From Terriglobia bacterium (GTDB lineage Bacteria > Acidobacteriota > Terriglobia > Terriglobales > Acidobacteriaceae), in NCBI GenBank assembly GCA_020073495.1, contig JAIQFD010000005.1, forward strand, positions 124,001-188,000: a DNA stretch of 64,000 bases, in the 5' to 3' direction. Below the pieces are notes generated by a model. That model made no database searches. It had not been told where the DNA came from and saw nothing but the letters and a program-made list of their open reading frames with translations. Positions 1 to 64,000 of the stretch are shown here, piece after piece. Position numbers and translations under genes: made by a program. The first letter of the stretch is position 1. Every line of letters begins with the position of its first letter.

Positions 1-597
1 ACCATGGCGCTCTCCGCGGTCAGGCCCGAGTACCTGCACCAGGTCGGCCTGCTACCGCAGGTGCCGCAGACTTCGAGCGACATCGGCTTTCTATTGAAAG
101 AGGCGTTGGATAAGGTCGCGTTCCTGCCCTTCGGGCGACGCGTCGACCTGTGGCGATGGCAGGTCTTCAACGGCAAGATCAAGCCGCAGGATTACGAGAA
201 GGCCTGGTGGGACATGATCAACAAGTACCAGGGGCTCTCGGCGCCTGTCCCGCGCACCGAAGCCGACTTCGATCCCGGCGCCAAGTACCACATTCCCGCG
301 AACACACCGTACGCGCGGTACTTCCTGGCGCGGATCTACCAGTTCCAGTTCCAGCGCGCGTTGTGCAAGAAGGCCGCCTACAGCGGGCCGCTGCACCGCT
401 GCTCTATCTACGGCAACAAGGCAGCGGGCGATCTGCTTAAGAAGGCGCTGGTAATGGGCAAAAGCCGTCCCTGGCAGGAGGTCATGTTCGAATTGACCGG
501 TGAGAAGGAAGGCGACGCTTCTGCGATGATGGAATACTTCGCTCCGCTCAAGCAGTGGCTCGACGAGCAGAACAAGGGACAGAAGATCAGCTGGTGA
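1..597 (+). CDS. M2 family peptidyl-dipeptidase (ACE-like), C-terminal part
   Basis: This is the 3' end of a gene that begins before the window; the frame is open from base 1. The C-terminal 198 residues match the last third of M2 zinc dipeptidases of the angiotensin-converting-enzyme family. Recognisable segments are KVAFLPFGRRVDLWRW, the YARYFLARIYQFQFQRALCK helix and the GPLHRCSIYGNKAAG block. The HEXXH zinc motif lies upstream and is not visible, so activity cannot be judged. Family members are usually exported and remove dipeptides from peptide C-termini. The gene converges on hemB, with a hairpin terminator between them. The family call is firm; the substrate is unknown. Confidence 0.85.
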   Translation, partial: TMALSAVRPEYLHQVGLLPQVPQTSSDIGFLLKEALDKVAFLPFGRRVDLWRWQVFNGKIKPQDYEKAWWDMINKYQGLSAPVPRTEADFDPGAKYHIPANTPYARYFLARIYQFQFQRALCKKAAYSGPLHRCSIYGNKAAGDLLKKALVMGKSRPWQEVMFELTGEKEGDASAMMEYFAPLKQWLDEQNKGQKISW

Positions 598-614
598 TCA
601 GGTTGGCACAGAAG

Positions 615-646
615 AAGGGCACGGTCGTTGCCGTGCCCTTTGATTT
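615..646 (+). terminator. rho-independent terminator between M2 peptidase and hemB
   Basis: A perfect 10-bp stem AAGGGCACGG / CCGTGCCCTT (615-624 with 631-640) encloses a 6-base loop and is followed by TGATTTTTCT. The T-rich tract favours the plus-strand gene. The hairpin is symmetrical and lies between two convergent genes, so it may also end hemB transcripts. Confidence 0.7.
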
Positions 647-659
647 TTCTCTGCAACGG

Positions 660-1694
660 TCAGCCCAGTAGTTTTGCGGCGTCCTTCGCGAAATAGGTCA
701 GGATGATGCTCGCCCCGGCACGCTGGATCGATTGCAGCGACTCCAGCATGATCCGGTTCTTGTCCACCCAGTTGTTCTGTGCGGCGGCCATGATCATGGC
801 GTACTCGCCGGAGACCTGGTAAGCCGCCAGCGGCACATCAAAACGCTGGCGCGCTGCGTGGATCACGTCCAGGTAGGGCATCGCCGGCTTCACCATGACC
901 ATGTCGGCGCCCTCGGCCAGGTCGAGCTCGATCTCGTGCAGCGCTTCGCGCAGGTTGGCGCCATCCATCTGGTAAGAGCGGCGGTCGCCGAACTGCGGCG
1001 CCGAGTCCGCTGCCTCGCGGAACGGCCCGTAAAACGCCGAAGCGAACTTGGCCGCATAGGACAGGATGGGGATGTTGGTGAACCCATTCTCGTCGAGCGC
1101 CTTGCGGATGGCAGCCACGCGCCCATCCATCATGTCGGAGGGCGCGATAATGTCCATTCCGGCGCGCGCCTGCGACACCGCGGTCTTGGCCAGGATCTCC
1201 AACGTGGCGTCGTTGACGATCTCATACTCGGCGACGGCGGGGGGCGGAGCTGCGGCTACCGCAGCGCCCAGCGACTGCGCCGTGGTGCTCTTGCGCACGA
1301 TCCCGCAGTGTCCGTGGCTCATGTACTCGCAGAGGCACACATCCCCAACGACGATCAGCCCCGGCACCTCGCGTTTGATGGCCCGCGTCGCCTGTTGTAC
1401 GATTCCGTCGGTCGCCCAGGCGCCGGTTGCCATCTCGTCTTTCGACTCGGGCAGGCCGAAGAGGATGACCGCAGGCACTCCCAGCGACTTGACCTCGCGC
1501 GCCTCCTTGACCGCTTCATCGACCGAAAGGTTGTAAACCCCGGGCATGGAGCGCACTTCTTTGCGCACACCCTCCCCCGGGCAAACGAACATCGGGTACA
1601 CGAAACCTTCAGGAGTAAGACGGGTTTCACGCACCAGCGACCGCATCTGGTCGGTCCGCCGGAGCCTGCGCATACGAGTGATAGGGAAGGACAT
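660..1694 (-). CDS. hemB: delta-aminolevulinic acid dehydratase (porphobilinogen synthase)
   Basis: The enzyme condenses two 5-aminolevulinate molecules to porphobilinogen in the cytoplasm, the second committed step of heme synthesis. The 344-residue protein has both active-site lysines: K216 in SYAAKFAS and K269 in [12 protein letters not shown], the latter forming the Schiff base. C120, C122 and C130 in [14 protein letters not shown] form the cysteine triad of the zinc-dependent class. An Ala/Pro-rich stretch of roughly 15 extra residues (around [15 protein letters not shown]) sits just before the conserved NDATLE block. The gene stands alone, opposite the upstream histidine kinase. A strong heme supply fits the many c-type cytochromes encoded 30-50 kb away; hemA is at 56.5-57.8 kb. 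Confidence 0.95.
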
Positions 1695-1778
1695 GACGGC
1701 TTCATTCTAGCACCCGGGTCGGCACAAGAAATGCGTTCCAAGCCTGTATTTACGCGGTTCCGGGTACCTTTGTAACTA

Positions 1779-3566
1779 TTGAATTCAGGGCATTTGCGGC
1801 TACCATGCTCCAGAAGGGGCCCTACGTCTAAGCGAGCCAAATCGTGGCTCATCCCGCCGATGTTGCTGGTCGGCGTCTATGCTGTGGTGTCCGTCACGGC
1901 CCCGCCGAGCTATGCCCTGACCGTTTTCGGTGACATTGCCCAGGAACTGATGGCCCTGGGTGTGCTCGCCGCCATGGCGGCCAACATCGGCCAGGACCGC
2001 GGCCGCGCCAATCTGTTCTGGATCTCGATGAGTGTGGGCTGCGCCTTTTGGGCCGCTTCCCAGGGTTTGTGGGTTTATTACGAGGTCGTCATTCGGCGTC
2101 CCATGCCCCAGCCGTTCTGGGGGGACATCATCTCGTTCCTTCACATCGTCCCCTTGATGGGAGCATTGGCCGTCCAGCCTCACCTGCGCCAGGACACGCG
2201 CTTCCTGCGGGTCGGCATGCTCGACCTCTCCACCCTGCTGCTGTGGTGGATGTATCTGTACCTCTTCTTGGTCATTCCCTGGCAATACATCTCGCTCAAC
2301 GATTTTCAGTACGGACGGACGTTCACGACTCTGTCATTCATCGAAAATGTGGCCTTCGTCATTGGCGTGGGAATCGTTTGGGGAAGCACTGCCGGACCGT
2401 GGCGCAGGATCTACCAGCGCTTGTTCCTGGCCGGTCTCCTCTATGCCATGAGTTCGACCCTGGGGAACATCGCCGACTACAACCACAAATACTACACGGG
2501 CAGCATCTATGACGTTCCTTTGCTGATCTCGGTGCTCGGATTTATCTGGGCGGGGGTCGGCGCCCACGAGCAATGGAAAGAGGAGGGCACGGCGTCTCCT
2601 CGGCGCGAGCAGTACGCGGTGTGGCCGGCCCGGCTGGCGATGGCCGCCGTGCTCTCCATGCCGGTCGTGGCCATGCTCGACATCGCGATCATGCCGCAGC
2701 CGTTGGCGGTGCGCAATTACCGTTTGGTGCTCACCCTGGGCGCCATGCTGCTGCTCGGCGCGCTGGTGTTTATCAAGGAACATTTCATGGACGAGGAGCT
2801 GTTGCTCCTCTTGCAGGCATCGCATCAGTCCTTCGAGGACCTCAGCCGCGTCCAGGACCAGCTCGTGCACTCGGAGAAGATGGCCGCGCTCGGCCAGCTC
2901 GTTGCCGGCGCCGCTCACGAGATCAATAACCCGTTGGCCGCCATCCTCGGATACTCCGACATCCTGGGTTCGCAAAAATCGCTGCCAGAGGACGCTCGCG
3001 CCATGGCCGAGAAGATCGGGCAGCAGGCCCGCCGGACCAAGACCCTGGTCGGCCACCTGCTTAGCTTCGCCAAGCAATCGAATACGGAAAAGAGCCTGCT
3101 CAACGTCGATGCCGTGGTCAACAACGCGGTCACCCTGCGGCAGATGGATCTGGGAAAGAACAACATCCACGTCGAGCGTGTCAGCGAGGCGGAACAGCCT
3201 TACATCCTGGGCGACTCCAACCAGCTCCTCCAGGTCTGCTGCCATATCATCAACAATGCGGTGGACGCGCTGCAGGAGACTGGCGGCGGCACCATCACCG
3301 TTCGCACTGGCCGCCGCAACGGCCATGTCACGCTCGAAATCTCCGATACCGGCCCGGGGATCAAGGACCCGCAGCGCATCTTCGATCCCTTCTACACCAC
3401 CAAGCCGATCGGCAAGGGCACTGGTCTGGGGCTGAGCGCCTGCTACGGAATCGTCCACGAGCACCACGGGCAGATCACGGGGTTCAACCGCCCCAACGGT
3501 GGGGCCACCTTCCTGTTGAAGTTTCCCGCCGCCGGCCAGAGCCTGATCGACAGCGTCAACCCCTAG
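1779..3566 (+). CDS. membrane sensor histidine kinase
   Basis: The 595-residue protein has a hydrophobic N-terminal half with about seven membrane segments (residues 25-335), then a short coiled linker, a HisKA dimerisation domain and a HATPase domain. The phospho-acceptor is H380 in GAAHEINNPLAAILGY. The ATPase carries the N box (INNAVDAL), G1 box (DTGPGIKDP) and G2 box (GKGTGLGLS). The membrane part resembles no sensor domain I can name, so the signal is unknown. No response regulator is adjacent, making it an orphan kinase. The start is uncertain: the TTG at 1779 has no clear ribosome site, and TTG 1794 or ATG 1860 in the same frame are possible. Confidence 0.85.
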   Translation: MNSGHLRLPCSRRGPTSKRAKSWLIPPMLLVGVYAVVSVTAPPSYALTVFGDIAQELMALGVLAAMAANIGQDRGRANLFWISMSVGCAFWAASQGLWVYYEVVIRRPMPQPFWGDIISFLHIVPLMGALAVQPHLRQDTRFLRVGMLDLSTLLLWWMYLYLFLVIPWQYISLNDFQYGRTFTTLSFIENVAFVIGVGIVWGSTAGPWRRIYQRLFLAGLLYAMSSTLGNIADYNHKYYTGSIYDVPLLISVLGFIWAGVGAHEQWKEEGTASPRREQYAVWPARLAMAAVLSMPVVAMLDIAIMPQPLAVRNYRLVLTLGAMLLLGALVFIKEHFMDEELLLLLQASHQSFEDLSRVQDQLVHSEKMAALGQLVAGAAHEINNPLAAILGYSDILGSQKSLPEDARAMAEKIGQQARRTKTLVGHLLSFAKQSNTEKSLLNVDAVVNNAVTLRQMDLGKNNIHVERVSEAEQPYILGDSNQLLQVCCHIINNAVDALQETGGGTITVRTGRRNGHVTLEISDTGPGIKDPQRIFDPFYTTKPIGKGTGLGLSACYGIVHEHHGQITGFNRPNGGATFLLKFPAAGQSLIDSVNP

Positions 3567-3626
3567 AACGGGCCCTTACTGCTGAGGCTTGTTCGCCGCG
3601 TCTCCCTGATAACATTGGTTCTCTGT

Positions 3627-6047
3627 ATGCCTGCCTTGCCGCACACCAGCGCGCGTGCGCTGGAATTCGACGTTCTCCGCGAGATGCTGCGCGGTTATGC
3701 CGCGTCGCCGCTCGGTCACGAGCGTCTCTCGCGCTTGGCACCCTCGGACGACATTGCCTGGATCGAACGCCAGCATCAACTCGTGGCCGAGGTGAGAGAA
3801 TTCCTGCGCACCGGCGGCCGCTTCGATTTCTCCAGCCTGCTCGATCCGGCCGCACTGGTCGACAAGTCACGTATCGAGGGCGCCGCGCTCGATACCGAGG
3901 CTCTGCGCGCCATCGTGCTGGTGGTGGACCGCGCCGACGAGTGGCGGCACATCGCAGCCCATCCGCCGTCGCAGATGAAACGGGAGTTTGCGGCTGTTAC
4001 CGAGCTCTCCAGCAGAATCGGCGACTTCACGGATTTCCTGCGCTTCTTCCGCAACAAGATCCTTCCTGACGGCACCCTCGACGACCGCGCCTCGCCCGAG
4101 CTGGCCCACGTCCGCCGCGAAGTCGAGAAGCAGAAGCGCCTGATCCAGGAATCTCTGCGCGGCTACCTGCGCCGCCTGGCCGAGGGCGGAGCCGTGCAGG
4201 ATGAACTCATCACCATCCGCGGCGAGCGTTTCGTCATCCCGGTGAAGACGGAGCAGAAGCGCCGCGTCAACGGCGTCGTGCACGGCGCCAGTTCCAGCGG
4301 CCAGACCGTTTTCGTCGAGCCGCTCGAGACCATTGAGCAGAACAACGACCTGGTGCGCCTGCTGGAAGAGGAACAGGCCGAGGTCCACCGCATCCTGCTG
4401 GAAATGACCGCGCGCGTGCGCGATCACGCCGACGCCATCCTTGCTGCCGCCGACGTCCTCGCCGAACTGGAGCTTCAATTCGCCAAAGCGCGCTTCGCCG
4501 AAGACTACGACTGCGTGCAGCCCTCTTTCCGCGACCATGTGTGCATCCTCCGCAACGCGCGTCATCCCCTGCTCGATCGCACCCTGAAGCTGAAGAACGG
4601 GCGCATCGTGCCCATCTCGCTGGAACTCGAAGGCGACCGCCGCCAGCTCATCATCAGCGGCCCCAACACCGGGGGAAAGACAGTGGCGCTGAAGACCGTC
4701 GGCTTGCTCACCCTCATGGCACAGGCGGGTGTGCCCGTGTCCGCCGAGCGTGCCGAGCTGCCTGTTTTCGACGCCGTCCTGGCCGACATCGGCGACTACC
4801 AGTCCATCGAGCAGAACCTCTCGACCTTTTCTGCGCACATCACCAACATCGACCGCATCTCGCGTACGGCGACCGATCGCTCTCTGGTGCTGCTCGACGA
4901 ACTCGGTTCCGCCACCGATCCCACCGAGGGAGCGGCGCTGGCCGTCGCTATCGCCGACTACTTCTGCCGACGTGGATGCATCAGCGTCATCTCCACCCAC
5001 CACACCTCGCTCAAAGTCTATGCCGCGAACACCGACGGCGTGCTCAACGCCGCTGTCGGTTTCGACGAGCGCACGCTCCAGCCCACGTACGAGCTGAAGA
5101 TCGGCGTGCCCGGCGCCTCGGCCGGCATCAATATCGCCCAGCGCCTGGGCCTGAACCCCGACATCCTGAAGGCCGCGCGAGAAGCCGTCGGCACGCAGGC
5201 TCGGGATGTCGCCCGGTTCCTGGACAAACTTCACGCCGAGCTCCGCGAAGCCGAGCAGGAGCGCTCGCGATTGCAGACGCGTGAAGAGGAGGTCGCCCGC
5301 GAGAAGAAACGCCTCGACAGCGAAGGCCTGAAGGAACAGCGCGAGCGCGTCCGCGACATGGAGAAAAAACTGGAGGGCGTGCTGCGTGACTTCGAATACC
5401 GTGCCCGCGAGACCGTGCAGGCGGTGCAGGACCGCGCCGCCGCCCTCAAGCTGTCGAAGGACGCGGAGCGCCGCATCGCCAAGCTGCGCCGCGAATTCAA
5501 GGAAGAATTCGATTCCGCCATCGTCGCGCACTCGACCGGCGCGGATCGCGGCGACCCCAATGCGCGGCCCTCCGAGGTCAAGCACGTCAGCGAGGGCGAC
5601 ACCGTGCGTCTGAAGTCGCTGGGTCGCAACGCCGTGGTCAAGCGCAAGCTCGACGACCAGGCCTACGAAGTCGAGATGGGCGCCATGAAGATGCGCGTGC
5701 CCAAGGACGACATAGCGGAGATCGTGATCCGCGCCTCCGACTCGCCGGTCAAGGCGGCACGCGCCCACGGCATCTCGGTTTCGGTGGCGGAAGAGTCGGG
5801 CGTGCCCACCGAGATCAACGTCATCGGCGAGAACGTGGACGAAGCCACCCGCCGCGTCGAGAAGTTCATTGACCGCGCCTTTCTGGCTGGCGCCTCACGC
5901 GTGCGCATCGTGCACGGCAGCGGTATGGGGATCCTGCGCAAGGCCCTGCGCCAATACTTGCAGAATCATCCCCAGGTCGCCAGCGTCTCCGAGCCTCCCC
6001 AGAACGAGGGTGGAGGGGGAGCGACGGTCGTGGAACTCCGGGTGTAA
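3627..6047 (+). CDS. mutS2: endonuclease MutS2
   Basis: This is an 806-residue MutS2, an ATPase that acts on branched DNA and recombination intermediates or on collided ribosomes, depending on the species; it is not a mismatch repair MutS. Walker A is GPNTGGKT (345-352), Walker B is LVLLDE (420-425), followed by STHHTSLK. A long coiled coil covers about residues 520-625, and the C-terminal Smr domain covers about 729-798. In the Smr domain the usual LDLRG motif reads INVIG, while HGSGMG (from H763) is kept. ATG 3627 is preferred over the in-frame TTG at 3615. The gene follows the histidine kinase by 60 bases. Confidence 0.93.
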   Translation: MPALPHTSARALEFDVLREMLRGYAASPLGHERLSRLAPSDDIAWIERQHQLVAEVREFLRTGGRFDFSSLLDPAALVDKSRIEGAALDTEALRAIVLVVDRADEWRHIAAHPPSQMKREFAAVTELSSRIGDFTDFLRFFRNKILPDGTLDDRASPELAHVRREVEKQKRLIQESLRGYLRRLAEGGAVQDELITIRGERFVIPVKTEQKRRVNGVVHGASSSGQTVFVEPLETIEQNNDLVRLLEEEQAEVHRILLEMTARVRDHADAILAAADVLAELELQFAKARFAEDYDCVQPSFRDHVCILRNARHPLLDRTLKLKNGRIVPISLELEGDRRQLIISGPNTGGKTVALKTVGLLTLMAQAGVPVSAERAELPVFDAVLADIGDYQSIEQNLSTFSAHITNIDRISRTATDRSLVLLDELGSATDPTEGAALAVAIADYFCRRGCISVISTHHTSLKVYAANTDGVLNAAVGFDERTLQPTYELKIGVPGASAGINIAQRLGLNPDILKAAREAVGTQARDVARFLDKLHAELREAEQERSRLQTREEEVAREKKRLDSEGLKEQRERVRDMEKKLEGVLRDFEYRARETVQAVQDRAAALKLSKDAERRIAKLRREFKEEFDSAIVAHSTGADRGDPNARPSEVKHVSEGDTVRLKSLGRNAVVKRKLDDQAYEVEMGAMKMRVPKDDIAEIVIRASDSPVKAARAHGISVSVAEESGVPTEINVIGENVDEATRRVEKFIDRAFLAGASRVRIVHGSGMGILRKALRQYLQNHPQVASVSEPPQNEGGGGATVVELRV

Positions 6048-6060
6048 GCTTCGTTCGACC

Positions 6061-6708
6061 ATGGCGTCTTTGCCGACTTACGATCCTTCTTGGCCACAAC
6101 TGCTGTCGGGAGAGGCCATCATTTGGCGCGGCCGCCCCGTCCGTGGGCGCTACGTTGTCAAAGACGCGAAGATGACGCTGACGGGCATTCCCATGGCGCT
6201 GTTTATTTCAGTATGGATGTGGTTCGCAATCTCTATTCCGAAGAAGAACTGGCCTCCCAAGGGTCCGGACGACGCGTTCGGTTACATCTTTCCCGTGTTC
6301 GGGTTGTTGTTCGTGGCCGTTGCCTTGAATCAGTTGGTCGGGCATTACTTGCGAAACTGGCTGGAATCGGCGAACGCTGAATACGTGGTCACGAACAAGA
6401 GAATTATCCAGCGCCTCGGCGTGTTTCGCCCGCGCGAACTGAGCCATCCGCACTCTGACCGGCCGATCGAACTGCGGCGCTATGGGAATTCGCAAGTGGG
6501 TGACATTGTGCTACGCGCCACTTGGACGGCGGCTCAACCGAAGCAATTCGGCGAAGCTATCCAGCGAATGTTCAATCCGCAATCTGCCTCGAATGAGTTC
6601 GCCCTTTATGCCGTGGATAACGTTGAGACTGTATATCGGTTGATTCTCGAGCAACTCAAGAAGGCGCAAGCTGCAACCGAGGCGACGCCGTCGGTTTTCC
6701 GCCAATAG
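6061..6708 (+). CDS. membrane protein with bacterial PH-like domain
   Basis: The 215-residue protein starts at ATG 6061, 13 bases after the mutS2 stop, so the two are probably co-transcribed. Two hydrophobic segments lie at about residues 38-58 and 76-96. A segment beginning YVVTNKRIIQR follows, which is the hallmark strand pair of bacterial PH-like (bPH2/YdbT-like) domains. The C-terminal part, with PKQFGEAIQRMF and a terminal helix, is not recognised. Such proteins are usually inner-membrane proteins of unknown role. The function cannot be assigned; the domain call is moderate. Confidence 0.65.
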   Translation: MASLPTYDPSWPQLLSGEAIIWRGRPVRGRYVVKDAKMTLTGIPMALFISVWMWFAISIPKKNWPPKGPDDAFGYIFPVFGLLFVAVALNQLVGHYLRNWLESANAEYVVTNKRIIQRLGVFRPRELSHPHSDRPIELRRYGNSQVGDIVLRATWTAAQPKQFGEAIQRMFNPQSASNEFALYAVDNVETVYRLILEQLKKAQAATEATPSVFRQ

Positions 6709-6768
6709 AGGCCCAGCGGAGTTGTAGTTTTCCGCGAATCTCCACGGCTTTGTCCGGGAATCCACAGC

Positions 6769-6777
6769 TTATCCACA
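6769..6777 (+). promoter_or_regulatory. consensus DnaA box upstream of dnaG
   Basis: TTATCCACA is a perfect DnaA box. A related TCCACAGC half-site lies 8 bases upstream, giving a TCCACAGCTTATCCACAGCT run. It sits 68 bases before the dnaG start in a 137-bp gap with no other visible signal. Looser copies occur upstream of dnaB (TTTTCCACA at 11287-11295, TTCTCCACA at 11300-11308). DnaA control of dnaG is inference. Confidence 0.45.
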
Positions 6778-6845
6778 GCTCTTGTCACATTTCTGCTGCG
6801 CCGTCGTAGTTTCTGGCCCAGAATTCCCGCGGAGCAGTCTGCCCG

Positions 6846-8660
6846 ATGGCCAACCCCGGCGATTTCGCGTACACGCTGAAGCAGCAGGCGGACATCGTCC
6901 GCATCATCGGCGATTACGTGAAGCTGAAAAAATCCGGGGCGCAGAATTTCTCCGGCCTCTGCCCCTTCCACAACGAGAAGACTCCGTCTTTTTCCGTCCA
7001 CCAGACGCGCCAGTTCTACCACTGCTTCGGCTGTGGCGTCTCCGGCGACGTCTTCTCCTTCGTGCAGAAGATCGAGAACATCACCTTTCCCGAAGCCGTG
7101 CGCCTGGTCGCGCAGAAGCTCGGCGTGCCCGTGCCCAAGCAGACCTACGACTCGCCCGCCGAGGCAAAAGAGGCCAAGCTGCGCGGCGCGCTCGTGGACC
7201 TTCACGAGCGCGCCTGCCAGTTCTTTGAAGAGCAACTCAAGCGCCCGGAAGCCGCACACGCCCGCGAGTACCTCGCCAGCCGCGGCCTGACCGAGGAAGG
7301 GATCAAGACCTTCCGCATCGGCTTCGCCCCCGACTCCGGTTTCGTGCTGCGTGATCGCCTGAAGGGCGCGGCCGACGAAGAACTCCTGAAAGCCTCTGGC
7401 CTCTTTTCGTGGAAGGAAGAGGCGCAGGGGGCAAGAGCTGCGCTGTACTCCAAGTTCCGCAACCGCGTGATTTTCCCCATCTCCAACGAATCAGGCAAGG
7501 TCATCGCCTTTACTGGCCGCACCCTCGCCACCGACGAGAAGTCTGGTCCCAAGTACCTGAACTCGCCCGAAACGGCGATTTACTCCAAGAGCCGCGTCCT
7601 CTACAACCTGGACCGCGCCCGGGAAGCGATCCGCAAGTTCGGTTACGTGATCCTGGTCGAAGGCCAGATGGACTGCATTTCGGTGTTCATGGCGGATCTC
7701 CACAATGTGATTGCCAGTTCCGGCACCGCCTTCACCGAGGCACAGGTCCGCCTGCTCAGCCGTTACACCAAGCAGATCATCGTCAACTTCGATCCTGACA
7801 CCGCCGGCGCCGCCGCCGCCGAGCGTTCACTTGCCATGCTGGTCGCCGAAGATTTCGTGATCAAGGTCGTGACCCTGGAACAGGGCTTCGACCCCGACCT
7901 GTACGTCCGAAAGATGGGAAAAGCTGCCTACGAGAATGCATTGCGCAGCGCGCCAAGGTATTTCGACTACCTCATCGAGCGCGCCATGACTCAGTTTCCG
8001 CCGCGTTCGCCCGAAGGCAAGGTCAAGGCCGTCAATTTCCTGCTGCCGCATATCCAGCGCATCCCCAGCCGGATCACGCGCGACGAACTGGCCAACGACA
8101 TCGCCCAGAAGCTGGGGATCGACTCTGCCGTCCTGCGCCAGGAACTGCGCCACGCCGTGGCCACGCGCAGCTCGTCGGTGAAAGCCGCCGCCGAGGCGCA
8201 GATCACGCAGGCTGAGCGCATTTTGATCCGCGCCCTGGCCTCGGCCACGGCCATGAGCGACGAATCTCCCCACTCCGACCGCTCGGGGGAAGATGGCCTT
8301 CCCGACCTTTGGCGTCAGGCTGAGTTCACGCTCACCAGCGAAGGCCTGCATCGCGGCCTGGCCGCCGAGTCCCTGATCGACGCCCTGCTCCAGGCCGAGC
8401 CCGGCACGGATCTCATGTCCCTGCCGCTGTCGGACTCCGACCGCCGCGTCCTCGCGACCACGCTGATGCACGAGGACGAAGAGCTCACGATGGAGCTGGT
8501 CGAAGAAGCGTTGGCAGCCTTACGCCGCCGCCGTCTCGAGCGTCAGCAACAGGAGGTGAAGCGCCAGATTGCCGATGCCGAGCGCAAGAACGATGCCGCC
8601 ACCCTGAACCGCTTGGTTCAGGAGAAACTCCGCATCGACCGCGAGCTGGCGACGCACTAG
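6846..8660 (+). CDS. dnaG: DNA primase
   Basis: The 604-residue primase makes RNA primers for lagging-strand synthesis at the replication fork. The N-terminal zinc-binding domain has CPFH (from residue 39) and the paired CFGC ligands. The TOPRIM catalytic core has E272 in VEGQMDC and the D316-P-D318 pair in NFDPDTAG. The C-terminal part (from about residue 430) is the DnaB-interacting domain, ending in long charged helices. Length is normal for the family. The gene is followed by rpoD after 270 bases, keeping the dnaG-rpoD part of the macromolecular synthesis operon. No rpsU is found upstream. Confidence 0.96.
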   Translation: MANPGDFAYTLKQQADIVRIIGDYVKLKKSGAQNFSGLCPFHNEKTPSFSVHQTRQFYHCFGCGVSGDVFSFVQKIENITFPEAVRLVAQKLGVPVPKQTYDSPAEAKEAKLRGALVDLHERACQFFEEQLKRPEAAHAREYLASRGLTEEGIKTFRIGFAPDSGFVLRDRLKGAADEELLKASGLFSWKEEAQGARAALYSKFRNRVIFPISNESGKVIAFTGRTLATDEKSGPKYLNSPETAIYSKSRVLYNLDRAREAIRKFGYVILVEGQMDCISVFMADLHNVIASSGTAFTEAQVRLLSRYTKQIIVNFDPDTAGAAAAERSLAMLVAEDFVIKVVTLEQGFDPDLYVRKMGKAAYENALRSAPRYFDYLIERAMTQFPPRSPEGKVKAVNFLLPHIQRIPSRITRDELANDIAQKLGIDSAVLRQELRHAVATRSSSVKAAAEAQITQAERILIRALASATAMSDESPHSDRSGEDGLPDLWRQAEFTLTSEGLHRGLAAESLIDALLQAEPGTDLMSLPLSDSDRRVLATTLMHEDEELTMELVEEALAALRRRRLERQQQEVKRQIADAERKNDAATLNRLVQEKLRIDRELATH

Positions 8661-8930
8661 TCGGGCTACTAGGTTTTCAGGGTTTGAGCATGGGAAATTT
8701 TCGGTTTCCGCCGCAAACCTCTGAAACCATCTAACCCATTGAAGCGTCTAATGGTTAAGAGGATCCGGCGGGCGGACTGGACGGGGGCGGGGACAAGGGT
8801 ATCTCTGGCCAAGTGGCAGCCTATTTTGCTAACATTAATGGGTTTCGACGCTAAAGCCCCCACTATCACTCCCCGCTGCCATAATGCGCGGTGACAGTCC
8901 TTTGCCCGGGCAGGACTACGAGGATTTCTT

Positions 8931-10628
<1,698 letters not shown>

Positions 10629-10645
10629 GCCAACAGCTTGGAAGG

Positions 10646-10698
10646 GGCACGGCTTCAGCCGTGCCATAAGCGCAGAAAAGATCGGGGGCTTTAGCCCC
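10646..10698. repeat. two palindromic REP-like hairpins after rpoD
   Basis: The first hairpin is GGCACGGC-TTCA-GCCGTGCC (10646-10665) and the second is GGGGCT-TT-AGCCCC (10685-10698). Both belong to a family of short palindromes with a central TTCA, TTTA or TAAA that recurs in this window at 25580, 46771-46877, 47488-47594 and 61644. Confidence 0.65.
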
Positions 10699-10708
10699 TG
10701 AGGTCTCC

Positions 10709-10740
10709 AGAGCGCGGCACTCGGCCGCGCTCTTTCCTTG
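10709..10740 (+). terminator. terminator of the dnaG-rpoD transcript
   Basis: A 10-bp stem AGAGCGCGGC / GCCGCGCTCT (10709-10718 with 10724-10733) with a 5-base loop is followed by TTCCTTG. It is the third hairpin after the rpoD stop. Confidence 0.6.
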
Positions 10741-10980
10741 GCCCCATCCTGGGCGAGCGCGCGCCGAATTGGAGCCTGTCCGGCGCGAAGCGAACGGCAG
10801 CGCGAATCGAAGAGCCTGCCCTCAGCGAAGCGAATGGGACCCCTACCGAACCCGGGTTTTCCCCTCGATTTCCTCGCATTTCCACAGCAATCCACCGAAA
10901 GTCACAGCTTCTACACAACTTCGCCCCGCCGGACCCTTGCGCAGCGAATTTCCCTCGGGCATCTTCCCATCAACGCGAGC

Positions 10981-11237
10981 GTGCAGTGTCCGCGCGCGTG
11001 GTACGGTGCACGGGCTGTTACGTCGGAGGACGATTCTCGGCCCGACCGGTTGCCGGAAGCCCCAGGGGCCGCTGGCGACCTGCACCAAGCGTCCCGTCCC
11101 TGTCTGTGGGCGCGAGCCCACCGGCAAAAACAGGTGGCGAGAGGGCGCCCTGCGCGCGCATCCATGGGCGGTGACGTCCGTGGCTCGACTCGGACATTTG
11201 CACCCAACGGGGCGGTTGCGTGGCTGGCGCAACCGCC
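10981..11237 (+). ncRNA. candidate structured non-coding RNA with intrinsic terminator
   Basis: About 223 bases are closed by a long-range helix: GTGCAGTGTCCG (10981-10992) pairs with CGGACATTTGCAC (11191-11203) apart from one bulge or mismatch. Nested inside are CACGG/CCGTG (11009-11013 with 11178-11182) and ACGTC/GACGT (11020-11024 with 11173-11177). Inner hairpins include CGGCCC/GGGCCG (11038-11043 with 11066-11071) and GTGGGC-GCGA-GCCCAC with a GNRA loop near 11106-11121. A strong terminator follows directly: GGCGGTTGCG / CGCAACCGCC (11211-11220 with 11228-11237), then TTTGTTGTTT. No plausible protein is encoded. It does not match tmRNA, SRP RNA or RNase P RNA. 6S RNA or a lineage-specific RNA are possible. 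Confidence 0.5.
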
Positions 11238-11387
11238 TTTGTTGTTTCTGCACCACCTCTGCCAAATAAATCCTGGGCATACCGGCTTTTCCACAAGCAT
11301 TCTCCACAGACGTTGAGGCACAATTTTCAGTGAAGTGGTACAGATTGCTGGCAGCCGTACTAAGCACGTAGAGGAGATCACGATTCA

Positions 11388-11609
11388 GTGCGGTTCCCTC
11401 GCGAGAGATTTGATCGACTGATTGCCGCGTTACCTACGAAGAAGCTTTCGCGTCCGCAAAGCTTTGCCTTTTGTCTCGCGGCGTTCTGGATCTTTCTGAC
11501 GGTTGCGGTACTCCCTTTCAACCTTGGCGACTATGGATCTGAAATCAAAGCCGCGTGCTTAGTTGGAGCCTTTGCGCTGATCGTGTGGTTTGCAAAGAAA
11601 TTCTCGTAG
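11388..11609 (+). CDS. small membrane protein, function unknown
   Basis: The 73-residue ORF starts with GTG at 11388, with GAGGAG about 12 bases upstream. The protein has a basic N-terminus and two hydrophobic segments (residues 25-45 and 52-69) separated by a short charged turn, which suggests a two-helix inner-membrane protein with both ends in the cytoplasm. It resembles no family I can name. Its position between the candidate RNA and dnaB gives no functional hint. The 260 bases between it and dnaB hold nothing I can support. Confidence 0.4.
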   Translation: MRFPRERFDRLIAALPTKKLSRPQSFAFCLAAFWIFLTVAVLPFNLGDYGSEIKAACLVGAFALIVWFAKKFS

Positions 11610-11870
11610 TCTCTCGAAGCACACCCTTTCGCCCGATTTAATAGCTGTCTTCGCCTTATCTTCCCCTATGAACGAAATCGTGCCATAATTCTGCCAGCTC
11701 CCGTTCTTCGCCCATCTTCTTTTTCATCGCGGGAAGGATGACTCGCGATGCCCAAGTTGCACGTTCCTTGCCGCAACTATATCGACTACTGCTCTGTTTT
11801 CCAGAGGCCTTTTGCACATTGGTGGATGACGAGCGCAACCTATGCGTTTAGTTTTCTAAAACCATAGATT

Positions 11871-13250
11871 ATGGCGACCACCGACTACAGCTTGGACCGC
11901 GGCCTGCCGGCGAGCATCGACGCCGAGCGCTCCATTCTGGGCGCCATCCTGCTCGACAATTTCTCTTATAACGAGGCCGCCGAGCAGCTGCTCCCCGACG
12001 ACTTCTCGCTCGACTCCCACCGCCGCATCTTTTCGCGCATGATGGAGTTGGCCGAATCCGGCCGCCCCATCGACATCATCACCCTCCCGGAGGAGCTCGG
12101 ACGCCACAAGGAGGTCGAGGCCATCGGCGGCGTGGCCTACCTGTCGTCCCTCACCGACGGTGTGCCCCGCCGCCCCAACATTGAGCACCACATCCGCATC
12201 GTCAAGGACAAGGCGATGCTGCGCGGCCTCATCCATGCCGCCAACAACGCCATCGCCCTGGCACTGGACCAGTCGGACACCGCCGACGACATCCTCGACT
12301 CGGCCGAATCCGCCATCTTCCAGATTTCCGAGCAGCGCCTGGGCCAGGGATTCATCGCCATCCCGCAGATCGTCAAGGAATCCTTCGGCTCCATCGACGC
12401 CCTCTACGAGCGTGGCCAGCGCATCACCGGCCTGGAGACCCACTTCGTGGACTTCGACAACCTGACCAGCGGCCTTCAGCCTTCGGACCTGGTCATCATC
12501 GCGGCCCGCCCTTCGATGGGCAAGACCGCGTTCGCCATGAACATCGCCGAGAACGTGGCCGTGCTCAACAAGAAGGTGGTCGGCATCTTCTCGCTGGAAA
12601 TGTCGCGCGAGTCGCTCTTGCTGCGCCTGCTGTGCTCGCACGCGCGCGTTGATTCGCACAAGCTGCGCACCGGCTTCCTCGGCCGTGAGGACTACGACAA
12701 GCTTAGCTCGGCCCTGAACGCGCTCGCCGAAGCGCCCATTTTCATCGACGACACGCCCGGCATCTCTCTGCACGAGATGCGCGCCAAGGCCCGCCGCCTG
12801 ATGCAGAAGGAGCAGCGGCTGGACCTGCTGATCGTGGACTACCTGCAACTGATGGCGGCGGCGCCCGTGGGCGGCAAGCGTTTCGAGAACCGCACCCAGG
12901 AAGTCTCCGCCATCTCTCGCGGACTGAAAGCGCTGGCCAAGGAACTGCGCGTGCCCGTCCTCGCGCTCTCCCAGTTAAGTCGTGCCCCGGAGAGCCGTGG
13001 CGGCGACCATCGTCCCCAATTGTCGGACCTGCGCGAGTCCGGCTCCATCGAGCAGGACGCCGACGTGGTGGCTTTCATCTTCCGCGAGGAGGTTTACAAG
13101 CCCGGCGATCCCGACCTCGACGGCTTGGCCGAGCTGCTCATCGCCAAACAGCGCAACGGTCCCACCGGCAAGGTCGAACTGGCGTTCATCAAGCGCTCCA
13201 CCCGCTTCGAGTCCCGCGCCAGCGAGCCCTACGCGGAGGGTCCGATGTAA
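11871..13250 (+). CDS. dnaB: replicative DNA helicase
   Basis: The 459-residue hexameric 5'-3' helicase unwinds DNA at the fork and recruits DnaG. The N-terminal domain (about 1-110) begins with the typical PASIDAERSILGAILLD. The RecA-like C-terminal domain has Walker A ARPSMGKTAF with K218 and Walker B LDLLIVDYLQLM. The conserved segment LSQLSRAPESRGGDHRPQLS and the terminal KQRNGPTGKVELAF complete the family signature. There is no intein. The length is normal. The ATG at 11871 directly precedes the conserved N-terminus. The nearby dnaG and the DnaA-box-like sites make this a replication-gene neighbourhood. Confidence 0.96.
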   Translation: MATTDYSLDRGLPASIDAERSILGAILLDNFSYNEAAEQLLPDDFSLDSHRRIFSRMMELAESGRPIDIITLPEELGRHKEVEAIGGVAYLSSLTDGVPRRPNIEHHIRIVKDKAMLRGLIHAANNAIALALDQSDTADDILDSAESAIFQISEQRLGQGFIAIPQIVKESFGSIDALYERGQRITGLETHFVDFDNLTSGLQPSDLVIIAARPSMGKTAFAMNIAENVAVLNKKVVGIFSLEMSRESLLLRLLCSHARVDSHKLRTGFLGREDYDKLSSALNALAEAPIFIDDTPGISLHEMRAKARRLMQKEQRLDLLIVDYLQLMAAAPVGGKRFENRTQEVSAISRGLKALAKELRVPVLALSQLSRAPESRGGDHRPQLSDLRESGSIEQDADVVAFIFREEVYKPGDPDLDGLAELLIAKQRNGPTGKVELAFIKRSTRFESRASEPYAEGPM

Positions 13251-13393
13251 AGTCTTCGCAAACCGCGGGGCGAGGTGTATGCTGCGTCATCCTCCGATGC
13301 AAGATCCAGCCCTGCTGGTGTCTTCCACCGCAGCGGCCGAACCCCATTTGGAACGGTCCCCCAGGCTCCGAACGCTTTGCATTGGAGGCTTCG

Positions 13394-13825
13394 ATGAGAA
13401 CGGCCTACGTTCCGGTGGTTCCCCTGTTTCAAGGAGGGCCTTTCAAGGTCCTGCCCTTCCGGCCGGTATGGCTGAGCGGCTTGAACCTGCACGATCGCGG
13501 CGTCTTCAGCGCGCTGCTCGAACTCTCGTGGAGTTCGGTGCCCACCTGTTACCTGCCCAACGACCCCGAACAGCTCCGCCAGATCCTGGCCATGCAGTTC
13601 GGGCACGACAGCTGGGCCAAGCCGATCTCGGCCGAGGTCCTCGCGCGTTTCGTCCTCGACCAGCACAACGGCCTGCTGTACTTCCCGCCGCTGTTGCGTG
13701 CCTGCCACTACATGCAGGACGCCCTCGACCCAGAAGAGATATTCCGTATCGCGGCAGAGACCGTCGACGTAGCCACCTTACTGGCTGCGGACGAGCGTCC
13801 GCCGGTGGCGCCGTCGGATCGCTGA
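13394..13825 (+). CDS. hypothetical protein, DUF1376/YdaU-like
   Basis: The 143-residue protein starts at ATG 13394, with TTGGAGG seven bases upstream; the TTG of that Shine-Dalgarno is an in-frame but unlikely start. The central part (VWLSGLNLHDRGVFSALLEL, then a block with PNDPEQLRQILAMQF and LYFPPLLRACHYMQ) has the layout of DUF1376/YdaU-type winged-helix proteins found near phage and host replication genes: a short helix, a W-rich strand and a PDD/PND-type turn. It lies 143 bases after dnaB and just before alr. A role in primosome assembly would be speculation. The family match is from memory and modest. Confidence 0.5.
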   Translation: MRTAYVPVVPLFQGGPFKVLPFRPVWLSGLNLHDRGVFSALLELSWSSVPTCYLPNDPEQLRQILAMQFGHDSWAKPISAEVLARFVLDQHNGLLYFPPLLRACHYMQDALDPEEIFRIAAETVDVATLLAADERPPVAPSDR

Positions 13826-13918
13826 CCCCGGTTTCGTCCGGGTGCGTGCCGGAATCGATCGTGGACGGTTCTGGTATGCACCCGAACGCTCGCGCCACGA
13901 CTGTATAATCGGTTTGAC

Positions 13919-15097
13919 GTGGCCGCATCCTCGGTTGTCCCATCGACCCAGATGATCTCTCGCCGGACCTGGGCGGAGATTTCCGCCTCCAAATTGCGTC
14001 ACAATTTCCGCACGGTGCAGGACTACGTTGCCCCGCAAGCGACCGTCTGCGCCGTGGTGAAGGCCGACGCCTACGGTCACGGAGCCCAGGGCTGCGCCCG
14101 CGCCTTGGAACTCGAGGGCGCAAAGTGGTTCGGAGTGACCTCGACCCACGAGGGGATGCTGCTGCGCGACGCCGGCATCAACGGGCGCATCCTCGTGATG
14201 GCAGGATTCTTCCGCGGCGAGGAGGAGTACCTCCTCCAGAACAACCTCACGCCCACCATCTGGGACTGGAGCCACATCGAGCTGCTGGAGGATGCGGCCG
14301 AGAAGATGGGCAAGGACAGGATCAGCGTCCACCTTAAGGTGGATACGGGCATGACCCGCCTGGGCGCGGACCTTTCCGATCTGCCCATGCTCGCCGACGC
14401 CCTGCGTCAGGCGCGCCACGTCCGCGTCGAGGGCTTTTACAGTCACCTGGCCTCGGCGGAAGTGGTGGATGCTCCCACCGTCGAGCAGCAGATCGACCGC
14501 TTCGGCCACGCCTCGGCGACTATCATCGAGCACGGCCTCTCGCCCGCCTACTACCACATCGCCAACTCCGCCGCTCTTGCCACCCGGCCCAAGACGTGGA
14601 TGAATTTTGTCCGTCCCGGCCTCGCCCTGTACGGCTACCACCTGCCGTTCGTCTCCGCCGAGACCGGCGCGCCCGACGATTCTTACGAACTGCCGGTGGT
14701 GCCCGTGCTGACCTGGAAGACGCGAGTGATCGCCCTGCGCGACGTTTCCGCACGCACCGCCATCGGCTACAGCGGCGCCTACGTCACTCCGGCTCCCGCC
14801 CGCATCGCCGTGCTGCCGGTCGGATACGCCGACGGCTTGAACCGCCAGCTCTCCTCCCGCGGCCGCGTCATCGTGCGCGGCGACTACGCTTCCATCATTG
14901 GCAACATCGCCATGGACCTGACCACCATCGACGTCACCCGAATCCCCGGCGTGGACATCGGCGACGAGGTCATCATCATCGGCTCGCAAGGGGACCGCTC
15001 CATCGGCCCTTGGGAGCATGCCACCCTCGCTTCCACGGTGGCCTACGAGATCCTCTGCGCTATTTCCAAGCGCGTCCCCCGCAAGTACGTGGACTAA
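13919..15097 (+). CDS. alr: alanine racemase
   Basis: This PLP enzyme converts L- to D-alanine for peptidoglycan. K48 in VVKADAYGHG is the PLP lysine at the start of the TIM barrel, and Y284 in IGYSGAY is the second catalytic base on the C-terminal beta domain. IAVLPVGYADGLNR and GNIAMDLTTID are family motifs. The 392-residue frame opens with GTG 13919, only ten bases after a perfect TATAAT (13904-13909), so the mRNA could be almost leaderless. ATG 13952 (MISRRTWAEI) is an alternative start that matches the usual N-terminus better. A weak hairpin terminator follows. Confidence 0.95.
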   Translation: MAASSVVPSTQMISRRTWAEISASKLRHNFRTVQDYVAPQATVCAVVKADAYGHGAQGCARALELEGAKWFGVTSTHEGMLLRDAGINGRILVMAGFFRGEEEYLLQNNLTPTIWDWSHIELLEDAAEKMGKDRISVHLKVDTGMTRLGADLSDLPMLADALRQARHVRVEGFYSHLASAEVVDAPTVEQQIDRFGHASATIIEHGLSPAYYHIANSAALATRPKTWMNFVRPGLALYGYHLPFVSAETGAPDDSYELPVVPVLTWKTRVIALRDVSARTAIGYSGAYVTPAPARIAVLPVGYADGLNRQLSSRGRVIVRGDYASIIGNIAMDLTTIDVTRIPGVDIGDEVIIIGSQGDRSIGPWEHATLASTVAYEILCAISKRVPRKYVD

Positions 15098-15106
15098 TCG
15101 TGTGGA

Positions 15107-15132
15107 ACAGCCGCCCTCGGCTGTCTCTTACT
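15107..15132 (+). terminator. weak hairpin terminator after alr
   Basis: The stem ACAGCCG / CGGCTGT (15107-15113 with 15118-15124) has a CCCT loop. The tract that follows, CTCTTACT, is only partly T-rich. Confidence 0.4.
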
Positions 15133-15181
15133 GGGCACAACCTAGTAACGGTCGTTCGCAGTTGTTATAGTTTTTCCTTCC

Positions 15182-16279
15182 ATGCTTCAGCTTTATTCCA
15201 AGTGGATGTATTCCTGGGAGACGCGTCTCACCATGCGCGACACCAACCGCGTGGTGCGGCCCTTCGACTGGGGGCTCGACTGGATGCGGGGCTGGCCGAT
15301 GGTGAACGGCAGCTTTCACCGCGAATCTGCCGATCCCGAGCGCTTCGTGCACGAGCTGAACCGCGAGATCGTGCGCCGCAGCGAAACCTTTTTCTCCTAC
15401 GAAACGCCGAACGACTTCCGCATCGAGATGCATGTACCGCCGCCGGCGCGCGACCGGGAAGGGAAGTACGTCCAGCGCGAGACGGCCCCGGCACAGTTCT
15501 TGCGCTTCACCTCACCGGTGCAGACGCCCTTCCCGGAGAACAACGTAGCGAATGCCCGCTGGTTTCCGGCGCGGGGCCGCCGCGCCATGCTCATCCTGCC
15601 GCAGTGGAACGCCGACGCCGAGAGCCATAACGGCCTGGGACGGTTGTTCAACTGGATGGGTGTCGCGGCTCTGCGCCTCAGCCTGCCCTACCACGACGTG
15701 CGCAAGCCCGCCGAGATCGAGCGCGCCGACTACGCCGTCTCGGCCAACATCGGCCGCACCATCGACGCCGTGCGCCAGGGCATCGTCGAGATCCGCGCCT
15801 GCCTCGACTGGCTCCAGCAGCAGGGATACACCGAGCTCGGGATCCTCGGCACCAGCCTGGGTTCGTGCTACGCGTTCATCGCCAGCGCCCACGACGAGCG
15901 CTTGAAGGTCAACGTCTTCAACCACGCTTCGACTTACTTTGCGGACGTGGTCTGGACCGGCCAGTCCACACGCCACATCCGCGCCGGGATCGAGTCCGCC
16001 ATCGGCCTCGACCGGCTTCGCGATTGCTGGCGCTCCATCAGTCCCATGTCGTACTTCGACAAGTTCGCCGCCAAGCCGAAGAAATCGCTGGTCGTCTGGG
16101 CCACGCACGACCTCACCTTCCTGCCGGAGTTCTCCAGGCAGGTGGTCGCCGAGTTCGCGCGCCGGAAATGCGATTTCCGCCAGGCGGTACTCCCCTGCGG
16201 CCACTACGTCACCGGAGAGACGCCCTTCAAATACGTGGACGCCTTCCACATCTGTCGCTTCGTTTCTTCCGCCTTCTAG
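15182..16279 (+). CDS. alpha/beta hydrolase (ABHD18-like)
   Basis: The 365-residue protein has the hydrolase-fold nucleophile elbow GTSLGS with S225, preceded by strand LGIL. A late histidine in LPCGHYVTGE is a likely catalytic base, and D in WATHDLTFLPEF is the likely acid. The N-terminal third, with FDWGLDWMRGWP and an oxyanion-region segment LILPQWNADAESHNGLGRLF, resembles ABHD18-type proteins. No signal peptide or membrane segment is evident, so a cytoplasmic location is likely. The substrate is unknown. The start is uncertain because no Shine-Dalgarno is visible; ATG 15206 or 15233 are possible. Its TAG stop lies inside the left inverted repeat of the following element. Confidence 0.7.
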   Translation: MLQLYSKWMYSWETRLTMRDTNRVVRPFDWGLDWMRGWPMVNGSFHRESADPERFVHELNREIVRRSETFFSYETPNDFRIEMHVPPPARDREGKYVQRETAPAQFLRFTSPVQTPFPENNVANARWFPARGRRAMLILPQWNADAESHNGLGRLFNWMGVAALRLSLPYHDVRKPAEIERADYAVSANIGRTIDAVRQGIVEIRACLDWLQQQGYTELGILGTSLGSCYAFIASAHDERLKVNVFNHASTYFADVVWTGQSTRHIRAGIESAIGLDRLRDCWRSISPMSYFDKFAAKPKKSLVVWATHDLTFLPEFSRQVVAEFARRKCDFRQAVLPCGHYVTGETPFKYVDAFHICRFVSSAF

Positions 16280-16307
16280 TTGCCAGTTGTCAGTTGCTGG
16301 TTGTCAG
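16277..16307 (+). repeat. left terminal inverted repeat
   Basis: This copy pairs with 16674-16704 (three mismatches). It contains TTGCCAGTTGTCAGTTG and itself has a roughly 14-base internal direct repeat (GTTGCCAGTTGTCA / GTTGCTGGTTGTCA). Its first three bases are the stop codon of the hydrolase gene. Its last bases overlap the end of the four-helix-bundle gene. Confidence 0.7.
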
Positions 16308-16663
16308 TTCTTCCGGATTGAGGCGAGCAGACCGTTGAGGATGCGGCCGACTTCCGCAGTGGATTGCAGCAGGTGTTCGGAGTCGGGATCCTGAATGTAG
16401 TGCAGCTTCGTGGCAATCTGTACGAGCGTTTCGAGCTCAAGCAAGGGGCCTCTAGCCGTCCGAAGAAAGTGTTGGAACTCTCCTTCGTAGCGACGGCCCT
16501 GGCCCTCGGCGATATTCGCGGGAACGGAAACGGCCGCTCTTCGCATTTGGCTTGTGAGCCCGTCTTTTTCATCCCATGGGAATCGCTTTGTTGTCGCGTA
16601 GATGTCTGTCACGAGGTCCATCGCCTTTTGCCAAGCTTTCAAATCCTTATACGTACACTCCAC
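16304..16663 (-). CDS. four-helix-bundle protein, 23S rRNA IVS (S23) family
   Basis: The 119-residue protein belongs to the family of small helical proteins encoded in 23S rRNA intervening sequences. Marks are YKDLKAWQKAMDLV at the N-terminus, then FPWDEKDGLTSQMRRAAVSV, ANIAEGQGR and LLELETLVQIA. The start is GTG 16663, preceded by a perfect AGGAGGAAT; the longer frame up to 16717 has no ribosome site and would run through the inverted repeat. The biochemical role is unknown; the fold is shared with the accessory Avd protein of diversity-generating retroelements. Here the gene is not in an rRNA but between two protein-coding genes, framed by inverted repeats. Confidence 0.8.
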   Translation of the reverse strand: MECTYKDLKAWQKAMDLVTDIYATTKRFPWDEKDGLTSQMRRAAVSVPANIAEGQGRRYEGEFQHFLRTARGPLLELETLVQIATKLHYIQDPDSEHLLQSTAEVGRILNGLLASIRKN

Positions 16664-16673
16664 GGGATTCCTC

Positions 16674-16704
16674 CTGACAACTGGCAACCGACAACTGGCA
16701 ACTA
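16674..16704 (-). repeat. right terminal inverted repeat
   Basis: This is the mirror copy of 16277-16307. On the minus strand it begins with the TAG stop of the enoyl-CoA hydratase gene. Its inner end touches the Shine-Dalgarno of the four-helix-bundle gene. Confidence 0.7.
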
Positions 16705-17502
16705 CTTGTTCTTCCACACCGGCTTTCGCTTCTCCACCACCGCCCGCAGCCCTTCCTGCACGTCTTCCAGGTCCATGAGCTGGTTCAGGTAGATGTCATG
16801 CGATTTCTTCATCGCCTCCTGGATGGGCAGGCCGAGCGAGCTGCCGATGACCTTTTTCGTCATTTCCAGCACTGGCGCCGAGAACTCCCCGATGCGAGCG
16901 ATGACCTCGTTCACCGCCTTTTCAAGATCGGCTTCCGGCACCACCTTGTTGACGAACCCGTGCACGTTGGCCTCTTCCGCCGACATCGCCTCGCCGGTCA
17001 GGATCAGCTCGTAGGTCTTTTTCGGCCCGATAAGCTGCGGCAGCATGACCGCGGCGAATGGCGGGAAGATCCCCAGCTTCACCTCCGGCTGCGCAAACTT
17101 GGCCTTGGGCGTCGCGATCACCATGTCGCCGAAGGCCACCAGCTCCGATCCCGCGCCGATCGCCGGTCCGTTCACCACCACGATCACCGGTTTCGAGATC
17201 TCGCGCATCGCCGTGAAGATACGGTTGAATGCATCCAGCGTCTGGAACACGCGATCCGCCTTCGAGTCCTCCAGCCCGATGCCCGCTGAGAACGTTTTTT
17301 GCGACGAATCGAGCAGGATGGCCTTGATGTCGCCCCGCCCGTTCAGGCTTTCGATCGCCTCCGCCATTTCGGTCATGAGCGGCACGGTCAGGACGTTGTA
17401 CGGCGGATGGTTCAGCGTGATGCGGGCGATGTACGTGGTGGTGTCGAAATGGATGAACTTGAAGCCTTCTTTGACTTCCGGAGTTGGGCTGGTGCTGGCC
17501 AT
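16702..17502 (-). CDS. enoyl-CoA hydratase/isomerase family protein
   Basis: The 266-residue crotonase-fold protein starts at ATG 17502, with GAGGAG five bases upstream; the frame further upstream is not coding. NHPPYNVLT, FSAGIGLEDSKADRV, a segment around VNGPAIGAGSELVAFGDM and FAQPEVKLGIFPPFA are family blocks. The NHPP-N-LT start and the QPE-KLGIFPP block recall cyclohexa-1,5-dienecarbonyl-CoA hydratases of anaerobic benzoyl-CoA degradation more than beta-oxidation hydratases. No other genes of that pathway are nearby, so the substrate stays open. The C-terminus KPVWKNK is normal for the family, followed by a TAG shared with the IVS-like element. Confidence 0.85.
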   Translation of the reverse strand: MASTSPTPEVKEGFKFIHFDTTTYIARITLNHPPYNVLTVPLMTEMAEAIESLNGRGDIKAILLDSSQKTFSAGIGLEDSKADRVFQTLDAFNRIFTAMREISKPVIVVVNGPAIGAGSELVAFGDMVIATPKAKFAQPEVKLGIFPPFAAVMLPQLIGPKKTYELILTGEAMSAEEANVHGFVNKVVPEADLEKAVNEVIARIGEFSAPVLEMTKKVIGSSLGLPIQEAMKKSHDIYLNQLMDLEDVQEGLRAVVEKRKPVWKNK

Positions 17503-17658
17503 GGTCACTCCTCGGCGGAATTTTTGGGAGGCGTGATTATGTGACGAAATGCCTGTTTCCACAAGGGCCGCCGCTCCGCGATCGCACGCTCTCCGCAGCC
17601 TTTCTTTTACCCACGACCCGCGACCTGCGACCCACGACCGGTTTACAATTGACCCGCT

Positions 17659-18120
17659 ATGAAGGTCGCCATCGGCGCCGACCATGCCGGCTACGAGCTG
17701 AAGGAAAAGATCAAGCAGCGCCTCGCGCAGCAGGGCATCGAGATCCGCGACGAGGGCACTGCCTCCACCGAGTCCGTGGACTATCCCGACTTCGCGCGCA
17801 AGGTTGGCGAAGAGGTGGCCGAAAAGAAGGTAGACTACGGCGTGCTCGTCTGTGGCAGCGGCATAGGCATGTCCATTGCCGCCAATAAGGTCCCCGGCGT
17901 GCGCGCCGCCAACGTCACCAGTGAGTTTGAGGCGCAGCTGAGCCGCGAGCATAACGACGCTAACGTACTCGCCCTTGGCGCCCGCATCCTCAAGGACGAA
18001 GAAGCCTTCGCCATTGTGGACAAGTGGCTGCACACCCCGTTCGCCGGCGGCCGCCACCAGCGCCGCGTCGACAAGATCATGGAGATCGAGCGTCAGGAGA
18101 TCCAGGCCCACGCCAAATAA
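17659..18120 (+). CDS. rpiB: ribose 5-phosphate isomerase B
   Basis: The 153-residue enzyme interconverts ribose 5-phosphate and ribulose 5-phosphate in the pentose phosphate pathway. The N-terminus MKVAIGADHAGYELKE, the D/YPDFA block and the catalytic-cysteine segment VLVCGSGIGMSIAANK are diagnostic of RpiB/LacAB enzymes. ANVTSEFEAQLSREHNDANVL follows as expected. Length is typical. It lies 57 bases before glyA on the same strand, so the two may share a transcript. Confidence 0.95.
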   Translation: MKVAIGADHAGYELKEKIKQRLAQQGIEIRDEGTASTESVDYPDFARKVGEEVAEKKVDYGVLVCGSGIGMSIAANKVPGVRAANVTSEFEAQLSREHNDANVLALGARILKDEEAFAIVDKWLHTPFAGGRHQRRVDKIMEIERQEIQAHAK

Positions 18121-18176
18121 TCCGGAGAGGCGCCCGTCAAGGCGTCGTTCACTTTCGCATTTAGAAGGACGCATTC

Positions 18177-19466
18177 ATGAAAAACGATCGGATGTCCCGC
18201 CCCCTCTGGGAAGATGATCCAGAGATCGCCCAGGCCATCGCCAACGAAGAGCGCCGCCAGCACGAAGGCCTCGAGCTGATCGCCTCCGAGAACTTCGTCA
18301 GCGAGGCCGTGCTCGAAGCCGCCGGCTCCGTCTTCACCAACAAGTACGCCGAAGGCTATCCCGGCAAGCGCTACTACGGCGGCTGCGAGTTCACCGACGT
18401 GGTCGAGACCCTCGCCCGCGAGCGCGCCAAGAAGCTCTTCGGCGCTGACCACGCCAACGTCCAGGCGCACTCCGGCTCGTCGGCCAACCAGGCTGCCTAC
18501 GCATCGGTCGTTCAGCCCGGCGATCCCGTCCTCGGCCTGAACCTCGCTCACGGCGGCCACCTCACCCACGGTCACCCGCTCAATTTCTCCGGCAAGACCT
18601 ACAAGATCATTCCCTACGGTGTGACCAAAGAGACCGAGACCATCGACTACGATGCGCTGGAGAAGCTGGCCGAGCAGGAGCGCCCCAAGCTGATCATCGG
18701 CGGCGGCAGCGCCTACCCGCGCATCATCGACTTCGTGCGCATGCGCCAGATCGCCGACAAGGTCGGCGCCATCTACCTGGTGGACATGGCGCACTTCGCC
18801 GGCCTGGTCGCCGGTGGCGTGCATCCCTCGCCCGTGCCGCACGCCCAGATCGTCACCACCACCACCCACAAGACCCTGCGCGGTCCGCGCGCCGGCATGA
18901 TCCTCTGCAAGCAGGAATACGCGGCTGCCGTTGACAAGACGTCGTTTCCCGGTTTCCAGGGCGGTCCGCTGGTGCACATCATGGCCGCGAAGGCGGTGTG
19001 CTTCCTCGAAGCCATGCAGCCGGAGTTCAAGGATTACGCCCGCCAGATCGTCGCCAATGCCAAGGTCCTGGCCGAGACCATCGCCGCCGACGGGTACCGC
19101 ATCATCTCCGGCGGCACCGACACTCACCTCATGCTGGTCGACGTTTTCAGCAAGGGCATGCTGGGCAGCGAGGCCGAGAAGGCGCTGGGCGAGGCCGGCA
19201 TCACCGTCAACAAGAACGCCATCCCCTTCGACACCAACCCGCCCATGAAGCCCAGCGGCATCCGCATCGGCTCGCCCGCGGTCACCACCCGCGGCATGAA
19301 GGAGGGCGAGATGCGCCAGATCGGCCACTGGATCGCCCAGGCGCTCAACAACCGCCAGGATGCGGCCGTCCTCAAGCGCATCCGCAAGGATGTGCTGGAT
19401 ATGTGCGAGGCTTTCCCGCTCTACGCCGAGCGCCGCGCCCGCGCCGCCGCCGAAATGAAAGCCTGA
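18177..19466 (+). CDS. glyA: serine hydroxymethyltransferase
   Basis: The 429-residue PLP enzyme interconverts serine and glycine and loads tetrahydrofolate with one-carbon units. The N-terminal [19 protein letters not shown], the [16 protein letters not shown] block and the PLP lysine K232 in [13 protein letters not shown] are all present. The C-terminal [17 protein letters not shown] is also conserved. AGAAGGA precedes the ATG at 18177 with good spacing. A strong intrinsic terminator directly follows the gene. Confidence 0.97.
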
Positions 19467-19488
19467 CCACGCAGGACTCTGAGGTACG

Positions 19489-19521
19489 CGGAGGAGCTGA
19501 ATGCTCCTCCGTTTTCTTTTT
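19489..19521 (+). terminator. rho-independent terminator of glyA
   Basis: A perfect 9-bp stem CGGAGGAGC / GCTCCTCCG (19489-19497 with 19503-19511) with loop TGAAT is followed by TTTTCTTTTT. It overlaps the upstream part of the next open frame, which argues for the later start of the glycosyltransferase. Confidence 0.85.
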
Positions 19522-19569
19522 GCCTGCATTCCTCTGTGTCCTCCGCGTCCTCCGTGGTTAAATTGGTTC

Positions 19570-20730
19570 GTGCGCATCGCCCTCGACATGCGTCGCGTCA
19601 ACGAGTTCGGCGTCGCCACCTATGTTCGCAACATTGTCCGCGCCCTCGCCCATCTGGATGACCGCAATCAGTACCGCCTGATCGGTTCCCCCGCGCGCCT
19701 TCGCGAATGCGGCGACCTGCCGCCCAATTTCACCCACATTCCCTATGCGCTCAACGAGATTTCCCCGCGCGACTATTTTCATTTTCAGCACGTCCTGCGC
19801 CGCCATTCCTGCGATGTGGTCCACGTCCCGCACCTGTTCTGGGTGCCGCAGTACATGCCCTGCCCCTACGTGGTCACGGTGCACGATCTGCTCGACTTCC
19901 TTTATCCGCAGAACGGCGGCACCGGCTGGAAGCAATGGGTCCAGGGCTACCTGACCCGCCGCACGCTGTTTCGCGCAGCGCGCATCTTCGCCGTTTCCAA
20001 TTCGACCAAGAGCGACCTCATGCGCCTGTTTCGCGTGCCCGGCCACAACATCGAGGTCGTCTACAACGCCATTGACGAGCGCTTCCTCCAGGGCCACGCC
20101 TCCGACGCCGAGCGCCAGTTCATCCGCGAGCGCTACCAGGTGAATTATCCCTTCCTGCTGTATGCGGGAAACATCAAGCCGCACAAGAACATCGGCCGCA
20201 TCATCGAGGCCTTCGCCGCGCTCAAAGCCGAACTGGAGAAGGAAGCCAAATTCACCGACCTGAAGCTCATCATCATCGGCGATGAGCTCTCCAAGCATCC
20301 CGATCTGCGCCGCACCGTCATCAAGGCCGGCGTGCAGAACGACGTTCGCTTCCTCGGCTTCGTCCCCATCGATGTGCTGCGCATCTTCTACGATGCGGCC
20401 AAGATCTTCGTCTTTCCCTCACTCTACGAGGGCTTTGGCCTTCCGCCGCTGGAGGCCATGGCGCTGGGCACGCCGGTGGTTACCTCGAACGCCTCATCCT
20501 TGCCCGAGGTGGTCGGCGATGCCGCCGTGCTGGTCAACCCCGAGAACGTCTTCGAGATCATGCACGCACTGCATCGCGTGCTGCTCGACCAGCCGTTCCG
20601 CGAGCGCCTGAAGCAGCGCAGCTACCAGCAGGCGCAGCGCTTCTCCTGGGAAGTCTCCGCCCAGCGCATCCTCCAGGTGTACCAGGAGGCCTGTGGCTCG
20701 GACCGTAAACTCGCCTCCGCCGCCGACTGA
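19570..20730 (+). CDS. glycosyltransferase, GT4 family (group 1)
   Basis: The 386-residue GT-B enzyme transfers a sugar from an activated donor. The N-terminal Rossmann half opens with [20 protein letters not shown]. The C-terminal donor-binding half has [25 protein letters not shown] and the E-x7-E type segment [22 protein letters not shown] 19570 is chosen because the earlier ATG (19501) lies within the glyA terminator. The acceptor is unknown; no polysaccharide cluster surrounds it. It converges on rnpB across the 141-bp tandem repeat. Confidence 0.88.
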
Positions 20731-20819
20731 CCGAACACGCTGGACGATTCCAGGACGCCAGAACATTGATGCGCTTCTCCTCCTGTACGGAAGAGAAGGG
20801 CATCCTGTGACGGACGGAC

Positions 20820-21101
20820 CTGTAAGTTGAGCCGTCTTGCGGGCGTGAGCGCAGCGGGAGCCCGCAGGCGAAATCCTGACGCCCCGCGGAAGGACCTCGC
20901 GAACGCATTGATGCCCTCCCACTCCTTTCGGAATGAGAGGGCATTGAGTGACGGACGGACCTGTAAGTTGAGCCGTCTTGCGGGCGTGAGCGCAGCGGGA
21001 GCCCGCAGGCGAAATCCTGACGCCCCGCGGAAGGACCTCGCGAACGCATTGATGCCCTCCCACTCCTTTCGGAATGAGAGGGCATTGAGTGACGGACGGA
21101 C
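20820..21101. repeat. 141-bp tandem duplication containing the 3' end of rnpB
   Basis: Two apparently identical 141-bp units (20820-20960 and 20961-21101) abut the RNase P RNA gene. Each junction carries GACGGACGGACCTGTAAG, the last 18 bases of rnpB, so that end is present three times (from about 20810, 20951 and 21091). On the rnpB strand each copy of the end is followed by an ATGCCCTCTCATTCC / GGAGTGGGAGGGCAT hairpin; the most distal one is diverged. The frames across the repeat are low-complexity translations and are not called as genes. Confidence 0.85.
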
Positions 21102-21546
21102 CTGTAAGCCGAATTCTGTCTGCCGCTCCGAAGACCGGCAGGACGGTCATTCCTCTGGGCGGCACATTGCTGTGCCGCTCTAGCGACCTACCCGGAAGTT
21201 CCGCCCATTTCTGGGCGCCCGTGCTGGGCTGACGAGCCGAGCCGGCTCGTAGCGGGATTGCTCCCGCATTCCTCCCCTATTTGGTCTTGCTCCGTGTGGG
21301 GTTTGCCCTGCCCCGTCGATCGCTCGCCGGGCGGTGCGCTCTTACCGCACCTTTTCACCCTTACCTCGGCCTTGCGGCCGGGGCGGTATGTTTTCTGTGG
21401 CACTTTCCGTCCAGCGGGTTTGAGCCCGCCGTCCCGGACGTTATCCGGCACACTGCTCTGCGGAGTTCGGACTTTCCTCCCCGCCACCGCGCGGCCTGGC
21501 CAAAGCCAGCGTTCGCGGCGCGAGGCGACCATCCGGTCCGCCTGTC
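21091..21546 (-). ncRNA. rnpB: RNase P RNA component, bacterial class A
   Basis: On the minus strand the sequence shows the hallmark regions of RNase P RNA. They are GAGGAAAGTCCGAAC followed by CAGAGCAG and TGCCGGATAACGTCCGG at the 5' side, GGTAAGGGTGAAAAGGTGCG in the middle, and AGACAGAATTCGGCTTACAG at the 3' side. P1 pairs GACAGGCGGACC (21535-21546) with GGTCCGTCCGTC (21091-21102) with one mismatch, which sets the ends at about 456 bases. The RNA cleaves 5' leaders from pre-tRNAs. A perfect TATAAT lies ten bases upstream of P1. Confidence 0.95.
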
Positions 21547-21555
21547 AACAAACTC

Positions 21556-21561
21556 ATTATA
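21556..21561 (-). promoter_or_regulatory. -10 element of the rnpB promoter
   Basis: On the minus strand TATAAT stands ten bases before the start of P1, which puts transcription start close to the mature 5' end. The -35 region is poor (no good match 16-19 bases upstream). Confidence 0.6.
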
Positions 21562-21637
21562 TTCCATCGTTTGCGCACCCGTCCTGCTCCTGTTTTGGCC
21601 GACCGGGTACCTCGGTTTGTTCGCCCGAACCATGCCA

Positions 21638-21653
21638 TGTAACCCACATCACA
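21638..21653. promoter_or_regulatory. CRP-like palindrome, one mismatch, upstream of aminotransferase
   Basis: TGTAA-CCCACA-TCACA matches the TGTGA-N6-TCACA consensus at 9 of 10 positions. It lies 53 bases before the aminotransferase start. It is listed because perfect copies occur elsewhere in the window. Confidence 0.3.
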
Positions 21654-21705
21654 GACTCCAGGCCCCCTTCGTCTTAGGCTGAGTTATGGCAGAGGCACCA
21701 AAACT

Positions 21706-22959
21706 ATGTCTACTCCTTGGTTGCACCGATTTGCCCAGCGTACGCAAGCGGTAAAGAGCTCAGCCATTCGGGAACTCCTCAAAATCACCCAAAATCCAGA
21801 CGTCATCTCCTTAGCCGGCGGGCTTCCCGCGCCGGAGGTCTTTCCCACCCAGCGTTTTCAGGAGGCCTGCCAGAAGGTTTTGGCTGAGAAGGGCCCGGCG
21901 GCTCTTCAGTACAGCGCCACCGAGGGGTATCTCCCCCTCCGCGAGATGATTGCCGCCCACACCGCCCGCTACGGCATCATGGCCACTCCGGAGAACGTGC
22001 TCATCACCTCCGGTTCGCAGCAGGCCCTGGACCTGATCGGCAAGCTGCTCATCAACCGTGGCGATCGCATCCTGGTCGAGGCGCCCACGTACCTGGGCGC
22101 GCTCCAGGCCTTCACCGTCTACGGCGCCGACTACGTGAGCGTTCCCATCGACCACGACGGCTTGCAAACCGACCGGCTCGAAGACGCCCTCCGCTCCGGC
22201 CCCAAGTTCATGTATGTTCTGCCCAACTTCCAGAACCCCGGCGGGGTCACGCTTTCCGAAGGCCGCCGCCACCAACTGGTCCTGCTCGCCGAAAAGTACG
22301 GCATCCCCATCATCGAGGACGATCCCTACGGCCAGCTCCGCTACGAGGGCGATCACATCCCGCCTCTGGTCGTCATCGATCGCGAGAACCTGCGCCGCGA
22401 CAACGGCTACACCCTGGGCAATGTCATCTACCTCAGCACCTTCTCCAAGACCCTGGCGCCCGGCCTGCGCCTGGCCTGGATCCTCGCCCCGGCGGATGTC
22501 ATCGCCAAGCTGGTGCAGCTCAAGCAGGGCGCCGACCTCCACACCGCGACCTTCAACCAGATGGTCGCCTACGAGGTCGCCCGCGACGGCTATCTCGACG
22601 AGCATGTGAAGTTCATCCGCCAGGTTTATCGCGAGCGCCGCGATGCCATGCTCAAGGCGCTGGACGAGTTCTTCCCCCGCGAAGTCACCTGGACCCACCC
22701 CCACGGGGGTCTCTTCCTCTGGGTCACGCTTCCCCCGGGCATGGACTGCCACGAGCTCTTCCCGGCCGCTCTCGCCGAGAATGTCGCCTTCGTCCCCGGC
22801 GACTGCTTCTACGTCACCGACGACGCTGAAGCGCGCCGCCATCTCCGGCTGAATTTCTCCTATTCGCGTCCAGAGGTCATCCGCGAAGGCGTCCGCCGCC
22901 TCTCCATCGCCGTGCGGCATCAGATGCAGCTACATCAGCTCGTACCCACGGCCGCCTGA
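21706..22959 (+). CDS. PLP-dependent aminotransferase (class I/II, LysN/2-aminoadipate type)
   Basis: The 417-residue fold-type I aminotransferase has the PLP lysine K248 in STFSKTLAPGLRLAW and the aspartate/tyrosine pocket EDDPYGQLRYEG. The N-terminal segment DVISLAGGLPAPEVFP and the ITSGSQQALDLIGK block are typical of 2-aminoadipate and aromatic aminotransferases related to MocR domains. No GntR DNA-binding domain is attached. It probably transaminates aromatic or branched amino acids; the exact substrate is not visible. GAGG precedes the ATG. It has its own terminator. Confidence 0.88.
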   Translation: MSTPWLHRFAQRTQAVKSSAIRELLKITQNPDVISLAGGLPAPEVFPTQRFQEACQKVLAEKGPAALQYSATEGYLPLREMIAAHTARYGIMATPENVLITSGSQQALDLIGKLLINRGDRILVEAPTYLGALQAFTVYGADYVSVPIDHDGLQTDRLEDALRSGPKFMYVLPNFQNPGGVTLSEGRRHQLVLLAEKYGIPIIEDDPYGQLRYEGDHIPPLVVIDRENLRRDNGYTLGNVIYLSTFSKTLAPGLRLAWILAPADVIAKLVQLKQGADLHTATFNQMVAYEVARDGYLDEHVKFIRQVYRERRDAMLKALDEFFPREVTWTHPHGGLFLWVTLPPGMDCHELFPAALAENVAFVPGDCFYVTDDAEARRHLRLNFSYSRPEVIREGVRRLSIAVRHQMQLHQLVPTAA

Positions 22960-22967
22960 TCCCACCC

Positions 22968-23010
22968 AACGGCTGCGCAGCTCCTCCTGCGCGGCCGTTC
23001 CGTTTTCCTT
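22968..23010 (+). terminator. rho-independent terminator of the aminotransferase gene
   Basis: The stem AACGGC-T-GCGCAG pairs with CTGCGC-G-GCCGTT (22968-22980 with 22987-22999) with one internal mismatch. CCGTTTTCCTT follows. Confidence 0.75.
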
Positions 23011-23083
23011 CTCTCTGACCACTGCCCACTGTTCATCCGTCACAGCACTCCGTTCGCGTCCTGCTAGACTCATTTTGGGGTCC

Positions 23084-24309
<1,226 letters not shown>

Positions 24310-24313
<4 letters not shown>

Positions 24314-25572
24314 TCCGCCGCCGCGACTACGGCGAGATCTTCGCCATGGCCCTCGACACCATCCGCAAGAACAAGATGCGCTCCGGCCTCACCGTTCTTG
24401 GCATCGTCATTGGCGTGATGACCGTCATCGGCATGTCGTCCGTGGTCAACGGCCTGAACTCCAATGTCAGGGAAGTGGTCGAGTCCATGGGCTCCGACAT
24501 CGTGATGGCCTTCCACCTCAACGTCTTCACCTTCGGCCACATGCCCGAGGAGATGCGCACCCGCAAGGAGCTGACCTTCGAAGACGCTATGGCCATGAAA
24601 GACCTGCCCCACGTGAAGTACGTCACCGCGGGCGTGCGTCTTTTCCTCCCCCAGTTCGGCGCCGGTTCCTACGTCGTCAGCTACCAGGGGAGGAAGGCCA
24701 AGAACGTCATCCTCGAGGGCGACACTGCTTCCGTCAAAGACGTCTATGACGTGCGTTTGGTCGAGGGCCGCTGGTTCGGCGAAGTGGACGACGAACGCCG
24801 CTCGCCCGTCATCATCCTCGGCTATGAGACCTGGAAAACGCTCTTCGCCGAGCGCAGCGCTCTGGGCGCCGAGATCAACATCGAAGGCCAGCTTTTCACC
24901 GTCATCGGCGTCGGCGAGCCTCGCAAGACCGCCTTCGGCTCCGGCTCCAATCCCGAGGACAACATCGTCTTTTTCCCGCTCTCCACCTTCCGCAAGCTTC
25001 ACCCCGAGCTCAAGCAGCACTGGATCAGCGTAAGAGCCACCTCGCACGAGGACATGGGCAAGGCCATGGACGAGATGCGTGAGCTCCTGCGCCGCCGTCG
25101 CAAGGTCCCCTCCAACAAGCCCGATAATTTCGAAGTCTTCACCCAGGACTCCCTCACCGACGTCTGGAACCAGGTCACCGGCGCCGTCTTCGTCTTCATG
25201 TTCGCGGTGGCCAGCGTGGGCTTGATCGTCGGCGGCGTCGGCGTGATGAACATCATGCTGGTCTCGGTCACCGAGCGAACCCGCGAGATCGGCGTGCGCA
25301 AGGCCATCGGCGCCCGCAAGCGCGACGTGCTCCTGCAATTCACCCTCGAGGCCATGACGCTGAGCGCGGTCGGCGGTGTGCTCGGCATCCTCGCCGGCGC
25401 CTTCGTCACCCAGCTCATCCGTTTTATCTGGTCCTCGCTGCCCGCCAGCATGTCCGCGTTCTGGATCACGACTGCCTTCGTTTCTTCTTGCGCCATCGGC
25501 CTCATCTTCGGTATCTACCCGGCGTGGAAAGCTGCTAATCTCGACCCCATCGACGCTCTGCGGTACGAATAG
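24310..25572 (+). CDS. MacB-like ABC transporter permease (FtsX family), second subunit
   Basis: The 420-residue paralogue of the preceding gene has the same layout: [21 protein letters not shown] helix near the N-terminus, a periplasmic domain, then [20 protein letters not shown] and the C-terminal helices, ending in [18 protein letters not shown]. The ATG overlaps the upstream stop. No ATP-binding subunit or membrane-fusion protein is encoded within several kilobases, so those must come from elsewhere. Export of a peptide, lipid or siderophore-like compound is typical of the family, but no specific role can be assigned. Confidence 0.88.
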
Positions 25573-25579
25573 TTGAAAG

Positions 25580-25599
25580 GGCACGGCTAAAGCCGTGCC
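25580..25599. repeat. REP-like palindrome GGCACGGCT-AA-AGCCGTGCC
   Basis: A perfect 9-bp inverted repeat with a 2-base centre sits between the permease stop and hpnI. It is the same family as the hairpin after rpoD. The GTG start of hpnI lies inside its right arm. Confidence 0.75.
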
Positions 25600-26761
25600 G
25601 TTACACTTGCTCAAGACCGCTCTCGAACTCGTGTTTGCGCTCCTGACCCTCTGCGGTCTCGGCTACTACCTCCTGGTGCTGTGGGCCGCGCGCTCCTTCG
25701 TGCGCCGATCGCGCCCCGTCGAGGTATTCACTCCACCCGTCACCATCCTCAAGCCAGTCCGCGGGATTGATCCGGAAGCCTTCGCCGCCTTCGAGAGCCA
25801 CTGCCGCCAGGACTACCCGGATTTCGAGATCATCTTCGGTGTTTGGGACCCGGCTGATTCCGCCATTGCGGCCATCGAGCAACTCAAGAAGGAATTTCCT
25901 GATCGCAGCCTCCGCTTGATCGTCTGCCCCGAGATCCTCGGCACCAACCGGAAGGTGAGCAACCTGGTGCAGATGCTGCCCCACGCCCGCCACCAGCATC
26001 TGATCGTCAACGACAGCGACGTCCGCGTGCCCCAGGATTACCTGCGCAGGGTGGTGGCGCCGTTCGCGGATGCAAAGGTGGGCATGGTCACCGCGCTCTA
26101 TCGCGGTGCGCCGGAGGATACCCTCGGCTCGGAACTGGAATCGCTCGGCATCAGCACGGATTTCATCGGTGGCGTGCTCGCGGCGCGCGTTGTGGACAGG
26201 GGCATTCGCTTCGCGCTCGGCTCCACACTCGCCATCCGCCGCGACCTCCTCGCCCAGATCGGCGGGTTCGAAGCCTTGCTCGACTACCTCGCCGACGATT
26301 ACGAGATGGGCAAGCGTACCTGCGATGCCGGCTTCCGTGTCGAGCTCGCCGACACGGTGGTCGACACCCATTTGCCTGCCTACTCCTTGCGCAGCTTCTT
26401 CGAGCACCAGCTGCGCTGGGCACGAGGCATGCGCGACTCCCGCCGCGCTGGCTACTTCGGTGTGGTCCTTACTTTCGGTCTGCCCTGGTCGGTCTTCGCT
26501 CTGATCGCCGCTGGTGGTGCGTTGTGGGCCTGGGCACTCTTCGCAGTCACCGTGCTCGCGCGCCTCGCCGTCGCAGGGGTGATTGGCCGGGTCATCCTGC
26601 GCGACCCGCACGTCTGGTGCCTGCTCTGGCTGCTCCCTCTCCGCGACTTCATGGCCTTGCTGGTCTGGTGCGCCAGCTACGCCGGCCACACCATCATCTG
26701 GCGCGGCGAGCGCTTCCGGCTCAAGGACCGAAAGCTCTACCGCGTCTCCGGGTCAGCGTAA
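25595..26761 (+). CDS. hpnI: hopanoid-type glycosyltransferase HpnI (GT2 family)
   Basis: The 388-residue protein has an N-terminal membrane helix, a GT-A domain with TPPVTILKPVRGIDPE and the metal-binding LIVNDSDVRVP, then the acceptor region DYEMGKR and QLRWARGMRDSR. Two or three C-terminal helices follow. This is the layout of ceramide glucosyltransferase-like HpnI, which adds N-acetylglucosamine to bacteriohopanetetrol. HpnK and HpnJ are not adjacent, so the assignment rests on sequence alone. The start is unclear: GTG 25595 lies in a REP palindrome, and TTG 25607 is in frame. Confidence 0.75.
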   Translation: MPLHLLKTALELVFALLTLCGLGYYLLVLWAARSFVRRSRPVEVFTPPVTILKPVRGIDPEAFAAFESHCRQDYPDFEIIFGVWDPADSAIAAIEQLKKEFPDRSLRLIVCPEILGTNRKVSNLVQMLPHARHQHLIVNDSDVRVPQDYLRRVVAPFADAKVGMVTALYRGAPEDTLGSELESLGISTDFIGGVLAARVVDRGIRFALGSTLAIRRDLLAQIGGFEALLDYLADDYEMGKRTCDAGFRVELADTVVDTHLPAYSLRSFFEHQLRWARGMRDSRRAGYFGVVLTFGLPWSVFALIAAGGALWAWALFAVTVLARLAVAGVIGRVILRDPHVWCLLWLLPLRDFMALLVWCASYAGHTIIWRGERFRLKDRKLYRVSGSA

Positions 26762-26884
26762 GGGAAAATAGGGAGTCGTCACTCCGGTGAGCGAGGCGTT
26801 TCCTGGCAACACTTTCATTCACAGGACGCAGAAACACCCGCTTCACATCGTGGGGCGTGAATCAGGAGAAGGGGCTACAGATTA

Positions 26885-27037
26885 TTAGTCCGCGAATTCC
26901 GCCTGGCTGCGCTTGCTACGCCGGATCGGGCACTTGAGTTCGCCGCGCCGGAGCGCTCCCACCAGCTCGCGGACCTGAACAAAGCCGAGGTAACAGGGAA
27001 TCACGAGGACAGCTAACGCCAGAATCCAGTTCACCAT
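26885..27037 (-). CDS. small single-helix membrane protein
   Basis: A 50-residue ORF starts at ATG 27037. The first 20 residues (MVNWILALAVLVIPCYLGFV) form a membrane helix, and the rest is a basic cytoplasmic tail (LRRGELKCPIRRSKRSQAEF). A perfect TGTGA-N6-TCACA palindrome ends 35 bases upstream, the same spacing seen before two other minus-strand genes here. The ribosome site is weak (GAGG very close to the ATG). No homologue is known to me. Confidence 0.35.
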   Translation of the reverse strand: MVNWILALAVLVIPCYLGFVQVRELVGALRRGELKCPIRRSKRSQAEFAD

Positions 27038-27071
27038 GCCTCGAAACTACGCTTCCAGGCACTGTTGAGTT

Positions 27072-27087
27072 TGTGAACTACGTCACA
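27072..27087. promoter_or_regulatory. perfect CRP-type palindrome
   Basis: TGTGA-ACTACG-TCACA matches all ten consensus positions for a CRP-family dimer. It lies 35 bases from the start of the small minus-strand ORF and about 455 bases upstream of the first TPR gene. Confidence 0.6.
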
Positions 27088-27254
27088 TTTCCTTGTGATG
27101 CCGCTCCAGGCTGCGGCAAATCGCGCACGTTTGCGTCACAGCTGAATGTGACAGATTCAGCGATGCCAGCCGTGCGGCCGGAGCTGAAACTTGCGCGGAT
27201 CTGGCTATGGCACTTGCGGTTCAGGGCCGCTCTCCGGCAGATTCGTGGACCAGG

Positions 27255-27431
27255 ATGAATGTACTGGTCACTGGCGGGGCTGGCTCTATCGGATCCCATG
27301 CCGCGCGGGCTCTCGTTCGTAAGGGGCACACGGTTGTCCTGTACGACAACCTGAGCACCGGTGACGGGTGTTTGGCCGCCGGGTTGGAATTGGTGGTCGG
27401 TGACACGGCGAACGCACCTTCTCTGATGTGA
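27255..27431 (+). pseudogene. truncated NAD-dependent epimerase fragment (galE-like)
   Basis: A 58-codon frame begins [20 protein letters not shown], the NAD-binding glycine motif of UDP-glucose 4-epimerase-like enzymes. It continues with VLYDNLSTG and GDTAN, then stops at TGA 27429-27431. Real family members have about 330 residues, and no continuation is seen in other frames. It appears to be a decayed remnant, with the CRP-type site at 27427 overlapping its end. Confidence 0.6.
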
Positions 27432-27442
27432 TACGCGTCACA
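27427..27442. promoter_or_regulatory. perfect CRP-type palindrome upstream of the TPR genes
   Basis: TGTGA-TACGCG-TCACA matches all ten consensus positions. It lies 100 bases before the ATG of the TPR gene at 27542, a usual distance for class I activation. Confidence 0.65.
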
Positions 27443-27541
27443 TTCGGGGGTGATTACAGACACAGTCCGGCGCGGTACCCCCCGCTATCGTGGAGGCATC
27501 CTGACACTCTCCGAAAAGTAGTGTGTGGAAGGGAAATCAGA

Positions 27542-28204
27542 ATGGGGCAAGACGCTCAGAATCGCTCCTCCGACTGGACCGGCACGCAAGCCTATGTGCT
27601 TGCTGTCATTTGCCTGCTGCTCGGGACTCTTGTCGGCTATCTCCTGCGGGGGTCGGGTCCAGCCCAGGCAGCACCCGCCGGACAATCCGCAGAAAGCGCG
27701 GCAGGCACGATGGGTTCTCAGGTCACTCCCGAGCAACTGAGGGTTATGGCCGACAAACAGGCCGAGCCGGTACTTGGGCAATTGAAGCTGAAGCCCAGCG
27801 ATCCCGCGCTGCTCATGCAGGCCGGCAACATCTATTACGACGCGCAACAATTCAAGGAAGCCGCCGACTACTATGCGCGCGCGCTCGAAGGCGATCCGAA
27901 GAACACCGATGTTCGTACCGACATGGCCACCGCGTATTGGTATCTGGGTGATGCAGACCGGGCTCTCGCGGAGTTCGACAGGGTACTCGAACAGCAACCG
28001 AACAAGGCGAATGCGCTGTTGAACCGCGGGATCGTGCGATGGAAGGGCAAGATGGACGTAAAGGGCGCCGTCGCAGACTGGGAAGGGCTGCTCAAGGCCA
28101 ACCCGGATTTTCCGCAGCGCTCGAACGTGGAGCAGTTGATTGCAGAAGCCAAGAGACACAGCAATATCAAGCCCGGCGAGAAGACGTCGAAGCCGGCCAT
28201 GTGA
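27542..28204 (+). CDS. membrane-anchored TPR protein (NrfG/CcmH-like)
   Basis: The 220-residue protein starts at ATG 27542 after GGAAGGGA. One N-terminal membrane helix (AYVLAVICLLLGTLVGYLL, about 18-36) is followed by an Ala-rich linker and about four tetratricopeptide repeats. Examples are AGNIYYDAQQFKEAADYYAR and a repeat starting TAYWYLGDADRALAEF. It is probably a periplasmic scaffold held at the inner membrane. The layout matches the TPR domain of cytochrome c maturation proteins such as NrfG and CcmH/CcmI, which fits the cytochrome genes downstream. Two paralogues share its N-terminal signature (28267 and 55923). Confidence 0.8.
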   Translation: MGQDAQNRSSDWTGTQAYVLAVICLLLGTLVGYLLRGSGPAQAAPAGQSAESAAGTMGSQVTPEQLRVMADKQAEPVLGQLKLKPSDPALLMQAGNIYYDAQQFKEAADYYARALEGDPKNTDVRTDMATAYWYLGDADRALAEFDRVLEQQPNKANALLNRGIVRWKGKMDVKGAVADWEGLLKANPDFPQRSNVEQLIAEAKRHSNIKPGEKTSKPAM

Positions 28205-28266
28205 AATCCGTTCTGACCTCCGGATGAGCGCGGGCCTCCGCGGGTAGTTGAATGCAAGGAGAGGGC

Positions 28267-28932
28267 ATGGACACGACATCGACACCTGGGACAAAGTGGA
28301 CCGCCAAACAGGCCTACGTATTGGCAGTCGTGTGCATGCTCTCCGGAATCCCCGTCGGCTATCTTCTTCGTGCCCCGTCCACCAGTGCGGTCAGGAATGC
28401 CGCTCAAGATTCGCAGCAACCGGTGCCCGGCGTGGCGGCTCGCGCCGATCAGATAACTCCTGAACAGCTGAAGCACATGGCCGATGTGCAGGCCGAGCCG
28501 TTGTTGGCCGCCCTGCGGAAAGACCCCAACAACCCGGACGTGCTTGCGCAGGCAGGCAGCGTGTATTTCCGCGCACATCAGTTTCCGATCGCGGTGGACT
28601 ATTACGAACGCGCCATGCAGATCAAGCCGACTGCCGATGGGCTCGTCTCGTTGTCTAACTCCTACCACTACGCCGGATCGGACGACCGTGCCATCGAGAC
28701 CTTGAAGCGGGCATTGCAGATTGATCCCAAGTCGCCCAATGCGCTCTTCAATCTCGGCATGCTGAACTGGCAGGTGAGGAACGATCCCAAAGCTGCGATC
28801 GAACTTTGGCAACGCATGCTGAAAACCAATCCGAACCATCCACGTCGCGCAGAGGTGGAAAGCATGATCGTCAAAGCCAAGGAGCACGTGAAGGTGCCCG
28901 CCGGGATGACAACCGCCAAGCCGGCACTGTAG
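28267..28932 (+). CDS. membrane-anchored TPR protein, second copy
   Basis: The 221-residue paralogue of the preceding gene starts at ATG 28267, with AGGAGAGGGC just upstream; the ATG at 28252 lies before this ribosome site. It repeats the pattern KWTAKQAYVLAVVCMLSGIP-VGYLLR at the N-terminus, a linker, the shared ITPEQLKHMADVQAEPLL segment and three or four TPRs. The 62-base gap suggests one transcript with the first copy. It probably binds unfolded apocytochromes or an assembly partner in the periplasm, by analogy with NrfG. No direct evidence of partner is visible. Confidence 0.8.
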   Translation: MDTTSTPGTKWTAKQAYVLAVVCMLSGIPVGYLLRAPSTSAVRNAAQDSQQPVPGVAARADQITPEQLKHMADVQAEPLLAALRKDPNNPDVLAQAGSVYFRAHQFPIAVDYYERAMQIKPTADGLVSLSNSYHYAGSDDRAIETLKRALQIDPKSPNALFNLGMLNWQVRNDPKAAIELWQRMLKTNPNHPRRAEVESMIVKAKEHVKVPAGMTTAKPAL

Positions 28933-29120
28933 TCGGAGATCGTCGGCGTCTGGGAGTGCTGTCAAAGAGGGCTCTGCGGCCGCCCACCAGGCGGGGGTCC
29001 TCCCTGAGACTCACCTCTCTTCAACGCAAACCGCAGCAGAGTTCTATCGCGGTGCTTGCGGACCTGATTTGGACAAGAGTGCGTCAGACCGAAGGTTGCG
29101 ATAGCAATCCCGCCGGTGGA

Positions 29121-31469
29121 TCAAGGCGTCTTCATGGTTACGATTTGCCACAAGTTGCTGTAGTCATCCGTCCACAACAGTGCGCGGATCTTGTAGGGCA
29201 CATAGTATCCGTGCTGAACGATGTCATCAGTAAGCACCGATGCCGGAGTGAATGAGAGCAACACCCAATCACTTGCAAGAGCGCCCTGTTGATCTTTATC
29301 GCCGTGGATTACGATCATCGTTAGGCCAAAATACCGGCTGAGCGCAGTGACGACCGGAGACAGGTCGAGACGCTGGCAAGTAATATGCACTGCCAGGACA
29401 CCATCACTTCTCAGATGGCGCAGGTAGAGTTCAAACGCTTCGCGAGTGAGCAGGTGAACGGGGACGGAATCGTCGCTATAGGCGTCCACTACCAGGAAGT
29501 CAAAGTTGCCGTAGTCGCCGCGGGAGGCTTCACGCTCCAGAGACAGCCTGGCATCGCCGAGGACCACGTCCACTTTGCCGCCCGCGTCTTTCAGAAAAGT
29601 GAAGACTGGGCGCGGTCCTTCTGAGAGTGCGGCTACGGCCGGATCGATCTCGTAAATCCGCAGGTAGTCGCCGGGACGAGAGTAGGCTGCCAGCGTGCCC
29701 ACCCCGAGCCCAATGATTCCCATGCGGATTGGCTGCCGGCGGCTACCACCCACATTCAGGTGCGATTGCAGCAACAAGCCGATACCGCTGTTCGGACCGT
29801 AATAGGTGGTGGGATACATGGCCATTACATCGCGGAACTGTGCTCCATGGGCCGTGGCGCCGTGCTGGAGAACGAGGTACAACTTGTTCTCGCCAAAGTA
29901 AGTGGAAACAACGCCAAAAAAATTGCGTGACTGTGTAACGTAACTCGTCTGAAGCTGCGCGACGATCCTGGCGTGCAGAAACGCCGCAAGCGCCAACACC
30001 ACGACCATACAGGCTGTCCACCACTTTCCGCCACGCCAGCCAAGACGAGCTGGATCGCGGAAAACAAATGCCCCCAGTAGCAGGGGAACGCAGAAAAGAC
30101 CCATCAGCGGAAAAAAATGCGACTCCGATGTGATTTGACGCCCAACTGGGTCCAAGCGGGTTTCCAGGTAAAAGACAGCGAATGCCGTCACCACGATGCT
30201 AACCAGCAGTGGAAAGGAACCGCGGTTCAGCCATGAGTCGCGATCTCGTGCCACCACGAACAGGACCAGCAGTGCAGTCGCAAACAGGCTTATCTGCAAC
30301 TCCCAGAAGTCCGGAAACACATGGGGCGCGATTAAGGCCACGAAAATTCCACCGAGGGCGCCTCCGACGGAAATTGCCATGTAGAAGGAGGTTAGATACC
30401 TGGATTTGGGTTTCATTCGCGCCAGTTCACCGTGACACATCATGCAAACCGCGAACATGGCAAGCAGTAACACGCCCAGGTGCAGCATAAGATGGCCACG
30501 GCGCTGGATGGCCAGCGGGACCAGCGCCAGGCTGATGCCAAAGACTGCGTGAAAGATGCCACGCTTGTACCAGCGCTCACTCTCGAAACAGAGGATGAAC
30601 GACAGCAGGTACAACGCCAACGGAATCACCCATAGCAGCGGGATCGCGACCAGCTCCTGCGAAATGACATTCGTCGCGGCCAGCAACATCATGCATGCGC
30701 AAGCGGCTAGACCAACCCAGAGCAGGTATTGCGCCGGCGTGGGCGGGCCCGCATCGATGTCATTGTCAGCTTGCGGTTCCGGGGCAGTTTCGCGGTCAAC
30801 GGCATTGCGGGCATGGATCGCGCAGACCGCGCAGCCGGCCGCAAACAGAAAATAAGCAACGGTCCAAATCCGCGCTTGCGTTCGAAGCTTCAGCAATGGT
30901 TCCACAAGGAACGGATAGCTGATCAGGCCAAGAAGCGATCCAAAGTTTGAAACCGCATACAACCGGTAGGGCGAACGCCTGTTTTCGGTGCGAGCATACC
31001 AACTCTGGAGCAACGGCCCTGTGGTCGATAACAAGAAGAACGGAAGTGCGACACTGGCGCCGAGCAGGGCCATGATGTCGAGCACTGGATGATTGACGTC
31101 CTGAGGTTTGAAGCTGGCTCCAGGAGTAATGGGAGAAGGCCAAAAGCTCGCCGCCACAAGCAGCAGCAGAACTGAGATGATCACAAGAGAAACATGCACC
31201 TTGGCCTGCGCTGCTGGACTTAAACCGATCGAGATCCAGTGCGCGTAAGCATACCCAGCGAGCAGCAGCACTTGGAAGAACAACATCGATGTTGTCCAGA
31301 CAGAGGGCGTTCCGCCGAACCACGGCAGTATGTACTTGCTGATGATCAGCTGCACCTGAAACAGCAGAAATGCGCTGAGGAACAAGGTGGCGGCAAGCAA
31401 CCCAATCGCCGACGGTCGACCGGATGCGGCCGGTTTCACGGCTGACGTGGTCTCAGTGGGATTCAGCAT
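29121..31469 (-). CDS. fused membrane transporter-like / spermidine-synthase-like protein
   Basis: The protein has about 782 residues from ATG 31469 (the GTG at 31502 is an alternative). The N-terminal two thirds contain 12 or more hydrophobic helices of the MFS-like type. The C-terminal third is a methyltransferase/spermidine-synthase fold with MGIIGLGVGTLAAYSRPGD, YEIDPAV, VLGDARLSLE and FLVVDAYSDDSVPVHLL. Such fusions are common in Acidobacteria, but their reaction is unknown. The short 3' neighbour region (28933-29120) holds nothing visible. It follows the GT-C gene on the same strand after about 130 bases. Confidence 0.75.
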   Translation of the reverse strand: MLNPTETTSAVKPAASGRPSAIGLLAATLFLSAFLLFQVQLIISKYILPWFGGTPSVWTTSMLFFQVLLLAGYAYAHWISIGLSPAAQAKVHVSLVIISVLLLLVAASFWPSPITPGASFKPQDVNHPVLDIMALLGASVALPFFLLSTTGPLLQSWYARTENRRSPYRLYAVSNFGSLLGLISYPFLVEPLLKLRTQARIWTVAYFLFAAGCAVCAIHARNAVDRETAPEPQADNDIDAGPPTPAQYLLWVGLAACACMMLLAATNVISQELVAIPLLWVIPLALYLLSFILCFESERWYKRGIFHAVFGISLALVPLAIQRRGHLMLHLGVLLLAMFAVCMMCHGELARMKPKSRYLTSFYMAISVGGALGGIFVALIAPHVFPDFWELQISLFATALLVLFVVARDRDSWLNRGSFPLLVSIVVTAFAVFYLETRLDPVGRQITSESHFFPLMGLFCVPLLLGAFVFRDPARLGWRGGKWWTACMVVVLALAAFLHARIVAQLQTSYVTQSRNFFGVVSTYFGENKLYLVLQHGATAHGAQFRDVMAMYPTTYYGPNSGIGLLLQSHLNVGGSRRQPIRMGIIGLGVGTLAAYSRPGDYLRIYEIDPAVAALSEGPRPVFTFLKDAGGKVDVVLGDARLSLEREASRGDYGNFDFLVVDAYSDDSVPVHLLTREAFELYLRHLRSDGVLAVHITCQRLDLSPVVTALSRYFGLTMIVIHGDKDQQGALASDWVLLSFTPASVLTDDIVQHGYYVPYKIRALLWTDDYSNLWQIVTMKTP

Positions 31470-31600
31470 ACCAAGTGATAACTTCGGCAGAAACTCACGC
31501 ACAACCTATAACCGCGAGTTCTGAACGCGAGTGGCGCAAACCGCATCTTCGAAGGAAGCCAGATGAAGTACGTGGTGCCCTCACGGTTTCCCCCGCTAGG

Positions 31601-33070
31601 TCATGGACTCCTTCTGGGACACGGTGCCCGCTGTTCAATGAACTTGCGCCACCGCAAGGCTTGGCCGCGGTGATCGGCACGCACCCGTCCAGCCTGTTCG
31701 TGATTGTATATCTGGTCGGCGATCGAAAAGTACCGGTCCGCTGCAGCTTCGTCTCCGGACTGCTGGTAATAGCGACCCAGGTTGTAGTTCCCGAGACGGG
31801 AGCCGGGCTCGGCCGCAAGCACCTGCTGGAGCAGCGGAAACGCTTCTGCTTCGCGGTTCAGGTCCAGATATGCGGCAGCGAGGTTGTTCTTCATGGAGAT
31901 GTTTTTCGGAGCCGTCTCGACCGCCCGTTGAAACAACGAAAAATTATCCCGCCACACATGCAGATTAGAAATTGTTGCCCAGCAAAGGGCCGTTGCCACC
32001 ACGGCAACAGCAACGATTCGCGTGGTTGTGAAGCGCAGCCGGGCGATCAATGCCGTCGCGATGAGCGCAAGGCCGACCGACGGCAGATACAAATAACGAT
32101 CGTGTGCGAAGTCTCCTTCCAGAAGATACCGAATCCCCAAACTGGGGAGCAGGGTGACGCTGAACCATGCCGCTCCAAATCGAATGTCCGGGGAGGCGCC
32201 GCGAAGAACCCATACCAAACCGGCAATCACCACGAGCAGCAGCAGCAGCGGCCAGATCTCAGTCTCCACGGGAACGTCGTAGCAAGGGCTCAGATGGACG
32301 GGCCACACCAGATGTCCGGCGTAGAGAGCTAGCACGCGCGGCCAAGTCAAGACCATTGCTCCCACGCTCATGCTGGGCGGTGCGGCAGGGAAAAAGTGAC
32401 CGATTGCATGGATACGAAGGGCCATGTACAGCATCGCGCCGAAGCAGTAAGGGATTGCCCCAAGCGCCGCGTCCTTCAATCGCGACTGTGTGCTTTCGTA
32501 CGCAAAAATGAGGACAGGGGCCACAATGCCCACTTCTTTTGTAAACATGGCCAGCACGGCAAATAGAAGGGATACGTAGCTGATCGGAGATCTCCGCTTG
32601 GAATAGAAATAGATGGACGCCACCAGAAAAATCGTGACCAGTGGATCTTCCACGGAAGAGATCCAACCCACGGCCTCTGCGTGAATCGGATGGATTCCGA
32701 ACACCGCGGCGGATAGGGCAGAACACTTCAGATCGTCCGTAAGACGCCGAATCAGCAAGAAAACAATGGCGGTCGCGCCGAGGTGCGCGAGAATCGACCC
32801 AAGATGCCAGACCGCACTGGGCGCCCCAAACAGAACATAAGCAAGGCGTAGCCAGATCAAGAAGACTGGCCGGTAGAAATTGGCGTCCTGCAGAGGTGAG
32901 TGGGCCCAGAGGTGTGAGGTGAAATATCCAGGCAGGTAACTCCAGGCTGTGATCCGCGGATTCGTAACGATTTGCTCGAAGTCGTCATAGACGAGGCAAT
33001 AGCGGATCGTCGGCAGGAACAGGAAGAACGTCGGAGCAAGCACGGCTGCTATTGATATGGTGCGGCGCAT
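31601..33070 (-). CDS. GT-C membrane glycosyltransferase with TPRs (TMTC/PMT-like)
   Basis: The 489-residue protein starts at ATG 33070. About ten membrane helices come first, with the catalytic-type motif CLVYDDFEQIVTNPRI in the first periplasmic loop, typical of dolichyl/polyprenyl-phosphate mannosyltransferase-like (GT-C) enzymes. HPIHAEAVGWISSVEDPL and FTKEVGIVAPVL are further family blocks. The C-terminal 90 residues form TPR-like helices in the periplasm. The enzyme may glycosylate exported proteins, and the cytochromes encoded just upstream are candidates, but this is inference. A perfect CRP-type site ends 35 bases before its start. Confidence 0.7.
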   Translation of the reverse strand: MRRTISIAAVLAPTFFLFLPTIRYCLVYDDFEQIVTNPRITAWSYLPGYFTSHLWAHSPLQDANFYRPVFLIWLRLAYVLFGAPSAVWHLGSILAHLGATAIVFLLIRRLTDDLKCSALSAAVFGIHPIHAEAVGWISSVEDPLVTIFLVASIYFYSKRRSPISYVSLLFAVLAMFTKEVGIVAPVLIFAYESTQSRLKDAALGAIPYCFGAMLYMALRIHAIGHFFPAAPPSMSVGAMVLTWPRVLALYAGHLVWPVHLSPCYDVPVETEIWPLLLLLVVIAGLVWVLRGASPDIRFGAAWFSVTLLPSLGIRYLLEGDFAHDRYLYLPSVGLALIATALIARLRFTTTRIVAVAVVATALCWATISNLHVWRDNFSLFQRAVETAPKNISMKNNLAAAYLDLNREAEAFPLLQQVLAAEPGSRLGNYNLGRYYQQSGDEAAADRYFSIADQIYNHEQAGRVRADHRGQALRWRKFIEQRAPCPRRSP

Positions 33071-33104
33071 ATTGCAAAAATAAGTACGCAAGCGAATACG
33101 GGAC

Positions 33105-33120
33105 TGTGATTGAGGTCACA
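33105..33120. promoter_or_regulatory. perfect CRP-type palindrome upstream of the GT-C gene
   Basis: TGTGA-TTGAGG-TCACA matches all ten consensus positions. Its centre is about 42 bases from the GT-C start codon. The rest of the 298-base gap up to 33368 shows only a TTATCCACC, one mismatch from a DnaA box. Confidence 0.65.
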
Positions 33121-33368
33121 GGTCGATCTGAACCCGCGGGGCAACACAGCGAGTGCGCCGGTTGCCGGTGAGGTCGTTTCTGTCAGCGAGGTCTCGTTTC
33201 CTCCAACTGACCGCGCTGACGACTGCGGCGGGATGTCTGACTGATGCAAAAGGGTGTTGAGCGTGCGTAGAGTCTTCCGGAAACAAAGGCACGGCAACTG
33301 CTTATTGTTCTGCTCAGTGTAAAAAGTGCGAATGCGTGCCAGCCAAGGTTATCCACCGGGTTGGGTCG

Positions 33369-35321
33369 TCACTTTGACTTCACGGGAACCCCGGTCCTTC
33401 CGATGCCCCTGAGAGCTGAAGGCGTAATCGTTCCATCGCCGTTGTGATCATAGCCGTGGCATCTCAGGGTACAGGTGTTCGTCGCTGAGTTATACGAGAT
33501 CGGGACTCCCGAGCCGTTCGCGGAGACTACGTTGGCGTCGAAGTTCACGAGCCCCACCCCAGGGATGCTGCCTGTCTGCGCGACCCCGTGAGCGGTATGG
33601 CAGACAGAGCACGAAAACCCATCAGTGATGATGTGACTTGCGTGCCCACTGAAGCTGCTGGCACTCAGGATCCCAGAACCAGTGAGGTCATGGCACTTGG
33701 CGCACATTGCAAAGGGCCCGCCTATACTCCCCAAGTTCGACGGAGTCAGCCCTTGGAGCGGATTCGTGATGTTCTGGCCTGGCGCGGGCGCCTGGCTGAA
33801 CTCGTAGCGGCGTTCCAGGATATGCATCCACTTGGAGCCGTGCGGTCCGTTGGGCCCCGGGCCACCGAACTCGCGATTGTCGTCGCTGTTATGGCAATCC
33901 GTGCACAGGATGCGGCTGCCGATTGGGCGCCCGTTTGTGATGCCGTCAAGATTCACCATGAACTTGCGAATGCTTGGCTGCGAGAATGAACTGCTGAAAT
34001 CACGCATCACAGGATGGCTTGAGAGCGTGGTACTGCCAAATTGAGAGATCACATTCAGAGGATCGCCTGCGGAATTAGGATATGCCGGCAAATAACCGAA
34101 TGTGGCGGGATTTGTGCCTTTTCCCGCGCTCGTGCCGTGGCAGCGCAGGCAGTTCTCATACTGATTGACCGCTGGAGTAAGGACAGTGACACCGTCTGCC
34201 GCACTGACTCCAGCGACGCCCGCTTGCGAGACTCGGATCGCGGGAGGGATGGTAAACGAGCTGACTTGATTGGCGGAATGAGGGTTGTGGCAGTCCGCAC
34301 AAGTGGCATGCCGGTTATTGCTCAACACTGCGGTTTCTGCAGCGTCGTGTACATTGTTCCCCGCCGGCAAAGGATGTCCCGGCTTGACAAACTCGGCGTA
34401 GATGTTCGGGGAACTGGGAGAAAGATTCAACTCGCCGCTGTGGCATGTCAGGCAATCCTGTGTGGTCGGGTCCACGGTAGGCGCCGGCGGGTTCGCGGCG
34501 CGGAGCAGCCGCACTGGACCCTGTGCATTGTGGGACATGTGACAGGAACTGCATGCATTCTGTGCGACAGTACCGTAGCTTCCAACCTGCGCCTGACCTG
34601 CCACCTTGTTCGTCGCCGTGGCATGGATGCTGCCAGTCCACCCCGCGATTGGGTTGACCTTCCCGGAAACCACGCGGTTTGGATCATGGCAAGCAAGGCA
34701 CATCTGGCCGTTCGAGCTGTCACGAACCAAGAAGTTCTGCGCGACCGTGTCGATACCTTGCACATGCGGGTTATGACAACTCGTGCACTCAATGTTGCCG
34801 CTCTTGAGCTTCACCTTTTGGAGCGGGTCGGCCGTCTTACCTTGCGAGACCAGGGATGCAACAAGATCAGGGGAATCCTTCATCGGTAGAACAACGCTGA
34901 AGGGATGTGACCCACTTAGATTAGTGCCCAGAACATCGATGTTGTTCATGTTCCCGGTCGTGGGGATCCTGCCATACGCTGCGCTTTGTCCCACTGCTAC
35001 CGTACCATCATGGCAACTGAGGCAGAGGCTGCTGGAACGCCCCAGGGGAGGTTGGGTGTTACCTTGCTGGGGAGAGGTGGAACTCGCGTAGGGCATGTAG
35101 GTCTGCTTCGAAAGTGTCTGGTTCCACAGAGGCGTTATGCCGCCGATCCCGCTGTGGGGAGCGTGGCAAAACGTACAACCGAGGTTCCCAGGGGCTAGAA
35201 CCGGCGACCCGCTCCCCGGCGACAAGTCGTGCATGCCGAGTACATCGCCGGATACTTGCGCCATCATTACGCCCTGGGCCAACAAGATCGTTGCGCAGGC
35301 TAACAAGAGTCTGGACTTCAC
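33369..35321 (-). CDS. multiheme c-type cytochrome, 11 CXXCH plus one CX3CH
   Basis: The 650-residue exported protein has a signal peptide (LLLACATILLAQGVMMAQ) and 11 CXXCH heme sites, many in paired-CXXCH form such as CTFCHAPHSG, CTSCHNPH and CSVCHTAHG. A twelfth site near the C-terminus is CTLRCH, a CX3CH. With 29 histidines there are enough for bis-His ligation of all hemes. GTG 35321 is the start, with GGAGGGGG upstream; it overlaps the stop of the NHL gene (GTGA), so translation is coupled. It is the last gene of the electron-transfer operon. Periplasmic or surface location is likely; the order of electron flow is not visible. Confidence 0.9.
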   Translation of the reverse strand: MKSRLLLACATILLAQGVMMAQVSGDVLGMHDLSPGSGSPVLAPGNLGCTFCHAPHSGIGGITPLWNQTLSKQTYMPYASSTSPQQGNTQPPLGRSSSLCLSCHDGTVAVGQSAAYGRIPTTGNMNNIDVLGTNLSGSHPFSVVLPMKDSPDLVASLVSQGKTADPLQKVKLKSGNIECTSCHNPHVQGIDTVAQNFLVRDSSNGQMCLACHDPNRVVSGKVNPIAGWTGSIHATATNKVAGQAQVGSYGTVAQNACSSCHMSHNAQGPVRLLRAANPPAPTVDPTTQDCLTCHSGELNLSPSSPNIYAEFVKPGHPLPAGNNVHDAAETAVLSNNRHATCADCHNPHSANQVSSFTIPPAIRVSQAGVAGVSAADGVTVLTPAVNQYENCLRCHGTSAGKGTNPATFGYLPAYPNSAGDPLNVISQFGSTTLSSHPVMRDFSSSFSQPSIRKFMVNLDGITNGRPIGSRILCTDCHNSDDNREFGGPGPNGPHGSKWMHILERRYEFSQAPAPGQNITNPLQGLTPSNLGSIGGPFAMCAKCHDLTGSGILSASSFSGHASHIITDGFSCSVCHTAHGVAQTGSIPGVGLVNFDANVVSANGSGVPISYNSATNTCTLRCHGYDHNGDGTITPSALRGIGRTGVPVKSK

Positions 35322-36424
35322 TGGTTTCCCCCTCCAGCCTGCTTTGCTAGTCCAAAGTAGCGAAAAACCTGAACCCGACGGTTATAAGAATCCACCACAT
35401 AGACACGATCATCTCGGTCGACCAGTAACCCGGTGGGCAAGCGGAATTCGCCGGCGCCTGTACCGTTCTGGCCGAAGTAGTACAAAAGTTGGCCTTCGCG
35501 GTTAAACACCTGCACCATGCTCAATAACCCATCCACAACGTAAAGATGGCCCTCAGAATCGAACCCGATCCCCTTGGGTCGGAAGGTCCCTCCGGCGCCG
35601 TCGCTTATCTTGCCGATGGCGTACTGGAAGCTCCCGGAGCGGTCCAGGATCTGCACGCGGAAGTTCATGGCATCTACGACGGCCAGGTTCTGCCCGTGCA
35701 GCAGCAGTTCGGTAGGAAAATTAAATTGACCAACATCAGCGCCATTCTGCCCGATGGTCTGTAGCACGCTGCCCTGCATGTCGAGCACGAATACCTTGTT
35801 GCGCAGCGTATCGGTAACATAGATCCGCTGTACGGCTGAATCCACGGCTATCCCGGTCGGCCGTTTGAAAAAGCCTTCTCCGCCTTTCAAACTGCCGAGC
35901 GCGTGCTTGAATTTCCCATTCGCATCGAAGACGAAGATCTTTCCTGACTCCGAATCAGTCACATAGATATTGTCTTGGGCATCAACGGCGATGCATTGTG
36001 GCCCGCGCAACGGATCCTTGCCCTTATCTTTGCGTTGCAGGAACTTATACTTCTGCTGTGCAAAATCAAAGATGTGCACGCCGAAAGCGCCCGGGTCAGT
36101 CACGATGAGTCGGCCGCGCGAGTCCATTGCGATGTCGTACGGACGCACGAAAGAGTGAAACTCAGGCTCGCCGGCGACGATGTCCACGACTTTGGTCCAG
36201 AAGCTGCGCTTGCTGCGCACCTCGCGTTCGGAACTGAAGCTGCGTTCGTAGGTAAGTTTGCGGCCTCCTTCCAGCAACAGCTCCGGAGGAGCCGGAGCGC
36301 TGACCTTCTCCCTGGCGTGCTTCGATGCCCAGGCCGGACACAGCAGGAGAAAGGCAATAGACGCCACTCTCAACACCGTGAGCAGACTTGCCTTCCGCGC
36401 CCCGCTCAAAAGAAGTTGAACCAC
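35318..36424 (-). CDS. exported NHL-repeat beta-propeller protein
   Basis: The 368-residue protein has an N-terminal signal (LLTVLRVASIAFLLLCPAWA) and about six NHL repeats of the form RPTGIAVDSAVQRIYVTDT, then blades around FPTELLLHGQNLAVVDAMNF and YVVDSYNRRVQVFRYFG. The propeller is probably periplasmic or on the cell surface, where such domains mediate protein contacts. The start is GTG 36424, overlapping the end of the beta-barrel gene by 19 bases, and the stop overlaps the cytochrome start. A second propeller gene lies in the same operon at 40401. The partner is unknown; proximity suggests cytochrome assembly. Confidence 0.85.
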   Translation of the reverse strand: MVQLLLSGARKASLLTVLRVASIAFLLLCPAWASKHAREKVSAPAPPELLLEGGRKLTYERSFSSEREVRSKRSFWTKVVDIVAGEPEFHSFVRPYDIAMDSRGRLIVTDPGAFGVHIFDFAQQKYKFLQRKDKGKDPLRGPQCIAVDAQDNIYVTDSESGKIFVFDANGKFKHALGSLKGGEGFFKRPTGIAVDSAVQRIYVTDTLRNKVFVLDMQGSVLQTIGQNGADVGQFNFPTELLLHGQNLAVVDAMNFRVQILDRSGSFQYAIGKISDGAGGTFRPKGIGFDSEGHLYVVDGLLSMVQVFNREGQLLYYFGQNGTGAGEFRLPTGLLVDRDDRVYVVDSYNRRVQVFRYFGLAKQAGGGNQ

Positions 36425-38238
36425 CTGGACACCCCAACATAAAGGGAGGATATAGCGCTCGGCGGATAGCCGCTCGCGCTGATGCCTTGCGTGAACTTGG
36501 TGTATCCCGCCCGGAGCCCGATCTTCCTCAACTGGTACTGTAGGGTGGTGTTAAAGACATCGGTTCGGTTCAAGGAACTTATCGTGTCCTGCACGGTGCT
36601 GTTGTGCGCCGTCGCATAGTTCGCTGATAGCGAAAGCCTGCGCACAGGGGAAGCAGCGATACCAAATCCGTAACTGCTTCCGCCAAAGAGGATCACCTGG
36701 CTTGCAGGCAGGACTGGGAAGGGCACCGGAGTCGGCTGCAGTCCCGAAGCAGTCAGGATTGAAGTCCCACTCGATCTCGAATAGTTGCCGCTGGCGGATA
36801 ACCAATGCACCGTGAGGCTGGTCGAGACGCTTTCGGCACTGCTTCCCGAACCTGCCTGGGCCGTCAAGCCGCTGTGGCCACCGCCGAACCCAGCGCTCCA
36901 AGCCACGTTCTTGCTCAGACGGCGGCTCACGTTGCCGCTGTAGTTATAAAAGGAGCTTGTATACAACACCAGCAGTGTCTGCACGTTCTGTGCGTAGCTG
37001 AACGATCCTGACAGGTTCCACCGCTTGATAGTGCGGGAGAAACCTATATTACCCATGAATCCGACTGAGCTGTTGCCAGCGTCGGTGGCGGTGTCCAGAA
37101 CGGTTGCGGACAAGGTGAACAAACCGAAAAGCTTCCGCCCATAATTCAAGTTTCCGCTGCAGAAGGTCGCACCGTAGCTCCGCCCCCCATAGAGTTGCTC
37201 GATGTGCGAGACTTGGGCGTTCGCCACCAGATTCCGCGTTAGGGCGTACCCTGCACTGCCGTACAAGCCGAGGGAGTGCGAGGTCGACGCAGAAGGCACC
37301 GGTGGGACGCCGCCGGCAGAGAGGATTGCCTGGTTCAAGACCCCAACAAGGTTGTCGCTGTAGCTCTCATTGAACGACAAAGTGAGCTTCTGCGAGGGGC
37401 GGAACGAGACGGCCGCATTCTCGCTGTCGATCGTGCTGCCGGTGCCGCTGTTACCCGCAGAACCACCCTCGTAGTCCGATCTGGTGAAGCCAACAGAGAA
37501 CCCCCCATGCAGGGGGAGGGAGTGCGAGGCGTTGACACCGAACGCGCTGCCGCTTGAAGTCCAAACCTGTTCCTGCTGGCCTGCCAGGAATTCAGGAACC
37601 GTCGCCTGAGAGGTCGAGTGATCGTAGGTGCCACTCAAGTGGAAGCCGGCAATCGAATATGTAGACCGGAGATTGATGTTTTGATTATCGGAATTGCTCT
37701 GCGTGTTCGTCCCATACACCAAGGATTCGCCGCTGCTCTTTGAGTAGCTTGCCGAGAGAGTGGGCCAGCCTGGAAGCAACGCGCTCCAGCCAATGCTGAA
37801 ACCCTGGCTGTTGCCATGGGTCGTGAAGTTAGGTTCTTCCGGAACTCCGAATGTTCCAGAACTGTTGTAGTCCCGTCTGAAACTGATGGAGCCCGGGAAA
37901 TGGCTGCCGCTAAAGATGTTGGCGGTAGCGTTGATCCCGCTGCTGTCGCTGATCGACTGATAGTTGGAATTGTCCCGCGACTGGTTGTAGTACGGCAGGA
38001 TGTTGAACGAAACAAAACTTGGGCTGTGGAAAGAGCCAGCTAGGTTGCCACTGAGCCCCACGTCCAGGCTGTGCTCGGAACTGATTTGGTTACCATAGAA
38101 TCCTGCATATCCCGCGGACACAGTGGCATTCGCGTTCATCTGGAGGTTCTCGCCGACTGTCACCTGTGCAGCGCACGGCAGCACCCAGAGGAAAAGCCCC
38201 GCCAGCATAGAGCGCCACCTTTGAAGGATACTGCACAC
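36406..38238 (-). CDS. outer-membrane beta-barrel protein (putative porin of cytochrome conduit)
   Basis: The 610-residue protein has a signal peptide ending in LPCAAQ and a mature part almost wholly of alternating polar/hydrophobic strands rich in Ser, Gly, Asn and Tyr. It ends in RWFNFF, with the C-terminal phenylalanine expected of a BAM substrate. About 24-26 strands would fit. There are no CXXCH motifs. By position between cytochrome genes it is a good candidate for the porin sheath of a porin-cytochrome conduit. Sequence alone cannot separate that from a structural barrel. The start is GTG 38238, or ATG 38208 with AAAGGTGG before it but a signal peptide lacking basic residues. Confidence 0.75.
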   Translation of the reverse strand: MCSILQRWRSMLAGLFLWVLPCAAQVTVGENLQMNANATVSAGYAGFYGNQISSEHSLDVGLSGNLAGSFHSPSFVSFNILPYYNQSRDNSNYQSISDSSGINATANIFSGSHFPGSISFRRDYNSSGTFGVPEEPNFTTHGNSQGFSIGWSALLPGWPTLSASYSKSSGESLVYGTNTQSNSDNQNINLRSTYSIAGFHLSGTYDHSTSQATVPEFLAGQQEQVWTSSGSAFGVNASHSLPLHGGFSVGFTRSDYEGGSAGNSGTGSTIDSENAAVSFRPSQKLTLSFNESYSDNLVGVLNQAILSAGGVPPVPSASTSHSLGLYGSAGYALTRNLVANAQVSHIEQLYGGRSYGATFCSGNLNYGRKLFGLFTLSATVLDTATDAGNSSVGFMGNIGFSRTIKRWNLSGSFSYAQNVQTLLVLYTSSFYNYSGNVSRRLSKNVAWSAGFGGGHSGLTAQAGSGSSAESVSTSLTVHWLSASGNYSRSSGTSILTASGLQPTPVPFPVLPASQVILFGGSSYGFGIAASPVRRLSLSANYATAHNSTVQDTISSLNRTDVFNTTLQYQLRKIGLRAGYTKFTQGISASGYPPSAISSLYVGVSRWFNFF

Positions 38239-38258
38239 TTCTCTTTGACCCCCGTCCC

Positions 38259-39272
38259 TCAGAACAGTTCCACTCTTGCACTTGTTCGTAACTTCTTATC
38301 CAGGTTGGCGCGGAGCTGGTTGGTCTTGTTCTTCCGCAGGTCCTTCCGCAGCGAGTCTTTCACCTGGGCAAACTCCGTCTTGCTGGCCGCATTGTGAGCA
38401 TTCAGCCGGATGATGGTGTAGGCCTGATCGATTGGGATCAGATCGCTGATCTGGCCGGGCTGCATGGCCAGTGCGGCCTGCACCACCGCCGGCGGCAGTT
38501 GTGTGCGGTCCACGGCGTGGTGGTCGCCCATGTTCACGCGGTAATCATCCTCGGACAGCTTTTCAGCCAACAGGCCAAACTCCTCGTAGGTCTTGGACGC
38601 CTTTGCCTGGCGCAGCGCATCGTCCGCACGCTTGCGCGCTTTCTGCAACTGTTCCACACTCGCCGTCGGTGGCGGCAGGATCGAAATCGTCTGGATGCTG
38701 AATGACTCATCGTGCTCGAAAAGCGCCGGGTTTTTGTCGTAGTAGGCCTTGAGTTCGGCCGCCGAAACCGCCGATTTGTGCTCCACCTCGGTTGTCAGCA
38801 GGGACTCGATCAATAGTGAGCGTCGGATCCTCTCGCGCAGCAACTGCCGGGAACCCCTCATCTCCCTCTGCAGATAGCTGTCAAACTCCGTCTGACTGGA
38901 AAACTGCTCGCGGAAATCCACTTCGGCGCGATTGATGCGCGCGAGCGGCACGGTCATCTTTCGGCGCACCGCTTCCTGGTATACCAGTTCCTCGAAGATG
39001 ATCATCTCCAGCGCGCCCTTACGGATCTCAGCCTCCTGGGACTTGGGGAACCCGTTGTGCTGCCGGGCGTAGGGAAAGATCGCCAACATCTCGCGCAGCA
39101 GATCCTGGTCGGTCAGCACGGCGCCGTTCACTCGGGCGACCGGCTTGCCCGTTGCCTGGTTCGCTGGGCTGGGCTGCTTCGTAACCAATGTTGGCGCGTG
39201 GGAGGCAACTTGGGCGGAGGCAGTGCCAAGCGCCACCAGCAGCAGAACAGTGATGGAAAACTCGTGCTTCAT
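38259..39272 (-). CDS. periplasmic parvulin-type peptidyl-prolyl isomerase (SurA/PpiD-like)
   Basis: The 337-residue protein begins at ATG 39272 with AGAGGATC upstream and a signal peptide MKHEFSITVLLLVALGTASA. A SurA-like N-terminal chaperone region follows (VARVNGAVLTDQDLLREML) and then a parvulin domain (about residues 195-300, with YEEFGLLAEKLSEDD and LPPAVVQAALAMQPGQISDL). Such enzymes chaperone unfolded outer-membrane and exported proteins. Lying between the tetraheme cytochrome and beta-barrel genes, it probably assists folding or polymer assembly of those products. The parvulin active-site residues are not all obvious, so catalytic competence is uncertain. Confidence 0.85.
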   Translation of the reverse strand: MKHEFSITVLLLVALGTASAQVASHAPTLVTKQPSPANQATGKPVARVNGAVLTDQDLLREMLAIFPYARQHNGFPKSQEAEIRKGALEMIIFEELVYQEAVRRKMTVPLARINRAEVDFREQFSSQTEFDSYLQREMRGSRQLLRERIRRSLLIESLLTTEVEHKSAVSAAELKAYYDKNPALFEHDESFSIQTISILPPPTASVEQLQKARKRADDALRQAKASKTYEEFGLLAEKLSEDDYRVNMGDHHAVDRTQLPPAVVQAALAMQPGQISDLIPIDQAYTIIRLNAHNAASKTEFAQVKDSLRKDLRKNKTNQLRANLDKKLRTSARVELF

Positions 39273-39339
39273 GATCCTCTTTCGTACGGCGGAGAAATTG
39301 GGGGAGAGAGATTCTCCCTCCCCCTTGTAAGCCATCAAT

Positions 39340-40284
39340 TTAGAAAGCAGTGAGGACAGCGCCTCTGGCAGCGTTGTTCGCCTCGTTCGAGTCCCCAAAG
39401 TGGCACTGACGGCAGAACTGCGTAGTCGAAGACGCCATGCCATTGCCGGCCATGGTGTTGGCGCCGGGGTTGTAGGGGCCCCTGACGAAGAAGAACGTCT
39501 GGTAATACTTGCCGCCCCCATCGTTGCCGATTTGCCTTGTCCCAGCTCCAGATGCGAACACATTCATGATGTGTTGGTTATGGCAGGTTGTGCAGGCCAC
39601 GAAGGCCTTGCCGCTACTGTTGACGCCGACCGATCGAAGCGCCGGCATTCCATAGACCGCCATGAAGTTGTCGTACTGGGAGTTCGCTGCTACCGTCCAC
39701 ACCGCACTGACGGTGCCGCTTTTGCTGGTGCTGGTGGTCATCGTGAGACCATACGCGGTCATGTCGCTTATGTTAGCCGCCGTGCCCACCGGATGGTCGT
39801 TTGCGTAGTTGCCGGCTCCGCTACCGTCATTGCCGAGCAGCGTCGGGATCGGGGCGGAACCATACCAGGACGGGAGAACCCCGAGCAGCTGCTCATAGGA
39901 CTGGCCCACCATCATGTTGGTGGGGGTGTACTTGCCGTCATGGCAGCTCAGGCAAAGTAGAATGCCGTTCACCTCTTTATTGCGAGGAGTGGCCAGCATG
40001 CCGGCGGTGAACGCTTGCACATATGCTCCGTTATCACCGGTGGCGATCTGGGTGCCATAGAGCACGCTTACATCCTTGCCCCACAGCGCATAATTGCCGT
40101 TGGCGGGATCAGTCGTGGCGAACCCACTTCCGGGCGGCCCGCTGTGCGGCTGGTGGCAGCCCGCGCAGCCGCGGCCTCTGTTTTGGTGAGCGCCCAGCAC
40201 GTCCCCCGTCGGCTGGTAGCTCTGCGCCATCACCAGGCCGGTGACGGCGAGAACGAACAGCAGAATCAAAGCTAGCTTCTTCAT
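39340..40284 (-). CDS. tetraheme c-type cytochrome, OmcE-like
   Basis: The 314-residue protein starts at ATG 40284 after AGGAGG. Signal peptide: MKKLALILLFVLAVTGLVMA. It has four CXXCH sites: CAGCHQPHSG, CLSCHDG, CTTCHNQH and CRQCH. The mature chain has exactly eight histidines: four proximal and four others (AHQ, QPH, NDHPVG and NQH), just enough for bis-His ligation of all four hemes. Few hemes per length, widely spaced, recall Geobacter OmcE and OmcS, whose subunits polymerise into nanowires and share one distal histidine between neighbours. The homology to OmcE is my judgement from motif layout, not a search. Confidence 0.8.
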   Translation of the reverse strand: MKKLALILLFVLAVTGLVMAQSYQPTGDVLGAHQNRGRGCAGCHQPHSGPPGSGFATTDPANGNYALWGKDVSVLYGTQIATGDNGAYVQAFTAGMLATPRNKEVNGILLCLSCHDGKYTPTNMMVGQSYEQLLGVLPSWYGSAPIPTLLGNDGSGAGNYANDHPVGTAANISDMTAYGLTMTTSTSKSGTVSAVWTVAANSQYDNFMAVYGMPALRSVGVNSSGKAFVACTTCHNQHIMNVFASGAGTRQIGNDGGGKYYQTFFFVRGPYNPGANTMAGNGMASSTTQFCRQCHFGDSNEANNAARGAVLTAF

Positions 40285-40337
40285 TGAGATAAGTCCTCCT
40301 GATAAGTTGTGTTGCGCAACTAAGTTGTTTCTACTGC

Positions 40338-40391
40338 CCGGAGACGGGCCTCGCCCGTATCTCCGGTTTGGCGGCCCCGGGGCCGCCAAAC
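40338..40391. repeat. two intergenic hairpins inside the cytochrome operon
   Basis: CCGGAGA...TCTCCGG (40338-40366) and a perfect 13-bp inverted repeat GTTTGGCGGCCCC / GGGGCCGCCAAAC (40366-40391) lie between the NHL gene and the tetraheme gene. The T-run is on the plus side, so on the operon strand the hairpin is more likely a processing or stability element than a terminator. Confidence 0.55.
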
Positions 40392-40400
40392 TTTTTGCGG

Positions 40401-41669
40401 CTACTTTGCCGCGGAACTTTTTTCGACGGCGGACGCACTCTCCTTCTGTGCCGCTGTGTCTGCCGGCTTCTCCGACCTTGCCGACTTCTTGTCCAGCTCC
40501 GCCTGCCGGCGTGCCCTCTCCGCCTCCGCCTCGGCATCGGTCACGTAGCGAAATTGCTGCACCCGGCCCGGATAGATCTCTGAAGTAAACACACGATTCT
40601 GTTTGTCAATGGTGATCCCGACCAAAGCCGCGAACTGGCCGGGAAGATTCCCGTGACCGCCGAGGTAGGTCAGCAACCGCCCCTCGTGATCGAACACCTG
40701 CACACGATCTTGCATTCCGTCGGCCACCCAGATGTGCCCATCGCCGTCCACGGCGACACCCTTGGGCCGCGCGAAGTATCCCGGCCCGTCGCCGTTCTTA
40801 CCGAAGGTGCTGATGAAATTACCGTCGGCGTCGAAGATCTCCACCCGGTTGTTCATCGTGTCCGCGACATAGAGGTTGCCTTCCTGATCCACCGCTACGC
40901 CCCCCGGCATCGCGAAGTCACCCGGCGTGGTGAGCTCGTGATTGTGTCCGGTCGTCCCGATCTTGCGCAGCAGCCTGAGACTGTCGGCGTCAAAAACCAG
41001 CACCTGGTCCAGTCCGATGTCGCTGACGTAGAGAAGCCGGTTCTCGGTGTCAATCGCCAGTCCACCTGGACGCCCCAGTCCCTCGCTGATGGTGGCTTCC
41101 ACTTCATGCTTGGGGTTGAACACCAGAACATGGCGCAACTCGGTATCGGAGACAAACAGGCGGTCGCTGTCGTCCATCGCCAAGTCAGTGATCCGGCCGA
41201 AATGCGCGTGCATGCCATTCTTGATGAGCGCAACATCCCTGGTATCCGTGTTGAAAATGAAGATCGCGCCCACTCGTACGTCCGCTACGTAGAGTCGGGC
41301 CTTGGAATCCACCGCCATGCCATACGGCTCGAATAGCTGAAAGCGAAGCTTGGGGTTTTCGCTCGCCGGCTGGGTCCCCGCCACGCGGTCCATCCAGCTT
41401 TGCTTCTTTTTCGTCGGGGAGAGTTCGATCTTCTCCCCTGCAAAGTAGGTCGTGTACTTGACTCGCGCGATGGCGGGCGGCTGAGGCCAGACGATCTTGG
41501 AATAGTCCAACATCTCAAGGACTGGAGGTTTGGGCGGTTCAGCTCCCTTCTTCTTTTTCTTTTCGGCGCCATAAAGGGAGAACGGCAAAGCCATTCCCAC
41601 GGCCAGCAGAACCACCAGCGCTATCACTCCCTCGCCACCGCGAATCGAACTTGAACGAACTTCAGACAT
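40401..41669 (-). CDS. exported NHL-repeat beta-propeller protein, second copy
   Basis: The 422-residue protein has an N-terminal hydrophobic signal or anchor (VIALVVLLAVGMALPFSLYG), a Lys-rich stretch and about six NHL blades, for example LFEPYGMAVDSKARLYVADV, MPGGVAVDQEGNLYVADT and RPKGVAVDGDGHIWVADG. The C-terminus is a charged Ala/Glu/Lys tail of about 45 residues. It lies between the 16-heme and tetraheme genes and shares the blade pattern with the propeller at 35318. It probably works in the periplasm as a scaffold. No catalytic motif is evident. Confidence 0.85.
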   Translation of the reverse strand: MSEVRSSSIRGGEGVIALVVLLAVGMALPFSLYGAEKKKKKGAEPPKPPVLEMLDYSKIVWPQPPAIARVKYTTYFAGEKIELSPTKKKQSWMDRVAGTQPASENPKLRFQLFEPYGMAVDSKARLYVADVRVGAIFIFNTDTRDVALIKNGMHAHFGRITDLAMDDSDRLFVSDTELRHVLVFNPKHEVEATISEGLGRPGGLAIDTENRLLYVSDIGLDQVLVFDADSLRLLRKIGTTGHNHELTTPGDFAMPGGVAVDQEGNLYVADTMNNRVEIFDADGNFISTFGKNGDGPGYFARPKGVAVDGDGHIWVADGMQDRVQVFDHEGRLLTYLGGHGNLPGQFAALVGITIDKQNRVFTSEIYPGRVQQFRYVTDAEAEAERARRQAELDKKSARSEKPADTAAQKESASAVEKSSAAK

Positions 41670-41693
41670 CTCCCCTACTCCCCAATCCCGCGT

Positions 41694-43190
41694 CTAGCGT
41701 GTTTGCTGCATATTCAGTCTGTTCTTGTGGCACGTGTCGCAGAATGCCATGTTATTGGCTTGATCCTTTACCAGCAGATCAGGCTGGGCCGAAGCGTGCG
41801 GCTGATGGCAGGTCAGACAGTTGAGGGAAGTCCTGACCTTGGTGCTGTCTGCCGGATCCATCAAGTTCGAAACCGGGTGAAGCTCTACCGGATGGCCCAG
41901 GTTGTACTTCAGCGGCAGCACCACCACCTTGCGGAAGTAGTTCTCCGGCAGCCTCACCTTGCCGTCAAAAATCGTTACCAAGTGTTCGCTCTCCAGCTTC
42001 TGCGGGTTGGCGTCCGGACCATGGCACTCGAGGCATAACTGGTTCGAGCTTCTCGCCCGCAGCAGCTTGGGGTTGTCGCCGCCGTGCGCTTGATGGCAGA
42101 CAGCGCATCCCTGCTCGAACGCCGGCTGGTGGAGCACGGCCTTCTTGTGCTGCTCCGCCTGGTCCGAGTGGCAGCCCAGGCAGATATTCACCGGATCGGT
42201 CCTGGGCAGACCTGGCGACTTGCTGGCGTGCGGGGTATGACAGTCGACGCACTCTCCCTGCGCACCGGGATGCTGCACCTTGGCGCTATCGATCAGCTTC
42301 GCCTTGTCCTCGTGGCACGTAACGCAGAGCGCCCTGGCGTTCGCCTGGGTCAGCACAACTTTTCCATCTTTCGCCGGCTGATGGCAGCTGTCGCACATCT
42401 TGTTCTCGAATGGATTGTGTGTGAACGCTTGCATCAGCTTCGGCGCCTTCGACTGGTGCGGATCGTGGCACTGGATGCAGTCCGTAGTTCCGAACGGCTG
42501 GTTCTGGTGCGCTTTCTGCAGGTTCGCGTCCTTGGCGTCGTGGCAATCCAGGCAAAGCGCCGGCGTGCCTTTGGTCAGGTGATAACGGAACTCTCGCTGC
42601 GCCGCATCGCCGTTCTTGTGCGTGACGTGGCAAGTCTCGCACCCCATGTCCAGCGCCGCGTGACGGCTGCCCTTGTCCTGGACGTTGACCCCCTGCGTGT
42701 GGCAGGTGAGACAAAGGTTTTCGTTCCGGCTCGCGCCCGAGGTCGCCTTGCGGAGCTGATTCTTGTTCTCTGCCGTGTGCGGGTCGTGGCACTTGATGCA
42801 ATCCCGCACCGCCGGCTGGTGCACGTGCCCTTTGATATCGGCGGCCTTTTTATCACTGTGGCAGGTGGCACATAGAGCCGAGGTGGTGGTGGTGGTCAGC
42901 TTGACGTAGGTGGTTTCCTTGTTGACCCGGACTTCGTGGCAGGCGGTGCACCCCATGGCGATGGCCGAATGCACGACCTTGCCTTTGCTCTTGTTCTCGT
43001 GGCAGCCGATGCAAGTCGCCGCGTCCGTGTTCTTCGCCAGCGGTACCGGATGTTTCTTTGCTGCCGCGGGCGAAACCAAGAGCAGCACAACGATCAGCGC
43101 CGTCGCTCCAGATAATGTCTGCTGGCCAAGGGAAGCAATCTTCCCCGCCTGCCGGATCAGGAGATGGAGCGGATTGGTCAGGGCCGTCAC
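41694..43190 (-). CDS. 16-heme c-type cytochrome (doubled-CXXCH family)
   Basis: The 498-residue protein has a signal region (TALIVVLLLVSPAAA) and 16 CXXCH motifs at close spacing, most as CXXCHxPH or CXXCHxAH pairs such as CIKCHDPHTAE, CIQCHDPHQS and CVDCHTPHAS. Up to 16 hemes in about 450 mature residues give a dense, probably periplasmic, heme wire. GTG 43190 is the start, with GGAGA about ten bases upstream. It is the first gene of the seven-gene minus-strand operon that ends at 33369. It is divergent from resB and ccsA, which encode the machinery that attaches heme. Confidence 0.92.
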   Translation of the reverse strand: MTALTNPLHLLIRQAGKIASLGQQTLSGATALIVVLLLVSPAAAKKHPVPLAKNTDAATCIGCHENKSKGKVVHSAIAMGCTACHEVRVNKETTYVKLTTTTTSALCATCHSDKKAADIKGHVHQPAVRDCIKCHDPHTAENKNQLRKATSGASRNENLCLTCHTQGVNVQDKGSRHAALDMGCETCHVTHKNGDAAQREFRYHLTKGTPALCLDCHDAKDANLQKAHQNQPFGTTDCIQCHDPHQSKAPKLMQAFTHNPFENKMCDSCHQPAKDGKVVLTQANARALCVTCHEDKAKLIDSAKVQHPGAQGECVDCHTPHASKSPGLPRTDPVNICLGCHSDQAEQHKKAVLHQPAFEQGCAVCHQAHGGDNPKLLRARSSNQLCLECHGPDANPQKLESEHLVTIFDGKVRLPENYFRKVVVLPLKYNLGHPVELHPVSNLMDPADSTKVRTSLNCLTCHQPHASAQPDLLVKDQANNMAFCDTCHKNRLNMQQTR

Positions 43191-43640
43191 TGATGAATAT
43201 CTCCGGCCAAGATAGGTGCACGGCAGTAGCCGTACCCGAGATTCTGAGAAACAAGAGGTATGTCATTTGTTATCAGTTACTTATTCGTTTCCAACAGATG
43301 CAAACTCTAGAGGGGCTAGTCGAGAAATGGGCCTTCTCCCTCAACTTTCGCGGTGAAAACCCGCAGCCGTAATCAACCACTCTGGAGTTCGCGTCCGGCC
43401 GCCCCCGTCCTGGCCCCTCTTGACGTCAGCTATCGCTCCTTTGTCGACAGAAAACGAACGAGAAAACAGCTCTGCTGAATGACACAACAGGCGGGAAAAC
43501 GCACCACTGGGTGAAATCGCACAATCTGGAGCCGCTCCTGAATTCTCCTTCTCGGCCTAACTCTCTCGCCTTCAGTCACTTCCCCGGTCTTCGATTCTGG
43601 CCCCGCAGTTGCCTTTCTTCGTAGCGAAGGGAAAGCGCTC
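43191..43640. other. divergent control region between the cytochrome operon and resB
   Basis: This 450-base gap must hold the promoters of both transcription units. I see no CRP-type palindrome, no sigma-54 consensus and no convincing -35/-10 pair on either strand. A weak TTGACG at about 43419 has no good -10 partner. Confidence 0.4.
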
Positions 43641-45083
43641 ATGGTTCCAGACCTCCTCGCTTGGAAACGCCGGTTTTGGCAGTTGATGGGCTCCGTCCGC
43701 ACCGGCATCGTCCTGCTGATTCTTATCGGGATTGCCACCTTTGCGGGCACCATCATCATGCAGCGCCCGATCAACGACGCCAATAAGCTTCACCAGGCGT
43801 ACTCGCCCCAGATCCTGCGCTGGCTCGATGCCCTCGGCCTGACCGACGTCTTCCACAGCTGGTGGTTCGCCGTTCTGCTTGCCCTGCTCAGTGCCAACAT
43901 CGTGGTCGCTTCGCTGGATCGTTGGCCCCAGGTCTGGAAATATTTCGCTCGCCCCTATCGCCGCGCCGAGCCTCACTTCCTCGCCTCGCTCAGCATGCAG
44001 CACGAGATCCGCATTCGCGACGAGGCCAGCGGCATCGAGGCCGCCGAGGCCGCCTTCCGCTCCGTCGGTCTCCGGCCCCAGCGCATCATCAAGGACACCG
44101 TTTCCCTTTACGCCGAGAAATTCCGCTTCGCCCGCCTGGCTCCCTTCGTTGTGCACGCCAGCCTGCTGCTGATCTTCGCCGGCGTCATGATCGATGGCCT
44201 GTGGGGCTATCGCGGCTACATCTCCCTGGTTCCAGGCGAGACCGGCCGGCAGATCGAGATGCGCGACGGCACGCGCAAGACCCTTCCCTTTTCCCTGCGT
44301 TGCGATGGCACCGGACAGGAGAACTATCCCGACGGAAGTCCCCAGCGCTGGTGGTCGAAGCTGGCTGTCATCGAAGACGGTCACCAGACTCAGGCCAAAG
44401 AGATCGCCGTGAATGATCCCCTGGTCCATCGGGGGATCCGCTTTTTCCAATCGGGCTACGGTCCGACCGGCGAGTTGCAGGCGGTCAAGGTGACGGCCAC
44501 GGCCAAGGCCGGCGGCGCCCGGCAGACACTCGAACTGGCGCCCGACAAGACCGTGTCCCTCGACCCCGCTACAACCGTCCGCCTGGCGCAGTTCGTCCCC
44601 GATTTCGAGATCGCCGGCAACCAGATTCAGACGCGCTCGCAGCAGCCCAACAACCCGGCCCTCCAACTTGTCGTCACCACCGCCAAGGGAGACGTTTCCG
44701 CCTGGCTTTTTCCCAAGATGCCCGAGTTCGCCCACGGCAACGATTCCCCCTACGACTTCGCAGTCGCCGGGATGGAGCCGCAGCATTACACCGGGCTCGA
44801 GGTTTCCTACGAGCCGGGGCAATGGGGCGTGTGGGCCGGCGTCATCCTGATGGGCTTCGCGCTGGCGCTGGTTTTCTACTTCGTCCACATCCGCTTCTGG
44901 GCGGTCCCGGTGGACGACGGCCGCGGACGACTGGTCCTGTGGGTGGGCGCTTCGGCCAGCAAGAACCGGGACGAGGTCGAGCAGCGTTTCAATCACCTCG
45001 TCCTATTGATCGAGAACAACCTGGAGGCTGCCGCCGCCGCAGCGCGCGAGACGCACCGCGCCTCGGAACTGGTGGCGCACTAG
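43641..45083 (+). CDS. resB: cytochrome c biogenesis protein ResB (Ccs1)
   Basis: The 480-residue protein is one half of the System II cytochrome c synthetase, which carries heme to apocytochromes in the periplasm. It has three N-terminal membrane helices (after [20 protein letters not shown], then around [20 protein letters not shown], and near [20 protein letters not shown]), a large periplasmic domain and a last helix ([18 protein letters not shown]). The histidine in VVHAS of the third helix corresponds to a heme-handling position in ResB/Ccs1. It is followed by ccsA after 22 bases. High demand for heme attachment by the neighbouring 16-, 12-, 10- and 4-heme cytochromes fits the position. 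Confidence 0.9.
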
Positions 45084-45105
45084 GGATCGGATCGGAGAAC
45101 CTGTA

Positions 45106-46506
45106 ATGAGTACCCGTGCTCATGCCGAACAGCACCCCGCCGGGAGCAGCAATCTCTTGCTCTTCCTGGTTTCGCTGGCGACCGTCTTCATGCTCCTGAT
45201 GTCCTTCCTCGGCACCATCAAGACCCGGACATTCTTCACCGAAGACAACCTGCTCTTCGTTGCGCTCACCTTTTACGCCGCGGCCACCGTGCTTTACGTG
45301 GGCTTCGCCGTCACCGGCACCGACCGCTTCATCAAGGCCGCGTGGGCCGCCACCTGGCTGGGATTTTTCGCCAACACCGGCGCCGGCGCGCACCGCTGGT
45401 ACGTCGCCGGACACGCCCCCTTCTCCAGCATCTACGAGATGCTGCTCGCGTTTGTCTGGTCCATCGCCGTGCTGACCCTGTTCGTGCAGAAGCGCTATGG
45501 CGTGAAAGTGGTCGGGACCATCACCATGCCGCTGGCCGCGCTGGGCATCATCCTCATGCAGTTGCTGCCCTCCGACATTCACCCGCTGGTGCCGGCGCTG
45601 CAATCCACCTGGCTGCACATCCACGTCACCCTCGCCATGCTGTCTTATGCCGCCTGCGCCGTCAGCTTCGCCCTGGCCATGATGTTCCTCATCCAGGACA
45701 ACATGCGCACGGAATCGTTCCTGGCCAATACCAGCGTGTTCGTCAGTCTCATCTACGCCGCCATCATCACGCGCTTCGCCGAGGGCGGCCTCAAGGTCGC
45801 CGCCTTCGACCCCCAGAGCAACAGCGAGTTCATCATCCAGCGCGGGCAGTCGCTGATGGTCGTCATCCCCAATCTGGGATGGATGTTCCTGCTGGCCATG
45901 ATCGTCACCCTGGTTCCCACCGGCCTCTACTTTTGGGGATGGTTTGCCGGCGATGAGAACAAGTACCGCATGGCCGACGCCGCCTTCTTCGTCGGCATGC
46001 TCTTCCAGGTGCTGGCCACGGCGGCCTTCATCACCCGCGCCCGCGACGGCGCCTATCCCTCCCCCATGGCCGACGGTCTCTTCGCCACCCGGCTCTCCAC
46101 CAGCCCCTTCATCCTCTCCGGGCTGATCGCGGGCCTGATGGCCTCGCTGCTCTACCTGATGTTGAAGTGGAGAAGGGAAGGATTGCAGGAGATGTTGCCC
46201 TCGGCCGGGCGCCTCGACAGCCTGACCTACAAGACCATCGGCATCGCCTTCCCGCTCTTGACCCTGATGATCGCCGCCGGCGCGTACTGGGCCAATCAGA
46301 CGTGGGGCTCGTACTGGAGCTGGGACCCGAAAGAAACCGCGGCGCTGATCACCTGGATCGTGTACGCCGGCTATCTGCACATGCGCATCGCGCGCGGCTG
46401 GCGCGGACGCCGCGCCGCCTACTTCGCCATCCTCGGCTTCGCCGTGGTCATGTTCACGTTCTTCGGAGTCACGTACCTCTTACCGGGGCTGCACGCCTAC
46501 GCTTAA
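45106..46506 (+). CDS. ccsA: cytochrome c biogenesis protein CcsA (heme exporter/ligase subunit)
   Basis: The 466-residue protein is the other half of System II. It is longer than the usual about 320 residues because of an extended N-terminal membrane part. The WWD-type periplasmic heme-binding motif appears as [18 protein letters not shown] near the C-terminus. Flanking histidines are conserved in helices with [19 protein letters not shown] and [14 protein letters not shown]. It presents reduced heme to apocytochromes with ResB. The gene starts at ATG 45106 after GGAGAACC. A GGGGCCGGA / TCCGGCCCC hairpin (46562-46584) downstream may end the transcript. Confidence 0.92.
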
Positions 46507-46510
46507 CCCC

Positions 46511-46877
46511 TTCATACCCCCTGCGAGCCGGGCCAGGCTCGCAATAGGCGCGACACCCCACGGGGCCGGACAAAATCCGGCCCCCCCTCATTTCACCGCT
46601 GGTGGAAGCCCCCGCCGGAACTTGTCCTGAGCGGAGCCGAAGGAGGCGGGGGTTTATGGCGGCGAGAAAAAATCCTCATCCCCTTTAGGGGCGGCACAAG
46701 CTCCGCGACGGCGTCACCCGCGCGACCCGCTGGCGTGCAAGGAGGCCGCGTACGGCTGGCGCGCAAGGAGGTAGTGCGGCACTTCAGTGCCGCGTACGCT
46801 GGCGTGCAAGGAGGTAGTGCGGCACTTCAGTGCCGCGTACGGCTCCGCAAGATATCGGACGGCTTTAGCCGCTGAGG
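46511..46877. repeat. cluster of palindromic repeats left of the nuclease gene
   Basis: Hairpins are GCGAGCC/GGCTCGC (46523-46542), GGGGCCGGA/TCCGGCCCC (46562-46584) and a CCCCCGCC/GGCGGGGG pair around 46608-46652 that encloses CTTGTCCTGAGCGGAGCCG. Two 43-bp tandem copies of a unit containing GTGCGGCACTTCAGTGCCGC follow (46771 and 46814), then GGACGGCTTTAGCCGCTGAGG. The composite of the last two types recurs in the same orientation at 47488-47550, on the other side of the nuclease gene. Confidence 0.75.
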
Positions 46878-46922
46878 AAACCACGCCGCGCAAGCGCCCT
46901 TCTAAGAGGGCTCCGGATCCGG

Positions 46923-47396
46923 CTACTCCTCCGCTGCCGCGTGGATGGTCAGCCCCAGCCAGCGCTTGTCGTCCGCCGGATCTCCGCTCAGCAGATGCCA
47001 CGCGTTGCGATACTTCTCAAACCGTCCCCGGCTCGGGCGATGCGGGTACAGGTATGCGGCCGTGCAATTCTTGAGCACTTTCGCCGGAATCACATACCAA
47101 GCATCGAACAGCGGAACGTACACCACCAGCAGATCGTAGCCGTCCCCCGGACCCCGCCCCGACCGGTACGGCTTGACCCGGAAACACACTCGCGCGGTCC
47201 ATCCCGACCGCACCTGCACCCGCAATGAGCCCAGCCGCCGGCTGAAAACGCTGAAATCGAACGGCTGGTTGTCCCCGTAGGGCTTCGACGCCACCAGCCC
47301 CAGCGCCGACACCTTGAGCAGGAAGACGATCTCCGCCAGTTCTCCCTTGGCTTTGTCGTTCAACCATTTCGGTGCGCGTTTCAGGCGAAGAGGCAT
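46923..47396 (-). CDS. PD-(D/E)XK nuclease-like protein (group I intron endonuclease type)
   Basis: The 157-residue protein matches the small PDDEXK family associated with group I introns. The pattern is KGELAEIVFLLKVSALGL (helix with the first acidic residue), then KPYGDNQPFDFSV (the acidic D in strand 2) and LRVQVRSGW in place of the usual Q-V-K. The catalytic lysine position is therefore an arginine, which may weaken or abolish cleavage. No intron is visible here. The gene is flanked by direct copies of a composite palindromic repeat, and a CRP-like site lies 37 bases upstream of its start. Role unknown. Confidence 0.6.
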   Translation of the reverse strand: MPLRLKRAPKWLNDKAKGELAEIVFLLKVSALGLVASKPYGDNQPFDFSVFSRRLGSLRVQVRSGWTARVCFRVKPYRSGRGPGDGYDLLVVYVPLFDAWYVIPAKVLKNCTAAYLYPHRPSRGRFEKYRNAWHLLSGDPADDKRWLGLTIHAAAEE

Positions 47397-47432
47397 TCGC
47401 GAGTCAGTGTCTCACCCACAGCTTTCACCAAC

Positions 47433-47448
47433 CGTGACCGCCGTCACA
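47433..47448. promoter_or_regulatory. CRP-like palindrome, one mismatch, upstream of nuclease gene
   Basis: CGTGA-CCGCCG-TCACA matches 9 of 10 consensus positions and is itself nearly palindromic (GTGAC-CGCC-GTCAC). It ends the same distance (about 36 bases) from its minus-strand start codon as the sites at 27072 and 33105. Confidence 0.45.
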
Positions 47449-47487
47449 CGCGGCCCCGCAGCCCGCGCCAGCGGCCGGCGCAACGAG

Positions 47488-47594
47488 GTAGTGCGGCACT
47501 TCAGTGCCGCGTATACGTCGCAAAATGCCGGACGGCTTCAGCCGCTGAGGGATTCGCGTAGCGCGCCCCGCCCGCGCAGCCCGCTTCAGCGGGC
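47488..47594. repeat. palindromic repeats right of the nuclease gene
   Basis: GTAGTGCGGCACTTCAGTGC (from 47488) is followed by GGACGGCTTCAGCCGCTGAGG (47530-47550) and GCCCGC-TTCA-GCGGGC (47579-47594). The first two repeat the composite seen at 46771-46877 in the same orientation. The rest of the gap to 47780 shows nothing else. Confidence 0.75.
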
Positions 47595-47780
47595 GACAGA
47601 ATTCAGCTCCGGGCGCGAGCCCTGGATAAGAGCTGAAATCCGCCGTCGGTTGAATCGCTGATACGTGACTCAGAACACATAAGAAGGTGATTACCGGCAC
47701 TGCGCGGCGCTCCGCGACGAAGGAGAATTGCGCCCGAGGTCGGACGACCGCAGTTTCCCATCGCGGCCGCACCGTACACC

Positions 47781-48317
47781 GTGCGCAGGTCTGTTAAGAA
47801 TCGGCTGATCATCAGCGGGGTGGCCCTCGCCACCCTGCCGTTGGCCATCTGTTCTGTCCCTTGGACGCACAAGGCATTCGAATCCTCCCTTGACCGGTGC
47901 CCCTGGGCGCACATGACGCTCGAGGCGTTTCTCAACCTGCTCTGGGTTTCGCTGGCCGTCGCGGCAGTCGCCCAGTGGGTGGCGCCGAGCCGCAGGAGAC
48001 GCCGCGCCCATCTGTCTGAACTCCTCAGCCTGACCTTTATCCTCGCGCTGCTGTTTCCGGTGATCTCCGCGAACGACGACTTGGCGGGATTGGCGTTGAT
48101 CAATGATGTCAAGACGTCGAAGGCGGTTTCTACCAGCTTAAAGAGTGACCAGCAGCTGCCAGCTCCGGCTGGAACGCCCGGCTTGCATGCAGCTTTAACG
48201 TCCCAATCAGTCTTTTCTCTTCCTCGCGCTTCCGAATCCGTCTCCGAGCCCGTCCATGCTGCCAGCGTCGCAACTCCTGGCGCCGCGACCGGGAATCACT
48301 CTCCGCCTCTTAGCTGA
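47781..48317 (+). CDS. small membrane protein upstream of the cytochrome-porin fusion
   Basis: The 178-residue ORF opens with GTG 47781. It has three hydrophobic stretches: residues 9-25, one around FLNLLWVSLAVAAVAQWV, and one around LLSLTFILALLFPVISANDD. A soluble Ser/Ala/Pro-rich tail of about 80 residues follows. Proteins with the FPVISANDDL ending of the last helix are, to my memory, frequent in Acidobacteria beside exported-protein genes, with no known role. It lies 121 bases before the fusion gene on the same strand, so they may be co-transcribed. The start has no strong ribosome site. Confidence 0.5.
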   Translation: MRRSVKNRLIISGVALATLPLAICSVPWTHKAFESSLDRCPWAHMTLEAFLNLLWVSLAVAAVAQWVAPSRRRRRAHLSELLSLTFILALLFPVISANDDLAGLALINDVKTSKAVSTSLKSDQQLPAPAGTPGLHAALTSQSVFSLPRASESVSEPVHAASVATPGAATGNHSPPLS

Positions 48318-48438
48318 CCTGAGATACGCCCCACAACCTTCCGCGTTGAAGACTCGGACCGCATGAGTTCGGGGTACACGCGGGCGTCCTTCTCGTTGAA
48401 CGCAAGCTGTAATAGCCACTTGCACCGGGAGGAGCATC

Positions 48439-51400
48439 ATGTATTTCCGTTCTCTTACCATCTTATTCATTGGAGCTTCATTGCTGTTGTGGGCCGGGTG
48501 GGGAGTCCCGAATGCGACTGCATCACCTGTTCGTCCGGAACGGGAGAAGGCGCTCGCAAAATACGTTGATATCCCCGGCTCCTCCAGCGTGGGAAGCGAC
48601 GTCTGCGCGGGCTGTCACGAGGATACCAGCAAGAATTTCCAGCATGCTTTTCACAAGCAGCAGGGAGTGGAATGCGAGGATTGCCACGGCAAGGGCAGCC
48701 TCCACGTGGATGGAGGCGGTGACGTGGCGAAGATCATCAGCTTCGGGAAACGCCCGGCACAGACCGCCAACGGTGTTTGCTTGGGCTGCCACACGCGCGA
48801 CGAGAAGGTACGGCATTGGTTGGGCGGGTCGCACGCAGCGAACCACGTTCGCTGTATCGATTGCCACCAGATCCACGACCGCGCCCTGAAAGCCGCGGAC
48901 GAAGGCCGGATGCGCTTCGATACGGCGACTCGGGCAGCCTTCACTGCAGGGTCAGTGTCACCGGAAACCAATGTGATACTCCGGCCCAGATCAGAGACGA
49001 ACGATGCCTGTATCAAGTGCCATCAGACCCAAGGCGCGCAACTCAGCATGCCCTACCATCACCCCTTGCGCGAAGGCAAGATGAGTTGTGCGGATTGTCA
49101 CGATCCGCATGGCGGGCCGGCGGGCAACAATCTGCGGACGGCGAGCGTGAATCAGCTCTGTCTGGGCTGCCATGCCCAGTATCGCGGGCCGTTTGCCTAC
49201 CAGCATCCCCCGGTGACGGAAAACTGCATGAACTGCCACACCGCCCACGGCTCGCCGAACACGAATTTGCTCTCCGTGAGCATGCCTGCGCTGTGCTTGC
49301 AATGCCATGCCGGCCACCATAACGGGGCCGGTCTGCCCCTGCCCGATCGCTGCACCAACTGCCACGGGTCGATCCACGGCACCGATGTCGCCACACCCAG
49401 CGGCGGCAGCAGATTCGTGGACAAAGGGCCCTACGGCTTGCCTGATCCCCCGCCTGCATCTGCTCACTCCCCGGTGGCGCCAATGGCCGCACATTCGGCG
49501 GTCTCTTCGGCGCTGCGTCCGGTTCCGTCTCACGTGCCGTCGTATGCCGTAGGCGCTGCGAGCGGGACGCTGGGCATGATGTCATCCGGATATCTGCCGC
49601 CGCTGTCGGGCGGGAACATGGGGGGTGGGGGCGGAGATCCTGGAGCCGCGGAGGGAGCCGGCCCATACTCGGTCTACTCCCTGACTCCAGGCTCGTACCG
49701 CTTCGTTGACGGTTCCGGCTTCCTGGGCCGGGTCGGCGAGTATGACACCCTGCAACAGTCGGCTGGGGCAAGCGCCGTCACTACCTATGTCTCACCCCAG
49801 AACCACTTGACCCTGGTCTCCCGCGCCGAGCTCCTGACCGGCGACGATTACTCTGCCGCCTCCCAGCTGACTGTGGGTGAGTGGCTGAAGGCCGGGTTCG
49901 ACATGCGCAGCTTCGTGCAGCAGCAGGACCATTATCCTTTCTACGCGGGAGCGATGTCGTCGGACTTCCTTCCCCCTGACGGCAGCATCGATCTGATCCC
50001 TTCTCACACGCCCCTCGCGGTGACCAGAAGGCTTGGCAACGCCTACGCACGCTTGAAGGTGCCGAAACTGCCGGTCCATCTCTTCGTGAAGGGGGATTGG
50101 AAGGCCAGGGCAGGGGTGACTCAACTTAGGTATCTCGACGAGAACACGAACAACAACTGCGGCGAGTTTTGCCACTACACATCCCAGCGCCAGCGGACCA
50201 ACTACACGACTCGGAATATCGCTGGCGGCGCGGACATTGACCTCGGTCCCGTCAGGATCACCTGGGAGCATCTTTTCAGCAGCTTCGCCGATCGGTGGAC
50301 ATTTCCTACCGGCATCTTTGGACCGTTCACCCCGGCAGACGAGCCGCCTCCTTTCCCGATACCCACGCCGCCCGCCGTCGTGCCCGGAAACTACCCGCTC
50401 GACATCCCCTCCCCCAACCAGGCGTCGTCGGACACGCTGAACTTGACCTGGACGGCTTCGCCCAAAGTCAGCTTCAACGGCCACGTTAGCTATACGCGCT
50501 TACGCAACACACTGACCGGCAACCCGCAGAACACGTTCCAGACCGACGAGACCGTGAACTGGCGTCCGCTCGACCGCTTGCGGGTGACTGCCGACTACCA
50601 CCAGCAGAACCTCATCAACAACTTCATACCTTTCTACGACCTGTTTGGGAATGTTTCCTATCATCGGCACACGATCGGCGTGCGCTCGGACTACGAACTA
50701 CCCAAGGGCTTCGATGTGGAAGGCTACTACCGGCGCACTGGCATCACCCGATCCAATTCGTCCCTGTGGCCGCAAGGCTACTCCTTCAGCAACTCGGACT
50801 TGTTGATGGTCGTACCCGAATCCTTCAGCAACACTACAGGTCTGGCGCTGCGTTATCACGGCCGCGGGCACTGGAGCGCGCGCGCGGGATACGAATGGAC
50901 CGGGACCCACGATCCCGGCTACCTGACCGTTCCCCAGAGCAACAACCGTGCCTTCGCCAATATCTGGGTCACGCCTGCAAAATGGCTGACCTTCTCCAAC
51001 GACGTGAACATCATCGTCCAGAATGCCTTTCCCGCCAGTCCGCTTCTCCGGCTCGATGGAACCGGACTTCCCGGGGATTTCCAGCGGCGCAACCGCTTCT
51101 ACATTGAGACGCTCAGCGCCACCTTGCGGCCCGTCTCGGGGTGGAACCTGGGACTGGGATACTCCTACCAGCAGAACAGTCTGACCACCTATATGGCGTT
51201 TCAGAACGATTCGGGGGTCGGATATGTCATCAACGAACCCGCCGTGCCCTACAAGCAGATCACCCAGGCCTACTGGGCCGAGTCGACCTACCTGGTCAAG
51301 AAGCGCCTGGGGCTTGATCTCAGGCTCACCTATAACTCGGCACGTAGCGATATGCGCCCCGACGTCAATCCAGCCGATGCGGCGCTGCTCGGTAACCAGT

Positions 51401-51663
51401 CCCTGATTGCGTCGGCCACTTTCAACTCATCGTGCCCGCCGGTATGCTTTGTGGACGCTCTTTCCAACCTGAGTCTTGGCGCCACCCAGGTCTCGCAGGT
51501 CATCGTCCCCCAGTGGATCGGACAGTCCAAGGCTTACTATCTGTTCCCCAACAAGTTCGAAGGAGGCGTCATCTTCTACTACGGCAGTTACCGGGATCAG
51601 CTGAATCCCGGCTTGAACGGCGTACTGCGGACATTCAACCTTTATGTTGGACGCCGCTGGTAG
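48439..51663 (+). CDS. decaheme cytochrome fused to MtrB-like outer-membrane beta-barrel
   Basis: One 1074-residue ORF starts at ATG 48439 after GGGAGGAGC. A signal peptide (about 1-28) leads to a DmsE/MtrA-like domain with ten CXXCH motifs between residues 56 and 309, including CAGCHED, CIDCHQIHDR, CADCHDPHGG and CTNCHGSIHG. A Pro/Gly/Ala-rich linker (about 315-405) follows. Residues about 410-1074 are aromatic-rich beta strands of an outer-membrane barrel, ending in NLYVGRRW. CGEFCH at 574-579 is a possible CX3CH heme site within the barrel. Known conduits use two separate proteins (MtrA in MtrB; PioAB); here both are in one chain. Electron transfer across the outer membrane is the likely role. 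Confidence 0.85.
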   Translation: MYFRSLTILFIGASLLLWAGWGVPNATASPVRPEREKALAKYVDIPGSSSVGSDVCAGCHEDTSKNFQHAFHKQQGVECEDCHGKGSLHVDGGGDVAKIISFGKRPAQTANGVCLGCHTRDEKVRHWLGGSHAANHVRCIDCHQIHDRALKAADEGRMRFDTATRAAFTAGSVSPETNVILRPRSETNDACIKCHQTQGAQLSMPYHHPLREGKMSCADCHDPHGGPAGNNLRTASVNQLCLGCHAQYRGPFAYQHPPVTENCMNCHTAHGSPNTNLLSVSMPALCLQCHAGHHNGAGLPLPDRCTNCHGSIHGTDVATPSGGSRFVDKGPYGLPDPPPASAHSPVAPMAAHSAVSSALRPVPSHVPSYAVGAASGTLGMMSSGYLPPLSGGNMGGGGGDPGAAEGAGPYSVYSLTPGSYRFVDGSGFLGRVGEYDTLQQSAGASAVTTYVSPQNHLTLVSRAELLTGDDYSAASQLTVGEWLKAGFDMRSFVQQQDHYPFYAGAMSSDFLPPDGSIDLIPSHTPLAVTRRLGNAYARLKVPKLPVHLFVKGDWKARAGVTQLRYLDENTNNNCGEFCHYTSQRQRTNYTTRNIAGGADIDLGPVRITWEHLFSSFADRWTFPTGIFGPFTPADEPPPFPIPTPPAVVPGNYPLDIPSPNQASSDTLNLTWTASPKVSFNGHVSYTRLRNTLTGNPQNTFQTDETVNWRPLDRLRVTADYHQQNLINNFIPFYDLFGNVSYHRHTIGVRSDYELPKGFDVEGYYRRTGITRSNSSLWPQGYSFSNSDLLMVVPESFSNTTGLALRYHGRGHWSARAGYEWTGTHDPGYLTVPQSNNRAFANIWVTPAKWLTFSNDVNIIVQNAFPASPLLRLDGTGLPGDFQRRNRFYIETLSATLRPVSGWNLGLGYSYQQNSLTTYMAFQNDSGVGYVINEPAVPYKQITQAYWAESTYLVKKRLGLDLRLTYNSARSDMRPDVNPADAALLGNQSLIASATFNSSCPPVCFVDALSNLSLGATQVSQVIVPQWIGQSKAYYLFPNKFEGGVIFYYGSYRDQLNPGLNGVLRTFNLYVGRRW

Positions 51664-51735
51664 CGGCCCGAGGTCAAGTCAGTGCTGGATAAATCGCGGA
51701 GATGATCGGGTGGGAGGCAAGCTCGGTCCAAGGAG

Positions 51736-52128
51736 CTACTTCAGCAGCTCTCTGACCTTGCCGACCAGCGCTTCCGCGTCGTAGATGGGCTTTTCCAGGT
51801 AGCCGTCGGCGCCTGAGGACTGCAGCAGACGCTCGCGGTCGCCGCTCATGGCGTGGGCGGTGGCGATCAGGATGGGCAGCTTGGGCAGGCGCTGCTTGAG
51901 CATCTGCGTCAGGCGCACGCCGTCGATCAACTCCCCCTGGAAGCGGCTGGCGCTGAGCGAGATGTCGAGGATGGCGAGATCGAGCTTGCCCGAATCCACT
52001 TCGCGCAGGATCTCGTCCACGTCTTCGGTGACCACGCAGGTGAATCCGCCGCCCCGCTCCAGCGCCATGCGGTAGAACTTGGCCACCAGCGGGTTGTCCT
52101 CCACGATGAGGACGCGGCGCGCGCTCAT
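51736..52128 (-). CDS. single-domain response regulator
   Basis: The 130-residue receiver domain has the acidic pair ED (residues 10-11), the phospho-acceptor D55 in LDLAILDIS, and K in GYLEKPIYD. There is no output domain. The ATG overlaps the stop of the upstream globin-coupled kinase by four bases (ATGA), so it is its cognate partner. It probably acts by protein contact or phosphotransfer. A CheY-like or sporulation-type relay is possible. The C-terminal helix ends with VGKVRELLK. Confidence 0.9.
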   Translation of the reverse strand: MSARRVLIVEDNPLVAKFYRMALERGGGFTCVVTEDVDEILREVDSGKLDLAILDISLSASRFQGELIDGVRLTQMLKQRLPKLPILIATAHAMSGDRERLLQSSGADGYLEKPIYDAEALVGKVRELLK

Positions 52129-53384
52129 GAGCGTTTGGCCGCAGTTTCGGCGGGCACGGCCGCGCTCGCCAGAGGCAGCGTGAACCACACCTTCGTGCCC
52201 CGGCCTTCGCCGTCGCTCTCCAGCCCGATGCGCCCGCCCATCATCTCCACCAGGCGGCGCGAGATGGCCAGCCCCAGCCCGGTGCCGCCCACCCGCCGTG
52301 AGTGCGCCGGGTCCGCCTGCACGAACTTCTGGAACACGACTTCTTGCTTGTCCTTGGGTACGCCGACGCCGGTGTCCTGCACTTCGATGCGCAGCATGCC
52401 GCCGCTGTCCGCCGCGGCGCGCACCCGCACCGAGCCTTTGTTGGTGAACTTCACCGCGTTCTGCAACACGTTGAGCAGCACCTGGCGCAGGCGGACGGCG
52501 TCGCCGCGCACCCACGGCAGGTCCTTGCCACGGGTCTCGTCGCGCAGTTCGAGCTTCTTCTCGCTGGCCTGCACCGTCACCAGCGGCAGCGTCGAGTCCA
52601 GCAGCAGACGCGGGTCAAGCTCCTCGATCTGGAGCGGCATGCGTCCCGCCTCGATGCGTCCGATGTCCAGAATGTCGTTCACCAGCCCCAGCAGATGCTG
52701 CGCGCTCGAGTACACGTCCCGCAGAAGTTCCTTCTGCTCTTCCGGATCGGTGGCAAACCCGTCCAGGATCAGTTTGGTGAACCCGAGAATGGAATTGAGC
52801 GGCGTGCGCAGCTCGTGCGAAGTGTGCGCCAGGAACTCGTCTTTGGTATGGCTTAATTCCGCAAGGTCCCTATTGGCCCGCTCCAACTGCTCATTGAGCA
52901 AACGCAGGTTCTCGGTCGTCGCCTCCATGTAGCTCTGGCACATCAGATTGAGGTCGAGGTCGAGGATCTTGCCCAGGGAGCGGCTGAATCGGATGCGGAC
53001 GTCGCCGGCTGAATATTCCAGTAGCAGGCATTCGGTCAGGAAGGCGCGCACGATGCCCATGGCGCTGATCACGTACTTCTGTTCCAGGCCGATGTGCACG
53101 TGCATCTGCCCGATGCGGTAGCGCAGTTGCGCGTAGGCTCCGTCGTACACGCCGCAGAACAGCCCTCGCGCCCAGTGTTGCAGCGTTCCTTTCAGGCGGT
53201 CCACCTGCACCTGGCCCTGGGTGAAGACGCGGTTGGCGTCCGCATGCTGCGGGATCTGGGCGTAGAAGCGCTCCGCCATCTCCGGCAGGTACTTCTCCAT
53301 GCGCGGACCGAGTTCGCGCAGCAGCTTCGCGTCCTCGGCGGAGAAGCCGATGTACCGCTTCATTTCTTCCAGAAAAGTTTCCAA
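52125..53384 (-). CDS. globin-coupled histidine kinase (heme-based O2 sensor)
   Basis: The 419-residue cytoplasmic kinase has an N-terminal protoglobin-type domain (about 1-155). H95 in RIGQMHVHIGL is the predicted proximal heme ligand. Y41 sits 54 residues before it, the same spacing as distal Tyr45 and proximal His99 in Anaeromyxobacter AfGcHK as I recall. HisKA follows with H190 in AHTSHELRTPLNS, then HATPase with NAVKFT, DTGVGVPKD and GGTGLGLA. It probably senses O2 or redox state through heme iron and signals to the overlapping response regulator. Location beside the electron-transfer genes suggests they are its targets, but that is inference. Confidence 0.88.
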   Translation of the reverse strand: METFLEEMKRYIGFSAEDAKLLRELGPRMEKYLPEMAERFYAQIPQHADANRVFTQGQVQVDRLKGTLQHWARGLFCGVYDGAYAQLRYRIGQMHVHIGLEQKYVISAMGIVRAFLTECLLLEYSAGDVRIRFSRSLGKILDLDLNLMCQSYMEATTENLRLLNEQLERANRDLAELSHTKDEFLAHTSHELRTPLNSILGFTKLILDGFATDPEEQKELLRDVYSSAQHLLGLVNDILDIGRIEAGRMPLQIEELDPRLLLDSTLPLVTVQASEKKLELRDETRGKDLPWVRGDAVRLRQVLLNVLQNAVKFTNKGSVRVRAAADSGGMLRIEVQDTGVGVPKDKQEVVFQKFVQADPAHSRRVGGTGLGLAISRRLVEMMGGRIGLESDGEGRGTKVWFTLPLASAAVPAETAAKRS

Positions 53385-53453
53385 GCGATTCCCAGTACGT
53401 CAGAAATGCAGGGGATGATTTACCATCAATAAGTATACGAGAGACGCCCTTCT

Positions 53454-53816
53454 GTGAGCCTGTCCGCAGAAAACGTGGTGGAAGAGTTGATCGCCGCGCT
53501 GGCCCGAGTGCGCGCCGGCGACCTCAGCGTCACCGTGTCGTTCGCCGGCGCGGACGGCGCCGTCGGCAGGCTGGGCCGCGAGTTCAACGACACGATGCGC
53601 GCCCTGCGCGAGCAGCGCGGCGCCTCCGGCACCGGCCGCGCGGTCGAGCGACTGGTGCATGACATCAAGAACCCGCTGGCCGGGATCGCCGGGGTGCTGG
53701 ACATCATCGGCCGCGACCTGCCCGCGGGCAGCCCCGCGCTCGAGGTCCTGCCCGACGTCCAGAACGAGATCGAAAGAATCGAGAAGCTGCTGGCGGAGTT
53801 CGCAAAAACGCAGTGA
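53454..53816 (+). CDS. stand-alone HAMP-DHp protein without kinase domain
   Basis: The 120-residue protein starts at GTG 53454. Residues about 10-55 resemble a HAMP domain (LSVTVSFAGADGAVGRLGRE), and residues about 60-118 form a histidine-kinase dimerisation helix pair with H69 in VHDIKNPLAGIAGVLDII. The HATPase domain is absent, and the frame stops cleanly 36 bases before the next gene's ATG. It may be phosphorylated by another kinase and pass phosphate to the NtrC-type regulator that follows. A degraded kinase remnant is the alternative. It is divergent from the globin-coupled kinase. Confidence 0.7.
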   Translation: MSLSAENVVEELIAALARVRAGDLSVTVSFAGADGAVGRLGREFNDTMRALREQRGASGTGRAVERLVHDIKNPLAGIAGVLDIIGRDLPAGSPALEVLPDVQNEIERIEKLLAEFAKTQ

Positions 53817-53852
53817 ATACGCGGGTGCGCTACACTAGACAATCACACATCC

Positions 53853-55319
53853 ATGGCTGACGAAACCATCCTGATCGTGGACGACGAGAAGCTTGTCCGC
53901 TGGTCCCTCCGCCAGAAATTCGAAGAGTGGGGCTACCGGGTGCTGGAGGCGGAGAACGCCGCCACCGCGCTGAAGGCGGCGCAGGCTTCCACTCCCGACG
54001 TCATCCTGCTCGACGTCCACCTGCCGGACATGACCGGCCTGGAAGTGCTGCAGAAGCTGAAGGACTCCGGCGGAGCGCGCGCCGTGATCATGATCACCGC
54101 CGACCCGCAGCTCGACGACGTGAAGGCGGCCATCAAGCTGGGCGCCTACGACTTCATCGGCAAGCCCATCGATTTCGACGAACTCGCCGTGACCACGCAG
54201 AACGCGCTCGAGGCCACGCGCCTGCGCGGCGAGGTGGAGAGCTTGCGCGGCGAAGTGCGCCGCCGCATCGGCTATCACGACGTGGTCGGCGTCTCGAAAA
54301 AGATGAGCGAGCTGATGAATTTCGTGCGCAAGGTCGCCGCCAGCGAGGCCTCCACCATCCTCATTCAAGGAGAGAGCGGCACGGGCAAGGACCTGATCGC
54401 CAAGGCCATCCACTACCAGTCGTCGCGGGCCGACAAGCCCTTCGTCGCCATCAACGCCTCCGCCATCCCCGAGACCCTGATGGAAGCCGAGCTTTTCGGC
54501 CACGAGCGCGGCGCATTCACCGACGCCAAAGCGATGAAGAAGGGCCTGTTCGAGGTCGCCGACAAGGGCACGCTCTTCCTCGACGAGATCGGCGAGCTAT
54601 CGCCGTTCCTGCAGGCCAAGCTGCTGCGCGTGCTCGAAGACCAGGGCTTCCGGCGCGTGGGCGGAGTCAAGGACCTGCAGGCGGACGTGCGCGTCATCGC
54701 CGCCTCCAACCGCGACCTGGAGAAGGCCGTGCAGGAGGGCCACTTCCGCCAGGACCTCTATTACCGCCTGGCCATCATCTCCATCTTCATCCCGCCGCTG
54801 CGCGAACACCGTGAAGACATCGTGCCCCTGGTGGAGTTCTTCATCGAGCACTACAACCGCAAGTTCCGCAAGGCGATCCGCGGGGTGAGCGACGACACCC
54901 GCCGCCTCATGCTCAATTACGACTGGCCGGGCAACGTGCGCGAGCTGAAGAATTCCATCGAGCGCGCCATGATCCTGGAGGACGAGGCGGTGCTTCGGCC
55001 CGCCTACCTGCCCTTCGCCGTGGCCCAGCAGCACGCGCGCCTGACCGCCTTCGAGCACAGCTCGTCGCCGCAAGGCGGCTCGCCGACGCTGGCGAACGGG
55101 CGCTCGCTGCCCCGGCTTTCCATCCCCGAGGGCGGCACGTCGCTGGACGAGATCGAGCGCGCCATGGTCGAGCTGGCGCTGCAGCAGGCCAACGGCAACC
55201 AGACCCACGCCGCCAAGCTGCTCGACATCAGCCGCGACGCCCTGCGCTACAAGATGAAGAAGTACGGCTTCGTCCACGCCGAAGAAGAGGAAGAGCCCAG
55301 CGCCCAGCCGGAGAGCTAG
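53853..55319 (+). CDS. sigma-54-dependent response regulator, NtrC family
   Basis: The 488-residue activator has a receiver domain with D54 in VILLDVHLP, an AAA+ domain with Walker A GESGTGKD (173-180) and GTLFLDEIGEL, and a C-terminal Fis-type HTH (about 440-475; AMVELALQQANGNQTHAAKL). The sigma-54 contact loop reads GAFTDA (from 220) instead of GAFTGA. It drives transcription from -24/-12 promoters when phosphorylated. No such promoter is obvious in the window, so targets may be elsewhere. The preceding HAMP-DHp protein is the likely phosphodonor. Confidence 0.93.
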   Translation: MADETILIVDDEKLVRWSLRQKFEEWGYRVLEAENAATALKAAQASTPDVILLDVHLPDMTGLEVLQKLKDSGGARAVIMITADPQLDDVKAAIKLGAYDFIGKPIDFDELAVTTQNALEATRLRGEVESLRGEVRRRIGYHDVVGVSKKMSELMNFVRKVAASEASTILIQGESGTGKDLIAKAIHYQSSRADKPFVAINASAIPETLMEAELFGHERGAFTDAKAMKKGLFEVADKGTLFLDEIGELSPFLQAKLLRVLEDQGFRRVGGVKDLQADVRVIAASNRDLEKAVQEGHFRQDLYYRLAIISIFIPPLREHREDIVPLVEFFIEHYNRKFRKAIRGVSDDTRRLMLNYDWPGNVRELKNSIERAMILEDEAVLRPAYLPFAVAQQHARLTAFEHSSSPQGGSPTLANGRSLPRLSIPEGGTSLDEIERAMVELALQQANGNQTHAAKLLDISRDALRYKMKKYGFVHAEEEEEPSAQPES

Positions 55320-55388
55320 GGCGATTCACCCCAGACATCGCAGAGGAATACATGGGCCGCGCATCCGCGCGGATGATCCCGGTCGGGC

Positions 55389-55919
55389 TCAGGTCGTGCG
55401 GTGGGTTATCTCGTGCGCGGCGCGGGAGAGGGTTTCCATCTCCCCGGCCAGTCGGACGTCGAGCTCGGGCTTGAGGAAGCGCGCCACCATGGGGAAGAGA
55501 ACCCGCTCCTCCTTATAGGCGTGATCGTGGAGGAGTTGCAGCAGGGTAGTCCCGAAGAAGAGGAACTTCTGCACCACCTCCGGCCGCACGTTGCCTTGCA
55601 GCATCAACTGGTAGGAATTCTGCATGCGGTTGAAGTTGGAGACGATGTCGTCGTGCTCGGTGCGCAGCACCATGAGCGGGCCCACGTCGCGAGGCAGGAA
55701 TTCTTCCAGCGCGGGATAGAGGATCTCGTCCTCCTTGCGCATGTGCACCATCAGGTCTACGCGGAAGTATTCGGCGAAGCGCTCGAAGGTGCGCACACGT
55801 TCCGGGCTCCAGGTGCTATCGAGCTTGAACTGCTCCAGAAGCTCGTCGAGCTCGGCGAAGCGCGACTCCGAGTACTTGTGGTCGTCCAAAAGCTGCTGGA
55901 TGGATGCGGTCTCGGTCAT
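55389..55919 (-). CDS. hemerythrin domain protein
   Basis: The 176-residue protein is a four-helix bundle of the hemerythrin/HHE type, which binds a di-iron centre and O2 or senses oxidative or nitrosative stress. Ligand-type residues are H14 in LLDDHKYSE, the HMRKEDEILYP block, the histidine in RTEHDDIV and HDHAYKEERVLFP. Length is longer than the 120-residue core, with helical extensions. It is third in the apparent transcript hemA, TPR gene, hemerythrin, starting three bases after the TPR stop. That links heme synthesis with oxygen handling. Confidence 0.85.
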   Translation of the reverse strand: MTETASIQQLLDDHKYSESRFAELDELLEQFKLDSTWSPERVRTFERFAEYFRVDLMVHMRKEDEILYPALEEFLPRDVGPLMVLRTEHDDIVSNFNRMQNSYQLMLQGNVRPEVVQKFLFFGTTLLQLLHDHAYKEERVLFPMVARFLKPELDVRLAGEMETLSRAAHEITHRTT

Positions 55920-55922
55920 AGG

Positions 55923-56546
55923 TCAGCCCTTCGACTTTGCTTTCTCCATCATCTCGAGCACCTTCTGCTTTTCCGGATAATTCGGATTGGTCTCGAGCAG
56001 GCGTTGCCAGACGGCGATGGCGCCCCGGGGGTCGTTCAGCCCCTGCAGCTTCACCACGCCCATGTTGAAGAGCGTTTGCGCGTGTTTAGGATCGACCTTC
56101 AGCCCCTTCTCGAATTCCGCGATGGCCTGGGCGGACGAGCCGGAATAAAACATCGCCGTACCCATGTCGGTGCGGACGTTCACGTCGTTGGGCTTCAGCG
56201 CCAGGGCTTTCTGGTAGTACTTGATCGCCTCGGGATAGAACTGGTGGTCGTAGTAGGCGTTGCCGATCTCGACCAGGGGCTTGGGGTCGCTGGGATTGGC
56301 CTTGGCGGCGTCGAGCAGCGGCTGCACCATCAGGTTGAGCTGGTCGGGCGACTGGAGCGAAGGTACGGCCGCCGGCGCCGCGGCAGCCGACGTTTGAGCC
56401 GGAGCGGCCGTCGCCGTCGAGGGCGAGGACGAACCGTGGAAGAGGTATCCGGCGACCAGCCCGCAGAATAACGTGACCATGGCCAGCAGATAAGCCTCGC
56501 GGCTGGTCCAGGTCTTGTTGCTGGCCTCGTTGTAGTTGTTACGCAT
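55923..56546 (-). CDS. membrane-anchored TPR protein, third copy
   Basis: The 207-residue protein is a paralogue of the TPR proteins at 27542 and 28267. It shares the N-terminal membrane helix (TWTSREAYLLAMVTLFCGLV), a short Ala/Ser linker and TPRs such as IGNAYYDHQFYPEAIKYYQK and TAMFYSGSSAQAIAEFEKGL. Its ATG overlaps the end of hemA by eight bases (ATGCGTAA) and has AGGAGTGGGGA before it, so it is translationally coupled to hemA. Position between hemA and a hemerythrin suggests a role in heme or cytochrome assembly. Confidence 0.82.
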   Translation of the reverse strand: MRNNYNEASNKTWTSREAYLLAMVTLFCGLVAGYLFHGSSSPSTATAAPAQTSAAAAPAAVPSLQSPDQLNLMVQPLLDAAKANPSDPKPLVEIGNAYYDHQFYPEAIKYYQKALALKPNDVNVRTDMGTAMFYSGSSAQAIAEFEKGLKVDPKHAQTLFNMGVVKLQGLNDPRGAIAVWQRLLETNPNYPEKQKVLEMMEKAKSKG

Positions 56547-57849
56547 TCCCCACTCCTTTAACGACGGGCGCCCTCGAGGCCGCTGCTTCCAGCTGGAAGA
56601 GTTTCTGCACCATCCCCGCGAGTTCCTGTTGGTCGCTGTTCTCCGGGCTCTGCTTCATTTCGCGGGCCAGCGATGCGGCGATCCGCTGCACCACGCGGGA
56701 GATCACCGTCTCGAAGGCCTGCCGCTGGGTGGGTGGCAGCGGTCCGGCTTCGCGCGCGTAGCGTTCCACTTCCTGGCGTCCGATCTCGTCCAGGCGCTGG
56801 TGCAGGGCGACGATGGCCGGCGCCACGCGCTCCATCGCCAGACGCCGGCTGAAATGCTGCGCCTCCTCGGCCACCAGGCGCTCGGCCTCGGCGGCCACGC
56901 CGCGGCGCTCGCCCATGTTACGCGCTACCACCTGCTCCAGGTCGTCCAAATCGTAAAGGAAAGCGCCGCGCACCTCGCGCACCGCGGGTTCGATGTTCCG
57001 GGGCACGGCAATGTCGATGAAAAACACCGGACGGCCGCCGCGCCGCTCGCACAGCCGCTCCACTTCGTCACGGGTCAGGATGACGTGCGGGCACCCGGTC
57101 GTGGTGATCACGATGTCGGCGTCCTCCAGGTGTTTCCAGCGCTCCTCGAAGCGGACCGCTTCGCCGCCCAGGGTGTTCGCCAGCTCGGCGGCGTGTTCGT
57201 AGGTGCGGTTGGCCACCAGCACCGTGCGGGCGCCGTTTTTCAGCAGGCAGCGCGCCGAGAGTTCGCTCATCTTGCCTGCGCCCAGGATCATGACCTTGCG
57301 CCCCTCGACCGAGCCCAGGATCTCTTTCGCCAGTTCCACGGCGGCGCAGGGCACGGACGCCGCTGCCGCTCCGATCTTCGTTTCGCTCCGCACCCGCTCC
57401 GACACCGCGAGCGCTCTCTCCACGATCTGGTCGAGGAAACGCCCGGACGTGCCCGCTTCCTGCGCTTTGGCCCAGGCCGACTTCATCTGGCTCACCACCT
57501 GCGATTCGCCCACCACCATCGAGTCCAGGCCGGAGACCGCGCGAAACATGTGCAGCAGAGCGTCGTCGCCCAGCAGGCGGTAGAAGTGTTCCCACTCGGA
57601 GAGCTTCATGCCGAACTCGCGGTTCAGATAGCCGAGCAGCGAGTTGGCGGCGGTCGAGAAATCGCTGGCCCACACGATGTACTCCGTGCGGTTGCAGGTG
57701 ACCAGGATCACGACCTCTTCGATGCCATCCAGTTGCCGCAATTGGTGCAGGGCCTGGTACCAGCGGGATTCACCGACCCAGAAGCGCTCGCGCACGTCCA
57801 CCGAGGCCGTGCGAAAGTTGAGCCCGATCACCACCAGATTCGCTTCCAC
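56539..57849 (-). CDS. hemA: glutamyl-tRNA reductase
   Basis: The 436-residue enzyme reduces glutamyl-tRNA to glutamate-1-semialdehyde, the first committed step of C5 heme synthesis. The catalytic cysteine lies in LVTCNRTEYIVWA, and GESQVVSQMKSAW and LILGAGKMSEL-type segments (VMILGAGKMSELSARCLL) mark the NADPH domain. The N-terminus NLVVIGLNFRTASVDVRERF is typical. The start is GTG 57849, preceded by GAGGGACCT. The gene is separate from hemB and heads a three-gene transcript. A 7-1-7 palindrome of Fur-family type lies 86 bases upstream. Confidence 0.95.
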   Translation of the reverse strand: MEANLVVIGLNFRTASVDVRERFWVGESRWYQALHQLRQLDGIEEVVILVTCNRTEYIVWASDFSTAANSLLGYLNREFGMKLSEWEHFYRLLGDDALLHMFRAVSGLDSMVVGESQVVSQMKSAWAKAQEAGTSGRFLDQIVERALAVSERVRSETKIGAAAASVPCAAVELAKEILGSVEGRKVMILGAGKMSELSARCLLKNGARTVLVANRTYEHAAELANTLGGEAVRFEERWKHLEDADIVITTTGCPHVILTRDEVERLCERRGGRPVFFIDIAVPRNIEPAVREVRGAFLYDLDDLEQVVARNMGERRGVAAEAERLVAEEAQHFSRRLAMERVAPAIVALHQRLDEIGRQEVERYAREAGPLPPTQRQAFETVISRVVQRIAASLAREMKQSPENSDQQELAGMVQKLFQLEAAASRAPVVKGVGNA

Positions 57850-57934
57850 AGGTCCCTCGGCAAATACTCCGACAACCTACTAAAGGCATCCCGGATGCCA
57901 AACCGGGAGCCATTTCAAGAGTGGGGCAGATACA

Positions 57935-57949
57935 TCTAAATCATTTAGA
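57935..57949. promoter_or_regulatory. 7-1-7 palindrome upstream of hemA (Fur/PerR-type box)
   Basis: TCTAAAT-C-ATTTAGA is a perfect 15-base palindrome. Its 7-1-7 form matches boxes of the Fur family (PerR TTATAATNATTATAA; Fur TGATAATNATTATCA). Bacillus subtilis PerR controls hemA, which makes PerR-like control plausible. The other bases up to 58276 contain no other clear signal. Confidence 0.45.
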
Positions 57950-58276
57950 GTCAATGAATTAGGATACACTGCCCGAACGAGTGTTCGGTGCGGGAAGTCG
58001 CGATGTGGGAATTCCCCCCTGCTGGAGTGCCTTTTCCCGCCCCGCCTCAGGCCCGACCGAAGCCTTTCGCACGTCTTCCGTACTGGCAGATCGGTCCGCT
58101 TTCGGGCGTCGTTTCAACTGCTTACGAATCAGGCTGGGTGCACTTGGGTTCAGTAGGAGGCAGGGCTCGGGAGTGATTGCTGGTGAGAAGAGGATTTATC
58201 AGCAGTTAGCCTCGGCCTATGTGTCCTTTCGGTACATTGACGTAACGTCCGCCAGGCAGGTAGCATCTCAGAATCC

Positions 58277-58576
58277 ATGCGGGGGCACGGATATCCACGC
58301 GGCGAAGTGTTCAAGGCAGCGGTGGTGGTATGCGCTGTCCTTGTTGGACTTGCTCTTTCGGTCCAGGTCGCCCACTTCCACCCGGACGGGAACTCCGGTA
58401 ACGAGAAGCACTGCTCCATCTGTTCCGGCGCGCACATTGCGCTACCAGTCGCACAAGCACACCTGACCGCATATCAGGCGGCGACTGCCGCTGAGAGTAC
58501 TGCCCACGGGATTCCCGCTCCTGTCCGTCATTTGCCTTTCAGCCTGTCCAATCGCCCCCCTCCGCTCCTCTCCTAG
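58277..58576 (+). CDS. small exported or membrane protein with CSIC motif
   Basis: The 99-residue ORF starts at ATG 58277. It has one hydrophobic segment (VFKAAVVVCAVLVGLALSV), a histidine-rich turn VAHFHPDG and then CSICSGAH, and ends in a Pro-rich tail. Small acidobacterial proteins with this CSIC...H arrangement are, to my memory, common upstream of TonB-type receptors, as here. The Cys and His residues could bind a metal. Function unknown. It precedes the receptor gene by 61 bases. Confidence 0.5.
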   Translation: MRGHGYPRGEVFKAAVVVCAVLVGLALSVQVAHFHPDGNSGNEKHCSICSGAHIALPVAQAHLTAYQAATAAESTAHGIPAPVRHLPFSLSNRPPPLLS

Positions 58577-58637
58577 CGCGCTTCGAACACTGTTCGCATT
58601 TTAACGTGCTGCCACCACTTCCAGTGGGGAGGAGTCC

Positions 58638-61313
58638 ATGCGTATTTCATTGCAGTCGTTCATTCTGCTGCTGTTCTTGAGCCCGCTCGCGCTGCTGTCA
58701 GCCGGCTGGGCACAGTCATCCAACTCCGGGACCATCACAGGCGTAGTGAAGGACCCGACCGGAGCGGTGATTCCCGGCGCCAAGGTTGAGATTTCCTATC
58801 CAGTGAGCGGCTTCCACCGCGAGACGACCACGGGATCGTTAGGCGAATTCCGGTTCGCCAACATTCCCTTCAATCCGTATCACCTGGTAGTGACGGCGTC
58901 CGGCTTCAACGCGTACACGCAGGATGTGGATGTGCGGTCGCCGGTGCCGATCTCGGTACCCATCAGCCTCAACGTCGGTGCGGCAAGCACCAGCATCACG
59001 GTGGAGGCGACGGGCGCCGACCTGATTGAAGTCGATCCCAACTTCCATACCGACGTCGATCGCCGTCTGTTCGATAAGCTGCCGCTGGAGAGCCAGTCGT
59101 CGTCGGTCAGCTCGCTTGTGACCCTAGCTACCCCTGGCGTGGTGGCGGATTCAAACGGGTTATTCCACGGGATGGGCGACCACGCCGAGAATTCGTTCTC
59201 GGTGGACGGCCAACCGATCAGCGACCAACAGAGCAAAGTCTTCTCGAACCAGATCCCGGCTGATTCCATCCAGTCGCTGGAAGTGATCTCTGGAGCCCCA
59301 CCGGCGGAATACGGGGATAAAACCAGCCTGGTGATCAAAGTGACCACACGGTCGGGCCTCAACCAAAACAAACCGACCGGCAGCGTGACGGCGTCGTACG
59401 GTTCCTTCGGCAGCGCAAGTGGAGGGTTCGACCTGGCTTATGGGAGCCAGAATTGGGGCAACTTCGTCTCCCTGAATGGGCTCAACACCGGACGTTTCCT
59501 CGACCCGCCTGAGTTCCAAGTGAACCATGACAAGGGCAACCAGCAGAACGTCTTCGACCGCGTGGATTTTCAAGCGAACGAGAAAGATTCGTTCCACGCG
59601 AATCTTAGTTACAGCCGGTCATGGTTCCAAACACCGAACTCTTTCGACTCTGCGGCCACCAGTCAAGACCAGCGCACGCAGATCCAGAGCTACAACATCG
59701 CCCCGAATTGGACGCACCTCTTCAGTCCAACCACGCTTCTGACCGTTACCACGTTCGTCCGGCACGACGGTTTCAATTACCACCCCAGCCACCATCCCCT
59801 GGCCGATCTGACCGAAACCGCCTCCCAGCGCCGGACGCTCACCAACACGGGCATCCGAACCGACCTTTCCTACGTGAAGGGCATTCACAACGTGAAGGCC
59901 GGCATCACCTTCCAGCACACGCTGCTGAATGAGAGCTTCAGCATTGGACTGACGGACCCTGGGGTGAACTCGCCGTGCCTCACCCAGAATGTGGCCGGTG
60001 ACTTCGTGGGCGTGCCGGACCCGACCCTCCTCGATCCCTCGCAGTGCGCGGGCGCCGGATTTCAACAGAACATCGCGGCCAATCCCAATGCCGTTTCGCC
60101 TTTCGTGCCGTCGCTTGGCTGTTTCGACCTCACCAGGCCAATCCCATCGGTGATTGACGGTTGCGTCCTGGCCCAGAGCACATTGTTCGGCTTCAACGGC
60201 CACGCCGATATCCGAGAGCTGGCGCTGTATGTTCAAGACACGATCTCGAAAGGGAACTGGTCGTTCAACCTGGGGATTCGCGGCGACATCTATCGCGGTC
60301 TGGCTCGGGATGCGCAGCCGGAGCCCCGCCTGGGTGTTGCGTATAACATCAAGCGGACCAATACGGTCCTCCGCGCTTCGTACGCACGGATCATGGAAAC
60401 GCCCTTCAACGAGAATCTGATCCTCGCCAGCACCAACAATCCAGTGACCGACGCGCTGTTTGGGGCGGGCACCGGTGTACCCGTCCGTTCGGGACAACGC
60501 AATGAGTTCCATGCCGGTTTTCAGCAGGCTTTCGGGAAATTTCTGGTGGTCGATGCCGATTATCTATGGAAGTACACGCACAACGCTTACGACTTCAGCG
60601 ACTTCCTGAACACGCCCATCTTCTTCCCCATCGCCTGGCGCAATTCAAAGATCGATGGTCCATCCGTTCGCGTGAGCCTGCCGAATTTCCATGGCTTGAC
60701 CGCTTTCGTGGTTATGGGGCATGTGAATGCGCGCTTCTTCGGGCCGCAGGTGGGAGGTCTGGGCACAGATCTGGGTGCTGCCGGCGCGCCGTTCCGCATC
60801 GATCACGACCAGAAATTCCAGCAAACGACCCACGTCCATTACCAACCCTGGAAACGCGGTCCCTGGTTTGCTTTTAATTGGAGATACGATAGTGGCCTGG
60901 TTGCCGGCGCGGTGCCCTTCGCGGTGGACAACGTCACTCCCGTGGACCTGACCGTGCTCACCGCCGATCAGCAGATACAGGCAGGCCTGTTCTGCGGGAA
61001 CGTCTTTCCCACCTTGGTGGTCCCACTGACCACCTGCGCGCCTGCGCAGTATGGTTCAACGCGCATCCAGATACCTGCACCCGGTACTGAGAACGACGAC
61101 AGCAATCCGCCGCGAATCGCTCCACGTCACCTCTTCGACGTCAGCATCGGCGACGACGACCTGTTCCACGGCGAGCGATACAAGTGGAGCCTACGCTTTA
61201 CCGTCATTAACCTGACTAACAAGCTGGCCCTCTACAACTTTCTTTCCACTTTCAGCGGAACCCATTTCGTGACGCCGCGCTCAGAAACGGTGGAGCTCGG
61301 CTTTCATTTCTAG
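58638..61313 (+). CDS. TonB-dependent receptor, Oar-like with carboxypeptidase-regulatory domain
   Basis: The 891-residue outer-membrane protein has a signal peptide (FILLLFLSPLALLSAGWA), an N-terminal carboxypeptidase-regulatory-like beta-sandwich (GTITGVVKDPTGAVIPGAKV, about 30-110), a plug domain (HAENSFSVDGQPISDQQSKV to about 250) and a large barrel ending in VELGFHF. This is the Oar/CarboxypepD_reg-TonB layout, very abundant in Acidobacteria. Ligands are usually unknown; oligosaccharides, peptides and metal complexes are all possible. It starts at ATG 58638 with GGGGAGGAG upstream. No TonB or ABC genes are adjacent. Confidence 0.88.
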   Translation: MRISLQSFILLLFLSPLALLSAGWAQSSNSGTITGVVKDPTGAVIPGAKVEISYPVSGFHRETTTGSLGEFRFANIPFNPYHLVVTASGFNAYTQDVDVRSPVPISVPISLNVGAASTSITVEATGADLIEVDPNFHTDVDRRLFDKLPLESQSSSVSSLVTLATPGVVADSNGLFHGMGDHAENSFSVDGQPISDQQSKVFSNQIPADSIQSLEVISGAPPAEYGDKTSLVIKVTTRSGLNQNKPTGSVTASYGSFGSASGGFDLAYGSQNWGNFVSLNGLNTGRFLDPPEFQVNHDKGNQQNVFDRVDFQANEKDSFHANLSYSRSWFQTPNSFDSAATSQDQRTQIQSYNIAPNWTHLFSPTTLLTVTTFVRHDGFNYHPSHHPLADLTETASQRRTLTNTGIRTDLSYVKGIHNVKAGITFQHTLLNESFSIGLTDPGVNSPCLTQNVAGDFVGVPDPTLLDPSQCAGAGFQQNIAANPNAVSPFVPSLGCFDLTRPIPSVIDGCVLAQSTLFGFNGHADIRELALYVQDTISKGNWSFNLGIRGDIYRGLARDAQPEPRLGVAYNIKRTNTVLRASYARIMETPFNENLILASTNNPVTDALFGAGTGVPVRSGQRNEFHAGFQQAFGKFLVVDADYLWKYTHNAYDFSDFLNTPIFFPIAWRNSKIDGPSVRVSLPNFHGLTAFVVMGHVNARFFGPQVGGLGTDLGAAGAPFRIDHDQKFQQTTHVHYQPWKRGPWFAFNWRYDSGLVAGAVPFAVDNVTPVDLTVLTADQQIQAGLFCGNVFPTLVVPLTTCAPAQYGSTRIQIPAPGTENDDSNPPRIAPRHLFDVSIGDDDLFHGERYKWSLRFTVINLTNKLALYNFLSTFSGTHFVTPRSETVELGFHF

Positions 61314-61460
61314 GATGATTGTCCAGGCGTCAGTTTGCTTGAAAGGAACCCAAGTGTTTGGCTAACTGTTGATAATAGACCTTCTCACCAGTTGACCTGC
61401 CCGGATCGATGCTACCGGACGCACCTTGCGTCAGTCGGGGTTCTGTTTCTCCTCCGGCAT

Positions 61461-61589
61461 TCAGAAGCGGTTCACCTTCGCCGACACCCGGAAGGAGTGT
61501 CCGTCACGCTCCAGAAAAAGTGTGCGCACGTCTCCCGGTTTGCCGTGCAGAGCGTTGATGACCTCGCCGTGGAGGCCCCCAGCCTCTCA
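61461..61589 (-). pseudogene. possible remnant of a PDZ-like coding sequence
   Basis: On the minus strand 41 sense codons between two stops read like real protein: LHGEVINALHGKPGDVRTL followed by FLERDGHSFRVSAKVNRF. The pattern recalls the end of a PDZ domain (G-VI-x-x-L-x-GKP). No start codon or upstream domain remains. The rest of the 61314-61842 gap shows only a palindrome and no gene. Confidence 0.25.
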
Positions 61590-61643
61590 GATCATGCCGA
61601 GACGAGCCGATGCTGGAATCACCGTGGAAGCCCCCGCCTTAAG

Positions 61644-61663
61644 CCCCCGCCTTTAGGCGGGGG
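61644..61663. repeat. REP-like palindrome CCCCCGCCT-TT-AGGCGGGGG
   Basis: A perfect 9-bp inverted repeat with a 2-base centre is preceded by a partial direct copy of its left arm (AAGCCCCCGCCTTAAGCCCC). It belongs to the same short-palindrome class as the copies at 10646, 25580 and 46771. Confidence 0.65.
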
Positions 61664-61842
61664 GTTCAAAGTTCGCTTCTAAGAAGATCCGGCTTTAGCC
61701 GCGGTGGCTTCGTTTTCTCTGCGCCGCAAACATCCGCGTTTCCCCGCGGCAAATGAACTTTTTCTGCGCGCTTTGCGGTGAGAGCTCAACCAAACGCGGC
61801 CGTGGCCGGCCGCGTTCGGTGGGTATGAAGTATCTATGAGAC

Positions 61843-62601
61843 CTAGTTCAATGCCGCCCTGAGTTCTTCGGGGACCAGCACCGCCGTACTTCCTTTGATG
61901 CGGATGAGTTTCCTCCGCCGGAAGTCCGACAGCAGCCGGCTCACCGTCTCCCGCGACGCCCCGATGATCTTGCCGATCTCTTCGTGCGTCATGTGGAAGG
62001 GGACGCTGATGCCCCCGGGGTCCTGTTTGCCGTGTTCGTCGGCCCACTCCAGAAGGAGTTGCGCCAGCTTGGCGCGCGTGCTCGGCGCCAGCGCCAGCAA
62101 TCGCGCCTGCTCCCACGACTTGTGCAGCTCCATGGACAAATGCTCCGCCACGCGGAGCGAGACGTCATGGTGCGTGCGCAGGAAGCGCAGGAACTTGCGC
62201 GCAGGAACGAACGCGATCTGGGCGGGAGTCAGCGTTTCCGCCGTCGAGGTGTAGGACGTGCCCGCGATCACGCTGGACAGGCCCAGCACTTCTCCCGCTT
62301 CCGCCAGCCGCAGGATGATGCTTTCTCCTTGTTTGGAACTGGCCGTCAGCTTGGCTTCGCCGCTGCACAGCACGAACAGGCCGCGCGGCGCCTCGCCTTC
62401 GACGAACAGCAACGCTCCCGGGGGATAGAGCGCAGTCTGGCGGATCATGTTGAGTTCGCGCAGCGTGTCCACCGGCATCTTGCAAAAGACGTTCTTCTGC
62501 CGGTTGGCGCACGTCTGGCAGTTGTCCACCACGCGCAGGCCGTAGGGCGCCGCTGGCTTGTGATTGCCGCCGGTTGGGACCCGGGCCGGGATCGTGTTCA
62601 T
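61843..62601 (-). CDS. Crp/Fnr-family transcriptional regulator
   Basis: The 252-residue protein starts at ATG 62601 with GGAGA upstream. It has a cyclic-nucleotide-binding-like domain (about 45-160) and a C-terminal helix-turn-helix. Four cysteines, C28, C31 and C40 near the N-terminus and C79, are placed like FNR-type cluster ligands but with other spacing. The recognition helix reads IIGASRETVSRLL, with R, E and R at the positions of CRP R180, E181 and R185, whereas FNR has VETISR. It should therefore bind TGTGA-type sites. It is divergent from a hemerythrin gene with such a site between. Confidence 0.88.
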   Translation of the reverse strand: MNTIPARVPTGGNHKPAAPYGLRVVDNCQTCANRQKNVFCKMPVDTLRELNMIRQTALYPPGALLFVEGEAPRGLFVLCSGEAKLTASSKQGESIILRLAEAGEVLGLSSVIAGTSYTSTAETLTPAQIAFVPARKFLRFLRTHHDVSLRVAEHLSMELHKSWEQARLLALAPSTRAKLAQLLLEWADEHGKQDPGGISVPFHMTHEEIGKIIGASRETVSRLLSDFRRRKLIRIKGSTAVLVPEELRAALN

Positions 62602-62792
62602 AAGGGTTCTCCGGGGAACGGCCCATGCCATCGGGCCGATCCGGTGAGCGGTGGCCCCGGCGCAGCGCAGCGGAGTGTGGGGTCTCGGACCGGCCGCGCC
62701 GGAGCCACCGGTGAGGGCTCCAGGCCATGGGCTCATTCGTGGCCTGGGTACCTGTGCTCGAACTTAGTCTCGTTCGCTATGACTAGGGGCGC

Positions 62793-62808
62793 TGTGACGG
62801 GGGTCACG
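62793..62808. promoter_or_regulatory. CRP-like palindrome between regulator and hemerythrin genes
   Basis: TGTGA-CGGGGG-TCACG matches 9 of 10 positions. It lies about 190 bases upstream of the regulator and 133 bases upstream of the hemerythrin, in a 339-base divergent gap with no other clear signal. Confidence 0.5.
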
Positions 62809-62940
62809 TTCCACGGTGACAAGCCTCACGGCGGCCTTCCCGTTCCGGGCGCACACTCGACTCCAGATTTTGCACCTCTGGGCTCACGCCGGGGGCGGTA
62901 CGGGCGCATCCAGGCTCACCCGCCCTGCGAGAGGATCCCG

Positions 62941-63399
62941 ATGGCGACATTCCCGATCACCTTCCGCTCGGATTCCAACCGGATCCATTGTGACCACCGG
63001 GTCCTGATCAATGAACTCATCGAACTCGACGGGGCACTCGACGCACTCGGCGGAGATTCCGGGGTCCTCGCCGACCGGGCGCCGGCGGCCAAGGTTCGTC
63101 GCTGCAGCCGCCACCTGGCCGAGGCCCTCCCCGACCACTTCCGCCACGAGGAAGCCACGGTGCTGGATACGGTCGCCAGGGTCAGCCCCGAGCTGGCTGA
63201 GTTCGCGCGCCAGATGCGCCACGAGCACGACCAGTTGCGCCGCCGCCTGCTCGAGTTCTGCCATGCGGCCCAGGAGCTGGAAGCCGGCCACGACATCGCC
63301 GGCTCGGTCGAGGCGGTCAAGGAATCGGGCAAGCAGCTCGCTCGCGACATGACCAGCCATATCGCCCTCGAGGAGCAGCAGTTGGACGGATTTTTATGA
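62941..63399 (+). CDS. hemerythrin domain protein
   Basis: The 152-residue HHE-type four-helix bundle starts at ATG 62941 with GAGAGGAT upstream. Ligand-type residues are in IHCDHRVLINELIE, LPDHFRHEEATVLD, MRHEHDQLRRRLLE and SHIALEEQQLDGF. It should bind a di-iron centre and O2 or NO. Its stop overlaps the next small ORF (ATGA), and pyruvate:ferredoxin oxidoreductase follows. It may protect or report on that oxygen-sensitive enzyme. It is divergent from the Crp/Fnr-type gene. Confidence 0.82.
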   Translation: MATFPITFRSDSNRIHCDHRVLINELIELDGALDALGGDSGVLADRAPAAKVRRCSRHLAEALPDHFRHEEATVLDTVARVSPELAEFARQMRHEHDQLRRRLLEFCHAAQELEAGHDIAGSVEAVKESGKQLARDMTSHIALEEQQLDGFL

Positions 63400-63653
63400 C
63401 AAGCGGTTGTATCGCGCGGCCGCCCTCGTCCGCGCCTCCCGCGAAGCGGGCGAAACAGAGCGCGGAGCAAACACCCGCGCCCACGATCTTCGGAAAGACG
63501 GTGAAGGCTCGGGAGTTGTGGGGGCCCGGGCAGTTGGTCCACCTGCATCGTTTCATTTCCCCACATCGTTCATTCGAATTCATAACCTGCAACCTCGACG
63601 CGGTGCGCTGCAAGTTCGACAAGCCGCGCAAGCTTGCGGGACAGCACTCATGA
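63396..63653 (+). CDS. small coupled ORF, function unknown
   Basis: An 85-residue ORF opens in an ATGA overlap with the hemerythrin stop and ends at the TGA 63651-63653, 12 bases before the next start. The first 28 residues are Pro/Ala-rich; the rest, for example GKTVKARELWGPGQLVHLHR, could be a small basic domain. No family is recognised. Coupling on both sides supports it; its composition does not decide. Confidence 0.4.
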   Translation: MTSGCIARPPSSAPPAKRAKQSAEQTPAPTIFGKTVKARELWGPGQLVHLHRFISPHRSFEFITCNLDAVRCKFDKPRKLAGQHS

Positions 63654-63665
63654 TGGAGGATTCCC

Positions 63666-64000
63666 TTGCCAAGCACGATCGCAGTACCGGAAAAAGCTGA
63701 AGCGAAGAAGGCGACGGTGAAGTATCCCGGGATCACCACCACCGTTGACGGTTCGGGCGCCGTGGTGTGGGTCGATTCCCACATCGCGCAGGGCGCCTGC
63801 GCCTATCCCATCACTCCCTCGACCCCCATGGGCGACGGATTTGCCGTCGAGTATTCCAACGGGAAGAAAAATCTCTGGGGCGAGTCCATCCGCTTCCTGG
63901 AGCCGGAGTCGGAGCACAGCTCCGCCTCGGCCTGCGAAGGGTTCGCGCTGGCCGGGGGCCGGGTCAGCAACTTCACCAGCGGCCAGGGCCTGATCCTGAT
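63666..64000 (+). CDS. nifJ: pyruvate:ferredoxin oxidoreductase, N-terminal part
   Basis: The gene runs off the window end after 111 codons. GACAYPITPSTPMGDGFAVEY and NLWGESIRFLEPESEHSSAS are the N-terminal signature of PFOR, which oxidises pyruvate to acetyl-CoA and reduces ferredoxin with thiamine diphosphate and Fe-S clusters. The start is TTG 63666, with GGAGGA five bases upstream; no ATG fits. PFOR is O2-sensitive, so its place after a hemerythrin gene in an otherwise electron-transfer-rich region suggests an anaerobic or micro-oxic branch of metabolism. Confidence 0.85.
   Translation, partial: MPSTIAVPEKAEAKKATVKYPGITTTVDGSGAVVWVDSHIAQGACAYPITPSTPMGDGFAVEYSNGKKNLWGESIRFLEPESEHSSASACEGFALAGGRVSNFTSGQGLIL

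Follow-up and report, generated by a model that had tools for sequence, protein, structure and literature searches.

Does a cluster that sets multiheme cytochromes beside an outer-membrane barrel, two NHL propellers and a peptidyl-prolyl isomerase (PPIase) encode an extracellular cytochrome wire, a porin-cytochrome conduit, or the two joined together? We analyzed such a cluster in a 64,000-nt window (the whole stretch of DNA examined) of the Terriglobia bacterium contig JAIQFD010000005.1, and all coordinates are positions in this window (Table 1). A preliminary description had placed seven genes on the minus strand at 33369-43190, and the open reading frames, heme motifs and Pfam domains bear this out. 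It also reported several coupled overlaps. Two are present, barrel E/NHL2 (19 bp) and NHL2/G12 (4 bp), and they are the only overlaps within the cluster; the tetraheme and PPIase genes do not overlap, given the ATG starts that we chose for both ahead of signal-like N-termini (C at 39340-40284, D starting at 39272). Window proteins with at least two heme motifs carry 16, 4, 12 and 11 motifs, and the 12 of G12 comprise 11 CxxCH and one CX3CH (CTLRCH). Promoter-like sites number 4 (shuffles 2.5, sd 2.1) and terminator-like sites 15 (shuffles 9.7, sd 3.4). The divergent ResB and CcsB genes at 43641-46506 were absent from the preliminary description; ResB was found in the retrieved stretch of 12 of 24 family loci, and CcsB in 10 of the 24.

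Table 1. Features of the cluster and the adjoining cytochrome c biogenesis genes, in window coordinates
Feature	Position	Strand	Evidence
A16: 16-heme cytochrome, MtrA/DmsE-related, 498 aa	41694..43190	-	16 CxxCH
B: NHL beta-propeller 1, signal-like N-terminus	40401..41669	-	PF01436 4e-27
C: OmcE-family tetraheme cytochrome, candidate wire subunit	39340..40284	-	314 aa, 4 CxxCH
D: SurA/parvulin-type peptidyl-prolyl isomerase, signal-like N-terminus	38259..39272	-	PF13145 5e-16, PF13624 SurA_N 1.6e-8
E: predicted outer-membrane beta-barrel	36406..38238	-	AlphaFold2 model and C-terminal signature
F: NHL beta-propeller 2	35318..36424	-	PF01436 1.5e-26
G12: 12-heme cytochrome, 650 aa	33369..35321	-	OmcE-like tetraheme module and octaheme part
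ResB, system II cytochrome c synthetase, divergent from the cluster	43641..45083	+	PF05140 3.5e-87
CcsB-type cytochrome c biogenesis protein, system II	45106..46506	+	TIGR03144 3e-73

The grouping of these genes is more than chance, since the complete 3.70 Mb genome gives just four NHL matches (E ≤ 0.001), all of them in B and F, and the gene order recurs in other genera. Barrel E is present in 66 of 250 sampled genomes. Among 20 neighbourhoods hand-picked across the score range from these 66, the tetraheme, PPIase, barrel and 12-heme genes are consecutive in all 20, and 12 hold all seven genes in the order of the window. For comparison across phyla we took the best 80 of at least 573 loci, ranked by their score against a single OmcE-like protein from a phylum relative. 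Within this set 36 loci were fully flanked, and they contain NHL genes in 35 cases, a 12-heme protein in 32, a barrel of one family in 32 and all three in 30; the neighbours of the tetraheme include NHL genes at 60/64 loci and the barrel family at 55/64. This barrel set (∼655 aa) was defined partly by position, within 1.5 kb of cluster genes, so that the barrel counts of 55/64 and 32/36 are biased upward; the NHL and 12-heme counts are independent of the definition. The PPIase occurs in only 2 of the 80 cross-phylum loci (again the best 80 of at least 573), its slot often being taken by a 5- or 9-heme cytochrome gene and elsewhere being empty, and we therefore regard it as an accessory of some lineages. 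Homologues lacking conserved clustering had been named as what would refute the preliminary description; the cluster is instead conserved in the family, and variants of it occur in many bacterial groups.

The identity of C was approached through profiles. With C alone, phmmer retrieved no multiheme wire from the solved structures (best E 0.63, a virus protein). A seven-row profile (A1) matched 9yuq, a solved OmcE relative, at 7.4e-5, with OmcE not among the matches listed. The profile of 32 close orthologues alone gave 5.2e-8 for 9yuq and 0.031 for OmcE, and the addition of two intermediates brought OmcE (7tfs) to 4.6e-16. Comparison of C with an OmcE-like set using hhalign (99.2%, 6e-20) covered 134 columns, which take in only the DHP histidine and the first two hemes. 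When C was initially aligned with 42 distant relatives (A5), heme 3 fell on heme 4; among 40 random subsets all four hemes were aligned in 10, and the largest of these (n = 15) gave the alignment used (A7), which was thus selected for its four-heme register. With MAFFT --genafpair that register was reached for 42/42 sequences, and with --localpair and --auto for 0/42. The AlphaFold2 model of C (16 rows) has a pLDDT of 36.9, a confidence too low to judge the fold. Within the phylum, a protein search with C gave matches in 8 of 297 genomes, some of them weak, and a profile (A2) gave matches in 43 of the 297, some in long frames like that of the 12-heme protein. The eight heme cysteines and eight histidines of C are invariant in 32/32 orthologues; this ligand set consists of four CxxCH motifs and four further histidines, the N-terminal one included, and is what bis-His tetraheme binding needs, so that such ligation is predicted. 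By its profiles and through the intermediates, C, which is ∼80 residues longer than OmcE, is assigned to the OmcE nanowire family, from which it has diverged.

The same type of module is present in G12, which from its sequence consists of an OmcE-like tetraheme module (about residues 20-220) and an octaheme part. The eight OmcE-type histidines of the module are kept in 25/25 close and 48/48 distant proteins, the latter drawn from the best 80 of at least 573 loci and filtered for 11-13 motifs and 520-700 aa. A profile of the octaheme part built from the distant proteins matches the C-terminal part of the window's G12 at 3e-70; it also scores the 16-heme protein at 1e-13, and multiheme profiles thus cross-match. 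No solved relative of the octaheme part was found with phmmer (0.01). At one locus (L067) the 4-heme and 8-heme parts are encoded by two genes. Searches with the letters of OmcE found both short (210-337 aa) and long (559-740 aa) frames in 4/4 Desulfobacterota/Deltaproteobacteria genomes tried, with about 41-49% identity to OmcE over the module; in genome G519 the long frame is the cluster's own 12-heme protein. All nine neighbourhoods reached with OmcE contain NHL genes, and six contain ResB and CcsB. The 12-heme protein is absent from seven of the nine, the two nearest OmcE included, and OmcE-type wires can thus do without G12. In the same seven an unrelated ∼750-aa protein replaces the barrel family, and at the loci nearest OmcE these ∼750-aa proteins have no detectable relation to either barrel family.

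For the barrel itself, the AlphaFold2 model of E (pLDDT 65.7) contains 24 strands along with low-confidence stretches. Its top VIA-align match is MtrB (Z 18.7, 474 aligned residues, rmsd 5.7), with which PirA (Z 18.0) is tied (within 1), and the pilus ushers PapC and FimD score Z 17.5 and 16.5. Ranking by Foldseek E-value places siderophore receptors above MtrB (rank 36). The C-terminus carries a terminal aromatic signature, RW[FL]xxF, in 24/24 orthologues. No Pfam family was matched by E at E 0.01, and MtrB_PioB (PF11854) has no match in E or in the whole genome. Between the distant ∼655-aa barrel family and five window-type barrels hmmsearch found nothing; hhalign against window-type barrels gave 95.9% and 6e-9. 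The model and the signature support E as a large outer-membrane beta-barrel, with a likeness to MtrB that is tied with that to other large barrels. A16 has a match at 8.9e-18 to 6r2q_A, a chain of the Mtr complex that we take to be MtrA (the structure table labels it cystathionine beta-synthase), and it matches the DmsE profile TIGR03508 at 4e-50, yet below the cut-off of that model. On these matches A16 is assigned as MtrA-related, and it is probably a periplasmic or barrel-threading electron carrier. The propellers and the isomerase would act in export or assembly.

Taken as a whole, the cluster is most plausibly read as encoding an OmcE-family nanowire together with an outer-membrane conduit that feeds it, a reading in which we place moderate confidence. 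The preliminary interpretation as a nanowire or porin-cytochrome system thus appears largely right: its nanowire half is supported by the membership of the tetraheme in the OmcE family, and its porin half by the barrel model and the signature in 24/24 orthologues. In such a system A16 would carry electrons across the periplasm, and E would be threaded by A16 or by the octaheme part of G12. Outside, C subunits would be stacked in heme-to-heme contact, starting from the OmcE-like module in G12 as the anchored initial unit; the N-terminal histidine from each unit would serve as ligand to a heme in the following one (the choice of histidine is a guess). The propellers might keep the cytochromes at the membrane, and the isomerase might aid the folding of the barrel or of C. 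G12 would then be the base of the wire, a nanowire subunit fused in evolution to an octaheme in or on the barrel, with the C polymer docking by the histidine-sharing contact of C with C; we advance this tentatively and consider it somewhat doubtful. The Pfam family PF22113 (MtrC/MtrF domains II/IV), whose cut-off is passed by G12 (3.8e-14) and by A16 (9e-10), counts against the nanowire and conduit reading, as it would allow G12 to be read as an MtrC-like surface cytochrome.

The barrel could alternatively be a secretion channel for the tetraheme, to which the propellers and isomerase guide C, with A16 and G12 as separate periplasmic carriers. The ushers PapC and FimD do lie not far behind MtrB among the matches of the model, and it is NHL genes and the barrel family that constantly accompany the tetraheme. 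In the family, however, the barrel partners the 12-heme protein as constantly as it partners C, an MtrA-related cytochrome is encoded in the same cluster, and the secretion of OmcS and OmcZ is attributed to PilA-N where PMC12307469 treats it; we regard a secretion channel as unlikely. A similarly low probability attaches to C acting as a monomer, either terminal reductase or shuttle, in a porin-cytochrome complex, like the "extracellular tetraheme" UetA. Such a role would suit the length and divergence of C relative to OmcE, and the gene set equals that of Uet, whose tetraheme is not termed a wire in the account of the set in PMC10734462; yet C retains all eight OmcE ligand positions, the N-terminal histidine included, and its module recurs in G12.

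Direction is a separate matter from the wire and conduit reading, under which the system could serve outward respiration, exchange with a partner, or uptake as proposed for Uet. Uptake from Fe(II), a cathode or a partner, in place of export, finds a parallel in the discussion of Uet in cathode and iron oxidation (in the relevant parts of PMC10734462 and PMC13386937), and heme chains can conduct both ways, but direction is not readable from these genes; we give uptake a fairly low probability.

The point of most interest is the 4+8 build of G12, the candidate wire base. Should that proposal hold, a module that occurs across many bacterial phyla would explain how cytochrome wires connect to the cell. 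One gene set joins a wire-family subunit, a 12-heme protein with the same module and a barrel, and in 30 of 36 fully flanked cross-phylum loci (from the best 80 of at least 573) the tetraheme is accompanied by NHL, barrel and 12-heme genes alike, which makes the connection of wire to cell testable. Within the family, where barrel E was found in 66 of the 250 genomes sampled, the genes form a set of markers of extracellular electron exchange. The cluster also links the literatures on OmcE nanowires and on Uet/undecaheme porin-cytochrome systems, which are treated apart in the relevant parts of the papers cited here.

Several known systems resemble parts of this cluster. With Shewanella MtrCAB/MtrAB it shares an MtrA-related cytochrome, a barrel whose model has MtrB as its top match, and the PF22113 matches of G12 and A16; unlike MtrB, E falls outside Pfam MtrB_PioB, and we know of no MtrCAB system with a wire-type tetraheme, propellers or a PPIase. 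OmcE of Geobacter sulfurreducens (7tfs) is homologous to C, with the same four CxxCH motifs and distal histidines, and the loci nearest OmcE share NHL, multiheme cytochrome and ResB-CcsB genes with the window; C differs in being longer and linked through intermediates, and those loci (60% identity) encode 8- and 11-heme cytochromes and a ∼750-aa protein unlike E, with no 12-heme protein. In OmcE a heme is ligated by a histidine across the subunit interface, according to PMC12954529 and PMC12307469. The four-gene core of SEEP-SRB1 (propeller, 16-heme, 26-heme and PPIase) and the Oet cassette, with OmcX- and OmcS-like cytochromes, are outlined in PMC5539420 and PMC10553843; likened by description only, they share a propeller and PPIase beside large cytochromes, and the cytochromes differ. 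The preliminary description called acidobacterial systems of this kind little studied, which is fair, except that MtrCAB is known in Acidobacteriia, as noted in PMC8805035, and that Uet has the same gene set elsewhere. Uet, the undecaheme electron transfer porin-cytochrome complex of Ca. Tenderia electrophaga and Gallionella, is described in PMC10734462 as comprising the tetraheme UetA, the PPIase UetB, the beta-barrel UetC, the NHL proteins UetHI and the 11/12-heme UetJ. Its triheme cytochromes UetDEG are replaced here by one 16-heme MtrA-related protein, no triheme cytochrome being found in the 64-kb window. In both, a tetraheme, PPIase, barrel, NHL pair and 11/12-heme protein are encoded together, a match of described gene content rather than of sequences, and the cluster is hence a variant of an already known type of system.

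The preliminary description had read a porin-cytochrome or nanowire-type system from seven genes, a finding that proved real and well read: all seven reading frames are present where it placed them, on the minus strand. The three cytochromes carry 16, 4 and 12 heme motifs (the last as 11 CxxCH and one CX3CH); Pfam identifies two of the proteins as NHL propellers (NHL1 and NHL2) and the isomerase (PPIase) as PPIC-type with a SurA-like N-domain, and the barrel gene product matched no Pfam family. Several overlaps had also been described: two remain (19 bp and 4 bp), and that between the tetraheme and PPIase genes disappears with the ATG starts that we chose ahead of signal-like N-termini. NHL matches at E ≤ 0.001 in the whole genome (3.70 Mb, 8 contigs) number four, all within the two propeller genes of the operon. 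Adjoining the operon is a divergent pair of System II cytochrome c synthetase genes, ResB and CcsB.

Coordinates of the operon and of other cytochrome-related loci
Sequence	Positions	Strand	Feature
Window	33369-43190	-	Seven-gene operon
Window	48439-51663	+	Protein of 1074 aa, its decaheme N-terminus MtrA-like (6r2q_A, 2.3e-37) and joined to a ~670-aa region
Window	27428-28932	+	Two neighboring TPR proteins that weakly resemble a domain of cytochrome c biogenesis, the TPR domain of CcmH/CycH (7e-6, 5e-7; both under the family cut-off)
Window's genome, contig C1	191506-196430		Further multiheme locus
Window's genome, contig C2	63122-63601		Further multiheme locus
L067 (same phylum)	9776-11619		Split 12-heme counterpart
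L068 (same phylum)	4123-7401		Frame of 1092 aa containing 42 heme motifs, close to OmcE-like genes

The first ~220 residues of the 12-heme protein form a tetraheme module like OmcE, the nanowire cytochrome of Geobacter sulfurreducens. The eight OmcE-type His and eight Cys of the module are invariant in 25/25 close proteins (window counted) and 48/48 cross-phylum proteins, and hhalign matched it to an OmcE-like set, at 9.6e-43 for the close and 4.4e-73 for the distant proteins, and to the operon's own tetraheme at 5.4e-25. The OmcE sequence itself matches long frames (559-740 aa) at 41 to 45% identity in all four genomes tried, and one of these frames (L214) is the 12-heme protein of its own cluster. 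A profile of the octaheme remainder built from distant proteins recovers that part of the window's protein at 3e-70, and in a single locus, L067 from the same phylum, the counterpart is split into a 4-heme OmcE-like gene and an 8-heme gene. Residues 178-353 also score above the threshold of the Pfam model for MtrC/MtrF domains II/IV (3.8e-14). The general point of interest is a nanowire-subunit module built into a 12-heme protein.

In the separate tetraheme, 32/32 orthologues (window plus 31) keep the eight heme Cys and every one of the eight His present in the window's mature sequence; four of these His are proximal and the other four are candidates for the distal positions. A profile of seven orthologues and two shorter relatives from the phylum found OmcE (7tfs, 4.6e-16) and 9yuq, a 16-chain "putative multiheme cytochrome c" (1.2e-14); one of the relatives by itself gave 5e-26 and 9e-29, respectively. 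The sequence evidence for the relation to OmcE is weaker when these intermediates are removed: among solved structures the seven-row profile found 9yuq (7.4e-5) and not OmcE, and a 32-row profile gave 5.2e-8 and 0.031. Aligned directly to the OmcE-like set by hhalign, the tetraheme scored 99.2% (6e-20, 134 columns); its AlphaFold2 prediction failed, with a pLDDT of 36.9. Passages of PMC12954529 and PMC12307469 describe one heme of OmcE as ligated by a His of the next subunit, and the N-terminal His33 may play this part here.

The barrel model (33-row alignment) has 24 strands, with pLDDT 65.7, pTM 0.60 and low-confidence stretches, the longest at 373-454. Foldseek returned outer-membrane barrels with siderophore receptors top by E-value; MtrB, at rank 36, had the best query-normalized TM-score (0.50) among the 50 rows listed. 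By VIA-align MtrB came top with Z 18.7 (474 aligned, rmsd 5.7); PirA (18.0) is less than 1 lower and counts as tied, and a pilus usher (17.5) is third. The C-terminus RW[FL]xxF is kept in 24/24 orthologues. The 16-heme protein matched 6r2q_A, which we take to be MtrA, at 8.9e-18.

Related genomes were surveyed by tetraheme neighbors, then with the barrel as second bait, which was found in 66/250 sampled genomes of the family. In 20 neighborhoods hand-picked from these 66 to span the score range, the tetraheme, PPIase, barrel and 12-heme genes are consecutive without exception, with a distinct NHL2 in 19; in L180 none was called and the 12-heme frame is 779 aa. The window's placement of the 16-heme/NHL1 pair, upstream, recurs in 13/20; the pair is on the opposite side in 4/20, and absent from the fetched stretch or partly seen in 3/20. 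The complete set of seven, ordered as in the window, was called in 12/20. Presence of the cluster is patchy, since the single same-genus genome in the sample of 250 gave no barrel match. ResB fell within the fetched stretch at 12/24 family loci and CcsB at 10/24. A second tetraheme paralogue, which might be an alternative wire subunit, lies beside the cluster in six neighborhoods, adjoining the 12-heme gene in opposite orientation (L015, L163, L164, L169, L170) or upstream of the first copy (L162).

A species-genome scan with 21 OmcE-like rows gave at least 573 relatives, of which the best 80 were retained, titled Bacteroidetes, Calditrichota, Chlorobiota, Proteobacteria, Desulfobacteraceae, Gemmatimonadota, Verrucomicrobia and others. 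A frequent arrangement among them runs tetraheme, NHL, 5- or 9-heme, ~655-aa barrel, (9-21-heme), NHL, 12-heme; many proteobacterial loci have no gene between NHL and barrel. Among these best 80, NHL occurred within 4 kb downstream at 60/64 loci with that much sequence and the barrel family, whose membership was set partly by adjacency to cluster genes, at 55/64; with 9.9 kb each side (n = 36), NHL was present at 35, barrel at 32, 12-heme at 32 and all three at 30. PPIase was found at 2/80 and CcsB at 7/80. This family and the window's barrel are remotely related (hhalign 95.9%, 6e-9). In the phylum of a Syntrophaceae locus, OmcE matched 41/395 genomes at 1e-20, a count that takes in matches within 12-heme-like long frames. 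Nine neighborhoods around such matches all have NHL, and six have ResB-CcsB. Two of them (L213, L214) belong to the same type as the window's locus, holding both the barrel family and a 12-heme protein; the other seven have a ~750-aa protein instead and no 12-heme protein. There are therefore two kinds of OmcE-family locus. The two loci nearest OmcE (60% identity) read ResB, CcsB, 11-heme, 8-heme, NHL, OmcE, ~750-aa protein. The window's locus is of the kind bearing the 12-heme protein.

The window also encodes a 1074-aa protein whose ~670-aa region ends in GRRW, has 17 amphipathic-strand peaks (shuffled 10.0, sd 2.8) and is probably a barrel; no MtrB match was found by profile. An eleventh motif, CX3CH, is kept in 5/5 aligned fused proteins. 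The fusion occurs in six other genomes (120 family genomes searched), and its parts are two adjacent genes in L191 and L192, the latter lacking CX3CH. In the six stretches read around it, none of its neighbors was labeled as another member of the seven-gene operon. Could this be a natural MtrA-barrel fusion conduit? Of the C1 and C2 multiheme loci, possible inner-membrane or periplasmic partners, one has a NapC/NirT-like match (2.5e-9) and one is a 360-aa frame resembling the fusion's decaheme part.

With the protein families, heme ligands and gene linkage of the operon established, we lean towards a route in which electrons travel between the periplasm and a tetraheme polymer via the 16-heme protein, barrel and 12-heme protein. 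The membrane would be threaded, the proteins would dock and the tetraheme would polymerize, and we infer likewise the direction of electron flow and the roles of the propellers and isomerase. In passages from the literature, OmcE homologues are called widespread (PMC12307469), MtrCAB is reported from Acidobacteriia (PMC8805035) and undecaheme cytochromes are also attributed to Ca. Dechloromonas occultata (PMC13264449). Passages returned by our literature search, whose scope excluded the primary Uet, OmcE-structure and 2023 widespread-nanowires reports, held no mention of the tetraheme's OmcE relation or of a 12-heme protein composed as 4+8. The undecaheme electron transfer (Uet) complex, as excerpted from PMC10734462, comprises an extracellular tetraheme (UetA), a PPIase (UetB), a barrel (UetC), trihemes (UetDEG), NHL proteins (UetHI) and an 11/12-heme protein (UetJ); compared by gene list only, this is the same set as in the operon.
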